From a virus: a DNA stretch of 39,195 bases. Shown here piece by piece: positions 1 through 39,195 of the stretch; the first letter of the stretch is position 1; every line of letters starts with the position of its first letter. Location of the stretch: IMG/VR virus record IMGVR_UViG_3300032893_000155, positions 1 to 39,195 of that record; one strand, 5' to 3'. The translations under genes were made by a program, and so were the position numbers. The notes beneath the pieces were generated by a model. The model was not told where the DNA came from and ran no database searches. It saw nothing but the letters and a program-made list of their open reading frames with translations.

Positions 1-438
1 CGAGATGTTGCCGCTGATCCCCGAGACGTAGCCGCTGATCCCCGAGACGTTGCCTCTGATCCCGGAGACGTCGCCTCTGATCCCCGAGACGTAGCCTCTG
101 ATCCCGGAGAGGTCGCCGCTGATCCCCGAGACGTCGCCGCTGATCCCGGAGACGTTGCCGCTGATCCCCGAGATGTTGCCGCTGATCCCCGAGACGTTGC
201 CTCTGATCCCCGAGACGTCGCCGCTGATCCCCGAGACGTCGCCGCTGATCCCGGAGACGTTGCCGCTGATCCCCGAGATGTTGCCGCTGATCCCCGAGAC
301 GTTGCCTCTGATCCCGGAGACGTCGCCTCTGATCCCGGAGACGTCGCCTCTGATCCCGGAGATGTCGCCGCTGATCCCGGAGACGTCGCCGCTGATCCAC
401 GAGATGTTGCCGCTGATCCCCGAGACGTTGCCGCTGAT
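1..438. repeat. 21-bp tandem repeat array, left end
   Basis: About 21 imperfect copies of a 21-bp unit (plus strand GCCGCTGATCCCCGAGACGT plus one base). Variation is mainly C/G at one site (CCCC or CCCG), CCGCT versus CCTCT, and ACGTT, ACGTC, ATGTT or ACGTAG. Nearly every unit carries GATC. The array is much more GC-rich than the rest of the genome. It continues at the right end of the window and is the coding repeat of the gene described at 1-519. Confidence 0.97.
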
Positions 439-519
439 ATTGTTGTGAACACCAATAATCTTTTTCCCTTTTTCGTAGTAATAAACTTCTAGTTTCACTT
501 TTTCAAGCATCGCTTTCAT
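1..519 (-). CDS. Heptapeptide-repeat protein, N-terminal part (gene continues across the window ends)
   Basis: The minus-strand frame starts at ATG 519, preceded by a strong ribosome binding site (AAGGGGAG, about 6 nt upstream), and stays open to base 1. A unique N-terminus of about 27 residues (MKAMLEKVKLEVYYYEKGKK, then IIGVHNN) is followed by about 21 heptads of the form I-[SR]-G-[NDY]-[VIL]-S-G. The missing C-terminus is at 38836-39195, in the same frame when the ends are joined. Isoleucine and valine recur every 3-4 residues with glycines between, which could suit a repetitive beta-solenoid-like fold, but that is inference. From memory, small phage proteins with such GDVSGI repeats and a CEIT-containing tail recur as uncharacterised proteins; function is unknown. 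The gene lies 25 nt after the exonuclease gene, in the early operon. Repeat number is uncertain because assemblies collapse such tracts. Confidence 0.85.
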   Translation of the reverse strand, partial: MKAMLEKVKLEVYYYEKGKKIIGVHNNISGNVSGISGNISWISGDVSGISGDISGIRGDVSGIRGDVSGIRGNVSGISGNISGISGNVSGISGDVSGISGDVSGIRGNVSGISGNISGISGNVSGISGDVSGISGDLSGIRGYVSGIRGDVSGIRGNVSGISGYVSGISGNIS

Positions 520-544
520 TAGAATCTCCCCTTAATTGATTTTT

Positions 545-1381
545 TCATTGTTGTGATTTTCTTTGAATTAAAGTCGGAAAGCTGAAAGCCTTTAAAGTGA
601 AACCGGGATTCCTGAAATTCCACATCGCCGACGCGTGTTTAAAGAACTCAAAATGAGGCTCCAATTCCTCAGACGTCTTCATTGGCGTCGCCAGGCCTTC
701 AATCCCTGACTTGTTGCCGCTGGATGTGTGCAGAACCAGCCCTCCTTTCGATTTAAGGCCCGTTCTCTCCTCCCAGGCCACTTGGTAGGCCGCGATCTGC
801 GCCCAGGCCGAATCAGCGATTGTAGAGCCTGTTTTTAAGTCACCGATATAGATCCCTGTTTCCGGGATCATAAGCCCTCTGGAACCATTCACATCATAAG
901 TTCCCTTTTCAATTTCCAAGGCCATGTCCAAGGTGCCGGCGATGCCATGCTTCTGAGACCACACCGTTCGCTCTGTGTCTATGATTTTGGGATTGACTTT
1001 TTCAAAGAATTGCTGAAGTTTCCATAACGCAATCATCTCGTCCTGATTCTTTAAGACCATGAAAAAAGGATGATCATTTTTCAGCTTCTCAATCTCGTCG
1101 TCGGTATAGTTGGGGACTTGCCAGGGATTATAAACCACGACTCCGTTCATGAGATAGCAGTAGAGAGCGAAATGAATCCTTTTCCCTCTGTCGCCGGATT
1201 CATGGAGTTGTTTGCGGGCTTCGTCCCAACCCAGGTTCGCGTACCATTTTAAAAGGAATGGTTTTTCTTCTATTGCCAACTTGGTGGTGACCGAGGCTTG
1301 TTCCCAGGTGCCACCGTCTTTAAACGTAATGCGGTATCCGCGCTCATCGAAATAGAGGACTGAGTTTATTTGTTCGAGCAT
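545..1381 (-). CDS. PD-(D/E)XK (RecB/Cas4-like) exonuclease
   Basis: A 278-residue protein with the motifs of RecB-family PD-(D/E)XK nucleases: GTLD around residue 150 supplies the first metal-binding aspartate, IGDLKTG around residue 180 supplies the D-x-K pair, and QIAAYQ around residue 197 is the downstream Q-x(3)-Y motif. Phage members resect DNA ends for recombination-dependent replication and often sit beside an ssDNA-binding protein. That fits here once the genome is circularised: the next genes are the repeat protein, two small proteins, a gp32-like protein and a NinG-like protein. The gene is first in its operon. ATG 1381 lies only 6 nt from a good -10 box and lacks a Shine-Dalgarno, so the mRNA may be leaderless. 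Family assignment is by motif; the exact nuclease type is not resolved. Confidence 0.82.
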   Translation of the reverse strand: MLEQINSVLYFDERGYRITFKDGGTWEQASVTTKLAIEEKPFLLKWYANLGWDEARKQLHESGDRGKRIHFALYCYLMNGVVVYNPWQVPNYTDDEIEKLKNDHPFFMVLKNQDEMIALWKLQQFFEKVNPKIIDTERTVWSQKHGIAGTLDMALEIEKGTYDVNGSRGLMIPETGIYIGDLKTGSTIADSAWAQIAAYQVAWEERTGLKSKGGLVLHTSSGNKSGIEGLATPMKTSEELEPHFEFFKHASAMWNFRNPGFTLKAFSFPTLIQRKSQQ

Positions 1382-1387
1382 GAGGAA

Positions 1388-1416
1388 GGTATACTAAGCT
1401 TAATAGTGTTTGTCAA
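1388..1416 (-). promoter_or_regulatory. Sigma70-like promoter of the early operon
   Basis: On the minus strand TTGACA (1416-1411), a 17-nt spacer and TATACC (1393-1388) precede the exonuclease ATG at 1381. The expected transcription start falls at or next to that ATG. The promoter sits directly after the late terminator, so it begins a separate transcription unit. Confidence 0.7.
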
Positions 1417-1420
1417 CAAC

Positions 1421-1458
1421 AAAAATCCCCTGAGGAGAAAAAGCAAACTCCCCAGGGG
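1421..1458 (-). terminator. Rho-independent terminator of the late operon
   Basis: On the minus strand the inverted repeat CCCCTGGGGAG (1458-1448) and CTCCTCAGGGG (1437-1427) forms an 11-position stem with one mismatch, followed by ATTTTTG. It lies after the last late gene and just before the early promoter. Confidence 0.85.
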
Positions 1459-1506
1459 CAACCAGAGGAGATGTTCTGATCTAAAACCGGTTCCCGCTAA
1501 AAAGCA

Positions 1507-1791
1507 TCAAATCCATTTCCACTGGGTCTTAAGAGAAGCCCAGTCCTGCATAGAATGCATCAAACCGCCCAAAACCGCCGGTAGGAGCCCCGCTGCGATG
1601 CTATTGGGTTCTATAGTCAAACCTATCGTATGAAGCCAGGGAATCGCAAGCGGAGCGGCTTGTATACCCGCTGTAGCTTTGGCAACGAACCACATAAACT
1701 CTTTTGAGGATACGACGGCGCTCCAATCTTCTTTACCGGGATTCCCGGTATCTTTTTGAGTTACCGGGATTGCCGGTATTTCATCCGCCAT
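1507..1791 (-). CDS. Small late protein with hydrophobic stretch, function unknown
   Basis: Starting at ATG 1791, preceded by AAGGAGAAAGCCA, the product has 94 residues; the longer reading from 1833 lacks comparable support. The N-terminal third is polar and proline-rich (ADEIPAIPVTQ). The rest contains a moderately hydrophobic stretch (about residues 40-75, including AAPLAIPWLHTIGL and AAGLLPAVLGGL) and an aromatic C-terminus ending QWKWI. It is the last gene of the late operon, after the DUF1353 gene (overlap about 11 nt) and before the terminator. The position near lysis genes allows a holin-like role, but no family was recognised. Confidence 0.7.
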   Translation of the reverse strand: MADEIPAIPVTQKDTGNPGKEDWSAVVSSKEFMWFVAKATAGIQAAPLAIPWLHTIGLTIEPNSIAAGLLPAVLGGLMHSMQDWASLKTQWKWI

Positions 1792-2167
1792 TGGCTTTCT
1801 CCTTTGCGTGTTGGTGCCAAGCAAATCCCCCAAAAATCCTAACGGCTCGATAGATAATCTGCCTGGTCAACCATGACACATCTTCCGTTTTCATCGCTTC
1901 CAAAAAGATTCCATCTGACTTCGCTCGATCAAAAGTCTGTCTGGTATAAAGTGCATCATGAACTATCGCCGCTCCGATATATAAACCAAAAGGCGGGAAG
2001 ATATTCCAAACGATTCGAGGAGTACTCGCTAGATCTGTCCTTAATCCTTTGGTAACGATAACTTCTTCTCCGTCGTTACAGATATAAGAAAAGTCTTGGC
2101 AAACAATCCAACTATCACTTTCACCTTGTATTACCTGAAGATCTATTTCACCGACGAAAAAACCCAT
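1781..2167 (-). CDS. DUF1353 family phage protein
   Basis: A 128-residue protein with the hallmark of DUF1353: TDLASTPR near residue 44, then a hydrophobic segment and VHDALY near residue 69, with a conserved histidine and aspartate. DUF1353 proteins are common in tailed phages near tail or lysis genes; their biochemical role is not established, although the H-D pattern has led to suggestions of an enzymatic function. The ATG overlaps the previous stop (TAATG), consistent with translational coupling. Confidence 0.8.
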   Translation of the reverse strand: MGFFVGEIDLQVIQGESDSWIVCQDFSYICNDGEEVIVTKGLRTDLASTPRIVWNIFPPFGLYIGAAIVHDALYTRQTFDRAKSDGIFLEAMKTEDVSWLTRQIIYRAVRIFGGFAWHQHAKEKANGG

Positions 2168-2601
2168 TAGAAGTTTATACGTGCCCCAAATGTGAATCCA
2201 AGCACGCCATGATGGACATCAGCATCATAGGAATATCGCGGGGTCGCCTCAATCGCCTGTAACGTTTGCCCAAGCGCCGGATTGATTTTGAAGAACGAGT
2301 TAATGAACGAGATCGCATGGATATGTATTCCTACCGTCCCGGCCAAATGACCGGAGGCGTCAGGTGAAAGGCTATTTGAAACACCCCCGTCAAGAGCCAC
2401 AATATAATCGCCAGCATAATGACCTCCCTGAATAATTCCGTCTATGAACTCAAGTTTGGTATTACCATGAGTTGTGAATTCTGATACTGATGTTACATGT
2501 TGAAGAAGTGAAAAAAGAATTTGCTGCGGATCTTGTGGCGAATCTGCATAAACCAACGGTGCCAATCCTGCCCATAACAAAAATACAATCAACTTTTTCA
2601 T
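2167..2601 (-). CDS. Exported, possibly outer-membrane-like protein
   Basis: A 144-residue protein with a clear Sec signal peptide, MKKLIVFLLWAGLAPLVYA, with cleavage expected before DSPQ. The mature part is about 125 residues and has alternating polar and hydrophobic segments. It ends in GFTFGARINF, a terminal phenylalanine with alternating hydrophobic residues resembling the beta-signal recognised by the BAM complex in Gram-negative bacteria. A small beta-barrel or membrane-associated protein acting in lysis or superinfection exclusion is possible, but this is inference. The start has a strong AAAAGGAGAATTAA ribosome binding site. It lies between the putative holin and the DUF1353 gene. Confidence 0.75.
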   Translation of the reverse strand: MKKLIVFLLWAGLAPLVYADSPQDPQQILFSLLQHVTSVSEFTTHGNTKLEFIDGIIQGGHYAGDYIVALDGGVSNSLSPDASGHLAGTVGIHIHAISFINSFFKINPALGQTLQAIEATPRYSYDADVHHGVLGFTFGARINF

Positions 2602-2895
2602 TTAATTCTCCTTTTTGTTTCTCAATTCTTTGATCTCAGTTTTAATCTCAGACAAAATAGAAAGTATTTGCAAATAATTTCCGTCGTGAATTGCAACCTT
2701 TCCTTCTAAAGCTCCAATCTGTTTTTGAAGCTCAAATCTTTTTTCGGAAACATCTTTTTCATGGTTGTCTTTCCAAGTCCACAGCTTTTCCAATTGGGTG
2801 AAATTTTGATTGTTTTTGTATTGAGAAACAGCAATATGCCCTATAACAATAACCGCAGTCCCCCCCCATCCTGCAAGTGTTTCAATGGGAATCAT
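2602..2895 (-). CDS. Membrane-anchored coiled-coil protein, holin or spanin candidate
   Basis: Starting at ATG 2895, which overlaps the endolysin stop (ATGA), the product has 97 residues. Residues about 4-22 (IETLAGWGGTAVIVIGHIAV) form one transmembrane segment. The remainder is charged and predicted helical (residues about 45-97, rich in K, E, L and I), like a coiled coil. One membrane segment plus a long charged helix immediately after an endolysin candidate suits a class III-type holin or an inner-membrane spanin. No defining motif was seen, so the function is inferred from context. Confidence 0.65.
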   Translation of the reverse strand: MIPIETLAGWGGTAVIVIGHIAVSQYKNNQNFTQLEKLWTWKDNHEKDVSEKRFELQKQIGALEGKVAIHDGNYLQILSILSEIKTEIKELRNKKEN

Positions 2896-3359
2896 TTTGG
2901 AATACTCGAAACCAACGCAAAATATTGTGGCTCTTCCTGAAATGCCCATCCTGCATGTTTACCAATGAATACATCCTTTCCAATATTCATAACAAGTGGA
3001 ACATTCTTGGCAAAGTGTCCCGAAAACTGCATTTCTCCAGGGATTACTACACATACATGCCCATGACCTTCAAGATTAAATTGTGCTGCTACTACCAATG
3101 CACCAACATTCGCATGTGCTTGAGCTACATTTCCATCTATGTTCATCCAATCACCTGAAGATTTCATGAAAGAAATAATCGCATTCGCCATCACAGGATG
3201 AGAAATATCCGGCGCATTGAATTTTGTATAGCCAATTGCATTACAAATGAAGTTGATAGCCAAATTACAGAATGTTGTACCATTGGCTAATGGATACCAC
3301 GGTTGTCCAATCGTGGCTTGATTAAAAACTTCATAAATAGCTGAAAGCAATTTAATCAT
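2892..3359 (-). CDS. Putative endolysin, Cys/His peptidase of NlpC/P60 or CHAP type
   Basis: A 155-residue protein with no signal peptide. TTFCNLAINF near residue 28 looks like the catalytic cysteine at the start of a helix, and EGHGHVCVVIPG near residue 97 looks like the catalytic-histidine strand of NlpC/P60 or CHAP peptidoglycan hydrolases. The order, spacing and compact size fit a single-domain endolysin. The next gene overlaps it by 4 nt and is a holin or spanin candidate, which supports a lysis cassette. Which of the two related families it belongs to cannot be settled by eye. Confidence 0.68.
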   Translation of the reverse strand: MIKLLSAIYEVFNQATIGQPWYPLANGTTFCNLAINFICNAIGYTKFNAPDISHPVMANAIISFMKSSGDWMNIDGNVAQAHANVGALVVAAQFNLEGHGHVCVVIPGEMQFSGHFAKNVPLVMNIGKDVFIGKHAGWAFQEEPQYFALVSSIPK

Positions 3360-3375
3360 GAATTTTTTTCGTTAT

Positions 3376-3795
3376 TTATCCACCAATCTGTCTTACACAT
3401 GCTTTTTGAATAATCATGTAATTTGTGTTTGCATTAATTGCAGTTTGAGTTCCATTCGTTTCATTCTGAATGAAAGTTTGAAAATCATGCAGGAACGCAT
3501 TAATCGCTAAAACATCTGAGGCCGTTAAAAGGTTGGGTGGATTGCTGCTGTTTGTATCGTGCCATCCTGCGATTGATGTTGTGTCGACCAAAGTGTTGTA
3601 AACACTTGTGATCGATGCAATATTATCGTTGCCTTGAAGATTTGCTGAACGAACCAATTCGGCAAAAGGTCTTATGCGTTGATCAACAAAAGTTTGTACC
3701 TGAATACAATTTGCCTCGCCTGCAGGCGGATTGTTGCAATCTGCAAATACTCCACCTGGAATTGCCCATAACAACATCAAAAATAATTTCTTCAT
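3376..3795 (-). CDS. Exported small protein of the tail/lysis region
   Basis: A 139-residue protein beginning with a canonical signal peptide, MKKLFLMLLWAIPGGVFA, with cleavage before DCNN. The mature region carries three cysteines (two close to the N-terminus, one near the C-terminus) and is otherwise polar, with helix-forming and asparagine/threonine-rich stretches. An AGGAGG-type ribosome binding site precedes ATG 3795. No family was recognised. Its signal peptide resembles those of several neighbours (2601, 6473, 6739), suggesting a set of exported proteins of common origin or function. Confidence 0.75.
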   Translation of the reverse strand: MKKLFLMLLWAIPGGVFADCNNPPAGEANCIQVQTFVDQRIRPFAELVRSANLQGNDNIASITSVYNTLVDTTSIAGWHDTNSSNPPNLLTASDVLAINAFLHDFQTFIQNETNGTQTAINANTNYMIIQKACVRQIGG

Positions 3796-3810
3796 ACTTC
3801 TGTTTTCCTC

Positions 3811-5277
3811 CTAATGTGCGATTACCAAGCTTCCGCCTGGAAATTGTTTATTTTTAACAGCACCGACATTAAGATAAGAGACCAGTGCTGAAATCGTATC
3901 CCCAAAAACCGTAAAATTACCGACGCCGGTTCCCATCCCGGCTTGATTTTTCATTCTGAAGTCGCCCGTGTTCATATTGAAGTAGGGGTTGCTCGCATAA
4001 TTGAATGAATTGATTTCGAGCATATTCGTGGAGTTGGTTGTTCCGCTGGTATTGTTAAAGAATCCGTTTTTTTCGATTACACCGATACGCTGATTTGCGG
4101 TAGTTCCGTGTATCCCGTATCCGCCATTGTTAACCAGATTTACGTTGGCTATATGGATTCCATGATTGCTTGTCGTATTAGAAAGGGCGATGCCATCGCT
4201 GGTGTTATTTGCAAAATCACTGTCAATTATTTCAACGTAATTGTTCGTTCCGGTAGTTGCATCTTCTAAACCGTATTTTCCATTGTGACTTCCAATCACA
4301 TTTACATAGATGGTTGTTCCGGTTGCTCTATAACCACTTACGTTTGAACCAGTTGAATCATGTGAATTGCACAACCACAAAAATCCACTTGACGGACCAA
4401 ATCCAGCAGTATTGGCTCCGTTTGATTTTCCGCAATTGTAAGCTTCATCTTGAAGAAAAATATGGGAATTTGAATTACTAAAACAATTCCCCCCAGCACC
4501 TGATACAATAACTCGATAAAAAACTTGATTAGCTCCGTTAGAACCGCCATTGGACAAACCTGGCTGTGTTATGTTATTTCTAAACCACAAATCCGCCCAA
4601 AGTGTATCTTGACCATTGCTTAAATTAACCATTTGATTCGCAGTATTTCCCCAATCAAAAATAGCTTTCCCACCATCTCCAGGAGTTGCAGAATAACCTT
4701 GAAAAATTGTAACTGCAGTAAGAGAACCATTTGAATATTGAAGCGTCGTTGTAAGACTGAAGCTCGATATATTGTTTTTAAAATTAACCCGCGTAATGTC
4801 GCTTGACACGTCCACCATGACTGGTGTTATCAGACCAAATGGAAATAATTGTGTATTCAACGGGCCTTTCCATTGACCGCCAACAGTGCAACTTCGACCT
4901 GTAGCGCTTGTTGAAGGAGCTGTGCCGCCAAAATTTATGTTGCTCAAAACAAGCGTGGCTCCGCCGTTGTTGACGGCTGTGATTCTTGAAATATAGCTGG
5001 TCGATGAAGCGGCATCTATATAGACCGCGGCGAAATCTCCGACGGAAGAACCAGAAAAAGGAGTTCCAGAGGCAGCCGTAAATGAACTATTTGTTGCATC
5101 CCAATTCCCGTTGGTTGATGTCACAACAGATTTGTTGTCTCCGGCATTAATGTTCGATCCATTGACTCCATCCACATAGAAATCTGTTGTATTTATGGCG
5201 TAACACCATTTTCCTGATGTCAAGAAAATGGTCGTTCCCATAATTAATCCTATTACGATAGTGATAATTCTCTTCAT
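3811..5277 (-). CDS. Beta-helix tailspike/fibre-like protein with signal peptide
   Basis: A 488-residue protein. The N-terminus (about 27 residues, MKRIITIVIGLIMGTTIFLT then a short stretch ending WCYA) looks like a Sec signal peptide. The mature part opens with DFYVDGVNGSN, typical of right-handed beta-helix proteins of the pectate-lyase-like superfamily. Residues about 300-430 carry PbH1-like coils rich in N, G, S and I (for example SDGIALSNTTSNHGIHIANV and GGYGIHG). Such proteins bind or cleave host surface polysaccharide. Four mature cysteines occur mid-protein. The ATG overlaps the previous stop (ATGA). A signal peptide on a tailspike-like protein is unusual. Confidence 0.75.
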   Translation of the reverse strand: MKRIITIVIGLIMGTTIFLTSGKWCYAINTTDFYVDGVNGSNINAGDNKSVVTSTNGNWDATNSSFTAASGTPFSGSSVGDFAAVYIDAASSTSYISRITAVNNGGATLVLSNINFGGTAPSTSATGRSCTVGGQWKGPLNTQLFPFGLITPVMVDVSSDITRVNFKNNISSFSLTTTLQYSNGSLTAVTIFQGYSATPGDGGKAIFDWGNTANQMVNLSNGQDTLWADLWFRNNITQPGLSNGGSNGANQVFYRVIVSGAGGNCFSNSNSHIFLQDEAYNCGKSNGANTAGFGPSSGFLWLCNSHDSTGSNVSGYRATGTTIYVNVIGSHNGKYGLEDATTGTNNYVEIIDSDFANNTSDGIALSNTTSNHGIHIANVNLVNNGGYGIHGTTANQRIGVIEKNGFFNNTSGTTNSTNMLEINSFNYASNPYFNMNTGDFRMKNQAGMGTGVGNFTVFGDTISALVSYLNVGAVKNKQFPGGSLVIAH

Positions 5278-6473
5278 TGAGCGCTCACTGAATTCTTTTC
5301 TTCGTAAATTTCAGCGGAAACAAAATAGGCATCGCCCGTAGCGTCGCCATTTCGATAGAGCCTTAACCACAAATGTTGATAGGCAGCGCAAGATCCGGCC
5401 GGCGTCAACGCCGCCGATTCTTGTGATATTGTGAAACCATTGCTGGTCGTTCCTGTTGAAACAGTAACTGAGGTTCCCCATGATCCTGGCGAGGCTCCGG
5501 AAACAACACATTGAGCGTCCATAACCCATGTCTCTGTGATAGTCATGGTCGCAGTTGATAAAAGTTTAAAGGTTAGAGTTGATCCTGTGACATAGTATCC
5601 GGGGAGTTCGAAATCTATCTGAGCATATTGTGTCGTTCCAGCCTGAAAAATAAGCGCTGCATAATTGACACTCGAAGATGTTATTTCAAATTGTGATTGA
5701 GGAACACATCCATTGCTAATCTGGGGCAGCCATGCACCTGACTTCACATCCAATAATTCCAATGGATAGGATGGATTACCTGAAAATGTGATCGTTGAAA
5801 AAGAAGCTCCGTAAGGAAATCCTGCCGTGGCTGTTGCATTATAAACGCTTGCCCCACTGCCGCCACTTGGAGTGGCCCATGTATTATCAGATTTCAGAAA
5901 ATTTGATCCATTGGCTCCGGTCGCATTAAGATTGGATGTACTTATAGAAATACTAACGTTGGTAGCACTGCTCACCAATCCCTGTGCATTTATGGTGACA
6001 CTTGATACTTGGCTGGCACTTCCATAAGTTCCAGCCGTTACACCGTTAACTGGAAATGAAGAGACGAGCACACTTGAATTCAAAGCTCCTGATGCGACAT
6101 TTGCAGCTGGTATAGTTATATTTGAATAAGTTCCGGATTGAAGATTTGAATTTGTTAAAGAAATAACAGTATTGGAAGAAGAAGTTAATCTGCCATCATT
6201 ATTAACAATATAGGTCGTAACTTGAGTTGCACTTCCATAATTACCGCCAACCACCCCAGTTGCATTAAGAGATGAAACAGCAACTTGAGTAAACAAATCT
6301 TTAAGAGCGATTGATCTGCTACTAGGTGATCCTGATGGATTGTCTACTTTGTAAATCAAATCAGTTGATTGTGCTGTGGTATCTTGAGTTAATGCTGTTA
6401 ACTTAGAATCTGCATACCCTATTGTTGGCAATAAAATTAAGAAACCAATTTTAATCAAAAAAAGTTTTTTCAA
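5274..6473 (-). CDS. Fibre-like repeat protein with signal peptide
   Basis: A 399-residue protein starting at TTG 6473, which overlaps the previous stop (TTGA). The first 21 residues form a Sec signal peptide ending in IGYA before DSKL. Residues about 70-190 carry two related repeats of the type found in phage and bacterial fibre proteins: GGNYGSATQVTTYIVNNDGR and AGTYGSASQVSSVTINAQG. A GSNFLKSDNTWATPSGGSG segment then leads to a beta-rich C-terminal half of about 190 residues. These repeats usually form trimeric fibre shafts, and the C-terminal half could be a receptor-binding head. The shaft-like repeats support the fibre call; the head fold is not recognised. Confidence 0.7.
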   Translation of the reverse strand: MKKLFLIKIGFLILLPTIGYADSKLTALTQDTTAQSTDLIYKVDNPSGSPSSRSIALKDLFTQVAVSSLNATGVVGGNYGSATQVTTYIVNNDGRLTSSSNTVISLTNSNLQSGTYSNITIPAANVASGALNSSVLVSSFPVNGVTAGTYGSASQVSSVTINAQGLVSSATNVSISISTSNLNATGANGSNFLKSDNTWATPSGGSGASVYNATATAGFPYGASFSTITFSGNPSYPLELLDVKSGAWLPQISNGCVPQSQFEITSSSVNYAALIFQAGTTQYAQIDFELPGYYVTGSTLTFKLLSTATMTITETWVMDAQCVVSGASPGSWGTSVTVSTGTTSNGFTISQESAALTPAGSCAAYQHLWLRLYRNGDATGDAYFVSAEIYEEKNSVSAQ

Positions 6474-6739
6474 TTTAGCACCAATTTAGTTCCATCTTCG
6501 AGTAAAAAAAAGGAAGCATCTTCCAAAAGCAAAAAAGAACTAACCACGGCTCCTCCGCATGTCGCCCAAACCAATGTTGCAGGTGTGTTTCCATCCGTTT
6601 CTAGGCATTGTCCATTGGTTCCTGGATTGCTGGGAAAGGTATAAGTCACCCCTCCAATAGTTAAAGTTCCTTGGATAGTAAAACTGGCTTGACTCAAAGA
6701 AGGCAAAAAGAATAAACAAATCAAAAATAATTTTTTCAT
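6470..6739 (-). CDS. Small exported fibre-associated protein
   Basis: An 89-residue protein with signal peptide MKKLFLICLFFLPSLSQA, cleaved before SFTI. The mature part contains FPSNPGTNGQCLETDGNTPA followed by LVWATCGG. This resembles the GTNGQ.L..DG....W sequence common at fibre C-termini, with two cysteines that could form a disulphide. The C-terminal 20 residues repeat a short motif (FLLLEDASFFLLEDGTKLVL). It lies between the 206-residue protein and the 399-residue fibre protein, overlapping each by 4 nt. Confidence 0.7.
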   Translation of the reverse strand: MKKLFLICLFFLPSLSQASFTIQGTLTIGGVTYTFPSNPGTNGQCLETDGNTPATLVWATCGGAVVSSFLLLEDASFFLLEDGTKLVLN

Positions 6740-7356
6740 GGATTAAAACTCGCTTTTTCAACAAAAGTCCCTGATTCGCGTCGTTGCACTGAAAGATTGT
6801 TTCCTGATACGGTGATTCGCCAATTCCCATCAACGGTCGGATCTCCAATGTTCAAAGGATCAGCGTTAGATGTTCCACCTGTAGTCGCTCGCCATCTTTG
6901 TTTTCCTTCAAAGATCGTCAAGACGTAGCCTTCTGGATTTCCTTCTGGAGCTGGGATTCCAATAACGCCACTGCCTCCATGAACGAAAGCGATCTTTCGG
7001 GTTGCTTCTTGGAGATCTTTTTTAAGGCTTTCAATTTGTATCTTAAGCTCATCAATTGCCGCAAGGTCGGCGTATTCTTTCTTGTCTTTTTTTTCTTCGA
7101 TCCGGATCTCTTTGACGATTTGCTTTTCAATGACTTTCTCAATCGGTTTTGGCTTCGGCAAAAGTTTTAACTCTTTCCAAAGAATTTCTACCACATCTTG
7201 AGGGTTCAATTCTCGTTTCGGAGCATTTTTGAGAACTTTTTTTACATCCAAATTTTCAAATTCACGCGATGGATCAAATCCTGTCAATCGCTCGAAAGGT
7301 TTTTTCGGGTTGAACTCGCCCAAAGATTCAAATTTTCGTTTCGGATCAAAACTCAT
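6736..7356 (-). CDS. Tail/fibre-region protein with N-terminal FDP repeats and coiled coil
   Basis: A 206-residue protein without a signal peptide. The first 36 residues contain three copies of a roughly 12-residue motif, F[DN]P-x(3)-FE-x-L (FDPKRKFESLGE, FNPKKPFERLTG, FDPSREFENLD). A lysine/glutamate-rich helical region (residues about 65-120) looks like a coiled coil. The C-terminus (GIPAPEGNPEGYVLTIFEGK, then a beta-rich end) resembles fibre or attachment domains. It could be an adaptor anchoring the fibre proteins downstream. Family not recognised. Confidence 0.68.
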   Translation of the reverse strand: MSFDPKRKFESLGEFNPKKPFERLTGFDPSREFENLDVKKVLKNAPKRELNPQDVVEILWKELKLLPKPKPIEKVIEKQIVKEIRIEEKKDKKEYADLAAIDELKIQIESLKKDLQEATRKIAFVHGGSGVIGIPAPEGNPEGYVLTIFEGKQRWRATTGGTSNADPLNIGDPTVDGNWRITVSGNNLSVQRRESGTFVEKASFNP

Positions 7357-8489
7357 TGCTCAATATATTCCTGTCCATCCCATTTATAAATCTTGCCATC
7401 TTGACGGACGAATTTTCCATGAGGAGCAGGCAATTTTTTAATCGTTTCGCCCAATTGTTGTAATGCAACACCCACAGCTGGATTATTAACCAAAGGAGAA
7501 ATCGCTTTTGAAACTAACCCAGCACCTGTAGCTGCCGCCCCTTGTATTGCTGGCGACAAAACACCACCAGCTAATGCTGCTCCTGTGGCAGCACCTCCTG
7601 GGCCACCGATAGAACCTATCCCTGTCAAAGCAGGACCGATTGCCATTTTAAAAGCCGATGTTCCCCCATATTTGTTTTGTGGGAGTATGTTCCTCAAAGA
7701 ACTTGCCATAAGTCCCCGTTTAAATAATGGGTCTGCTTGTGCAATGTTTTCACTGGATTTCGCCATTTCATCGAAAGTATCACGAAGTCCCATCAAAGTA
7801 TCTTTAACGTAACGTTTTGATTTAAGAAGAGAATCCACTGCTTTTCTGGCTTGGAGTGCTTCAGAAGGTTCTAATTTTCCTCCTTGTGAAATATATTCTT
7901 GAGCCTTACTAACAATATCTTCTGGTTTCCACATGTCATTAAACAGATTTGCGCCTTGTGGCAATTCTTGTTGTGCAGCTTCATATAAAGGTTTGGCCGC
8001 TTCTTTCCCAGGTGAGAAAATCAAACTCGGATCTTTATAAGCCGCCTCCAATGATCCTGGCATCGAACCAGATGCAGATTCCAATTGACTCCCCAAACCC
8101 CTTGCTGCTGATTTGAATAAGGGTGCTGCCGCTTGCGCCCCTTTTAACGCAGCAGAAGTCAAAATAGCTCCTCGGGAAATGAATCCTGGCGCTACTTGAG
8201 CCAAAGTATCTGCTGCTATTTTAGGAGTCCCTTTGAGAATATCCATTGGTAAATTACCCGTTGATTCTGGATTTGGGACATAAGCCGAAAGCATCCCCAA
8301 TCCTTTCCTGGACATTTGTTCTGGAATAGCTAAAGCATTCCAAGCATCCTTAACTGCGTTTTTAGTCTTATCCCACATCCCTTGCGGTTGTTCTTGTCCT
8401 TGTTTTTGAGCTAGATAAGCATCAGGATCAAAACCACCTGAAGATTGTTTTTCCTGAAGATATTGATCGGGATCAAAAGCGGTATCCAT
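7353..8489 (-). CDS. Putative ejection (internal virion) protein, FDPDxYL type
   Basis: A 378-residue protein with two N-terminal FDPD-x-YL-x(2)-K motifs (residues about 6-12 and 20-27), a short signature seen in internal virion proteins of podoviruses. An alanine/glycine-rich hydrophobic region (residues about 280-335, including GIGSIGGPGGAATGAALAG) could insert into membranes, as expected for proteins ejected with the DNA. The C-terminus is short and polar (GKIYKWDGQEYIEQ). It overlaps both neighbours by 1-4 nt and follows two other ejection-type proteins. The role is inferred from composition and position. Confidence 0.65.
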   Translation of the reverse strand: MDTAFDPDQYLQEKQSSGGFDPDAYLAQKQGQEQPQGMWDKTKNAVKDAWNALAIPEQMSRKGLGMLSAYVPNPESTGNLPMDILKGTPKIAADTLAQVAPGFISRGAILTSAALKGAQAAAPLFKSAARGLGSQLESASGSMPGSLEAAYKDPSLIFSPGKEAAKPLYEAAQQELPQGANLFNDMWKPEDIVSKAQEYISQGGKLEPSEALQARKAVDSLLKSKRYVKDTLMGLRDTFDEMAKSSENIAQADPLFKRGLMASSLRNILPQNKYGGTSAFKMAIGPALTGIGSIGGPGGAATGAALAGGVLSPAIQGAAATGAGLVSKAISPLVNNPAVGVALQQLGETIKKLPAPHGKFVRQDGKIYKWDGQEYIEQ

Positions 8490-9838
8490 TATTGGACTCC
8501 GTTAATCTGTAATATCTTTTTAGCTCTAGGATCATTTGGATTTTGCTTTGCCCATTGGACGGCTTGAGAATCTTGAGGATGTGATTTTACTTGTAACTGA
8601 TCCATAACATCAGATCCATGCTGAGAAAGGAGCTGCCTTTGCCCTCCGTGACTTCCAGATACACTCGATTGCTGACTTTGGATTGCATTGATACGTGAAT
8701 CAAGAAGTTGAGCCGCCTTTTGTAAGGCAGCATGAGCTTGGGATGGGGTTAAATTATCAGTTAAAATATTTGAAAAATGACTTATTTCTGTATCTGTTGC
8801 TCCACCTGTTTTAAACGCATTTGCTAACTCTCCCGCAACCGCATTGATATTAAGATCAAGCGCGATAATATTCGGATCATTGCTTTGTTTCTTAAGTACA
8901 TTTATAGGTGTATTAAGCCATCTTTGATCAGTATTCCCAACAGCTTGGTAAGCTTTCTCTGCATCTCCAATATGACCCAAGGCCGTATTAAAAGACACGA
9001 CATTTTGACCCATTTTTCCATAGGCAAGATTTTTTGCCATTCCCGCATTTACATCTCCACCATAAGAATGAAAGTCTTTCCCAGTTTTATCAGCATATTC
9101 ACTTGCTAAAGACACAATACGTCCTCGATCTCGATAGCCAATATCAGAAGGTCTTATTTTTCCATCTACTAAATTACGGGCAAGCCTTTGATCATCGGCA
9201 GGGGCTGTATCATAAGTAGAAGTGTTCATCGTCGAAAGACCTGTGGGTTTAGCCATCATACCAATATTTTCTCTTGGGGCTTGGCCTTCGGGATAAGCAG
9301 CATTAAAACTTTGTTGATCTAAAGTTGGGACAATTAATTTAGCTTGAGGATAATTTAAAGTATCTCCTTGTTTTGTCTGAAATTGTTTCTGATATTGTTG
9401 TCTTTCATCTTTTCCCATAGCAGTCATAAAATCAGGCTCTGCGCCCTGCTTAGGCATTCCTTGTGACTGCCATTGTTTAAATCGATCAATCAAAAGAGAA
9501 GGACTAGAAACATTGCCTTCACCACTTGGCATAAAAGAACTTTTTCCAAGGATAGGTTGAACTTGAGATCCAACGCTCTGTTCATTTGGATCAATTGGTT
9601 GTCCATAATCATAATTGAATTTCTGTTGGTCTTGTTGCTGTTCCATCTGTAGCAACATTTGATTTATTCTATCCTGTTTTTGTTTTTCTTGCATTTGCTT
9701 TTGATAATCCAATCCTGTAGCAATTCCTTGTCCGATTTCACTAATACCTTGTGCATATTGTTCTTTTGTTTGTTGATTTCTTTGCTGACCATATCGATAA
9801 GCATTTTCATAAGCTTGAGGATCAAAATTTAATGCCAT
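8489..9838 (-). CDS. Putative ejection/internal virion protein, Q-rich
   Basis: A 449-residue protein. The N-terminus (ALNFDPQAYENAYRYGQQRN) shares the FDP-x(2)-Y motif with the next two genes. Residues about 20-75 form a glutamine-rich helical region. The middle (residues about 245-400) is mainly helical, including ALDLNINAVAGELANAFKTG and NLTPSQAHAALQKAAQLLDS. The composition and the position between nozzle/tailspike and fibre genes match internal virion proteins of podoviruses, which cross the envelope during DNA injection. No enzymatic motif was recognised. Confidence 0.65.
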   Translation of the reverse strand: MALNFDPQAYENAYRYGQQRNQQTKEQYAQGISEIGQGIATGLDYQKQMQEKQKQDRINQMLLQMEQQQDQQKFNYDYGQPIDPNEQSVGSQVQPILGKSSFMPSGEGNVSSPSLLIDRFKQWQSQGMPKQGAEPDFMTAMGKDERQQYQKQFQTKQGDTLNYPQAKLIVPTLDQQSFNAAYPEGQAPRENIGMMAKPTGLSTMNTSTYDTAPADDQRLARNLVDGKIRPSDIGYRDRGRIVSLASEYADKTGKDFHSYGGDVNAGMAKNLAYGKMGQNVVSFNTALGHIGDAEKAYQAVGNTDQRWLNTPINVLKKQSNDPNIIALDLNINAVAGELANAFKTGGATDTEISHFSNILTDNLTPSQAHAALQKAAQLLDSRINAIQSQQSSVSGSHGGQRQLLSQHGSDVMDQLQVKSHPQDSQAVQWAKQNPNDPRAKKILQINGVQ

Positions 9839-9846
9839 AATTTCTC

Positions 9847-11079
9847 CTAACTTTTAAGATAACCATACGCGTTACCTAAACCAGAACCAATCCCATAACC
9901 AACCTGTGCACCTCCGGGGCCACCAAAACTGCCACCAATTGCACCTAAAGTACCACCAATAGCTCCATAAAGAGGATTATAATTGCTACCTTTATTTGAA
10001 TTCATATACTGAAGATAATTATTCATTTGAGTATTGTAATCAGCCCCAGCGAAACCTTGATTTAAAAGTTGCTGACCGTATTGTCTTTGGTTCTGGGTAT
10101 TTTGTTGATTTTGGTTATACATTTGACTCAATGTATTTTGATAATTACCAATTGCCAAATCCTTATTCCCACCATATTGCTGGGCTGACAAATTCGCTAA
10201 ATAAGCCGATCTATTGGAAGAGATTTTTCCCATTAAATCAGTCAAAGCATAATCTAAAGATGGAGAAAGACTTTTCCCATTGGCATCAAACCCAGCGGGC
10301 ATTCCATTAGCACCATAAGCCGAAATGATATCGCCTTTTTCTTGATTAAATTCTTGAGTATCATAATTTTGTAATTCGGTATTTAAACCGCTTCTAAATT
10401 TAGCATCCTGAGCATTGGTATATTCAGGCTGTTGTTTAAGAAATGATCCTAAACCATAAGAATCGATTTGACCTGTTTGAATAGCTTGCGAAAAATGCTG
10501 AAGCTCATCAGTTGTAGGAGGTCGACCTAGAATACTTTGGAACTGCTGATTGACATTATTCGAAATGTCACCAGGCTTTTGATTGTTAAAAGAGCTTGTC
10601 GGATCAAGTTGAGGGTTTGATTTGTATTGTTGTTGAAGATTACTTAATGCAGCCCGACCATTAAGCAATCCATTTGGGCCTTGAAAAGCAGGTGCTATCT
10701 GATTCCATTCTGAAGTTGTTGGTGCCCTTCCAAATGTTGAATTGAAAGAATCATACATCTGCTTATTCAGCTGATCTAATGGAGTATTAAGTTGATCTTG
10801 TGTTACAGTTCCATAACGTTTAATCAACTGATCAGGTGTAAAACTATTTAGGATATTATTATAAGCACCTTCAAATGAGCCTTGTTGATTGGAGTCATAA
10901 GAAGGAATATATCCATGTTTCCCGAGTGTTATTTCATTAATTGAGTTTGGATCAGCACCTTGCTGTATTTGAGTATGATGTCCTTTGCCGCCAAAACCCA
11001 AATTCCCGGTTAATCCGGCTATAGGCCCTGCTCCCAAAGGATTTGTAATTGTTGATCCGATTCCTAATGGTGTTGCCAT
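9847..11079 (-). CDS. Putative ejection/structural protein with duplicated GRxPTT domain
   Basis: A 410-residue protein rich in G, N, Q and Y. Two related segments, FNSTFGRAPTTSEWNQIAP (near residue 112) and FQSILGRPPTTDELQHF (near residue 180), look like an internal duplication related to the DUF4214-type pattern (a GR.P.. turn after a short helix). The C-terminal 50 residues are glycine-rich (GAIGGTLGAIGGSFGGPGG), suggesting a membrane-active tail. The N-terminus is also glycine-rich. It is the first of three consecutive proteins with ejection-protein character. Confidence 0.65.
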   Translation of the reverse strand: MATPLGIGSTITNPLGAGPIAGLTGNLGFGGKGHHTQIQQGADPNSINEITLGKHGYIPSYDSNQQGSFEGAYNNILNSFTPDQLIKRYGTVTQDQLNTPLDQLNKQMYDSFNSTFGRAPTTSEWNQIAPAFQGPNGLLNGRAALSNLQQQYKSNPQLDPTSSFNNQKPGDISNNVNQQFQSILGRPPTTDELQHFSQAIQTGQIDSYGLGSFLKQQPEYTNAQDAKFRSGLNTELQNYDTQEFNQEKGDIISAYGANGMPAGFDANGKSLSPSLDYALTDLMGKISSNRSAYLANLSAQQYGGNKDLAIGNYQNTLSQMYNQNQQNTQNQRQYGQQLLNQGFAGADYNTQMNNYLQYMNSNKGSNYNPLYGAIGGTLGAIGGSFGGPGGAQVGYGIGSGLGNAYGYLKS

Positions 11080-11107
11080 AAATACTCCTATATTTCCTTG
11101 TTAAATA

Positions 11108-12550
11108 TCATGGCCCGGCATTTCTCCAAGCCCCGCCGCTGTAAAAATAAAATCTGTTGTCTGATGTATCAACAATGATTGGAACAACTCCATTTAAAGT
11201 CTTGGGTGTTCCTGTTGGGACTCCTGGGCAACTTGGAACATAAAGGAATCCGTGATCATCAGTTGTGGACAATGCGCTTTGATTGGTCGAAATGCTGGTA
11301 TTGTTTGTTGGATCTGTAAATATTGTAAAAATGGCAGAAGATCCATTGCTGCTGATAAAAACAGAATTATCGTTTGCGTCCAGCCCAATTTTCCCAAATT
11401 TAGTTCCATCGCGCCGCAATTCTAAAAGTGGAGCAAGAACTCCATGTTCATTTCTTTGAAGAGCAAATGGCGTTTTACTGGCTGAACTTGATTCAATGAC
11501 GAGTGTTCCTGAATTTTCCCACAAAGCTGCATTGGTGGTTCCCAATGTGAGTCCTCTACTAAAAGATGTCTGATAAGGTAATTTATAAGCTCCTGGAGAA
11601 GTCAATTTTCCTTGCTGAAAAGCCGCCAAGTCATTAAAGTCAACCATGTTCAAATGACCAACCAAATTTTCTATTTCGCCGCCGATACCCGTAAGATAAT
11701 AATTTTGAGTGGCCGTAATGGGATACCCAGATGTCGTACTTGTAAATATATAGCTATTTGGCTGAAGCCATGATCCATTGATGAAAAGCCTGCTTTGATT
11801 GTTAATCGCATTATCGGAATTGTCGATAATGATCTGATCAATTAACATGATCGATCCAATTAAAGTAACTGCCGTTGAGAATCCCGTCACATAAGATTCG
11901 CTTATTTTTCCCATGTTAAAAGTAACGGTGGCATGAGAATCTCCCAAACGAATTCCCTCGCCAATCGTAGAACCTTGACCGAGAATTCGGCCCATATTAA
12001 TGTCTAACACCAATCCATAAGGAATAAAAATTCCATTTTTGAAACCTTCGATTTCATAATTCTGAAGCGAAAAATCGGTAATAGGAGTAGTTATGCTACT
12101 TGCGATGGCATATCCCGTAGAATTATTGGGTGAATAAATCTTTATTTTTTCAAGATTGTTGACTTTACCAGTAAAGAAGAGTGCAGTTCCCGTTGTGGGT
12201 GTATATTGCAATATGGATGATTTCGCGCCTTCTCCTAATAACGACACATGGGTTGGTACTGTGGCTCCGGTGAAATTATAGGTTCCCGCCGGGAAAAACA
12301 CTATTTTCATATTGGTTTGAGCATTTGAAATAGCCGCTTTAATGGCATTGGTATCATCTGTAATGCCATCTCCCACTGCGCCATAATCTTTTACATTGAT
12401 GATTAGATTCGTGATTCTGGAATTAATTTGATCATTGTTTTGATAAACATTCTCAAATTCCATTTGCTCGATGGTGTCTTTGTGTTGATAAGTCGGGCCA
12501 CTGGCGAAACAAGTAACTGGTAGAATAAAAAAGAAAAGTATCTTCTTCAA
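11108..12550 (-). CDS. Pectate-lyase-3-like beta-helix tailspike with signal peptide
   Basis: A 480-residue protein. TTG 12550 overlaps the nozzle stop (TTGA) and starts a signal peptide, MKKILFFFILPVTCFA, before SGPT. Residues about 50-110 match the start of Pectate_lyase_3/GH55-like beta-helices: VKDYGAVGDGITDDTNAIKA, followed by FFPAGTYNF. Phage tailspikes often carry this domain for recognition or cleavage of capsular or O-antigen polysaccharide. The last 60 residues (SCPGVPTGTPK, NRFYFYSGGAWRNAG) resemble a fibre tip. The fold is confident; catalytic activity cannot be read from the sequence. The signal peptide is unexpected in a virion protein. Confidence 0.8.
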   Translation of the reverse strand: MKKILFFFILPVTCFASGPTYQHKDTIEQMEFENVYQNNDQINSRITNLIINVKDYGAVGDGITDDTNAIKAAISNAQTNMKIVFFPAGTYNFTGATVPTHVSLLGEGAKSSILQYTPTTGTALFFTGKVNNLEKIKIYSPNNSTGYAIASSITTPITDFSLQNYEIEGFKNGIFIPYGLVLDINMGRILGQGSTIGEGIRLGDSHATVTFNMGKISESYVTGFSTAVTLIGSIMLIDQIIIDNSDNAINNQSRLFINGSWLQPNSYIFTSTTSGYPITATQNYYLTGIGGEIENLVGHLNMVDFNDLAAFQQGKLTSPGAYKLPYQTSFSRGLTLGTTNAALWENSGTLVIESSSASKTPFALQRNEHGVLAPLLELRRDGTKFGKIGLDANDNSVFISSNGSSAIFTIFTDPTNNTSISTNQSALSTTDDHGFLYVPSCPGVPTGTPKTLNGVVPIIVDTSDNRFYFYSGGAWRNAGP

Positions 12551-14910
12551 TTTGGAATCCAGGTTTTCGGCCTTATACCAACTTGCACACCATAAACCTC
12601 GAATGGTTGATCCGCTGCATCATTTCCAAATTTCACATTAAAATCACCGGCGATGGTTCCAGCTTGAATATTTTTGTTTTTGTTCATGAATATACTATTG
12701 GCTTGATAGAGAGGAACCACATAAGCCACATCTGAACTTCCATTAATGCTATACGTCACCGTCATTGAAGATGTGTCCACTTCTTTTGCCACAATCGAAA
12801 TATTGGCTAACTCTTGGACTGAAAATGGACTGTTCCCAAAAAAATCTTTTGATTTCCAATAAGCATTGATGGCATTCCCATTATCGTTATCAACATCACC
12901 AAATTTATAAATATAACCATTTGAAGCGCTTCCCAAATAAAGTTTGTTCTGTCGAACCAAAAATCCGTTCATAGCCAAATCATAAAGAACCCACGTCTGA
13001 TTGAGCATGTCATAAACAAGAGTTTTGTTATTTGTTGTTGAACCGGTTCCGGCTGTTACCTCAAACCAAATTTTGTCATCAAAATAAGTGGCATAAGCTT
13101 TATCGGAAGCCTGTCCTTCAAACCAATTCTGGGTAAAATTATTTAGAATAGGAGTTTCAGTTGAATAATTAGTTGTAAAAATATCTCTAAATTGGAAATA
13201 AGTTCCTGTAGAAATAATTGGAATATTTCCTGAAATAATAGAAGTCCATGAAGGAGTTGAGGAAGTAACATCAATTGGATTTGTAGATGAACGGATAGAA
13301 AAAGAATTTGATCCATCGTTATCTTGATAGTTGGCTGAAAAAAAATCCCACGTCTTTAATTGAGGAGCATTTTTAACTGCAGAAAGATAAGTCCCATTTG
13401 TAATATATGTGCTTCCAATCAAATAATATTGAAGTTTTGCTGTAGTAGTAATTGTCGATCCATCTACCAATTGTTTATATGGAAAATTGGTATTAGTCGT
13501 GTCCCACCAATTCAACTTATTTGATCCATCTGTATAAGCCCCTTGTAAATAAATCCAATAAGTTGTTCCACCTTGGATAGCAAGAGAAGATGTTAATGTT
13601 ATTTGTAAGTTTCCATTCCCAACAGCGACATAAGTATTTGTCGAAATATTTTGGCTGAGAATAGTAGTTCCTGGTAATCCAGAAGCATCAGTTCGAATCG
13701 AGAAAGATAAAACTGATGCAGGATTTCCAGAAGTTATAACTGGAAGTATAACAGCATTCAATAAGAAATAACTGGTAGTCGAAAATTGGCGAGCTGTTCC
13801 ATTATTAATTTTTTGCCCAACTGAATTACCTGGAGCGTACGATTGAAAAGTAGTAGATGGTAAAAGTGATAAACGCAAAGATCCAGGATTTGACACAGCA
13901 TCTAAATTTGTTAATGAACCAGATTGAAAATCTGCCTGTGAACTTTGTAACCAAGAATTTTGTGTTCTATTTTGTTCGGTTGCTATCGTTCCTGAAATCT
14001 CACGAGATAACCGTTGATATGTAGAACCATCAAAAGTATAAATATGACCATCTTGACCTCGGAAATAAAGAATCCCTTCCCGAAAAACGAAACTATTATC
14101 ATTAGTTCCTACGTCATAAGAAACAGTCTTAATAACCCAATCTGTTTGGGCAGATTGGTTTCCGATTAAGACAAAACCAAAACTTGAATCTTTAAACCAC
14201 ATCAAACGACTAAAAGCATAGACAATGCCGGTAATCTTAGATCCGGGAGCGCTAACCGTTAATTGAACCGGAGAAGTACCCAAAGAACCTGTTCCCCATG
14301 TTGTGAAATCGGAATCTTGCGAGAAATCGATGGCTGAAGGTCTGTCTGAGAATCCAGCCATCGCCAAACGAGTCACGCAAGTGGCCACCATCGTGCCTGT
14401 AGAGGCCACATTTGAGATTTGAGAGTAGGTAACGCCGTTTGTCTTGATTAAGGTCGTTCTTTGGCTATTCGCGCAATAAGCGAACCCTAGCGTGTCTGTG
14501 CACTGATATGTAGCCCCATTAGGGCCAGTGGAAAAAATGACGGTTGGAGAAGCAGCTCCAACCGAACCACTTAAATAAGTGTCATTTGCGAAAAGATCGA
14601 CTGTATTCCCATTTGAATCGAAGAAAGTGTAAATACCATGAACAGGGGATGTAGTGATAGGTAAAGTAAAAGCAAGACCATAACCTTTCCTTTTGAAGAC
14701 GGATTTTCCGCCGGGCGTGATATTGACGTTAAGACAATCTTGGCTATTTTGTGCCGGTATTGCAAAGGAACTATCTCGATTATTTACGCCAGAAAAAGGA
14801 CCTATCGGCTGAGGTTGAAAATCCTCGCCAGCAAAGACCAATCCACAAACTAAAACAATAAGACTAGTAAAGGAAAGGGTAACTTTTCTGAGGCCAGTAA
14901 TTGTATCCAA
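12547..14910 (-). CDS. Tail nozzle-like (tail tubular B-type) structural protein
   Basis: A large beta-rich protein of about 787 residues from the chosen start. Segments such as DRPSAIDFSQDSDFTTWGTG and FRGQDGHIYTFDGSTYQRLS match beta-propeller-like nozzle proteins of podoviruses, which close the tail below the adaptor. The frame is open to 15000. I prefer TTG 14910 (AAGG about 8 nt upstream) because it yields a conventional signal peptide: a short n-region, the hydrophobic VTLSFTSLIVLVCGLVFA, then GED. ATG 14964 is an alternative, with GGAG upstream but a 45-residue leader. The gene overlaps the adaptor gene. The structural role rests on similarity plus gene order. Confidence 0.7.
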   Translation of the reverse strand: MDTITGLRKVTLSFTSLIVLVCGLVFAGEDFQPQPIGPFSGVNNRDSSFAIPAQNSQDCLNVNITPGGKSVFKRKGYGLAFTLPITTSPVHGIYTFFDSNGNTVDLFANDTYLSGSVGAASPTVIFSTGPNGATYQCTDTLGFAYCANSQRTTLIKTNGVTYSQISNVASTGTMVATCVTRLAMAGFSDRPSAIDFSQDSDFTTWGTGSLGTSPVQLTVSAPGSKITGIVYAFSRLMWFKDSSFGFVLIGNQSAQTDWVIKTVSYDVGTNDNSFVFREGILYFRGQDGHIYTFDGSTYQRLSREISGTIATEQNRTQNSWLQSSQADFQSGSLTNLDAVSNPGSLRLSLLPSTTFQSYAPGNSVGQKINNGTARQFSTTSYFLLNAVILPVITSGNPASVLSFSIRTDASGLPGTTILSQNISTNTYVAVGNGNLQITLTSSLAIQGGTTYWIYLQGAYTDGSNKLNWWDTTNTNFPYKQLVDGSTITTTAKLQYYLIGSTYITNGTYLSAVKNAPQLKTWDFFSANYQDNDGSNSFSIRSSTNPIDVTSSTPSWTSIISGNIPIISTGTYFQFRDIFTTNYSTETPILNNFTQNWFEGQASDKAYATYFDDKIWFEVTAGTGSTTNNKTLVYDMLNQTWVLYDLAMNGFLVRQNKLYLGSASNGYIYKFGDVDNDNGNAINAYWKSKDFFGNSPFSVQELANISIVAKEVDTSSMTVTYSINGSSDVAYVVPLYQANSIFMNKNKNIQAGTIAGDFNVKFGNDAADQPFEVYGVQVGIRPKTWIPN

Positions 14911-15595
14911 GTCGTGCGCCTTGTGGTTGCCACATAATCTTTTCAGGAACAGCTTCCGAAACATCAAACTCCGCCATGATTCGACCCAAATTCTTTTCAA
15001 ATTCGCCAGGTTTCATCATATCGCCTGAACGGTGAAATTTGGATTTCATTAAAGCTTCTGGTGTGCCATCATCAGAGAAACATTGGGCTACAACCCAATG
15101 ACAGATCGTAATATGATAAGGCGTCATTCGATTGTTTGAGTCGAAAGGAATATCTGTTGAATTGACTAGATCAGCAGGCTTGCGAGATTCGTAAATTGTT
15201 AAAGAAGCAACACTCGCATCAGGAACAGGCGCCAAAATGAGCGCCTGATTTGTAGCGTCATATATCCAATATTTAGGCTCGCCTGGTTGCCATTGGTTCC
15301 AGTCAGGATAAGAGAAATCGAGTCGATCTCTGCCTATTCCTTGTAATGGTCTCAAACTTCCGTCGGTATAAACTTTGTAAACACGAATGATATCCATCGT
15401 ATCCGCGTTGATGCCATAAGTGGAAGTCCCTGATACGAGAGCAATTGATTCAGATAGCTTAATGGGCGATGCATATCCTTGAATTACACTCATTGCGATA
15501 TTTATGCGAGTAGCAAGTACATCGAGTGGCCACCTGTCATTATTCTTGTCGCTCAATAATCGAGCACACTCTTGTTGTAAAGACGATAAATTCAT
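14864..15595 (-). CDS. Head-tail adaptor (P22 gp4-like)
   Basis: A 243-residue protein. The N-terminus (LSSLQQECARLLSDKNNDRW) and the helical core followed by GEPKYWIYDATNQALILAPV are typical of the P22 gp4/T7 gp11-like adaptors that attach below the portal ring. It is immediately upstream of the nozzle-like protein, the usual order in podoviruses. Unusually it is separated from the capsid gene by about 5.9 kb of glycosyltransferase and HNH genes. ATG 15595 is divergent from an HNH gene starting at 15610. Confidence 0.78.
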   Translation of the reverse strand: MNLSSLQQECARLLSDKNNDRWPLDVLATRINIAMSVIQGYASPIKLSESIALVSGTSTYGINADTMDIIRVYKVYTDGSLRPLQGIGRDRLDFSYPDWNQWQPGEPKYWIYDATNQALILAPVPDASVASLTIYESRKPADLVNSTDIPFDSNNRMTPYHITICHWVVAQCFSDDGTPEALMKSKFHRSGDMMKPGEFEKNLGRIMAEFDVSEAVPEKIMWQPQGARLGYNYWPQKSYPFLY

Positions 15596-15609
15596 GTTAA
15601 AACCACCTC

Positions 15610-16086
15610 GTGCGAAAAATTGTCCCTATAGAAAAAAGATTTTGGGGTAAAGTTGATAAAACAAAATCGTGTTGGATTTGGAATGGGGCAACTAATTATG
15701 CTGGATATGGCGTTATTGGCCTCGGTGGAAGAGATCAAGGGAATATTCTCGCCCATCGTTTTTCTTATGAAATTCATCATGGGAAAATAAAATATGGAAA
15801 TTTTATTTGTCATAAATGTGATAACCCACCATGTGTAAATCCATCCCATTTGTTTCAAGGAACAAATCAAGACAATGTTTCGGATATGATTAGAAAAAAT
15901 AGAAATTTTTCTGTAATCGGAGAAAACAATCATTTCAATAAACTTTCCAAAGAAGCCATTATTGAAATAAGATCTCAATATAAAAGAAATATTATTGGAT
16001 ATAAAAAATTGGCTAAAAAATATGGCGTTGTTTTTAGTTGTATTCAGGCCATTGTTAATAGAAAAAATTGGAAACACTTATCATAG
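15610..16086 (+). CDS. HNH homing endonuclease with C-terminal helix-turn-helix
   Basis: A 158-residue plus-strand protein starting at GTG, without a good ribosome binding site. It has the zinc-dependent HNH layout: AHRFSYEIHHG near residue 53, then [17 protein letters not shown] (residues about 71-87) supplying cysteines and histidine, and GTNQDNV. The C-terminal 50 residues (LSKEAIIEIRSQY through NRKNWKHL) form a likely DNA-binding helix-turn-helix. It is a clear paralogue of the gene at 17934-18392 along its whole length. It lies against the direction of all neighbours between adaptor and methyltransferase-glycosyltransferase genes, as expected of a mobile homing gene; its 3' end overlaps the next gene by 6 nt. 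Confidence 0.88.
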   Translation: MRKIVPIEKRFWGKVDKTKSCWIWNGATNYAGYGVIGLGGRDQGNILAHRFSYEIHHGKIKYGNFICHKCDNPPCVNPSHLFQGTNQDNVSDMIRKNRNFSVIGENNHFNKLSKEAIIEIRSQYKRNIIGYKKLAKKYGVVFSCIQAIVNRKNWKHLS

Positions 16087-17916
16087 CCGCCTTTTCCCCT
16101 GAAACTCTCTTTTGATATTTTCAAGAATTGACTTATAGCGTTTTGCTATATCGTCCATATTGAAATCCTTTTTCACTCGATGATAAGCAGCTTCGCCTAT
16201 CTTGGCACGCTTCCCTTTCTCGACGATAAGACCACGGATGGCCTCGTACCATTGCTGTTTACTATTACTAATGATGATTCCATCTTTTCCGTCTTTGATT
16301 GAATTCACAAACGGATAAACTTTGCTGGCGATAGTCGGAATTTTCAGCCCACTATATTCTAACCAACGAAGATTACTTTTTACACGATTGAACTCATTAT
16401 CCAAAAGTGGCGCAACGCCAATATCCGGTTCCCAATCTGAAATCATCTGCGGAAATTTGGATAAAGGAGACCATCCGATAAATTTTTTCAATCTTTCAGA
16501 ATCACAATTTTTGAAACATTCAAACCGTTGATTCGGATACCAAAATTCAAGATTTGGGAATTCTTTTAAAAGTTCAATAATCACATCTTCGACAATATCT
16601 ATATCACCGGAATGATTAGCGCAGCCGGTATAAATAATTCTTACCAAATCAGGATTTTTTTCGTGATCGATTGTTTTCTTCGTTAAGTTGTCCCAAATAT
16701 CAAAATCAATCGAATTGGGAACGACATAACATTGCTTATTAGGTAAAATTTGATAAATCTTTTTGACCAAATATTGAGTCGAACAAATCACATAATCCGA
16801 AAGTTTGAGTTGTTCATAAGCGATTGCTTCTGGAGTTGAGTTTGGCTTATAGGGGCCGGAAGCCATGTTATAAGGCGGAATATCAAAAAACCAGTCATCC
16901 ATTTCTAAGACCAAAGGTTTTTTAATGTGATAGGGATAAAGATTCTTTGGATCTCGGAAAGCAGTCAGATATCTTAAAATGCTTTCAGAACTCGTTACTT
17001 GGAAAACACTTAAATCAGCAGTTTTCATCAAAGAGAAAAGCTCATTGATTATGTGCTGATTGGTGAACCTTTTTTCTGCTTGATTCCAATTACATTTCCT
17101 TGTCCAAGCAGAAGGCCCATCACGATCTCGCTCGTCATAGGGATTGTAGTTAATCTCAGCTCCAAATTTTTGCATTTTGTCTGCGTAACCAGACATGCGA
17201 TAGTAAATCGTCCCTGGCGTTTGCGTGAACCCAAACCAAACACGTAGAATTCTTTTGTCTTGAAAGGCTTCGTTCCAATCATTTGTATTTTTTCCACCAG
17301 CTTTAAAAAGAATTTCACAAGGTTGATCCATTAAGTAGCTACCTAGAAGCTGATTAGAAAATTCTTTACCTTTAAGCGTTCTGAGATAATGGAGTTTAAA
17401 TGACTTTTCTATTTTTTGGCTAAGACTTTCCTCTTCAAAATAAATTCGATGAAGCCGACGATCGTGCCAACCATAAATATCAAGAATTTTGTGAGGAACC
17501 GAACCAAGTAAAATTCCATCTTTTTTAAGAACACGGCGAATCTCCTCTAAAGCCAAATAACAATCCGGCAGATGAGATAGAACATCCATGCACGTGACAT
17601 AATCAAACGTACCATCCTCAAAAGGCAGTTTTTCAGCGTCCCCAACTTGAACATTTAATCCTTTGTCTTGCGCTTTTTTAACCAATTCTTCTGAAAGATC
17701 AATACCAAAAACATGACATCCTCGTTTGTCTCTGAGAAGTTGAAGGAAAGAACCGTCATTACAACCTATTTCAAGTACTTTACTATCCTTTTTTATTTCA
17801 TAAGCAATAGGCAGAACTCTGCTTTCAAATTGAGGATTATTTTCTAAATCACCAGATCCAGTTGCGGGATAATTACGAAAATCTTCTTTTGTTATTTCAT
17901 TTACCAATAATTTCAT
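16081..17916 (-). CDS. Methyltransferase-glycosyltransferase fusion protein
   Basis: A 611-residue two-domain protein. Residues about 40-150 form a class I SAM-dependent methyltransferase: [15 protein letters not shown] (motif I), [10 protein letters not shown], then [20 protein letters not shown]. Residues about 340-610 resemble a GT-B fold family-4 glycosyltransferase: [21 protein letters not shown], then [20 protein letters not shown] for the donor-binding region and a TIASKVYPF segment. Such fusions occur in polysaccharide clusters and modify surface glycans. Here the gene is part of a cassette between capsid and adaptor genes, so virion or host-surface glycosylation is possible. Substrate unknown. 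Confidence 0.82.
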
Positions 17917-17933
17917 ATAGCATCTACTACACT

Positions 17934-18392
17934 ATGACAATTAAACCTGAAATAAGATTCTGGAAGTATGTCGAAATAACAACTAATTGCTGGCTTTGGA
18001 AAGGTTCGATGGCTAGTGGCTATGGGACGTTGCTTGGTGAAGGTGGCCGACAAGGCAAAATGATCGGGGCACATCGTTTTTCTTGGAAACTTCATAATGG
18101 AGAAATTCCAAAAGGAATGTGCGTATGCCATAAATGTGATATAAAAATTTGCGTAAATCCTTCTCACCTTTTTTTGGGAACACAAGCTGAAAACATAAAA
18201 GATATGACGATGAAAAAACGTCATACACTTGGTGTTAAAAATCCAATGGCTAAACTTAATAATGAAAAAGTCGCAAAAATAAGAGAATTGTTTAAAATTG
18301 GATATTCTTTGGATGTTCTTTCTTTGATTTACAATATCAGCAAAGCCACTATTTGTAGGGTGATAAATAGAAAGATCTGGAAACATATTTAA
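17934..18392 (+). CDS. HNH homing endonuclease (paralogue of 15610-16086)
   Basis: A 152-residue plus-strand protein from ATG 17934; no strong ribosome binding site precedes it. The core [16 protein letters not shown] and [20 protein letters not shown] gives the cysteine and histidine pattern of zinc-bound HNH enzymes. The C-terminus ([14 protein letters not shown] through [18 protein letters not shown]) is a helix-turn-helix. It matches the plus-strand HNH gene at 15610-16086 along its length but at moderate identity, so duplication or a second invasion was not recent. It separates two glycosyltransferase genes and faces the opposite direction. Confidence 0.88.
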
Positions 18393-19084
18393 CGCTTCTC
18401 TGCCCATTCGGGCTTAAATCCGCGAAGTTTACTCATCATACTTGTATTTAGCACCCGATGTCCCAAAGTCAAGAAACCGGGCTGGAAATCAATCCTACGC
18501 CCGCTTTTGACCCATTTGGTAATGAATTGCACGTCATCGGTCTTGCAATCTGGGCCATCAAGCTTTTCAGGCTCATAACCTCCAATTGCTAAAGCCGCTT
18601 CTTTTTTGAAAGCGCAATTCGGATTGCAAAAGTAATTGATCGTTCCTTCTTTAAGAAAAGTTTCGTGATCAAAAGGCTCACCAGGAAAATCTTCAAGCGG
18701 TTCATTGCAATAACCAATTCTTTGATAAGGGAAATTAACCATCTCAGATTGGGGATTCTTTTCGAAATGCTCTAAGATAATTGTCCCATGCTCATCAGCA
18801 TAAAGATCATCTGCGTCGCAAGAAGCAATAATAGGGCTAGAAGCAACAGCCATCCCAATATTTCGAGAATGTCCCGCACCCATGTTTTTATCATTGAGAA
18901 TTAATTTCACCTGTTTGTAGTGTGGTGTCCATTCCTGAAGGAATTCACGAGTGCCATCCGTTGAAAAATCATCAACAATGATTATCTCGTAATCATCGAT
19001 AGTTTGAGATAAAAGACTTTGCAATGTTTCTCCTATCCAAGCTACAGAATTCCAAACAGGTAAAATGAAAGAAATCTTAGGCAT
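18389..19084 (-). CDS. Family 2 glycosyltransferase
   Basis: A 231-residue GT-A fold protein. The N-terminus ([20 protein letters not shown]) and [12 protein letters not shown] are classic GT2 donor-binding motifs, and ASCDADDLY supplies the metal-binding DxD-type motif. [20 protein letters not shown] is the acceptor-side segment common in GT2. It transfers a sugar from a nucleotide donor to a glycan or protein acceptor in the cytoplasm. It overlaps the larger glycosyltransferase gene by 8 nt and shares its operon. Confidence 0.9.
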
Positions 19085-20783
19085 CGAGAAACTCCCTGAT
19101 TGTATTGATGTATTTCTCTTTGTCCAAAAGCTTTTTCATATTTTCCGGTGCAAATGGAGACACGCTTGAAACTCCGTTGTTGTTCATTTTCTTGAGTAAC
19201 CTAATCTGTTGAACAATCTTTGCTTTCGTCTCCGGCCAGTTGTAAACATTTAATCCCTCGCTAAAACGATCCCACTGATTAAGTTCTGAATGACCCGAAG
19301 TATCAATGATTCGTGCTCCCGGCATTTGGATATTAGTCAAAACATCTCGACCAGCCATGATGAACTCACATCCCGCCATCGGGATTGTGTCATGAACAAC
19401 CAACCGAAAAAGCATCGAATTGTCATAAACGTAATCTGGCCATTTGTCTCTGGAAATATTTCCTACATGCTTTAGATTGGGATAGCGAATATCCTTTCCG
19501 CCTGATCCATAAGCTGTGAACTGAACATCTGGCATCGCTCGAACGATTGAAAGCGTCTTTTCGTAGCAATATTTGTCGAAGTCTGACTGTCCTTGACCAT
19601 TCCCTGGTTCAACTAAATACAAAGAGACTTTAAAGTCTTTGGGTAAAAGCTTTACTTCCCAGTTGTCGTTGTAGGATGGAATCGGAACAATCTCGGAGTC
19701 GAGTCCTAACTCTTTAAGCTCGTCGTGGGCTTCTTTGGTTTCCGTGAGAATATGGTCACACGATAGACGTAAGGCCCCTGTAAGATATTTAAGCTGGTCG
19801 TGTGGAAATTTTCGTAGCCAATAGATCCCCGCACCAACCATGTGGACGATCCTTTTGCATTTCGGGTAGTTGTTTTTGAAGTGAGCAAGTAAACGGGCAT
19901 GTTCATTTAAACCTCTTTCATCAGGTCTTGTATAGTAACCAATCAGATAAAGACCTTTATAGTCCCAAGGCTTATAAAGTGTGTGATCTCGAAAATCTGC
20001 ATTCAAAAGCTTCGCTATTTCTACAGCGTGGTTTTTTGCCCCAAAAGAAGTAACCAAGAGATCACGGATCGGAATTTGATTCTTTTTCTTGATGTAAGTA
20101 ACTCGATCGACCCAATTCCCAGAGGAATCATACGAAAGTCCCTTCGGTCGTGGAGGTTCAGCCAAAAAGGATAGATAATTTCCCAAATAGAATCCTTTGA
20201 CACCATTTTTAGTAACCCGAATCCAGAAGTCCCAATCCTGTAAGCTTTTACAATCTTTATCCCATTCGACGACATATTTCCTCCAAACGGGGAAACCGCA
20301 GTCAATGTAGTTTTCTACTTCCAATTCGTATTGATTGAATGGTTTTGATGGGTAAGCTTGATAGCGTTTATCTGTCCATTGATAACCGCCATAAGCAAAA
20401 CCGCAGTCTTTGTTCTTTAAGAGAGTATCAACCCAATAACTAATCATCCCAGGCTTAGCAATGTAATCTGAGTTAAAGAATGAGACGATTTCACCTTTCG
20501 ATTCTTTAAACCCTGCGTTCCGAGCAGCACAAGCGCCGTCATGTTCGATCTCAATCAACTTAAGATCGGCTTTTAATCCTTCAGCAATTTTTCGAAGTTC
20601 ATCATTTTTACCATCAAATACGACCACGATTTCTTTGTTTTCGTAGTCCTGATCCAGCAAAGACAAAAGACATCTTTTGAAGATCATCGCTGGCAAGTCA
20701 TAAACCGGAACGATAACGCTTATAAGCGGTTCTTCCCCAAACTTCTTAACGACTTCGGCCTTTTCTAACAATGCGTTACTCAT
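19077..20783 (-). CDS. Two-domain glycosyltransferase (GT2-like plus GT4-like)
   Basis: A protein of about 568 residues from ATG 20783, chosen because it overlaps the preceding stop in the usual way. The N-terminal 240 residues form a GT2-like domain: PLISVIVPVYDLP, EIVVVFDGKNDEL, GACAARNAGFKESKGEIVSF with a degenerate metal motif NSDY, and LQDWDFWIRV. The C-terminal 300 residues resemble a GT-B glycosyltransferase: HARLLAHFKNNYPKCKRIVH, SLYLVEPGNGQG, then YPNLKHVGNISRDKWPDYVY. Two catalytic modules in one chain could add two sugars in sequence. The acceptor is unknown. Confidence 0.85.
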   Translation of the reverse strand: MSNALLEKAEVVKKFGEEPLISVIVPVYDLPAMIFKRCLLSLLDQDYENKEIVVVFDGKNDELRKIAEGLKADLKLIEIEHDGACAARNAGFKESKGEIVSFFNSDYIAKPGMISYWVDTLLKNKDCGFAYGGYQWTDKRYQAYPSKPFNQYELEVENYIDCGFPVWRKYVVEWDKDCKSLQDWDFWIRVTKNGVKGFYLGNYLSFLAEPPRPKGLSYDSSGNWVDRVTYIKKKNQIPIRDLLVTSFGAKNHAVEIAKLLNADFRDHTLYKPWDYKGLYLIGYYTRPDERGLNEHARLLAHFKNNYPKCKRIVHMVGAGIYWLRKFPHDQLKYLTGALRLSCDHILTETKEAHDELKELGLDSEIVPIPSYNDNWEVKLLPKDFKVSLYLVEPGNGQGQSDFDKYCYEKTLSIVRAMPDVQFTAYGSGGKDIRYPNLKHVGNISRDKWPDYVYDNSMLFRLVVHDTIPMAGCEFIMAGRDVLTNIQMPGARIIDTSGHSELNQWDRFSEGLNVYNWPETKAKIVQQIRLLKKMNNNGVSSVSPFAPENMKKLLDKEKYINTIREFLDA

Positions 20784-21417
20784 AGGCTTTGCAAAGACAA
20801 GCATGTTGACAAGGACGCGCTCCGTCATAAAGGGGTCTTCGATGTTGGATTTCAATCATTCCGACGTCACCTTGCAAATTTTTTCCCATTTTCTGCTCGA
20901 TCCAACGATGTTCTATATAGTGCATGTCGGCTCTATGACCGCACCCAAAACAAAGCGGTTCTCCTTCGCCTTTGTGATCTTTGCTTGTGGAGTATTGACG
21001 AACTCGTTCTTTTGCTTGTGGTGCTTCATATGGCATTTCCTGCATAGCCACGTTACTTCCAGAGGCTTGCTGTAATCGTGATGGTGAGCCTGACTGAACA
21101 TGTCTCCGCATTTCTCGCAGGGCAATTTCTTGATCTTCCCGCGTTTCACGTATTGGTTCGTATACGCTCTGCAATTCATTTTTAGACGTTGAAGAGGAGT
21201 TAACGGATGTGTTTTCCGCCACTCTCTCATGTATTTGTTGTGACATGTTAAGCATTCTCCTTGTCCCGATATGCGATACGGATTCCCGCATCGACACATC
21301 GTTGGATTCTTTCGAAATGGTCGATATATTTTTGTCATCCATATTTTCTATAAAATGTTTATGTGGAGTTCCACTTAGAACATTTGTTTTATTGCGACTG
21401 CCTTTGGGCCTTCCCAT
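20776..21417 (-). CDS. Zinc-binding phage protein gene that encloses an HNH gene
   Basis: The frame is open for 213 residues. The first 20 (MGRPKGSRNKTNVLSGTPHK) and the last 60 look genuine: the end has EPLCFGCGHRADMHYIEH, then RPCQHACLCKAYE, a C-x(2)-C-H...C-x(3)-C-x-C arrangement as in small zinc-binding phage proteins. The middle (about residues 27-150) is overlapped in another frame by a convincing HNH gene and has low-complexity composition, so it may not be native coding sequence. The likely history is an HNH insertion into a small zinc-protein gene whose length kept the frame. The AGGGAGGGA site before ATG 21417 supports the start. The glycosyltransferase start overlaps its stop. Confidence 0.55.
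   Translation of the reverse strand: MGRPKGSRNKTNVLSGTPHKHFIENMDDKNISTISKESNDVSMRESVSHIGTRRMLNMSQQIHERVAENTSVNSSSTSKNELQSVYEPIRETREDQEIALREMRRHVQSGSPSRLQQASGSNVAMQEMPYEAPQAKERVRQYSTSKDHKGEGEPLCFGCGHRADMHYIEHRWIEQKMGKNLQGDVGMIEIQHRRPLYDGARPCQHACLCKAYE
20913..21338 (-). CDS. HNH endonuclease, nested out of frame in a zinc-protein gene
   Basis: A 141-residue protein. MCRCGNPYRISGQGECLTCH provides a first zinc ribbon, followed by MREWRKTHPLTPLQRLKMNC. The catalytic region is PCEKCGDMFSQAHHHDYSKP then LEVTWLCRKCHMKHH: two CxxC pairs flanking the HH of the HNH motif, ending with a final histidine pair. This is a familiar phage homing-type HNH family. The gene lies wholly inside the minus-strand zinc-protein frame at 20776-21417, shifted in frame. 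The last dozen residues past KENRF probably reflect the neighbouring frame rather than function. Confidence 0.85.
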   Translation of the reverse strand: MTKIYRPFRKNPTMCRCGNPYRISGQGECLTCHNKYMREWRKTHPLTPLQRLKMNCRAYTNQYVKRGKIKKLPCEKCGDMFSQAHHHDYSKPLEVTWLCRKCHMKHHKQKNEFVNTPQAKITKAKENRFVLGAVIEPTCTI

Positions 21418-21442
21418 AATTCCCTCCCTATCTTTAGTTGAA

Positions 21443-21487
21443 ACAAGGTAGGGGTAACCGTAGGGAAGTGCGGCACCCCCACCTTGT
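21443..21487 (-). other. Long stem-loop after the capsid gene
   Basis: ACAAGGT (21487-21481 on the minus strand) pairs with ACCTTGT (21449-21443), and inside it GGGGT pairs with ACCCC and CCG pairs with CGG. This gives a near-continuous stem of about 15 bp in a 45-nt element. It lies between the capsid stop (21503) and the next start (21417). No T-run follows, so it is better read as an mRNA-stabilising, processing or partial-termination structure than as a terminator. Confidence 0.7.
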
Positions 21488-21502
21488 CTCGAACTGATTA
21501 AT

Positions 21503-22555
21503 TTACGGGGCTGACTGACTAAAATAAGTCAGAATGATTCCCGCTGAAGGATTTAACACCTTCGCGCCCATTCCTAGTTTGTAGGTAATAGGCGTGTATT
21601 GGTTCAAAGGATCGGTTTTATCCGCTCCTGTAACCACATTAACTTTTGCGTCTTTAGCACCAAGCTTCGTCACACCATAAGCACCTTTACCAATGATAAG
21701 AGTACCGAAAAGGTATCCACCACCAGAAGTGTATCCAGTTGACCAAGCCGAAGCTAAGACTGCCACATTGAATGCATTCGAGCTTTCTTCGAAATCGACG
21801 CGCTCAATAACGCCCAGTTGCCCTTTGGTAAGAGCGCCCAGGTTGTTATAAGCCATCCAAGTCGGGAAAGTCGAGTCTGATCGGATCTGATCTGAAATAA
21901 GTGGATGCACGATACCTTTGTATTGATTCTGTTCAAAGGGAATCGCATTATACGTTTTCAGCCAGGTCACTGCGTGACGAATATGGCTTATTGCCGTGAT
22001 GGTAGAAAAGTAACCGTTCTGAATTGAGGTTGCGCGTTGATTCGCAACGGAAGGCCAGAAGATTTGGTTGGAGTTACCTTCCAAAACTGGGAATCCTTGA
22101 GAATAAACGCTGGGCAATGTGGCCGAAGCCGCATTTGCGACACCTGTCGAAGCGACCGAACCATAACCGATAGAATCGGAAATAATAAAGTCTTTCGTCA
22201 GAGCCGCGCCATAACCCAATGCTTGAACTGCTTCTTCCACCACTGGACAAACGGCCAATGCCGTCACTTGATCAGACACATCTCGACGATCACCATAAAA
22301 TACCACCGTCGCGCTAATTTTCGTAGCGGAGATAGCAGAAGCGCCTGGAACCGACAATTCAGTTAAGGCATAGCCTTTCGCTGGATTGGTTAGACGATGC
22401 CAAACAATCGTATTGCCTTGGTTCTCAGGAAGTGGTCGTTGTTCGCCATACTTGTCATAAACAAGATTGGCTTCAAGTCTTTCCAGGAATACATGGTCAT
22501 AGTAGTTGCCTACCATCCCAGTTATACCTGTGTCTGTAGTAGCTGTTCCTGTCAT
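21503..22555 (-). CDS. Major capsid protein, N4-gp56-like family
   Basis: A 350-residue protein with the features of the N4-gp56 major capsid family (HK97 fold): YDHVFLERLEANLVYDKYGE and RPLPENQGNTIVWHRLTNPA at the N-terminus, ALTELSVPGASAISATKISA then YGDRRDVSDQV, and in the P-domain the KGIVHPLISDQIRSDSTFPT segment and LIIGKGAYGVTKLG. It follows the scaffold gene by 36 nt, in the usual podovirus order. Start ATG 22555 has GGGTG about 7 nt upstream. A stem-loop sits on each side of the gene, consistent with control of a highly expressed message. Confidence 0.9.
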   Translation of the reverse strand: MTGTATTDTGITGMVGNYYDHVFLERLEANLVYDKYGEQRPLPENQGNTIVWHRLTNPAKGYALTELSVPGASAISATKISATVVFYGDRRDVSDQVTALAVCPVVEEAVQALGYGAALTKDFIISDSIGYGSVASTGVANAASATLPSVYSQGFPVLEGNSNQIFWPSVANQRATSIQNGYFSTITAISHIRHAVTWLKTYNAIPFEQNQYKGIVHPLISDQIRSDSTFPTWMAYNNLGALTKGQLGVIERVDFEESSNAFNVAVLASAWSTGYTSGGGYLFGTLIIGKGAYGVTKLGAKDAKVNVVTGADKTDPLNQYTPITYKLGMGAKVLNPSAGIILTYFSQSAP

Positions 22556-22566
22556 TAAAATTCACC

Positions 22567-22587
22567 CGTCTTTTTTGCCAAAAGACG
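22567..22587 (-). other. Small stem-loop between scaffold and capsid genes
   Basis: CGTCTTTT (22587-22580) and AAAAGACG (22574-22567) form an 8-bp perfect stem with a 5-nt loop just upstream of the capsid ribosome binding site. There is no T-run on the minus strand. A role in mRNA processing or translational control of the capsid gene is possible. Confidence 0.55.
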
Positions 22588-22591
22588 ATCA

Positions 22592-23605
22592 TCAATATTT
22601 TGGTTGCACCAATCCCATTTGACTCAGAACTTTCCGCTTGTCTTCAACAGACAAACGATCAAATTCTGCTTGGGTCAATCCATTTTCGTTTGCATCCCTT
22701 CCTCCACCAGAACCTTGTCCTAACAGTCTTGGCGGAGTATTCGGAAGCTGGAAAGCTGGTGAATCGTTATATTGAGTCGTACTTTCTAGGTTTCTGCGTG
22801 CAATATTCGTTAAAGCCCGATCAAAGGCTTTCCGATAAACGTACGGATCTTGACTGAAAGACGATGGATCTGAACTCTGTAAATTCTCAATCACCTCGTG
22901 GAATTCTTTGGCCACTTCGGGACGGCGAAATACAGGATCAGCCGAAAGTTCTCGGAACTCCGAATTCTTGATGTTCTCGCGCTTCATGTCCTCAAGTTCT
23001 TGGGCGTGTCGTCGTCGTTCTTGTTCCATCATGGCGGCGGTTAAATCCCGTTGAATCGCTGTAATCTTCTCGAATTCATCAGGTAAAACACCATATTGAC
23101 GGGCAAGATTCTCGACAATCTGCCTTTGATTTTGGACAGGTGGAACGTAAGCCGGATAAGGATTCATGGGAGGCTGAGGAACATAAACAGATTGTGGTGT
23201 CCAGCCGTTAGCTTGCGGCGGTCTTTGATCCCCATTTTGCTTTAATTCTTCTGCTCTCTTTTTATGAAATTCCTGATCCAATTTACGTAGCTCAAGTGCC
23301 ACGGAATCCGGTGTGTCCCAATTGATCCCTTTCTTCTTTTTCCATTCTTGCAGCTCGACAGACTCTTTTGAAACTGTCGCTTTTTCGGTCGCCGGTTGTG
23401 TGGTAGCCGCCGGTTCTGACTTACTTTCCGCTTTGGGAGTTTCGGTTGTAGAATTCGCATTGATTCGATCCGCAATAGCAGTGACCGGAAGACCAGATTG
23501 AAGAAGGTCACTCTTCACTTTCTGTTCTTTTTCTGCTTTTTGCGCTTGTTCGATTTCACGCTTTAATTCCGCCGAAGTTTTCCTTTTTTCGGTTGTTTCA
23601 TTCAT
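22592..23605 (-). CDS. Scaffolding-like protein
   Basis: A 337-residue hydrophilic protein. It is highly charged and predicted helical at the N-terminus (RKTSAELKREIEQAQKAEKE), proline-rich in the middle (PQSVYVPQPPMNPYPAYVPP), helical again (ITAIQRDLTAAMMEQERRRH) and ends in a helix-turn of FDRLSVEDKRKVLSQMGLV. Size, charge and position directly before the capsid gene match scaffold proteins of podoviruses. Sequence similarity between scaffolds is low, so the call is contextual. AGAGGTGTCT precedes ATG 23605. Confidence 0.78.
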   Translation of the reverse strand: MNETTEKRKTSAELKREIEQAQKAEKEQKVKSDLLQSGLPVTAIADRINANSTTETPKAESKSEPAATTQPATEKATVSKESVELQEWKKKKGINWDTPDSVALELRKLDQEFHKKRAEELKQNGDQRPPQANGWTPQSVYVPQPPMNPYPAYVPPVQNQRQIVENLARQYGVLPDEFEKITAIQRDLTAAMMEQERRRHAQELEDMKRENIKNSEFRELSADPVFRRPEVAKEFHEVIENLQSSDPSSFSQDPYVYRKAFDRALTNIARRNLESTTQYNDSPAFQLPNTPPRLLGQGSGGGRDANENGLTQAEFDRLSVEDKRKVLSQMGLVQPKY

Positions 23606-23647
23606 TAGACACCTCTTTTAAGACCGCCACTTCCTAAGTGGTTCTGG

Positions 23648-23824
23648 TCAAATCTGTTTGTGTTCGCCTTTCATTGAATAACCATGTTTCGTGGTTACCT
23701 TTTCAGGAAGTTTCATTCCTTTTGAAGCCTGATCAAATTCTTTCACCACCGCGGACGTTATTCCTTTTTTCTTGGCGGTGTCGGTATGGAAGAATTTACG
23801 TTGCGCATCTGATTTATAGGGCAT
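23648..23824 (-). CDS. Small phage protein, SDAQRKFFH family
   Basis: A 58-residue protein starting MPYKSDAQRKFFHTDTAKKK and continuing with VKEFDQASKGMKLPEKV before the stop at 23648. Small proteins beginning with a S-[DE]-AQR-[RK]-F-[LF]-H motif are recurrent in phages near portal and capsid genes; their function is unknown. It is basic and lies between two other small proteins and the scaffold gene. Confidence 0.8.
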   Translation of the reverse strand: MPYKSDAQRKFFHTDTAKKKGITSAVVKEFDQASKGMKLPEKVTTKHGYSMKGEHKQI

Positions 23825-23826
23825 TT

Positions 23827-24045
23827 TTAACCTCTCACACTTCCAACTTCAACTTCACTGGTTTTCGGCATAATCGTTTTTGCTTTAACTGGATTCTGCC
23901 GATTTAATTCTTGTTCCATTGTCGGTTTAATTGGAGCAGGAGCTGTTAATGTTCCTGCTTTTGGATTAAAACTGTATTTTTTATTGTCTTGTTCAATTGT
24001 TTGAACATCTTCATCCGGCGATTTCATCATCTTCGTATAACTCAT
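23827..24045 (-). CDS. Small hydrophilic protein of the head region
   Basis: A 72-residue protein, polar and lysine/proline-rich (SFNPKAGTLTAPAPIKPTME, QELNRQNPVKAKTIMPK) with no evident domain. The start overlaps the previous stop by 4 nt and it ends 2 nt before the next gene, so it is part of the head operon. The composition suggests a largely disordered protein. Function not recognised. Confidence 0.65.
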   Translation of the reverse strand: MSYTKMMKSPDEDVQTIEQDNKKYSFNPKAGTLTAPAPIKPTMEQELNRQNPVKAKTIMPKTSEVEVGSVRG

Positions 24046-24290
24046 TTGTTGCCTCCAATAATTGAATCCAAATCTGAAAAAATAGAATCAATTTCCAGGA
24101 CTTTACCACGATTAATTTGAACTCCTTCAATCGTGGAAGATGAAATAGCCACTTCTAAAGCTTGTTGACGATGTTCCTTAAGAACATTTTGTTCGAAATC
24201 TTTCCATGCCCAAGTATTCATCATAGACTTATAAGATTCTGCTCGTTCAATAGCTTTAAGGTCTGACATAAATATATAGATCTTCGTCAT
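24042..24290 (-). CDS. Small helical head-region protein
   Basis: An 82-residue protein, or 75 if it starts at ATG 24269 (MSDLKAIERAESYKSMMNTW); neither start has a strong ribosome binding site. AWKDFEQNVLKEHRQQALEV is an amphipathic helix, and the gene lies between portal and scaffold. Similar short proteins with a TWAWKDL-like core occur at this position in podoviruses. Function unknown. Confidence 0.7.
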   Translation of the reverse strand: MTKIYIFMSDLKAIERAESYKSMMNTWAWKDFEQNVLKEHRQQALEVAISSSTIEGVQINRGKVLEIDSIFSDLDSIIGGNK

Positions 24291-24314
24291 TGATCTCGGA
24301 ATCTTTTAAATAAT

Positions 24315-26462
24315 TCACATTGGACTCCCGCGTAAATCCATGGAACTTGCTCCCGGACCACGAGCTGGGATAGCTGGCCTTGGCATCCCATACAAAGGCC
24401 CTGGCGGCTGATTTCCGACCACAGGACTACCCAAGGGACTTCCGGCCTTGGGACCCGTTTGCGGACCGCCTTGAGGCATTTGAGGCCCTTGTGGAGGCAT
24501 TGGCTGGCCGTTGGCTCCAAGCAGACTTTGGCCGGGTTGCGCGGCCGCTTGCTGCATCATGCGAGCCATTTGATTGTATTGCTGCATTTCTTCGTCACTA
24601 AAAACAAATTTATCCGGTTCCCCTACTTTCATCTCTTGAAGCTCAGCTCGCGCCACTTCCAATCCCTTAAACCATGGCTGCATTTGCCACTGCTGTGTAA
24701 ATTGAGACAATTGAGCTAATTTCACACCTTGATTCTCGAAACTCATGACACCCAAAGGAACAAGCTTTGCTACCTTTTCTAATTGTTCAGGAACAATAAG
24801 TTGAAATTGCTGCATTCGGTTTGGGCCTAAAATGTCACCTATGGATTGCATATCCTTAAACTGATAAATCCTTTGGTAAAACTTCCGCATGGCATTACTA
24901 AGGCCGGTCCATTCAAACATCCGCGCGTAAAGCATCCATCGTCCCATCGCTTGCTGAAGATTGAGAGCTTGTCCTCGATAAGTCGATCCTCCTGCGTTTT
25001 GATCTCCACCACCGGCTGCTTGAGTCACTTTATTCGCTGCCGTAACTTCTTCTGCTTCTCGATCTACTTCAGCTGAAGCTTGCCAAGAATCCTGAGTCAC
25101 ATTTCCAAATTCGATTTGTTGAATCGCTTTCCTAACATCATCTACCCCTTTTATTGTCCAAATAGCGCCTGGTTCTGATTTGAGCCTATCCCATTCACCT
25201 TTGGGAATCATGTCTTTAAGCACGGCAATAATCTTGTTCATGCTCAAATTGATGTTGTCCATGCGCGAATTACGGATTTCATTCTTTTCGCCTTGAAGAC
25301 CGATAACCAATTCAGCGGCGCCAATACCGTAGAATCCTTCTGGGCCGGGAATACGAATGTAATTTCCTTTAAAAAATGGCGGCTCGCCATCTCGCCAGGG
25401 GCTCATTCTTTTCCACACTAACCAAGCATCGTCAACAACTTTAATCACGCCAGGAACTGATTGATATTGAAATTTCTTGTTCGATCGAAGCTGAGGATTT
25501 AGATACCAGACTGGAATTTGACCATAGAACGTCAAAAGCTTGTGTTCTTTATCAGGATCTAGCCAAGTCGTGTAATAATTATAATCAAGCAATGTATAAC
25601 GCTTGATCTGCTTTTCTGGATCATTTTCAATCCGGTTTGTTCCCGATCCACTTAAAACGCGGTCATTAACATTGTCGTATTTATAGAACGGGTCTGGGTC
25701 TGATCCACCCATGACCAATTCACGATTGCTGATCTTACTCTCAACAATGCACCAAAAATTCTTGTCAATCTCCGGTTTTCGTGGTTCGGGATAAAAATCG
25801 TAAATATCGGGGCATGTAATTGTCGCATAATCTTTAACCAACATTTGTTTGGGCACAAATGGCTCGTTGCCTTGAATTCCTGCCTGCTGCATAAAACCTT
25901 GAATCTCTTGCGGCATTTGAGGCATCCGGTTTTTGACCATGACTGTTTCATATTCTTTTCGATAACCAACTTCGCCAATCGCTGTCCCAAACAAAACTGT
26001 GCTTCGAAGAAAGTCAATCAAATTAACTTTACCCTGACACTTCTCAAAGTCATCACTCATGATTTCATTGATTCCACGAATAGATTGATCCATATCTTGA
26101 CGCCTGGCTTGATATTCGGTTGGCATATCAGGAGTGAGTAAAGCTTGAAACATCTGCGAGGTAATGATCTCAACGACTTTCGAGGTTAAAGGCATGTGAG
26201 TTCGACTCTGCCAACTTTCTTTCCCATTCGTATCGTAAGCGCCTTTAAAGTTCTGAATACAACGATCCCAAATGAGTCTGCGCGTGCGACGCCAGGTCTT
26301 CGATTGCTCTAATCGACTTGTCACCATCCCTACAATCTCTTGATCAATCATATTCGTCAACGGATCTAAAGCCGTTGAAGGCGGACTCATCCTCTGAGTT
26401 GAAGTCGTTGGCCCCATCCCAGGAATATAGCCTTGAGTTTGTGTGTCTTGCGGTTGGTACAT
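24315..26462 (-). CDS. Portal protein (podovirus, P22/N4-like)
   Basis: A 715-residue protein, the size expected of a podovirus portal with a C-terminal extension. Recognisable regions are QSKTWRRTRRLIWDRCIQNF (residues about 53-72), SRTHMPLTSKVVEIITSQMF in the N-terminal domain, then LRSTVLFGTAIGEVGYRKEY, and GEKNEIRNSRMDNINLSMNK in the stem/clip region. The last 70 residues are proline, glycine and glutamine-rich. The dodecameric portal forms the DNA entry/exit channel and binds the terminase and adaptor. It follows the terminase by two small genes, and its ATG overlaps the preceding stop (TAATG). Confidence 0.9.
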   Translation of the reverse strand: MYQPQDTQTQGYIPGMGPTTSTQRMSPPSTALDPLTNMIDQEIVGMVTSRLEQSKTWRRTRRLIWDRCIQNFKGAYDTNGKESWQSRTHMPLTSKVVEIITSQMFQALLTPDMPTEYQARRQDMDQSIRGINEIMSDDFEKCQGKVNLIDFLRSTVLFGTAIGEVGYRKEYETVMVKNRMPQMPQEIQGFMQQAGIQGNEPFVPKQMLVKDYATITCPDIYDFYPEPRKPEIDKNFWCIVESKISNRELVMGGSDPDPFYKYDNVNDRVLSGSGTNRIENDPEKQIKRYTLLDYNYYTTWLDPDKEHKLLTFYGQIPVWYLNPQLRSNKKFQYQSVPGVIKVVDDAWLVWKRMSPWRDGEPPFFKGNYIRIPGPEGFYGIGAAELVIGLQGEKNEIRNSRMDNINLSMNKIIAVLKDMIPKGEWDRLKSEPGAIWTIKGVDDVRKAIQQIEFGNVTQDSWQASAEVDREAEEVTAANKVTQAAGGGDQNAGGSTYRGQALNLQQAMGRWMLYARMFEWTGLSNAMRKFYQRIYQFKDMQSIGDILGPNRMQQFQLIVPEQLEKVAKLVPLGVMSFENQGVKLAQLSQFTQQWQMQPWFKGLEVARAELQEMKVGEPDKFVFSDEEMQQYNQMARMMQQAAAQPGQSLLGANGQPMPPQGPQMPQGGPQTGPKAGSPLGSPVVGNQPPGPLYGMPRPAIPARGPGASSMDLRGSPM

Positions 26463-26974
26463 TATTTCTTTAATTTTCTAGGAAAATGAGTCTGATCCTT
26501 TGTCGGAATTGTTTCTTCTTTTTTAATTATTGGTTGCATTACTGGTTCAGCTGATGCCACTTTATTACTTGTCGCAGGTGTATAAACTTCTCGAATCGGA
26601 TTACCATTATAAGCCGTTGTACCGCCGTTGTTCGTATGAATTTTTGCATTGCGATTTCCACCACTAAAATTTCTTATCTCTTGACCCTTCATATTTCGAT
26701 CTTTAAGGTAATTTATTGAAGAATCTTTATCATCTCCATTAAAATGAAGTCCAGCTTGTGATTTCCCAAATTCATGAAATTGACCACCCATTTGTTTTAC
26801 TTTACCAGCATAATTAAAATTATGATCACCATTATTAAAATCTCTGTGCTCTGTATTCTTTTGACCAGTCATGTCACCACAACTTGGATCGGAAGCTTTC
26901 GCCGGTTGAGTCTTACTTAAAGGCTGATTAAAATCATAATACCCGCGTATTTTGCTTTGTTCTTTGCTTGCCAT
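26462..26974 (-). CDS. Asn/Lys-rich protein between terminase and portal
   Basis: A 170-residue, basic, asparagine/glycine-rich protein, probably disordered. It contains MGGQFHEFGKSQAGLHFNG (residues about 62-80), which resembles GNFHEFNGSQAKMYTTYSN in the 85-residue protein at 29163-29420. GGAGGAAAT precedes ATG 26974. It lies between terminase and portal, where small head-completion or decoration genes are found. Function not recognised. Confidence 0.7.
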   Translation of the reverse strand: MASKEQSKIRGYYDFNQPLSKTQPAKASDPSCGDMTGQKNTEHRDFNNGDHNFNYAGKVKQMGGQFHEFGKSQAGLHFNGDDKDSSINYLKDRNMKGQEIRNFSGGNRNAKIHTNNGGTTAYNGNPIREVYTPATSNKVASAEPVMQPIIKKEETIPTKDQTHFPRKLKK

Positions 26975-27065
26975 ATTTCCTCCGTTTCTTTAAAACTTTC
27001 TGGTAATCAGTGGCTCTGACCAACTCTAACCATTTGTCCTTCCAATATTTAGCTTCTTGATCCAT
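26934..27065 (-). CDS. Small basic protein after the terminase
   Basis: A 43-residue protein (MDQEAKYWKDKWLELVRATD, then a KVLKKRRKYGKQRTKQNTR tail). Its ATG follows the terminase stop directly (TAA then ATG), implying translational coupling. It is very basic at its end and overlaps the next gene by 41 nt. No function recognised. Confidence 0.55.
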   Translation of the reverse strand: MDQEAKYWKDKWLELVRATDYQKVLKKRRKYGKQRTKQNTRVL

Positions 27066-28514
27066 TTACCAAAGCTTCTTAGGCGCGAATCTCGGCGCCG
27101 GTACGTCTACTTCAGGATTGCTCATCACCAAATATCTTATGACATCGCAGAAATCTTTGAACTCGTCCGTTACCTTGCCAGTCTTCGCATCTCGTGACCA
27201 TCTCGTAAGACTTTTAATCGTGTTAAAGCAGTGCGGATTGATGAAAAGCTTCGGAGTGTTATAACTATCAAAAGGACGATTCGCATTAAATCTAAGATAT
27301 TCTCTGACCTTAGATATCCCAGTGTCAATCTCTTCGGCTGCTTGATAGCTTGGTACAAAATCAATTCCGACTTCCAAGAATTCATCGCGTAATGTTCTTC
27401 GAGTCATTCCACTCAAATGTGTCACTTCCGCAAAATGTCGATCAATAATTCTTTTTGTTATTGATACGCCGTTCTCTTTGTCATAGAAAATGTTTTTGTA
27501 GTCTGGGATTGAAAGATTACAATTTCGCCACTTATAAAAATCTACGTTCGGCCATTCATCAACAATCGTGATAACGCCTCTCGGATCTACCACAGCCCAT
27601 ATCATTGCAAATGGCTTGTCTGTATGAGGATCAACAACATGAAAAAGTGTATCTCCATATTTGGCTTGGATTGGTTCTTTTAAGATATGAATATTTGGAT
27701 TGAAATCTTTGAAGATAAGACCTTTAAGGTACATCGCCTTCCCATCAATCCTGGCTTCACGCTCTTCCGCGTCATACATTGAAATCATGGACTCGATTTG
27801 TTCGTGATCTAAATGTCCTCTGATTCCGTGCTGCTTACAAGCTGATTCGACGTCGGCATATACAACTTCAATAGTGGGTGCTATCTCATCGAAAAACCAT
27901 CCGGCTTCTGTTAAAGGCGTCATTGCAACTAATGCTCGACCTTTGCCTCTTAAACGACTGATATTGGGAGTCCAAAGGCTTTTGGGCGGCGGCTCGTTGA
28001 ATAGAACACAACCGAGGTTTGATCCCTCGTGTTGCTTACGGTCTTGTTCGTAGGTCATAACTTCCAAGATCCACCCGTTTGCTCTATATTCAGATACGTA
28101 TTGATAACCGCCTTTATACTCAGTGTACTGACCTTTTGGCCACCATTTACGAATTTCTGTTGGTATCGGACCAGACTCTTTAACCTGACTTGGCTCGCTG
28201 ACAATTCTGATTCGTTTCTCATAAGGCCAGTTCTTTATTAACTCTTTATCAAACCATCTGTTTTGTGGTCCAAACATAAGGTTTGCAGAGAGATTGACAA
28301 GGAAAGCTGTCTTGCCAACGGCATTGGCCATTGATCCACAATGAATTTGAGTTTCTCCACAAAACAACTCAAGCAATTTTTCAATTCTTCCATTAGGAAC
28401 ATAGTATTGACATCTTTCATTCTCGTTGATCCATGCTCTTTCCATTAGAAGAATGTTCAAAAGCTCTGATTGCTGCTTCGACTTCGTCTGCTCTAGGACG
28501 TTTGGTGACATCAT
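27066..28514 (-). CDS. terL: Terminase large subunit
   Basis: A protein of about 482 residues. Residues about 60-75 (GSMANAVGKTAFLV) carry a Walker-A-like ATP-binding loop, and LGCVLFNEPPP (near residue 168) is the Walker-B region with the catalytic glutamate. The C-terminal half has the layout of an RNase-H-fold nuclease domain: FHVVDPHTDKP, ITIVDEWPN and later DFCDVIRYLV supply acidic residues. It packages DNA through the portal. The start is uncertain: ATG 28514 or 28511 overlaps the small subunit gene by almost 100 nt, and ATG 28445 is the alternative. No Shine-Dalgarno settles it. Confidence 0.88.
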   Translation of the reverse strand: MMSPNVLEQTKSKQQSELLNILLMERAWINENERCQYYVPNGRIEKLLELFCGETQIHCGSMANAVGKTAFLVNLSANLMFGPQNRWFDKELIKNWPYEKRIRIVSEPSQVKESGPIPTEIRKWWPKGQYTEYKGGYQYVSEYRANGWILEVMTYEQDRKQHEGSNLGCVLFNEPPPKSLWTPNISRLRGKGRALVAMTPLTEAGWFFDEIAPTIEVVYADVESACKQHGIRGHLDHEQIESMISMYDAEEREARIDGKAMYLKGLIFKDFNPNIHILKEPIQAKYGDTLFHVVDPHTDKPFAMIWAVVDPRGVITIVDEWPNVDFYKWRNCNLSIPDYKNIFYDKENGVSITKRIIDRHFAEVTHLSGMTRRTLRDEFLEVGIDFVPSYQAAEEIDTGISKVREYLRFNANRPFDSYNTPKLFINPHCFNTIKSLTRWSRDAKTGKVTDEFKDFCDVIRYLVMSNPEVDVPAPRFAPKKLW

Positions 28515-28695
28515 TTAATTCCATATCAATGGTTTGCGATGGTTTGCCATGCCCATATTCAAGCGCAATTTCATAAGCCCATTTGAAGTTATCATCTTTC
28601 CCATTTGCCAGCATCTTTTTGAATCGCTCATGTCCTTTTGACTCTGAGAGCATATTTCTGAATTGCATCTTAATGGAATCTGGAATTCTTGCCAC
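28417..28695 (-). CDS. terS: Putative terminase small subunit
   Basis: A 92-residue helical protein directly upstream of terL. NFKWAYEIALEYGHGKPSQT (residues about 36-55), followed by IDMELNDVTKRP, resembles small terminase or terminase-associated proteins of podoviruses that bind the packaging site. It is shorter than many TerS proteins. The gene overlaps terL, and an HNH gene lies just upstream (stop at 28699). The call is mainly by position and partial similarity. Confidence 0.65.
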   Translation of the reverse strand: MARIPDSIKMQFRNMLSESKGHERFKKMLANGKDDNFKWAYEIALEYGHGKPSQTIDMELNDVTKRPRADEVEAAIRAFEHSSNGKSMDQRE

Positions 28696-28698
28696 AAA

Positions 28699-29166
28699 CT
28701 ATTTGACCGCCAATTTTTTTAGTTTTGCTTCATAAACTTCTTTTGCTTGTTCCGGTGTCTTAAAAGAACCTAAACGATATTGCTTTCCTTTTTCCATTAT
28801 CATTGCATACCATGGATTTTTAGTGGAAGATTGAGGATGAACTCCGATATAAGGAGATTTATTTAATACTTCCCCTCGATGTTCTTTCCTATTCCATTGG
28901 TTTTCACGATGAGTCACAATTCTTAGGTTCGATCTAGAATTATTGCATGGATCTCCATCAATATGATCAATTTCTTTCTTATAAAGAGGAAATCCCATTA
29001 TCGCATGGTGCAAAAACATCACTCTATTTAAAGAATGATGCCCAAAATAGATTGTTCTGCAAGGATGGCCAGAATTGGATTTTCTCCAATTATAAAAAGC
29101 CAAATGCTTGTCTATTTCGTCTATTTTTGCAATTCCACCATTTTTTAATGGGATCTCAATCATCAA
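28699..29166 (-). CDS. HNH homing endonuclease with AP2-like C-terminus
   Basis: A 155-residue protein. FGHHSLNRVMFLHHAIMGFP, then KEIDHIDGDPCNNSRSNLRI forms the DHID...N...NLR core of the HNH_3-type nuclease. The C-terminus (KSPYIGVHPQSSTKNPWYAM through RLGSFKTPEQAKEVYEAKLK) is an AP2/NUMOD-like DNA-binding domain. It lies immediately before the terminase small subunit gene, a frequent site for homing endonucleases in phages, and is a paralogue of the gene at 34515-35003. Confidence 0.88.
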   Translation of the reverse strand: MMIEIPLKNGGIAKIDEIDKHLAFYNWRKSNSGHPCRTIYFGHHSLNRVMFLHHAIMGFPLYKKEIDHIDGDPCNNSRSNLRIVTHRENQWNRKEHRGEVLNKSPYIGVHPQSSTKNPWYAMIMEKGKQYRLGSFKTPEQAKEVYEAKLKKLAVK

Positions 29167-29420
29167 GAAACCAAAGGAGCCTTATTGCCTAAAGCAGCGG
29201 CAATTTTATCCATTCTATTGCTATATGTGGTATACATTTTTGCTTGGCTTCCATTAAATTCATGGAAATTTCCCGGGACTGTTGGCGTATCTGTATTCAA
29301 ATTCGCTTCAACTGTTCGGCCAACTGTTGCATCAGCTTGCGCCATTATTTTGTTTGATTTGTCTAAGCTTCCTTCTGAAGTGACGGCATCGGCCATATCA
29401 ACATTAACTTGTTTGCTCAT
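29163..29420 (-). CDS. Small protein at the start of the late operon
   Basis: An 85-residue protein, polar with valine/alanine stretches (AQADATVGRTVEANLN), then GNFHEFNGSQAKMYTTYSNR, a motif shared with the 170-residue protein at 26462-26974. A strong AAAGGAGACTT ribosome binding site precedes ATG 29420. It is the first gene after the terminator at 29435-29471 and before the terminase genes. Function unknown; a virion or packaging-associated role is suggested only by position. Confidence 0.65.
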   Translation of the reverse strand: MSKQVNVDMADAVTSEGSLDKSNKIMAQADATVGRTVEANLNTDTPTVPGNFHEFNGSQAKMYTTYSNRMDKIAAALGNKAPLVS

Positions 29421-29434
29421 AAGTCTCCTTTGAC

Positions 29435-29471
29435 AAAAAAATACCGCAAAGAACTTTTAAGCTCTTTACGG
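29435..29471 (-). terminator. Intrinsic terminator between early and late regions
   Basis: Minus strand: ACCGTAAAGA (29471-29462) pairs with TCTTTGCGGT (29452-29443) over 10 positions including a U-G wobble, followed by A and seven T residues (29441-29435). It stands upstream of the first late gene and just downstream of the candidate late promoter, so late transcription must pass it. Confidence 0.85.
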
Positions 29472-29528
29472 TCTTCCCATTTCGATAAGGTTCGGCGATT
29501 TATGCTGATCCTCCTCGCTTTCGAGAGG

Positions 29529-29556
29529 AGTTTAGCAGATGTTAGCTATTTGTCAA
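29529..29556 (-). promoter_or_regulatory. Candidate late promoter
   Basis: TTGACA (29556-29551), a 16-nt spacer and TAAACT (29534-29529) on the minus strand. The -35 overlaps the last codons of the aminotransferase gene. Transcripts would start near 29522 and meet the terminator after about 50 nt, making this leader a possible attenuation or antitermination site. Confidence 0.6.
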
Positions 29557-30457
29557 GTGGAGGCAATGTTAAAATTGTTTCTGAGATTTTCTTTGAAACT
29601 GGACATTTACCTACTTTTCGGCCTTTGAAAGCTTCTTGCTCAGATATAACATAGGGATAATGAATTAAAGTTTCCAAACCAATAGTTTTATTTATTGCAA
29701 ATCTCGAATCTCTAAAATCAGTTTGTTCATATTTAGGTTGTGGCATAAATAACTTCTTCTTAAGCTTCACTCTAAGTATTGCTGCCTGAATCTCATCCAT
29801 CCTTGAATTTAGTCCTTGGTACTTAAAGACATTTTTAGATGTTTGTCCATAATCGCGCATTGCAAGCAATTTTTCGTATGTGGTTTTGTCATTAGTGCAG
29901 CATGCGCCGCCATCGCCAAATCCACCAAGCGTTTTGGTTGGGTAGAAACTATAAGCTCCACAATCCCCGGTAATTTTCGTGAACGTCCTTTGAGCACAGT
30001 CTTCGATAACTTTGAGTTTATATTTTTTCGCAATTCTGTTTATTTCCTTCATGTTGCAGTAGCGATTGAATAGATGAACTGGAACTATTGCTTTGGTTTT
30101 CTTGGTAATCGCTTTTTCGATTTGTACTTCATCAATAAGCGCGCTTTCTTTAACGTCAACCAAAACAACTCGTCCTCCACTTTGTACAATTCCAACAATT
30201 GTGGGATATGCAGTGAAGTTGGGTGCGATGATTTCTTGTGCGATATCCAACGCTATAAGAGCGAGAGTGATTGCATCGGTTCCCGATCCACATCCGACAC
30301 AGTATTTGTTGCCCGTCGCTTCCGCGAATTCTTTTTCAAAGGCTTTTACCTCCTGTCCCAAGATATACTGACCGCTTTCTAAAACCCTTTGTATGGTCTC
30401 TAGAATCGCCTCAGAGCCTCGTTTGTAGAGTCCAACAACATCAAAGACAGGTTTCAC
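29546..30457 (-). CDS. DegT/DnrJ/EryC1-type sugar aminotransferase, shortened
   Basis: A 303-residue PLP-dependent nucleotide-sugar aminotransferase. GSGTDAITLAL (residues about 57-67), the aspartate of VIEDCAQ and the lysine of SFYPTKTLGGFGDGGA are the PLP-binding residues of the DegT family; GLNSRMDEIQAAILRVKL is the next conserved block. Family members usually have 360-390 residues. Here about 60 residues seem missing between RVKLKKKL and LETLIHYPYV, and the protein stops at LTLPPLDK, where the final helices should begin. Together with the preceding ketoisomerase it would convert a dTDP-3-keto-6-deoxyhexose to a 3-amino sugar. GTG 30457 overlaps the preceding stop. Activity is uncertain given the truncation. 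Confidence 0.8.
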   Translation of the reverse strand: MKPVFDVVGLYKRGSEAILETIQRVLESGQYILGQEVKAFEKEFAEATGNKYCVGCGSGTDAITLALIALDIAQEIIAPNFTAYPTIVGIVQSGGRVVLVDVKESALIDEVQIEKAITKKTKAIVPVHLFNRYCNMKEINRIAKKYKLKVIEDCAQRTFTKITGDCGAYSFYPTKTLGGFGDGGACCTNDKTTYEKLLAMRDYGQTSKNVFKYQGLNSRMDEIQAAILRVKLKKKLFMPQPKYEQTDFRDSRFAINKTIGLETLIHYPYVISEQEAFKGRKVGKCPVSKKISETILTLPPLDK

Positions 30458-30846
30458 TTTACAAGCCTCTTAAACTCATGAAAACTACGAATATAGTCAC
30501 TCTCTTTGTAAACATCCGAAGCCAATACACAAATTAAACAATTTTCACTGAAATTTCTCATCACATGCCATTTCATCGGTGGGATTAATATACCTTCTCT
30601 TTTTACTTCTATCTGCTCCGATTTTTTACCATCAAAAAACTCCAATTCAAATGATCCTTGAAGACAAAAAATAATCTGTTTTAATTCTTTGTGTGCGTGA
30701 TATCCTCTCAGCGATGTTGATTGCATTTTGTCGATGAAATAAATCCGTTTAATTTCAAATGGAATTTGATTTTCAATGATAGTTAATCGGCCATCATCCG
30801 AATCAATTATTTCTTTAAACGTTATTTTCTTGTTTTGCTTTTTCAT
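30454..30846 (-). CDS. FdtA/QdtA-like sugar 3,4-ketoisomerase
   Basis: A 130-residue cupin of the WxcM-like/FdtA family from ATG 30846 (GGAAAG upstream). IKRIYFIDKMQSTSLRGYHA then HKELKQIIFCLQGSFELEFF is the family signature, with the two histidines of RGYHAHK acting in catalysis; ILIPPMKWHVMRNFSENCLI is the second conserved block. Family members convert dTDP-4-keto-6-deoxyglucose to the 3-keto sugar before transamination, for dTDP-Fuc3N or Qui3N. The adjacent aminotransferase fits that step. It overlaps both neighbours. RmlA/RmlB-type enzymes for the precursor were not seen and would come from the host. Confidence 0.85.
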   Translation of the reverse strand: MKKQNKKITFKEIIDSDDGRLTIIENQIPFEIKRIYFIDKMQSTSLRGYHAHKELKQIIFCLQGSFELEFFDGKKSEQIEVKREGILIPPMKWHVMRNFSENCLICVLASDVYKESDYIRSFHEFKRLVK

Positions 30847-31573
30847 TGCTTTCCAAAATAAAATCGAATGCTTTCGATGGGAATTGTTTCGATAAGATTT
30901 TTGTGCAGGGAAGAATACAATGCCCACCAATGGGTGCGGGTTTCATAATGGGTCTAATCAATTGGTCATCTCCACATTTCTTATAGCCCTCATTATAGCT
31001 ACTTTCCCAATAATAATAAGTATATTCTGAAACGCCATAATGATTTAAGATTCGTTGCACTTCCTGCCGCCAAGCAATTTCTAATCCCATGTGAACGTTC
31101 GATAATAATTTTAAAACTTCGCCGTCACTTCGTTTATCGCATTGATAATCGTAACATTCAATTCCACATTTTTTAAAATAGTCTCGCGCCATACCTCTAC
31201 CGATATAAGATCCAAAAAGAAACTTGGTATAAATTGGAATATCAAATTCCAAACCCATTATTTTTTCCCCGGTAATTGGACTAATTCTATTATGACGACC
31301 TCGAATGGGAGAATAAATCACGTTTCCGTCAAATTTATCTGAGGTTCCGATAGAAACAGATGAATTAATAATTGTTAAATTTGGCTTATATTGAGCAATA
31401 TATTTTTTCGTGTTATCGACAAATCCTTCGTGTTCGGGATAACAAATATGCAGAACTTCTACATTTTCCAATTCTAAAGGCTCGATATCTCGAATGTGAG
31501 TTTCGTAGTATTTTTCAAGGATCAATTTTAAAGATTGACCAACTTCTCCAGCGCCAATAATAAGAGTTTTCAT
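30815..31573 (-). CDS. UDP-sugar dehydrogenase-like NAD-binding protein, short
   Basis: A 252-residue protein. The N-terminus MKTLIIGAGEVGQSL carries the GxGxxG NAD-binding loop of a Rossmann fold. Near residue 216, APIGGHCILPCTKIL resembles the active-site segment GGHCIP of UDP-glucose/UDP-GlcNAc dehydrogenases, including the catalytic cysteine. Normal family members have about 420 residues, so this version lacks a large part of the central and C-terminal domains. It heads the sugar gene trio and overlaps its neighbours by a few nucleotides. It might oxidise a nucleotide sugar or serve as a degenerate relative; substrate unknown. Confidence 0.65.
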   Translation of the reverse strand: MKTLIIGAGEVGQSLKLILEKYYETHIRDIEPLELENVEVLHICYPEHEGFVDNTKKYIAQYKPNLTIINSSVSIGTSDKFDGNVIYSPIRGRHNRISPITGEKIMGLEFDIPIYTKFLFGSYIGRGMARDYFKKCGIECYDYQCDKRSDGEVLKLLSNVHMGLEIAWRQEVQRILNHYGVSEYTYYYWESSYNEGYKKCGDDQLIRPIMKPAPIGGHCILPCTKILSKQFPSKAFDFILESNEKAKQENNV

Positions 31574-31800
31574 TTCTTTTTTTCCGCTAGGATTCGCTTA
31601 ACTTCATGCTCTAATTCAACTGAATTTCCAGAAGTTAATTTCCATGCGATTTCCCTGTAAGCCTCCACCCGTTCTTTCTCGGCTTGCAGTTGAGATTGGA
31701 AAACTGAAGCAGATAATTCAGACAGAGAGAGAAGAAGTTCACAAGTTTCGCAATGAACTTTATGCTCACTTCTAATTTCGTCATAAGTATCACTTTTCAT
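31570..31800 (-). CDS. Small accessory protein, ExxxAYREIA family
   Basis: A 76-residue protein with two early cysteines (HCETCELLLSLSEL) and a helical QAEKERVEAYREIAWKL segment. The latter matches LLKERDAYREVAIKKM in the protein at 34291-34518, so the two belong to one phage accessory family of unknown role. It overlaps the dehydrogenase-like gene (ATGA) and the preceding gene, consistent with one early operon. Confidence 0.65.
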   Translation of the reverse strand: MKSDTYDEIRSEHKVHCETCELLLSLSELSASVFQSQLQAEKERVEAYREIAWKLTSGNSVELEHEVKRILAEKKK

Positions 31801-31993
31801 TTTTTAATTCAGGATCATAGATACGAAGCAAATTAAGCAATATCTCAGGGCAATTGGTCGCACTCCAACATCTTTGAATTGTTTCTGCTTCAACACGAGC
31901 GGCAATGGATTTAATCCACTTCAAGCGTTTCTCGGGAAATTGCCAATTTTTTAGATCGTCATTTTCTTTTTCGAAATTTATTTGTTTACTCAT
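31790..31993 (-). CDS. Small accessory protein, ARVExxTIQRC family
   Basis: A 67-residue protein from ATG 31993, which overlaps the preceding stop. IKSIAARVEAETIQRCWSAT matches FMSIATRVEEDTIQRCYRIL in the upstream protein (31986-32321). The two are tandem paralogues. Helical, no known domain. Confidence 0.65.
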   Translation of the reverse strand: MSKQINFEKENDDLKNWQFPEKRLKWIKSIAARVEAETIQRCWSATNCPEILLNLLRIYDPELKNEK

Positions 31994-32321
31994 CTGATTT
32001 CTCACCAGTTTTCGGCTTGGAAGCATACAAACGTGGAACTCCACCTTCTTCTGTCAAAAGTATTCGATAGCATCTTTGAATCGTGTCTTCTTCGACTCTT
32101 GTAGCTATAGACATAAACGAAGCTTTCAAAGAATCGCCAGGTAACTCAGTTGGTGGAATCGGGCGATTAAAATAATCAAAAACTTCCTTGTCGAAATCTA
32201 TTCGATTATCCATTTGATCTCCTTTTTTAGAAACAACCTTATTTGTCCAATTACTAGCTGCCAACCAGTAAATCAGTATGACCACTAAAATCAAGAATGG
32301 AACCAATTCTGTTTTTTTCAT
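31986..32321 (-). CDS. Membrane-anchored paralogue of the ARVExxTIQRC family
   Basis: A 111-residue protein whose first 25 residues (ELVPFLILVVILIYWLAASN) form a transmembrane segment, followed by a polar domain with IATRVEEDTIQRCYRILL. An internal ATG (32213, MDNRIDFD) with a strong AAAGGAGATCAA site lies in the same frame, so a shorter soluble form of about 75 residues may also be made, or may be the main product. GGAGTAAAA precedes ATG 32321. Confidence 0.6.
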   Translation of the reverse strand: MKKTELVPFLILVVILIYWLAASNWTNKVVSKKGDQMDNRIDFDKEVFDYFNRPIPPTELPGDSLKASFMSIATRVEEDTIQRCYRILLTEEGGVPRLYASKPKTGEKSDE

Positions 32322-32330
32322 TTTTACTCC

Positions 32331-32365
32331 AAAAAATCATCGGCATTTAGCTGACGTATGCCGAT
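32331..32365 (-). terminator. Intrinsic terminator-like hairpin before 32321
   Basis: ATCGGCAT (32365-32358) and ATGCCGAT (32346-32339) form an 8-bp perfect stem with an 11-nt loop, followed by GA and six T residues (32336-32331), ending 9 nt before ATG 32321. A further ATCGGCAT copy lies upstream on the same strand (32425-32418) and could compete for the same partner. Confidence 0.6.
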
Positions 32366-32501
32366 ACGAGTCAGAAGTCTATGCCAGCCTCGCTCTCCCA
32401 ACCAAGGGAAATCATCAATGCCGATGTCCTTTTAGATCAAAAATCTCAATCTGCGACAAACAAAAACAAACCAATGCGAAAAGGAATCAATTCGATTTTT
32501 T

Positions 32502-32636
32502 TTATTTTTCTTTTTTATCAGGGAAGTATTTCGGGAAAGATTTCTCATTGTATCTTGCCATCCCATACGTCAAAAATAAAACGCTTCCAAGCACAATTAA
32601 AAATAATAATGACAGAAAGACTAGAATCGTTCTCAT
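32502..32636 (-). CDS. Small membrane protein
   Basis: A 44-residue protein, MRTILVFLSLLFLIVLGSVL, then a basic tail with KYFPDKKEK. One transmembrane segment covers about residues 4-24. The ATG overlaps the previous stop (ATGA), which supports translation by coupling. Function unknown; similar short membrane proteins are common in phage early regions. Confidence 0.65.
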   Translation of the reverse strand: MRTILVFLSLLFLIVLGSVLFLTYGMARYNEKSFPKYFPDKKEK

Positions 32637-32818
32637 CGCCAATACCTATTGGATATTTTTCTTACTTCTGCCGGATAGATTTTAACATTCTCATAACGAC
32701 TGCAAAAATTAACAGCTTGCTTTTTTTTCCAAAAAATCTCTTTGCAGTGAATTCCTTTTAAATTCCAAGTGGCTAACCACAATCTGAATGGCTTAGAGCT
32801 TAAATTCTGTTTTTTCAT
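32633..32818 (-). CDS. Small basic protein
   Basis: A 61-residue basic, tryptophan-rich protein from ATG 32818 (KPFRLWLATWNLKGIHCKEI, then FWKKKQAVNFCSRYENVKIY). It overlaps the preceding stop and the following start by 4 nt. The WLATWNLKGIHC/IFWKK pattern suggests a small beta-strand fold, but no family is recognised. Confidence 0.6.
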   Translation of the reverse strand: MKKQNLSSKPFRLWLATWNLKGIHCKEIFWKKKQAVNFCSRYENVKIYPAEVRKISNRYWR

Positions 32819-33117
32819 TTGCAATCACACCAATCCGTTGCATAAATTTTTATCCGTTCATCATTTTTATCTGGAGGATTACTTATCGGAGCTTCTATAT
32901 CTCCACTCCTCGCCATCCATTCTTTTCCGTTCCAGAAAATCTCGAAGCCAATCACTTGATTATTGCTCGCGGTAAAATTTACCAGCATCGCCGTAGGCTC
33001 TCCGATTTTAGGCGGTGTAGATGATATAGGTGTCGAATGTCCATACATCACAAATAACAAGAGGGTTCCCATCATTCCCAAAATACTCTCAGGACTTGGT
33101 TTGTTCGGCCAAATCAT
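32815..33117 (-). CDS. Small membrane-anchored protein
   Basis: A 100-residue protein with one N-terminal membrane segment (residues about 12-28, ILGMMGTLLLFVMYG) followed by a polar domain with IGFEIFWNGKEWMARSG and a C-terminal DWCDCK. The hydrophobic segment starts after a short N-terminal tail and no cleavage motif is obvious, so it may be an anchor with the domain outside. It overlaps the DnaJ-like zinc protein by 4 nt. Function unknown. Confidence 0.65.
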   Translation of the reverse strand: MIWPNKPSPESILGMMGTLLLFVMYGHSTPISSTPPKIGEPTAMLVNFTASNNQVIGFEIFWNGKEWMARSGDIEAPISNPPDKNDERIKIYATDWCDCK

Positions 33118-33338
33118 TTTTCAATCCTTCTTCCGCTGCCTTCACAAAAAAAACAATCAGTGAAATTTCTTGTGCCGTTCCCTTCGCAATGTTCACAAAT
33201 TTCATCTTCTCTGCAATATTCGCACCAGCTATAAATTTCTCCTTCTTCTTTGTGTAGTTCATGATCTCTTTCTTTACTGGTCATTGATTTTTCAGTTTCA
33301 TTCGTTGGAAAATTCCAGCCACTATAATCACAAATCAT
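33114..33338 (-). CDS. Small protein with DnaJ-like CxxCxGxG zinc motifs
   Basis: A 74-residue protein. WCEYCREDEICEHCEGNGTR and DCFFCEGSGRR contain CxxC pairs including two of the CxxCxGxG type, as in the cysteine-rich zinc domain of DnaJ. Such short zinc proteins recur in phage accessory regions. The start at 33338 has a modest AAGAAG site; ATG 33284 is an alternative. The zinc motifs are intact; the target is unknown. Confidence 0.68.
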   Translation of the reverse strand: MICDYSGWNFPTNETEKSMTSKERDHELHKEEGEIYSWCEYCREDEICEHCEGNGTRNFTDCFFCEGSGRRIEK

Positions 33339-33517
33339 ATAGATATCTTCTTAACTGTCAATAACCAAAGAGGCTGGCAGTTATTTATTGAAATGATGGG
33401 ATCGACACTTAAAGCTCTCGCTTCTGATTGACGTTTAATTTCAAGTAATGCTTGATAATCTGTATCAACAAAACGTTGATATTGGATTCTATTATGTTGA
33501 GTGGTGATAACTTTCAT
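33335..33517 (-). CDS. Small protein of unknown function
   Basis: A 60-residue protein (HNRIQYQRFVDTDYQALLEI in the middle, a hydrophobic SINNCQPLWLLTVKKISI end). AGAGGGAAATAAC precedes ATG 33517 as a good ribosome binding site. It lies between the 33756 gene and the DnaJ-like zinc protein in the early operon. Confidence 0.55.
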   Translation of the reverse strand: MKVITTQHNRIQYQRFVDTDYQALLEIKRQSEARALSVDPIISINNCQPLWLLTVKKISI

Positions 33518-33528
33518 GTTATTTCCCT

Positions 33529-33756
33529 CTATACTGCCAATAATTTTAATTTTTCCCGATTCTCTGGAGACACAATATTTCTTGCATCTTCTCTTAAGTA
33601 ACTAACTGCACTCTCACTGCTGTCAAACCAACGTTTATGAATGCAAAGAAATCTAATTCCATTTCGAATATGTAATGAAACTTTGGCGTCGTTATTGATT
33701 TTTCCTTGATGCATCACATTAAAAATTTCAGGAATACTCATGTTTGTTATTTTCAT
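33529..33756 (-). CDS. Small protein of unknown function
   Basis: A 75-residue protein from ATG 33756, chosen because AAAGGAGGAATTT lies directly before it; a longer reading from 33777 would contain this site. It has helices (MSIPEIFNVMHQGKINN), two beta-like segments (VSLHIRNGIRFLCIHKRWFD) and a C-terminal helix. No family recognised. Confidence 0.6.
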   Translation of the reverse strand: MKITNMSIPEIFNVMHQGKINNDAKVSLHIRNGIRFLCIHKRWFDSSESAVSYLREDARNIVSPENREKLKLLAV

Positions 33757-33791
33757 AAATTCCTCCTTTAAGATCATAAACCTTTTTTGAT

Positions 33792-33830
33792 AAAAAAATA
33801 TCAGCTTATTGTTTCTTCTTTTAAGCTATA
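33792..33830 (-). terminator. Weak intrinsic terminator after the 56-residue gene
   Basis: On the minus strand TATAGCTT (33830-33823) and AAGCTGATA (33807-33799) pair with one bulge, followed by seven T residues (33798-33792). The stem includes the stop codon of the gene at 33821-33991. Confidence 0.45.
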
Positions 33831-33991
33831 ACTATTCCGCCTTGTTTCGCATACCATTTCTTCTGCCCAGCATAATTTTTGCAAAGATAAGAACAATATT
33901 TCTTAAGTCGAGAACCTTCAAATATTTTTCTCGTTTTTCCTTCGCCTTGCTTACATCCAACATAAGCACATGTTTTCATTTCTTTGTTCAT
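33821..33991 (-). CDS. Small zinc-finger-like protein with its own promoter
   Basis: A 56-residue basic protein (MNKEMKTCAYVGCKQGEGKT; then KKYCSYLCKNYAGQKKWYAK). C-x(4)-C and C-x(3)-C pairs could bind one zinc ion. The ATG at 33991 lies 6 nt from a TATACT -10 box with no Shine-Dalgarno, so the message may be leaderless; ATG 33979 would give a 52-residue form. A weak terminator-like hairpin follows, making this a possible single-gene unit. A regulatory role is a guess from size, charge and cysteines. Confidence 0.62.
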   Translation of the reverse strand: MNKEMKTCAYVGCKQGEGKTRKIFEGSRLKKYCSYLCKNYAGQKKWYAKQGGIVIA

Positions 33992-33997
33992 AAATTT

Positions 33998-34027
33998 AGT
34001 ATAGCTTATGGGTTCTTAATCTGTCAA
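33998..34027 (-). promoter_or_regulatory. Sigma70-like promoter of the 56-residue gene
   Basis: TTGACA (34027-34022), an 18-nt spacer and TATACT (34003-33998) on the minus strand, in the intergenic gap after the gene ending at 34031. The -10 matches the consensus at five of six positions. Confidence 0.65.
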
Positions 34028-34030
34028 GGC

Positions 34031-34294
34031 CTAAATTTCACGAATCCACTTTTTTATGTCAAACTGCGCAGGATTCGATTTGCTGCGTTTTTCTTCACAA
34101 ACGATGCAAGGTGCCTTTTCTTTGTTTTCGCGCCTTAAAACTGATTTTAGAGCGTTTAGCGGCCATTCCTGATAAGCTATGCCTCTTTCCCGGTCAACTG
34201 AATAGATCATCCCAAACTTATCATGCCAGAAATCACATCCGACGATGATATTAAGCTCTAATTCTCTCCCACTGTCTATCTCATTAAATTTCAT
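34031..34294 (-). CDS. Small early protein of unknown function
   Basis: An 87-residue protein (SGRELELNIIVGCDFWHDKF; then GIAYQEWPLNALKSVLRREN). It is mixed alpha/beta by eye, loosely recalling small phage ABA-sandwich-type proteins (a GREL start), and has CIVCEE near its end. AAAGGAGACAAA precedes ATG 34294. Overlap with the preceding gene is 4 nt. Assignment to any family is weak. Confidence 0.6.
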   Translation of the reverse strand: MKFNEIDSGRELELNIIVGCDFWHDKFGMIYSVDRERGIAYQEWPLNALKSVLRRENKEKAPCIVCEEKRSKSNPAQFDIKKWIREI

Positions 34295-34518
34295 TTTGTC
34301 TCCTTTGCTGCCATAATTTTCTGGGCTTCGGCGTCTATTTCTTGTTCTTGATATTCTTCAGAATTAATAAAGCCCCTACAAAATTCCAATGACTCCATTT
34401 TTTTAATCGCCACTTCCCGGTAAGCGTCTCGCTCTTTGAGAAGTTCTTGGGCAAGATATTTAAGCGAAAAAAAGGCCCCTGCTTTACATGCTTCTTCAAT
34501 CGAATCTTTCGTTATCAT
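34291..34518 (-). CDS. Small accessory protein, ExxxAYREVA family
   Basis: A 75-residue helical protein. LLKERDAYREVAIKKMESLE matches the protein at 31570-31800 (ERVEAYREIAWKL). The C-terminus is acidic and ends AEAQKIMAAKETK. The ATG overlaps the HNH gene stop (ATGA). Role unknown; a duplicated accessory family within one phage. Confidence 0.62.
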   Translation of the reverse strand: MITKDSIEEACKAGAFFSLKYLAQELLKERDAYREVAIKKMESLEFCRGFINSEEYQEQEIDAEAQKIMAAKETK

Positions 34519-35003
34519 TTGGAACCTCGACCTTCTCTTAAATTGCTGACCGCTTCAAGATGTGCTTTGTATGCTTCTTCTTGGTTTGGATAAATTCCGA
34601 GGTAGATAGTGCGCCTTTGACTCGGAGAATAATACTGCGCCTGCCATTTGCCAGCTTTGAATACTGTCCCTGGTTTTGATTTATCGAAATTCTCGAAATT
34701 ATCTTTCCTATTTCTGCCATTCAGCTTATGTTCAATGATCCGCAAATTAGACCTGCGATTATCTAGTGAATTTCTGTTTATATGATCGACAACAAACCCT
34801 TTTTTCAAAGGATACCCCACAACCGCATGGTGCATATAACCCATCGCCCGTTTTTCTGGTGATAGGCGAACATTTCTTACCGCATAAAACAGCGGCCCTT
34901 CCCCATAACAATACCAACGAACTTTCGATATAACCGGAAAAAGATCGTCGTCCACGATTGCAGTCTGACCTTTCGTTAATTGGATATGCTTAATTTTTCT
35001 CAC
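34515..35003 (-). CDS. HNH homing endonuclease with AP2-like C-terminus
   Basis: A 162-residue protein from GTG 35003. YMHHAVVGYPLKKGFVVDHI, NRNSLDNRRSNLRIIEHKLN is the HNH_3 core (DHI...N...NLR). The C-terminus (AGKWQAQYYSPSQRRTIYLG, then YPNQEEAYKAHLEA) is an AP2-like DNA-binding domain. It is a paralogue of the gene at 28699-29166, inserted among small early genes. The start is the least certain part: no separate ribosome binding site is visible. Confidence 0.85.
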   Translation of the reverse strand: MRKIKHIQLTKGQTAIVDDDLFPVISKVRWYCYGEGPLFYAVRNVRLSPEKRAMGYMHHAVVGYPLKKGFVVDHINRNSLDNRRSNLRIIEHKLNGRNRKDNFENFDKSKPGTVFKAGKWQAQYYSPSQRRTIYLGIYPNQEEAYKAHLEAVSNLREGRGSK

Positions 35004-35022
35004 CTTCTCGTAAGCTGTTGGC

Positions 35023-35274
35023 TCAAATCTTCGATCTCTTTAATCTTGCCGCTTGAAATCCTCTATTCTCAGCATTATCTAATGCAATTTTTATTGCATC
35101 CAAACACGCTGCTACTTTTATATTCGGCAAATTACATAGCGCAACAATTCTTTTTGCTTGTTCCATATTTGGACTTTCTGTTGATTCACAGGCTGCACAA
35201 GAAATATTGGGAGAGCCATCCCTTGTTACAAATAATTTTCCACACCAAGCACATTCCCTATCTACATTTTTCAT
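35023..35274 (-). CDS. Small zinc-ribbon-like protein
   Basis: An 83-residue protein. CAWCGKLFVTRDG and ISCAACEST form two CxxC pairs, a zinc ribbon at residues about 8-29. The remainder is a helical domain (EQAKRIVALCNLPNIKVAAC). AAAGGAGAAAT precedes ATG 35274. It may bind nucleic acid; the role is unknown. Confidence 0.68.
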   Translation of the reverse strand: MKNVDRECAWCGKLFVTRDGSPNISCAACESTESPNMEQAKRIVALCNLPNIKVAACLDAIKIALDNAENRGFQAARLKRSKI

Positions 35275-35295
35275 ATTTCTCCTTTGCTGTTGGTT

Positions 35296-35526
35296 TCATT
35301 CTTCTTTTCCAAGATTAAAAAATTCCTGCAAAACTGATTTCAAACGAACAAATTCCTTAAGTTCATTTTCACTTTTTTCAAGATTAAACTTTAAATTATC
35401 AATTTGACTTTCTCGAAATTTAAGTTTGTTTTTTAAGCGATCAATTTCTTTTTTATTTTCGCGTAACGCTTTTTTGGCATCTTCATTTAAGTCTGTGATT
35501 TTGTTTAAATCTATGTCGATTTTCAT
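35296..35526 (-). CDS. Small coiled-coil protein
   Basis: A 76-residue protein, almost wholly charged helix with heptad-like leucines and isoleucines (ENKKEIDRLKNKLKFRESQI, DNLKFNLEKSENELKEFVRL). CAGGAGAATAAA precedes ATG 35526. Possibly an oligomerisation or scaffold module. No family is recognised. Confidence 0.65.
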   Translation of the reverse strand: MKIDIDLNKITDLNEDAKKALRENKKEIDRLKNKLKFRESQIDNLKFNLEKSENELKEFVRLKSVLQEFFNLGKEE

Positions 35527-35562
35527 TTTATTCTCCTGCTGCTTTCATTTGTCTTTGACTTC

Positions 35563-36141
35563 TCATTGATCTATCCAGTCTTGTTTTCTTGTTTTCCGAA
35601 TCTTCTTTTCAATCAAATCAATTTTTTCGTTTTCATTCTCCAACGGATTTTCAAACCTTTTACGAATCTTTGACCATAATGAAAAAACATTGTCTGAAAA
35701 TTCCTCACCTTCTTCGCCGGCTACTTTAAACTTTAAAGGCCGTCCCGTACCTTCTGAGGTCGCCAGAATCCGCATTCCCCCATATTCAACGATCCCGTAA
35801 GCATTTCTGGGAATCTCATAGTCATAAACATGCTTTCCAACTCGAACTTTGATACTTCGCGACCCATTCCACTTCACAACACACTCAACCCCAGGTATCG
35901 GATACATATCCGAAACCCACTTCAAAGATACCAATGTCTCAGCACAAACGACACAAACATATGTCACTTCCATGTGGCGGCTTAAACTTAAGAAACTACA
36001 CGGCCTCAGTTTCGTCCATTCCTCTTGGCACGCCGGACATTTGACCCATTCCCGCGTTTCCATTGTCCGAATGAATTTTTGAATCGCTGCTTGAAAATTC
36101 CCTTTCAATGAGTCGATCGATGAGAGATTTGGGTTTGTCAT
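35563..36141 (-). CDS. Zinc-ribbon-containing protein downstream of the replication gene
   Basis: A protein of about 192 residues from ATG 36141 (MTNPNLSSIDSLKG), preceded by GAGGTTCAAA. Its start overlaps the replication gene by about 150 nt. VKCPACQEEWTKLRPCSFLS and TYVCVVCAETL supply two CxxC pairs (zinc ribbon). A polar middle and a basic, coiled-coil-like end follow. ATG 36063 is an alternative start. It might assist replication, given its position and overlap, but no helicase or primase motif was seen. Confidence 0.6.
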   Translation of the reverse strand: MTNPNLSSIDSLKGNFQAAIQKFIRTMETREWVKCPACQEEWTKLRPCSFLSLSRHMEVTYVCVVCAETLVSLKWVSDMYPIPGVECVVKWNGSRSIKVRVGKHVYDYEIPRNAYGIVEYGGMRILATSEGTGRPLKFKVAGEEGEEFSDNVFSLWSKIRKRFENPLENENEKIDLIEKKIRKTRKQDWIDQ

Positions 36142-36895
36142 TTTGAACCTCGCGATAGTTAATCCAATCCTGCCAGTTGTTAAACCAGGTTGACCCGTTT
36201 TTGATGAAACCACGAACAACGGCACGGCTCTTAAGATAATTATCCAGCGCCTGGTGGATCTGCCGGTACTGACCTTCTTCTTTCACCGAACCACAAAAGG
36301 AACGGAAAGCAGACTTGCGGCCATCCTTGTTCGGATATCTTTTCCAGATTTCTTCAAACCAACTATGTTGTTGTGCAGTTAATCCTCTTGTTTGGTTAGG
36401 TATGGTTAGGTTAGGTTTGGTAGGGGGCGTTACATCGCGTTTCTTTAGCGTTACATCACCGTTACCGTTATCGTTACATTTCTTATCTCTGAATTTTTGA
36501 ACTCTTTGACGTGTCTTTAATTTGTTTTTTTCATATTTATCGACGGAAGAAAAATAACGATGCGTATATTCTTGCCATCCATGAATAGTAATTTTTTCGC
36601 CAATTTTATCGAGAAAACCACTTTCAATAAGCACATCTATGAACATTTCGGGATTAGTGAAATCGACATTATGGCCACCACTATATCGTTGCATTTCAAC
36701 TTCTCTCAATCCAGTTAGCGTTACCATAGCGTTACAGTAACGCGTTACATCACCGTTACGGGCATTGTCCAGCGCCCACCACCAAAGTGCATGTAAATGA
36801 CCAATTGCTTGATATTTATTAATCCCAAGTTTTTCAGCCATTAAAAGGAGTTTTCCGCTTCTTTCTAATTTTTGGTGAGATTCAATCCATGCCAT
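35996..36895 (-). CDS. Replication initiator/organiser protein with internal iterons
   Basis: A protein of about 299 residues from ATG 36895, chosen over 36934 because GGAGAACC lies 6 nt upstream. The N-terminal domain (WIESHQKLERSGKLLLMAEK, then AIGHLHALWWWALDNARNGD) matches phage replisome organiser/DnaD-like N-termini. The C-terminal domain (WFEEIWKRYPNKDGRKSAFR to FIKNGSTWFNNWQDWINYRE) resembles primosomal DnaD-type or phage Rep C-termini. The linker between them (NGNGDVTLKKRDVTPP and around) is encoded by one CGTTAC iteron cluster, the other lying within the N-terminal domain, as the phage lambda O gene holds its own origin. It probably recruits host DnaB/DnaC-type proteins; no helicase gene was found. 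Confidence 0.78.
   Translation of the reverse strand: MAWIESHQKLERSGKLLLMAEKLGINKYQAIGHLHALWWWALDNARNGDVTRYCNAMVTLTGLREVEMQRYSGGHNVDFTNPEMFIDVLIESGFLDKIGEKITIHGWQEYTHRYFSSVDKYEKNKLKTRQRVQKFRDKKCNDNGNGDVTLKKRDVTPPTKPNLTIPNQTRGLTAQQHSWFEEIWKRYPNKDGRKSAFRSFCGSVKEEGQYRQIHQALDNYLKSRAVVRGFIKNGSTWFNNWQDWINYREVQNDKPKSLIDRLIEREFSSSDSKIHSDNGNAGMGQMSGVPRGMDETEAV
36396..36426. repeat. GGTTAGGT short repeats
   Basis: A run of direct GGTTAGGT-type repeats (plus strand GGTTAGGTATGGTTAGGTTA then GGTTTGGTAGGGGG) adjoining CGTTAC cluster A, inside the replication gene linker. The repeats may be part of the origin or simply reflect low-complexity coding. Confidence 0.5.
36428..36477. repeat. CGTTAC iteron cluster A (candidate origin)
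   Basis: CGTTAC occurs at 36428, 36449, 36460 and 36472, with CGTTAT at 36466 (plus-strand starts). The 18-bp segment GCGTTACATCACCGTTAC (36448-36465) is repeated exactly in cluster B. Copies lie at 6-, 11- and 21-bp intervals. Confidence 0.72.
36719..36759. repeat. CGTTAC iteron cluster B (candidate origin)
   Basis: CGTTAC occurs at 36719, 36730, 36743 and 36754, and its inverse GTAACG at 36737. Spacings of 11, 13 and 11 bp put most copies on nearly one face of the helix. It shares GCGTTACATCACCGTTAC (36742-36759) with cluster A. Confidence 0.72.
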
Positions 36896-37016
36896 TAGGT
36901 AGGTTCTCCAAATAAAAAATCCCGGACACCCCAAGGAAAACCGCTAAGTTTTTGTGGGGGCCGGGATAAATAGAAAAAGCCCGCTGAATTAAATCAACGA
37001 GCTTTGCATTTTTCAT
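36882..37016 (-). CDS. Small protein or leader peptide before the replication gene
   Basis: A 44-residue frame from ATG 37016 with AAGGGA upstream (MKNAKLVDLIQRAFSIYPGP, then HKNLAVFLGVSGIFYL). It ends 14 nt inside the replication gene, so translation could be coupled. Two intrinsic-terminator-like hairpins lie within it. Either it is a real short gene, or a leader whose translation controls hairpin formation upstream of the replication gene. Confidence 0.5.
   Translation of the reverse strand: MKNAKLVDLIQRAFSIYPGPHKNLAVFLGVSGIFYLENLPNGMD
36913..36967 (-). terminator. Terminator-like hairpin in the replication leader (2)
   Basis: Minus strand ATCCCGG (36967-36961) pairs with CCGGGAT (36925-36919), and internally TGGGG pairs with CCCCA. 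The stem is followed by six T residues (36919-36914). Its loop contains TTAGCGGTTT, complementary to AAACCGCTAA upstream at 37025-37016. Confidence 0.6.
36974..37002 (-). terminator. Terminator-like hairpin in the replication leader (1)
   Basis: Minus strand GCTCGTTGA (37002-36994) pairs with TCAGCGGGC (36987-36979) over nine positions including two wobbles, followed by five T residues (36978-36974). Confidence 0.65.
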
Positions 37017-37044
37017 TAGCGGTTTCCCTTAAAAGCATGTGTTT

Positions 37045-37072
37045 AGTCTATCCTATCTGTTTAATTTGTCAA
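37045..37072 (-). promoter_or_regulatory. Sigma70-like promoter upstream of the replication gene
   Basis: TTGACA (37072-37067), a 16-nt spacer and TAGACT (37050-37045) on the minus strand, just after the stop codon of the 48-residue gene. The transcript would enter the leader containing two terminator-like hairpins and reach the replication gene. Confidence 0.6.
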
Positions 37073-37075
37073 GCC

Positions 37076-37222
37076 CTAAAATAAAGAAATAATTTCATCA
37101 AAGGAAAAAAGCACCGAATTCAAAAGATGATGTCCGTTGTCGGCCCACTCATCTTCCCAATAATGCCCGGCAGATCGCATGTCGTCGCCCGAGAATTCCT
37201 TAAGATTGATTTCTTCCAACAT
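37076..37222 (-). CDS. Small acidic protein
   Basis: A 48-residue acidic protein (MLEEINLKEFSGDDMRSAGH, then WADNGHHLLNSVLF). It overlaps the preceding gene by 23 nt and has a modest GAGA site. It lies between a small helical protein and the replication promoter. No family recognised. Confidence 0.5.
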   Translation of the reverse strand: MLEEINLKEFSGDDMRSAGHYWEDEWADNGHHLLNSVLFSFDEIISLF

Positions 37223-37418
37223 TTTTATTCTCTAACCAAGGAAACCAAGTTGCCATCAAAACGTCTCGAACGTATTCAATATCGGAATTGGTAGGATAAT
37301 GTCGAAGCAATTTCCTTGCCATTAATAGTCGATCTTCTCTTTTTCTGATATGCGCTAAATCAAATAGAAAATCATTGATTTGTTTTAGCGCCATTATTCT
37401 TTCATCGGGAAGCGTCAT
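37200..37418 (-). CDS. Small protein after the NinG-like gene
   Basis: A 72-residue helical protein (LKQINDFLFDLAHIRKREDR, LLMARKLLRHYPTNSDIEYV). Its ATG overlaps the NinG-like stop (ATGA). The tryptophan-rich C-terminus (ATWFPWLENKNV) and position suggest a partner in recombination or replication; no family recognised. Confidence 0.6.
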   Translation of the reverse strand: MTLPDERIMALKQINDFLFDLAHIRKREDRLLMARKLLRHYPTNSDIEYVRDVLMATWFPWLENKNVGRNQS

Positions 37419-37807
37419 TTGTAATCCTGTAAAACTTTTCTTTCTCCTTTCATTTTTTCAAGTTCCAACTTGAACGCCAATACGATTTCTTTCTCGTCAA
37501 CTTTCGCGGGAGTTCGAGCACGAACAAAGAGAGCATCATACTTTTCTTTGCCGAGTCTTTTGAGAAAGAAATCGACATGCTCTTGTGGGTTTTCACCCAT
37601 GTGTAAGTGGCACCGCATACACAAACTAACGGCGTTTTCTGGATCAAATCTAACTGATCGGTTACGCCTCGAATGAAAATGAGAACAGTGCAAGCCTTGT
37701 GATGGTCGCTCGTATTGAGTGAAACATCGTTGGCATGTCCAATCATCTCGTTGCCTTATCCAATCTGAAAAGTATTTGTCAGCTAACGAACGACGTATTC
37801 CAAACAT
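37415..37807 (-). CDS. NinG-like HNH nuclease
   Basis: A 130-residue protein from ATG 37807, overlapping the preceding stop (TGATG). WTCQRCFTQYERPSQGLHCS, HFHSRRNRSVRFDPENAVSL and CMRCHLHMGENPQEHVDFF match lambda NinG-like proteins: zinc-binding CxxC pairs around a histidine-rich HNH core. In lambdoid phages NinG-type proteins participate in recombination intermediates. Here it sits downstream of a gp32-like protein and a RecB-like exonuclease, a consistent recombination set. A helical C-terminal tail of about 35 residues follows. Confidence 0.85.
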   Translation of the reverse strand: MFGIRRSLADKYFSDWIRQRDDWTCQRCFTQYERPSQGLHCSHFHSRRNRSVRFDPENAVSLCMRCHLHMGENPQEHVDFFLKRLGKEKYDALFVRARTPAKVDEKEIVLAFKLELEKMKGERKVLQDYK

Positions 37808-38247
37808 CAAAGCTTATGAAGTTTCAATCCTTCAGGAATTCCTGAAATCATTTTCTTCTGCATGACAGTGTATTTTTTCTGCTTTCCTGTGCTTGCTGAG
37901 ATTCTAAAATCAAAATCGTGAACTGTTTCCTGAGACTCTTTGAGCATATTGGAAATTTCTCTTATTTGTCCGGCAATCATTGGACCGAATTCGAATATTT
38001 TGACTCGGCCATCTTTACGATCCAAAACATTTGTTTTCCAACGTTCTTTTAACTGCATTTCTTCGGGTGTCTCGGGATCGTCACAAAGATGGCAGCCTTC
38101 CCCTGAACAATTCACTTTCGTTTCTCCGAAACCGTGAATCAATTCCTTCTTGGGATGCTCGTCTAAGATATGAATATCGGCATAAGATCCGCCTTCAATC
38201 TTTAGGAATTTACCGCTATTTTCAATTTTAATGTCTGACCAACCCAT
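37807..38247 (-). CDS. gp32-like single-stranded DNA-binding protein
   Basis: A 146-residue protein. The N-terminus (SGKFLKIEGGSYADIHILDE) and the cysteine-bearing block VNCSGEGCHLCDDPETPEEM (C-x(4)-C-x(2)-C) match phage gp32-like OB-fold proteins with a structural zinc site; RWKTNVLDRKDGRVKIFEFG and SNMLKESQETVHDFDFRIS are further conserved segments. It coats ssDNA during replication and recombination. The C-terminus lacks the acidic tail of most SSBs (it ends EGLKLHKL), but the gene before it ends in one. AAAAGGAGAAAATC precedes ATG 38247. Confidence 0.8.
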   Translation of the reverse strand: MGWSDIKIENSGKFLKIEGGSYADIHILDEHPKKELIHGFGETKVNCSGEGCHLCDDPETPEEMQLKERWKTNVLDRKDGRVKIFEFGPMIAGQIREISNMLKESQETVHDFDFRISASTGKQKKYTVMQKKMISGIPEGLKLHKL

Positions 38248-38259
38248 GATTTTCTCCTT

Positions 38260-38649
38260 TTAAAATGGACTGTCATTGTCCAATGTTTTATTTTGTTTGG
38301 TTTCTTTGTATTGAATTGATTGTGTTGAACTGTAGTATTTGAGAATGCTTTGTCCGAGTGTGATCCTTGTCTTTATCGCATCAACGAGTCCTTCGATTTT
38401 GTCTCTTTCCATTCTAAGAAAAGCGACGTGACTTTCCAGCTGAAGCTTGCGATCAAGTTCGCTTTTCCCCTCTTTGGCCGGCAGCGCCTCAAAACTCTTG
38501 ATGTCGAGCATTGAATTCGCCTCTGCCAAAAGAAACTGCATCCGAGCATTCCAGACTTCGATGGCTTCCAAATCCTTAATGAGATTTTCGGGTTCATCAG
38601 AAATTGGTGCTTTGAGAAGATTCGAGACGAATTCAAATTCTTCGGTCAC
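38260..38649 (-). CDS. Coiled-coil protein with an SSB-like acidic C-terminal tip
   Basis: A 129-residue protein from GTG 38649, overlapping the preceding stop. Long charged helices (LIKDLEAIEVWNARMQFLLA, LESHVAFLRMERDKIEGLVD) form a probable coiled coil. The chain ends KTLDNDSPF, resembling the acidic-PF tip (DDDIPF) of bacterial SSB that recruits RecO, RecQ, exonuclease I and others. It lies directly before the gp32-like gene, which lacks such a tip. A recombination accessory role is likely but no family is named. Confidence 0.65.
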   Translation of the reverse strand: MTEEFEFVSNLLKAPISDEPENLIKDLEAIEVWNARMQFLLAEANSMLDIKSFEALPAKEGKSELDRKLQLESHVAFLRMERDKIEGLVDAIKTRITLGQSILKYYSSTQSIQYKETKQNKTLDNDSPF

Positions 38650-38828
38650 AATTTCTTCCCATGAAATATTTCATTGTGTCTTTGGCAATCACTGTAGGAT
38701 CTGAATTTGTGCGGACACCGGCATTGCCGGATTTTTCGCCGCGCGTGATAACGTCCCCTGGAATCAAGCAACAGAGGACCCCACTTTTTTTCGTAGGCAT
38801 CAATGAAAGGCCGTTCATGCTGGCTCAT
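38646..38828 (-). CDS. Small C/H-rich protein, zinc-finger-like
   Basis: A 60-residue basic protein from ATG 38828, which has GAGGAAATC upstream; the longer GTG 38843 reading is less supported. CRCPHKFRSYSDCQRHNEIF, then HGKK, gives a C-x-C...C-x(2)-H-x(4)-H arrangement like a small zinc finger. It starts 7 nt after the repeat gene stop and overlaps the next start (GTGA). A competing frame at 38633-38818 lacks such a pattern. Confidence 0.62.
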   Translation of the reverse strand: MSQHERPFIDAYEKKWGPLLLDSRGRYHARRKIRQCRCPHKFRSYSDCQRHNEIFHGKKL

Positions 38829-38835
38829 GATTTCC

Positions 38836-39195
38836 TCAATCACTATCTCTTATTAATTGTTCGATTTTTATTCCTTCTTTTCTTTCTTGTTCGGTTATTT
38901 CGCAAATATCAACGTTGCCACTGATCCCCGAGACGTTGCCGCTGATCCCGGAGACGTCGCCGCTGATCCCCGAGATGTTGCCGCTGATCCCCGAGACGTT
39001 GCCGCTGATCCCCGAGACGTTGCCCCTGATCCCCGAGACGTCGCCCCTGATCCCCGAGACGTCGCCGCTGATCCCCGAGATGTTGCCGCTGATCCCCGAG
39101 ACGTTGCCGCTGATCCCCGAGACGTAGCCTCTGATCCCGGAGACGTCGCCTCTGATCCCGGAGACGTCGCCTCTGATCCCGGAGATGTGGCCGCT
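38836..39195 (-). CDS. Heptapeptide-repeat protein, C-terminal part
   Basis: The frame continues that of 1-519 (both use codon starts divisible by three; 39195 is). About 13 heptads (S-G-[DNY]-[VI]-S-G-I type) run to a distinct C-terminus, GNVDICEITEQERKEGIKIE then QLIRDSD, ending at TGA 38838-38836. This CEITEQER tail matches, from memory, the end of other phage GDVSGI-repeat proteins. Joined directly, the two parts total about 292 residues but drop two residues of one heptad, so repeat bases were probably lost at the assembly break. The next gene starts 7 nt later. Confidence 0.85.
   Translation of the reverse strand, partial: SGHISGIRGDVSGIRGDVSGIRGYVSGISGNVSGISGNISGISGDVSGIRGDVSGIRGNVSGISGNVSGISGNISGISGDVSGISGNVSGISGNVDICEITEQERKEGIKIEQLIRDSD
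38911..39195. repeat. 21-bp tandem repeat array, right end
   Basis: About 13 copies of the same 21-bp unit as at the left end of the window, with the same variant types, including ACGTAG and CCCG/CCCC forms. The array runs to the last base. Joined end to end, the two arrays lack only the 6 bp GATCCC to restore the repeat phase. Confidence 0.97.

Follow-up and report, generated by a model that had tools for sequence, protein, structure and literature searches.

Sequence comparisons suggest that the nozzle, fibres and spikes of an uncultured lineage of short-tailed phages leave the host cytoplasm rather than being assembled within it. The window, the whole stretch of DNA analysed here, spans 39,195 nucleotides (positions 1 to 39,195 of IMG/VR record IMGVR_UViG_3300032893_000155) and comes from this lineage. 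Tailed phages are understood to assemble their tails in the cytoplasm. On balance, we slightly favour a reading in which otherwise ordinary podovirus tail proteins carry working Sec signals, with the tail exported, the heads remaining cytoplasmic and the two joining at lysis. The observations behind it are the signals themselves, their cleavage sites, their conservation, their restriction to the distal external parts and a conserved cysteine pair (Table 1).

Table 1. Features of the window that bear on tail export. Signal peptides and cleavage sites (^) are predicted.
Feature	Position	Strand	Description
Signal peptide of 2167-2601	2545..2601	(-)	MKKLIVFLLWAGLAPLVYA^DSPQ (..PLVYA^DSPQ)
Signal peptide of 3376-3795	3742..3795	(-)	MKKLFLMLLWAIPGGVFA^DCNN (..GGVFA^DCNN)
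Signal peptide of spike-like protein 3811-5277	5197..5277	(-)	MKRIITIVIGLIMGTTIFLTSGKWCYA^INTT (..KWCYA^INTTDFYVDG)
Signal peptide of fibre-type protein 5274-6473	6411..6473	(-)	MKKLFLIKIGFLILLPTIGYA^DSKL (..TIGYA^DSKLTALT); TTG start
Signal peptide of small fibre-type protein 6470-6739	6686..6739	(-)	MKKLFLICLFFLPSLSQA^SFTI (..SLSQA^SFTI)
Four ejection-type internal proteins	6736..11079	(-)	6736-7356, 7353-8489, 8489-9838, 9847-11079; no signals
Mature tailspike	11108..12502	(-)	N-terminal GPxYxHKD anchor, then pectate-lyase-type beta-helix
Signal peptide of nozzle-adjacent spike/fibre	12503..12550	(-)	MKKILFFFILPVTCFA^SGPT (^SGPTYQHKD); TTG start
Mature nozzle	12547..14829	(-)	T7 gp12 / P22 gp10 / Pa223 type fold; alignment of relatives
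Codons of invariant nozzle cysteine pair	14473..14502	(-)	C110 and C119 of the mature protein, predicted beta-hairpin
Nozzle signal peptide	14830..14910	(-)	MDTITGLRKVTLSFTSLIVLVCGLVFA^GEDF (..GLVFA^GEDF); TTG 14910 start
Adaptor phrog_399	14864..15595	(-)	No signal; putative border of cytoplasmic and exported parts

A preliminary description had proposed Sec-type signals on seven late-region genes. All seven N-termini were found where it placed them, and each has the basic n-region, uncharged hydrophobic core of 7-15 residues and small residues at -3 and -1 that are typical of Sec/signal peptidase I substrates. Signals were called with a home-made, rule-based test rather than SignalP; it recognises 15 of 16 textbook signal peptides as well as all seven N-termini, and gives a score of at least 9 to 2.6% of 1,133 shadow ORFs from the same genomes. 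Chance would very rarely place seven signals among some 15-19 late genes (P about 8e-7 for 7/15 at a 4% rate). From the nozzle gene downstream, 61 of 202 genes carry a signal, compared with 11 of 285 on the side of the head and glycosyltransferase genes (odds ratio 10.8). Under the same rule, no signal was found in the capsid, scaffold, portal and ejection families, in the tail genes of T7, P22 and HTVC010P or, as the preliminary description had it, in the ejection-type genes of the window. We infer that the predicted signal peptides of the window are translocated and cleaved.

The protein described earlier as nozzle-like can be identified by its fold. Its structure model (mean pLDDT 62.5) matched the Pa223 tail with an E-value of 8.5e-15, as well as the phiM1 nozzle, P22 gp10 and T7 gp12, while its sequence had no match in PDB or Pfam. 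Three different nozzles, queried against 50,697 phage records, had no close relative that would point to an isolate or host. A search of GTDB contigs for the host returned only Bacillus and Neobacillus elements with distant, signal-free nozzles. The nozzle gene directly follows the adaptor gene, which ends within the nozzle start region, and its start codon is ambiguous (TTG at 14910 or ATT at 14901).

The nozzle signal is kept in all 23 distinct lineage members in IMG/VR (window counted), whose nozzles are 34-50% identical to that of the window, and is found in none of six outgroup nozzles. The adjacent fibre carries a signal followed by the GP anchor in 21/21 members examined, so the signals are not peculiar to the window. 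Could they be chance hydrophobic stretches in overlapping frames at gene junctions, or the result of mis-called starts? The background rate of the rule and the non-AUG nozzle starts would fit this. It also counts against the favoured reading that three nozzles (G005, L106, L112) have a signal without a canonical start codon, and that in four others (L093, L103, L105, L110) the only canonical start of the signal lies inside the hydrophobic core. Yet the comparative data already contradict chance or mis-called starts, which we regard as a very improbable explanation, given conservation across 23 genomes and independent recurrence on fibres, spikes and the adaptors of G003. Moreover, the hydrophobic core of the nozzle signal lies mostly past the adaptor stop codon and, because most of the signal is beyond the upstream gene, it is not a by-product of the overlap.

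The signals also have the features expected of cleaved peptides. With cleavage positions picked by eye in the nozzles and fixed by the conserved GP in the fibres, residue -1 is A, S, G or C in 44/44 nozzles and fibres, and residue -3 is small or aliphatic in 43/44. Signal-free homologues of 5274-6473 (HTVC008M and Melnitz-3) start at the mature N-terminus, as do the outgroup nozzles; in the adaptor-type genes of G003, the phrog_399 match begins directly after the signal. This exact coincidence supports a function for the signals, as do the location of most of the nozzle signal past the overlapping stretch and the confinement of the invariant cysteine pair to signal-bearing nozzles. An uncleaved N-terminus, serving as an inner-membrane anchor for docked assembly or as a membrane-penetrating segment of the virion, would explain why every member keeps a hydrophobic N-terminal segment, and SAR endolysins exemplify the use of uncleaved signals by phages (PMC3765740). 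SAR-type signals have no c-region and no cleavage site, however, whereas all 44 proteins have textbook c-regions with A-x-A-type sites, and the conserved mature N-termini, namely the fibre GP anchor and the starts of signal-free homologues, begin right at the site. We therefore consider retention of the segment unlikely. The mature, cleaved forms are presumably those present in virions.

Only slightly less doubtful is the possibility that each gene yields two products, a signal-bearing form exported to act as a decoy or to block receptors in superinfection exclusion or capsule stripping, and a cytoplasmic form from an internal start that enters virions. An extracellular role would suit depolymerase-type spikes, and the nozzles of the window, L093, L095 and L110 have an in-frame TTG or ATG 2-11 codons ahead of the cleavage site. 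When we tried this dual-product model, however, internal starts close to the mature N-terminus proved not to be conserved; the nozzles of G003, G012, L101 and L104 and the fibres of the window and G011 have none within about ten codons. A decoy role would also leave both the export of the nozzle and its cysteine pair unexplained. This pair is present in 23/23 signal-bearing nozzles versus 0/6 signal-free outgroup nozzles, and in the modelled beta-hairpin the two residues are cross-strand and face each other, pointing to a probable disulfide. As the other exported proteins show no bias towards even numbers of cysteines (20/37), the disulfide argument depends on the conserved nozzle pair.

Support for a place in the tail differs among the remaining signal-bearing proteins. 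The preliminary description counted two beta-helix tailspikes, of which only 11108-12550 is borne out, by PHROG tailspike profiles and PDB beta-helix enzymes. The fibre N-terminus had no close relative among the 50,697 phage records beyond the general beta-helix motif. The spike-like protein 3811-5277 has no family match, and its structure model is too weak to use (mean pLDDT 30). The small protein 6470-6739 weakly matches phrog_15416. The same description placed all seven proteins in the tail or lysis region; their signals hold up, but virion membership finds no support for 2167-2601 and 3376-3795, which may belong to the envelope and not to the tail. The former adjoins lysis-type genes, and its homology to a similarly placed protein of G005 was not significant.

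These two proteins, with no link to tails, would fit the suggestion that exported host-type or cell-surface proteins merely lie among the tail genes, as Lom-type outer-membrane proteins do (PMC12309495). The nozzle, tailspike and fibre assignments and the gene synteny conserved in all relatives make this quite improbable. Recruitment of host-type proteins, one of two options raised previously, is likewise unsupported because the mature parts belong to phage families, and their homologues in other phages have no signal and begin where the mature protein would. As for the other option, export of tail proteins and their assembly outside the inner membrane, export is well supported by conserved signals on nozzle-fold, tailspike and fibre families and by the conserved cysteine pair; assembly outside the membrane we only infer.

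In the favoured reading, Sec signal peptides were added ahead of otherwise ordinary tail proteins. The nozzle, fibres and spikes, made late, would pass through SecYEG and lose their signals to signal peptidase I. They would then fold in the periplasm, with a disulfide closing the nozzle hairpin there. The capsid, portal, scaffold, terminase, adaptor and internal ejection proteins all lack a signal, so packaging of the DNA and closure of the head by the adaptor would both take place in the cytoplasm. The inner membrane would therefore keep heads and tail parts separate until the phage lysis proteins opened it, and the exported parts would then attach to the adaptors that close the filled heads. 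This joining, at or after lysis, is the most speculative step, and we know of no tailed phage that joins periplasmic tails to cytoplasmic heads.

The tails of T7 (gp11 adaptor, gp12 nozzle, gp17 fibre) and P22 (gp4, gp10, gp9) share the order of adaptor, nozzle, ejection proteins and fibres, the nozzle fold and N-terminally anchored spikes or fibres, but their tail genes are signal-free under our rule. SAR/Sec endolysins (phiKMV/JG068, UFJF_PfDIW6) and Rz1-type spanins are likewise Sec-exported through an N-terminal signal (PMC3765740, PMC8951688). Unlike the nozzle, fibres and spikes, these act on the envelope and are not virion parts. To our knowledge, the tail proteins of these phages have not been described as bearing cleaved signals. 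Lambda Lom also bears a signal and is encoded between tail genes, but it is made in lysogens as a beta-barrel of the host outer membrane and is not part of the tail (PMC12309495). The P22 ejection protein gp7 is part of the virion, and a host protease removes 20 residues from its N-terminus (record note); it is cut by OpdA, is not an external tail part and has no signal under our rule. A literature search with little reach into subscription journals, and thus no proof of absence, found exported lysis and membrane proteins and no exported tail protein.

Signal-bearing fibre-type genes also occur in G016 and L032, where no related nozzle was found. It is thus conceivable, if still rather less than an even prospect, that a two-compartment build is a widespread mode among uncultured podoviruses, with heads filled and closed in the cytoplasm, tails oxidised and matured in the periplasm after secretion, and virions completed when the inner membrane breaks. 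This raises the question of whether these virions contain signal-peptidase-cut N-termini. If true, Sec export of the nozzle, fibres and spikes would alter where and when the virion is completed, make disulfide-stabilised tails possible and link lysis to the final step of assembly.

All seven signal-like N-termini of the preliminary description were found at their starts (2601, 3795, 5277, 6473, 6739, 12550 and 14910) and were accepted by our home-made signal-peptide rule, which calls at a score of ≥9, recovered 15 of 16 textbook signal peptides and gave a background of 2.6% among 1,133 shadow ORFs. The ejection-type proteins had been described as signal-free, and the rule likewise found no signal on four such genes lying between the seven; nor did it mark any of the tail genes of T7, P22 and HTVC010P. 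Phage proteins known to carry signals are lysis proteins, namely SAR and Sec endolysins and spanins (PMC3765740, PMC8951688), as well as host-membrane proteins such as Lom (PMC12309495). Our searches of open-access full texts met no description of a signal peptide on a tail protein.

The window is a single virus record of 39,195 bases that begins and ends in the same 21-bp tandem array (1-438 and 38912-39195). Read through the joined ends, this array encodes GISG[ND]VS-type repeats in an uninterrupted frame, which makes a complete genome probable; the record probably represents a closed genome opened within the repeat-protein gene. A module of methyltransferase-glycosyltransferase, GT2 glycosyltransferases, DegT aminotransferase and FdtA isomerase (16081-20855 and 29546-31573) lies inside the structural region and is conserved, being found again in lineage members; a role in virion or host-surface glycosylation is possible. 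By eye, we also recognised HNH-like homing-endonuclease ORFs at 15610-16086 and 17862-18392 (plus strand) and at 28699-29166 and 34515-35003 (minus strand); the first two sit among structural and glycosyltransferase genes, on the strand that does not carry the late genes.

Late genes of the window in order of transcription
Feature	Position	Strand	PHROG match
Terminase	27066-28514	-	
Portal	24315-26462	-	
Scaffold-like	22592-23605	-	
Major capsid protein	21503-22555	-	
Glycosyltransferase module	between major capsid protein and adaptor	-	
Adaptor	14864-15595	-	phrog_399
Nozzle	12547 to about 14910	-	
Spike	11108-12550	-	
Ejection-type proteins	11079-6736	-	
Five signal-bearing proteins, lysis-type genes interspersed	downstream of ejection-type genes, ending 2167	-	

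Pfam and PDB sequence searches with the nozzle gave no match. Its predicted model (mean pLDDT 62.5) matches the Pa223 tail (E-value of 8.5e-15), the phiM1 nozzle, P22 gp10 and T7 gp12, and these fold matches, together with its place after the adaptor, make a convincing case for a nozzle.

Relatives were collected from IMG/VR by nozzle, capsid protein and nozzle-alignment searches. They form a lineage of podovirus-like genomes with a gene order similar to that of the window, and the nozzles of the aligned set are 34-50% identical to the window nozzle. The mature nozzle follows a signal peptide in each of the 23 distinct members, the window being one of them, and the fibre or spike gene directly after the nozzle carries one in 21 of 21 members examined; in relative G002, the precursor^mature junctions read MGSFKSLSLKLVALVALLSVPALA^ADTVDQTIGPFG (nozzle) and MKKAFAFLFLAFVAIAFA^EGPLYHFKDP (fibre). 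Signal sequences diverge between members, while their grammar is retained: across 44 nozzle and fibre sites, residue -1 is A (32), S (6), G (5) or C (1), and 43 sites have a small or aliphatic residue at -3. In most fibres, the cleavage position is set independently by a conserved GP from mature residue 2. Additional signal-bearing genes occur farther downstream (e.g., ..AFA^DRLGSLRSSADVLLTTQ in G012), and of the ones tested, two gave hits to tail-fibre PHROGs.

Over the whole set, signals were found in 61 of 202 nozzle-and-downstream genes versus 11 of 285 upstream genes (odds ratio 10.8; p = 3.8e-16, with related genes counted as independent). Two groups stand out among the upstream cases. 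One consists of adaptor-type genes in G003, a 44-kb relative, where two tandem phrog_399 genes (L044, 8497-9956) both bear signals, so the point in the gene order at which exported parts give way to cytoplasmic ones can vary. The other is a small gene of ~85-175 residues after the capsid gene, seen in L093, L108, L110 and L112 (4.3-4.5 kb upstream of the nozzle), L036/L038 and L127 (16217-16744, G016), the product of which could be exported and serve as a head decoration or head fibre.

Judged by alignment, the signals are additions to ordinary protein starts. After its signal, the window protein at 5274-6473 reads DSKLTALTQDT..DLIYKVDNPSGSPSSRSI; its homologue in Pelagibacter phage HTVC008M starts MADKKITALTDLG..LLHVIDDPSGTPINKKI, at the mature start, as does that in Methylophilales phage Melnitz-3. 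The two G003 adaptor homologues match phrog_399 from profile positions 4 and 10, immediately after the signal, and for outgroup nozzles without a signal the alignment begins in the same mature region as for signal-bearing ones.

Nozzle start codons are the weakest point of the annotation. Starts are frequently TTG or GTG, and the nozzles of G005, L106 and L112 have no canonical start codon at a suitable position; good signals would result from initiation at ATC, ATT or CTG codons close to the adaptor stop. The adaptor stop lies 31-79 nt ahead of the mature start in the window and relatives, so the hydrophobic core is mostly outside the overlap. Clear ATG starts, unaffected by this problem, are found in, e.g., G001, G002, G007, G008, G009, L094 and L104. 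At 14864-14910, and at the same junction in relatives, the nozzle start overlaps the adaptor stop, hinting, with TTG, GTG and perhaps ATC/ATT/CTG starts, at translational coupling.

In a 12-genome alignment, only two cysteines are invariant among the signal-bearing nozzles, at a spacing of nine positions ([YW]xC-x8-C). This pair is present in 23 of 23 members versus none of six signal-free outgroup nozzles; as this sets one clade against its outgroups, a Fisher p-value for it does not amount to a phylogenetically independent test. The AlphaFold2 model places cysteines 110 and 119 (mature numbering) face to face on strands 108-113 and 116-121, which fits a cross-strand disulfide formed in an oxidising compartment. 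Among downstream proteins, those with a signal contain 0.81 cysteines per 100 residues versus 0.42 in the others. The signal-bearing ones show no general preference for an even cysteine number (20 of 37), and the disulfide argument is therefore limited to the nozzle.

A related nozzle was looked for in G016 and none was found. In this genome, four fibre-like genes in a row bear signals, as does a fifth such gene after a 2,437-residue ejection-type protein; in L032, a signal lies ahead of a GYTWVNGELVTAAKLN-type fibre-like start. The signal habit thus extends past this nozzle family.

The signal-bearing nozzle and fibres take external, distal positions in the virion, and the signal-free proteins contact DNA or lie inside the head. 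The border falls between adaptor and nozzle, and one step farther inward in G003. Such a topological split is the pattern expected if the cytoplasm were the site of head completion and the periplasm that of tail-tip production, the two uniting upon membrane break. Classical in-vitro work on P22 and lambda added tailspikes or tails to filled heads, so the late head-tail joining inferred here is chemically possible. We consider it very likely that the signal-bearing tail proteins are actually exported, and we lean slightly towards their being incorporated into virions afterwards in this manner. The tail of the window is itself a member of the T7/P22-type family and differs by its predicted compartment.
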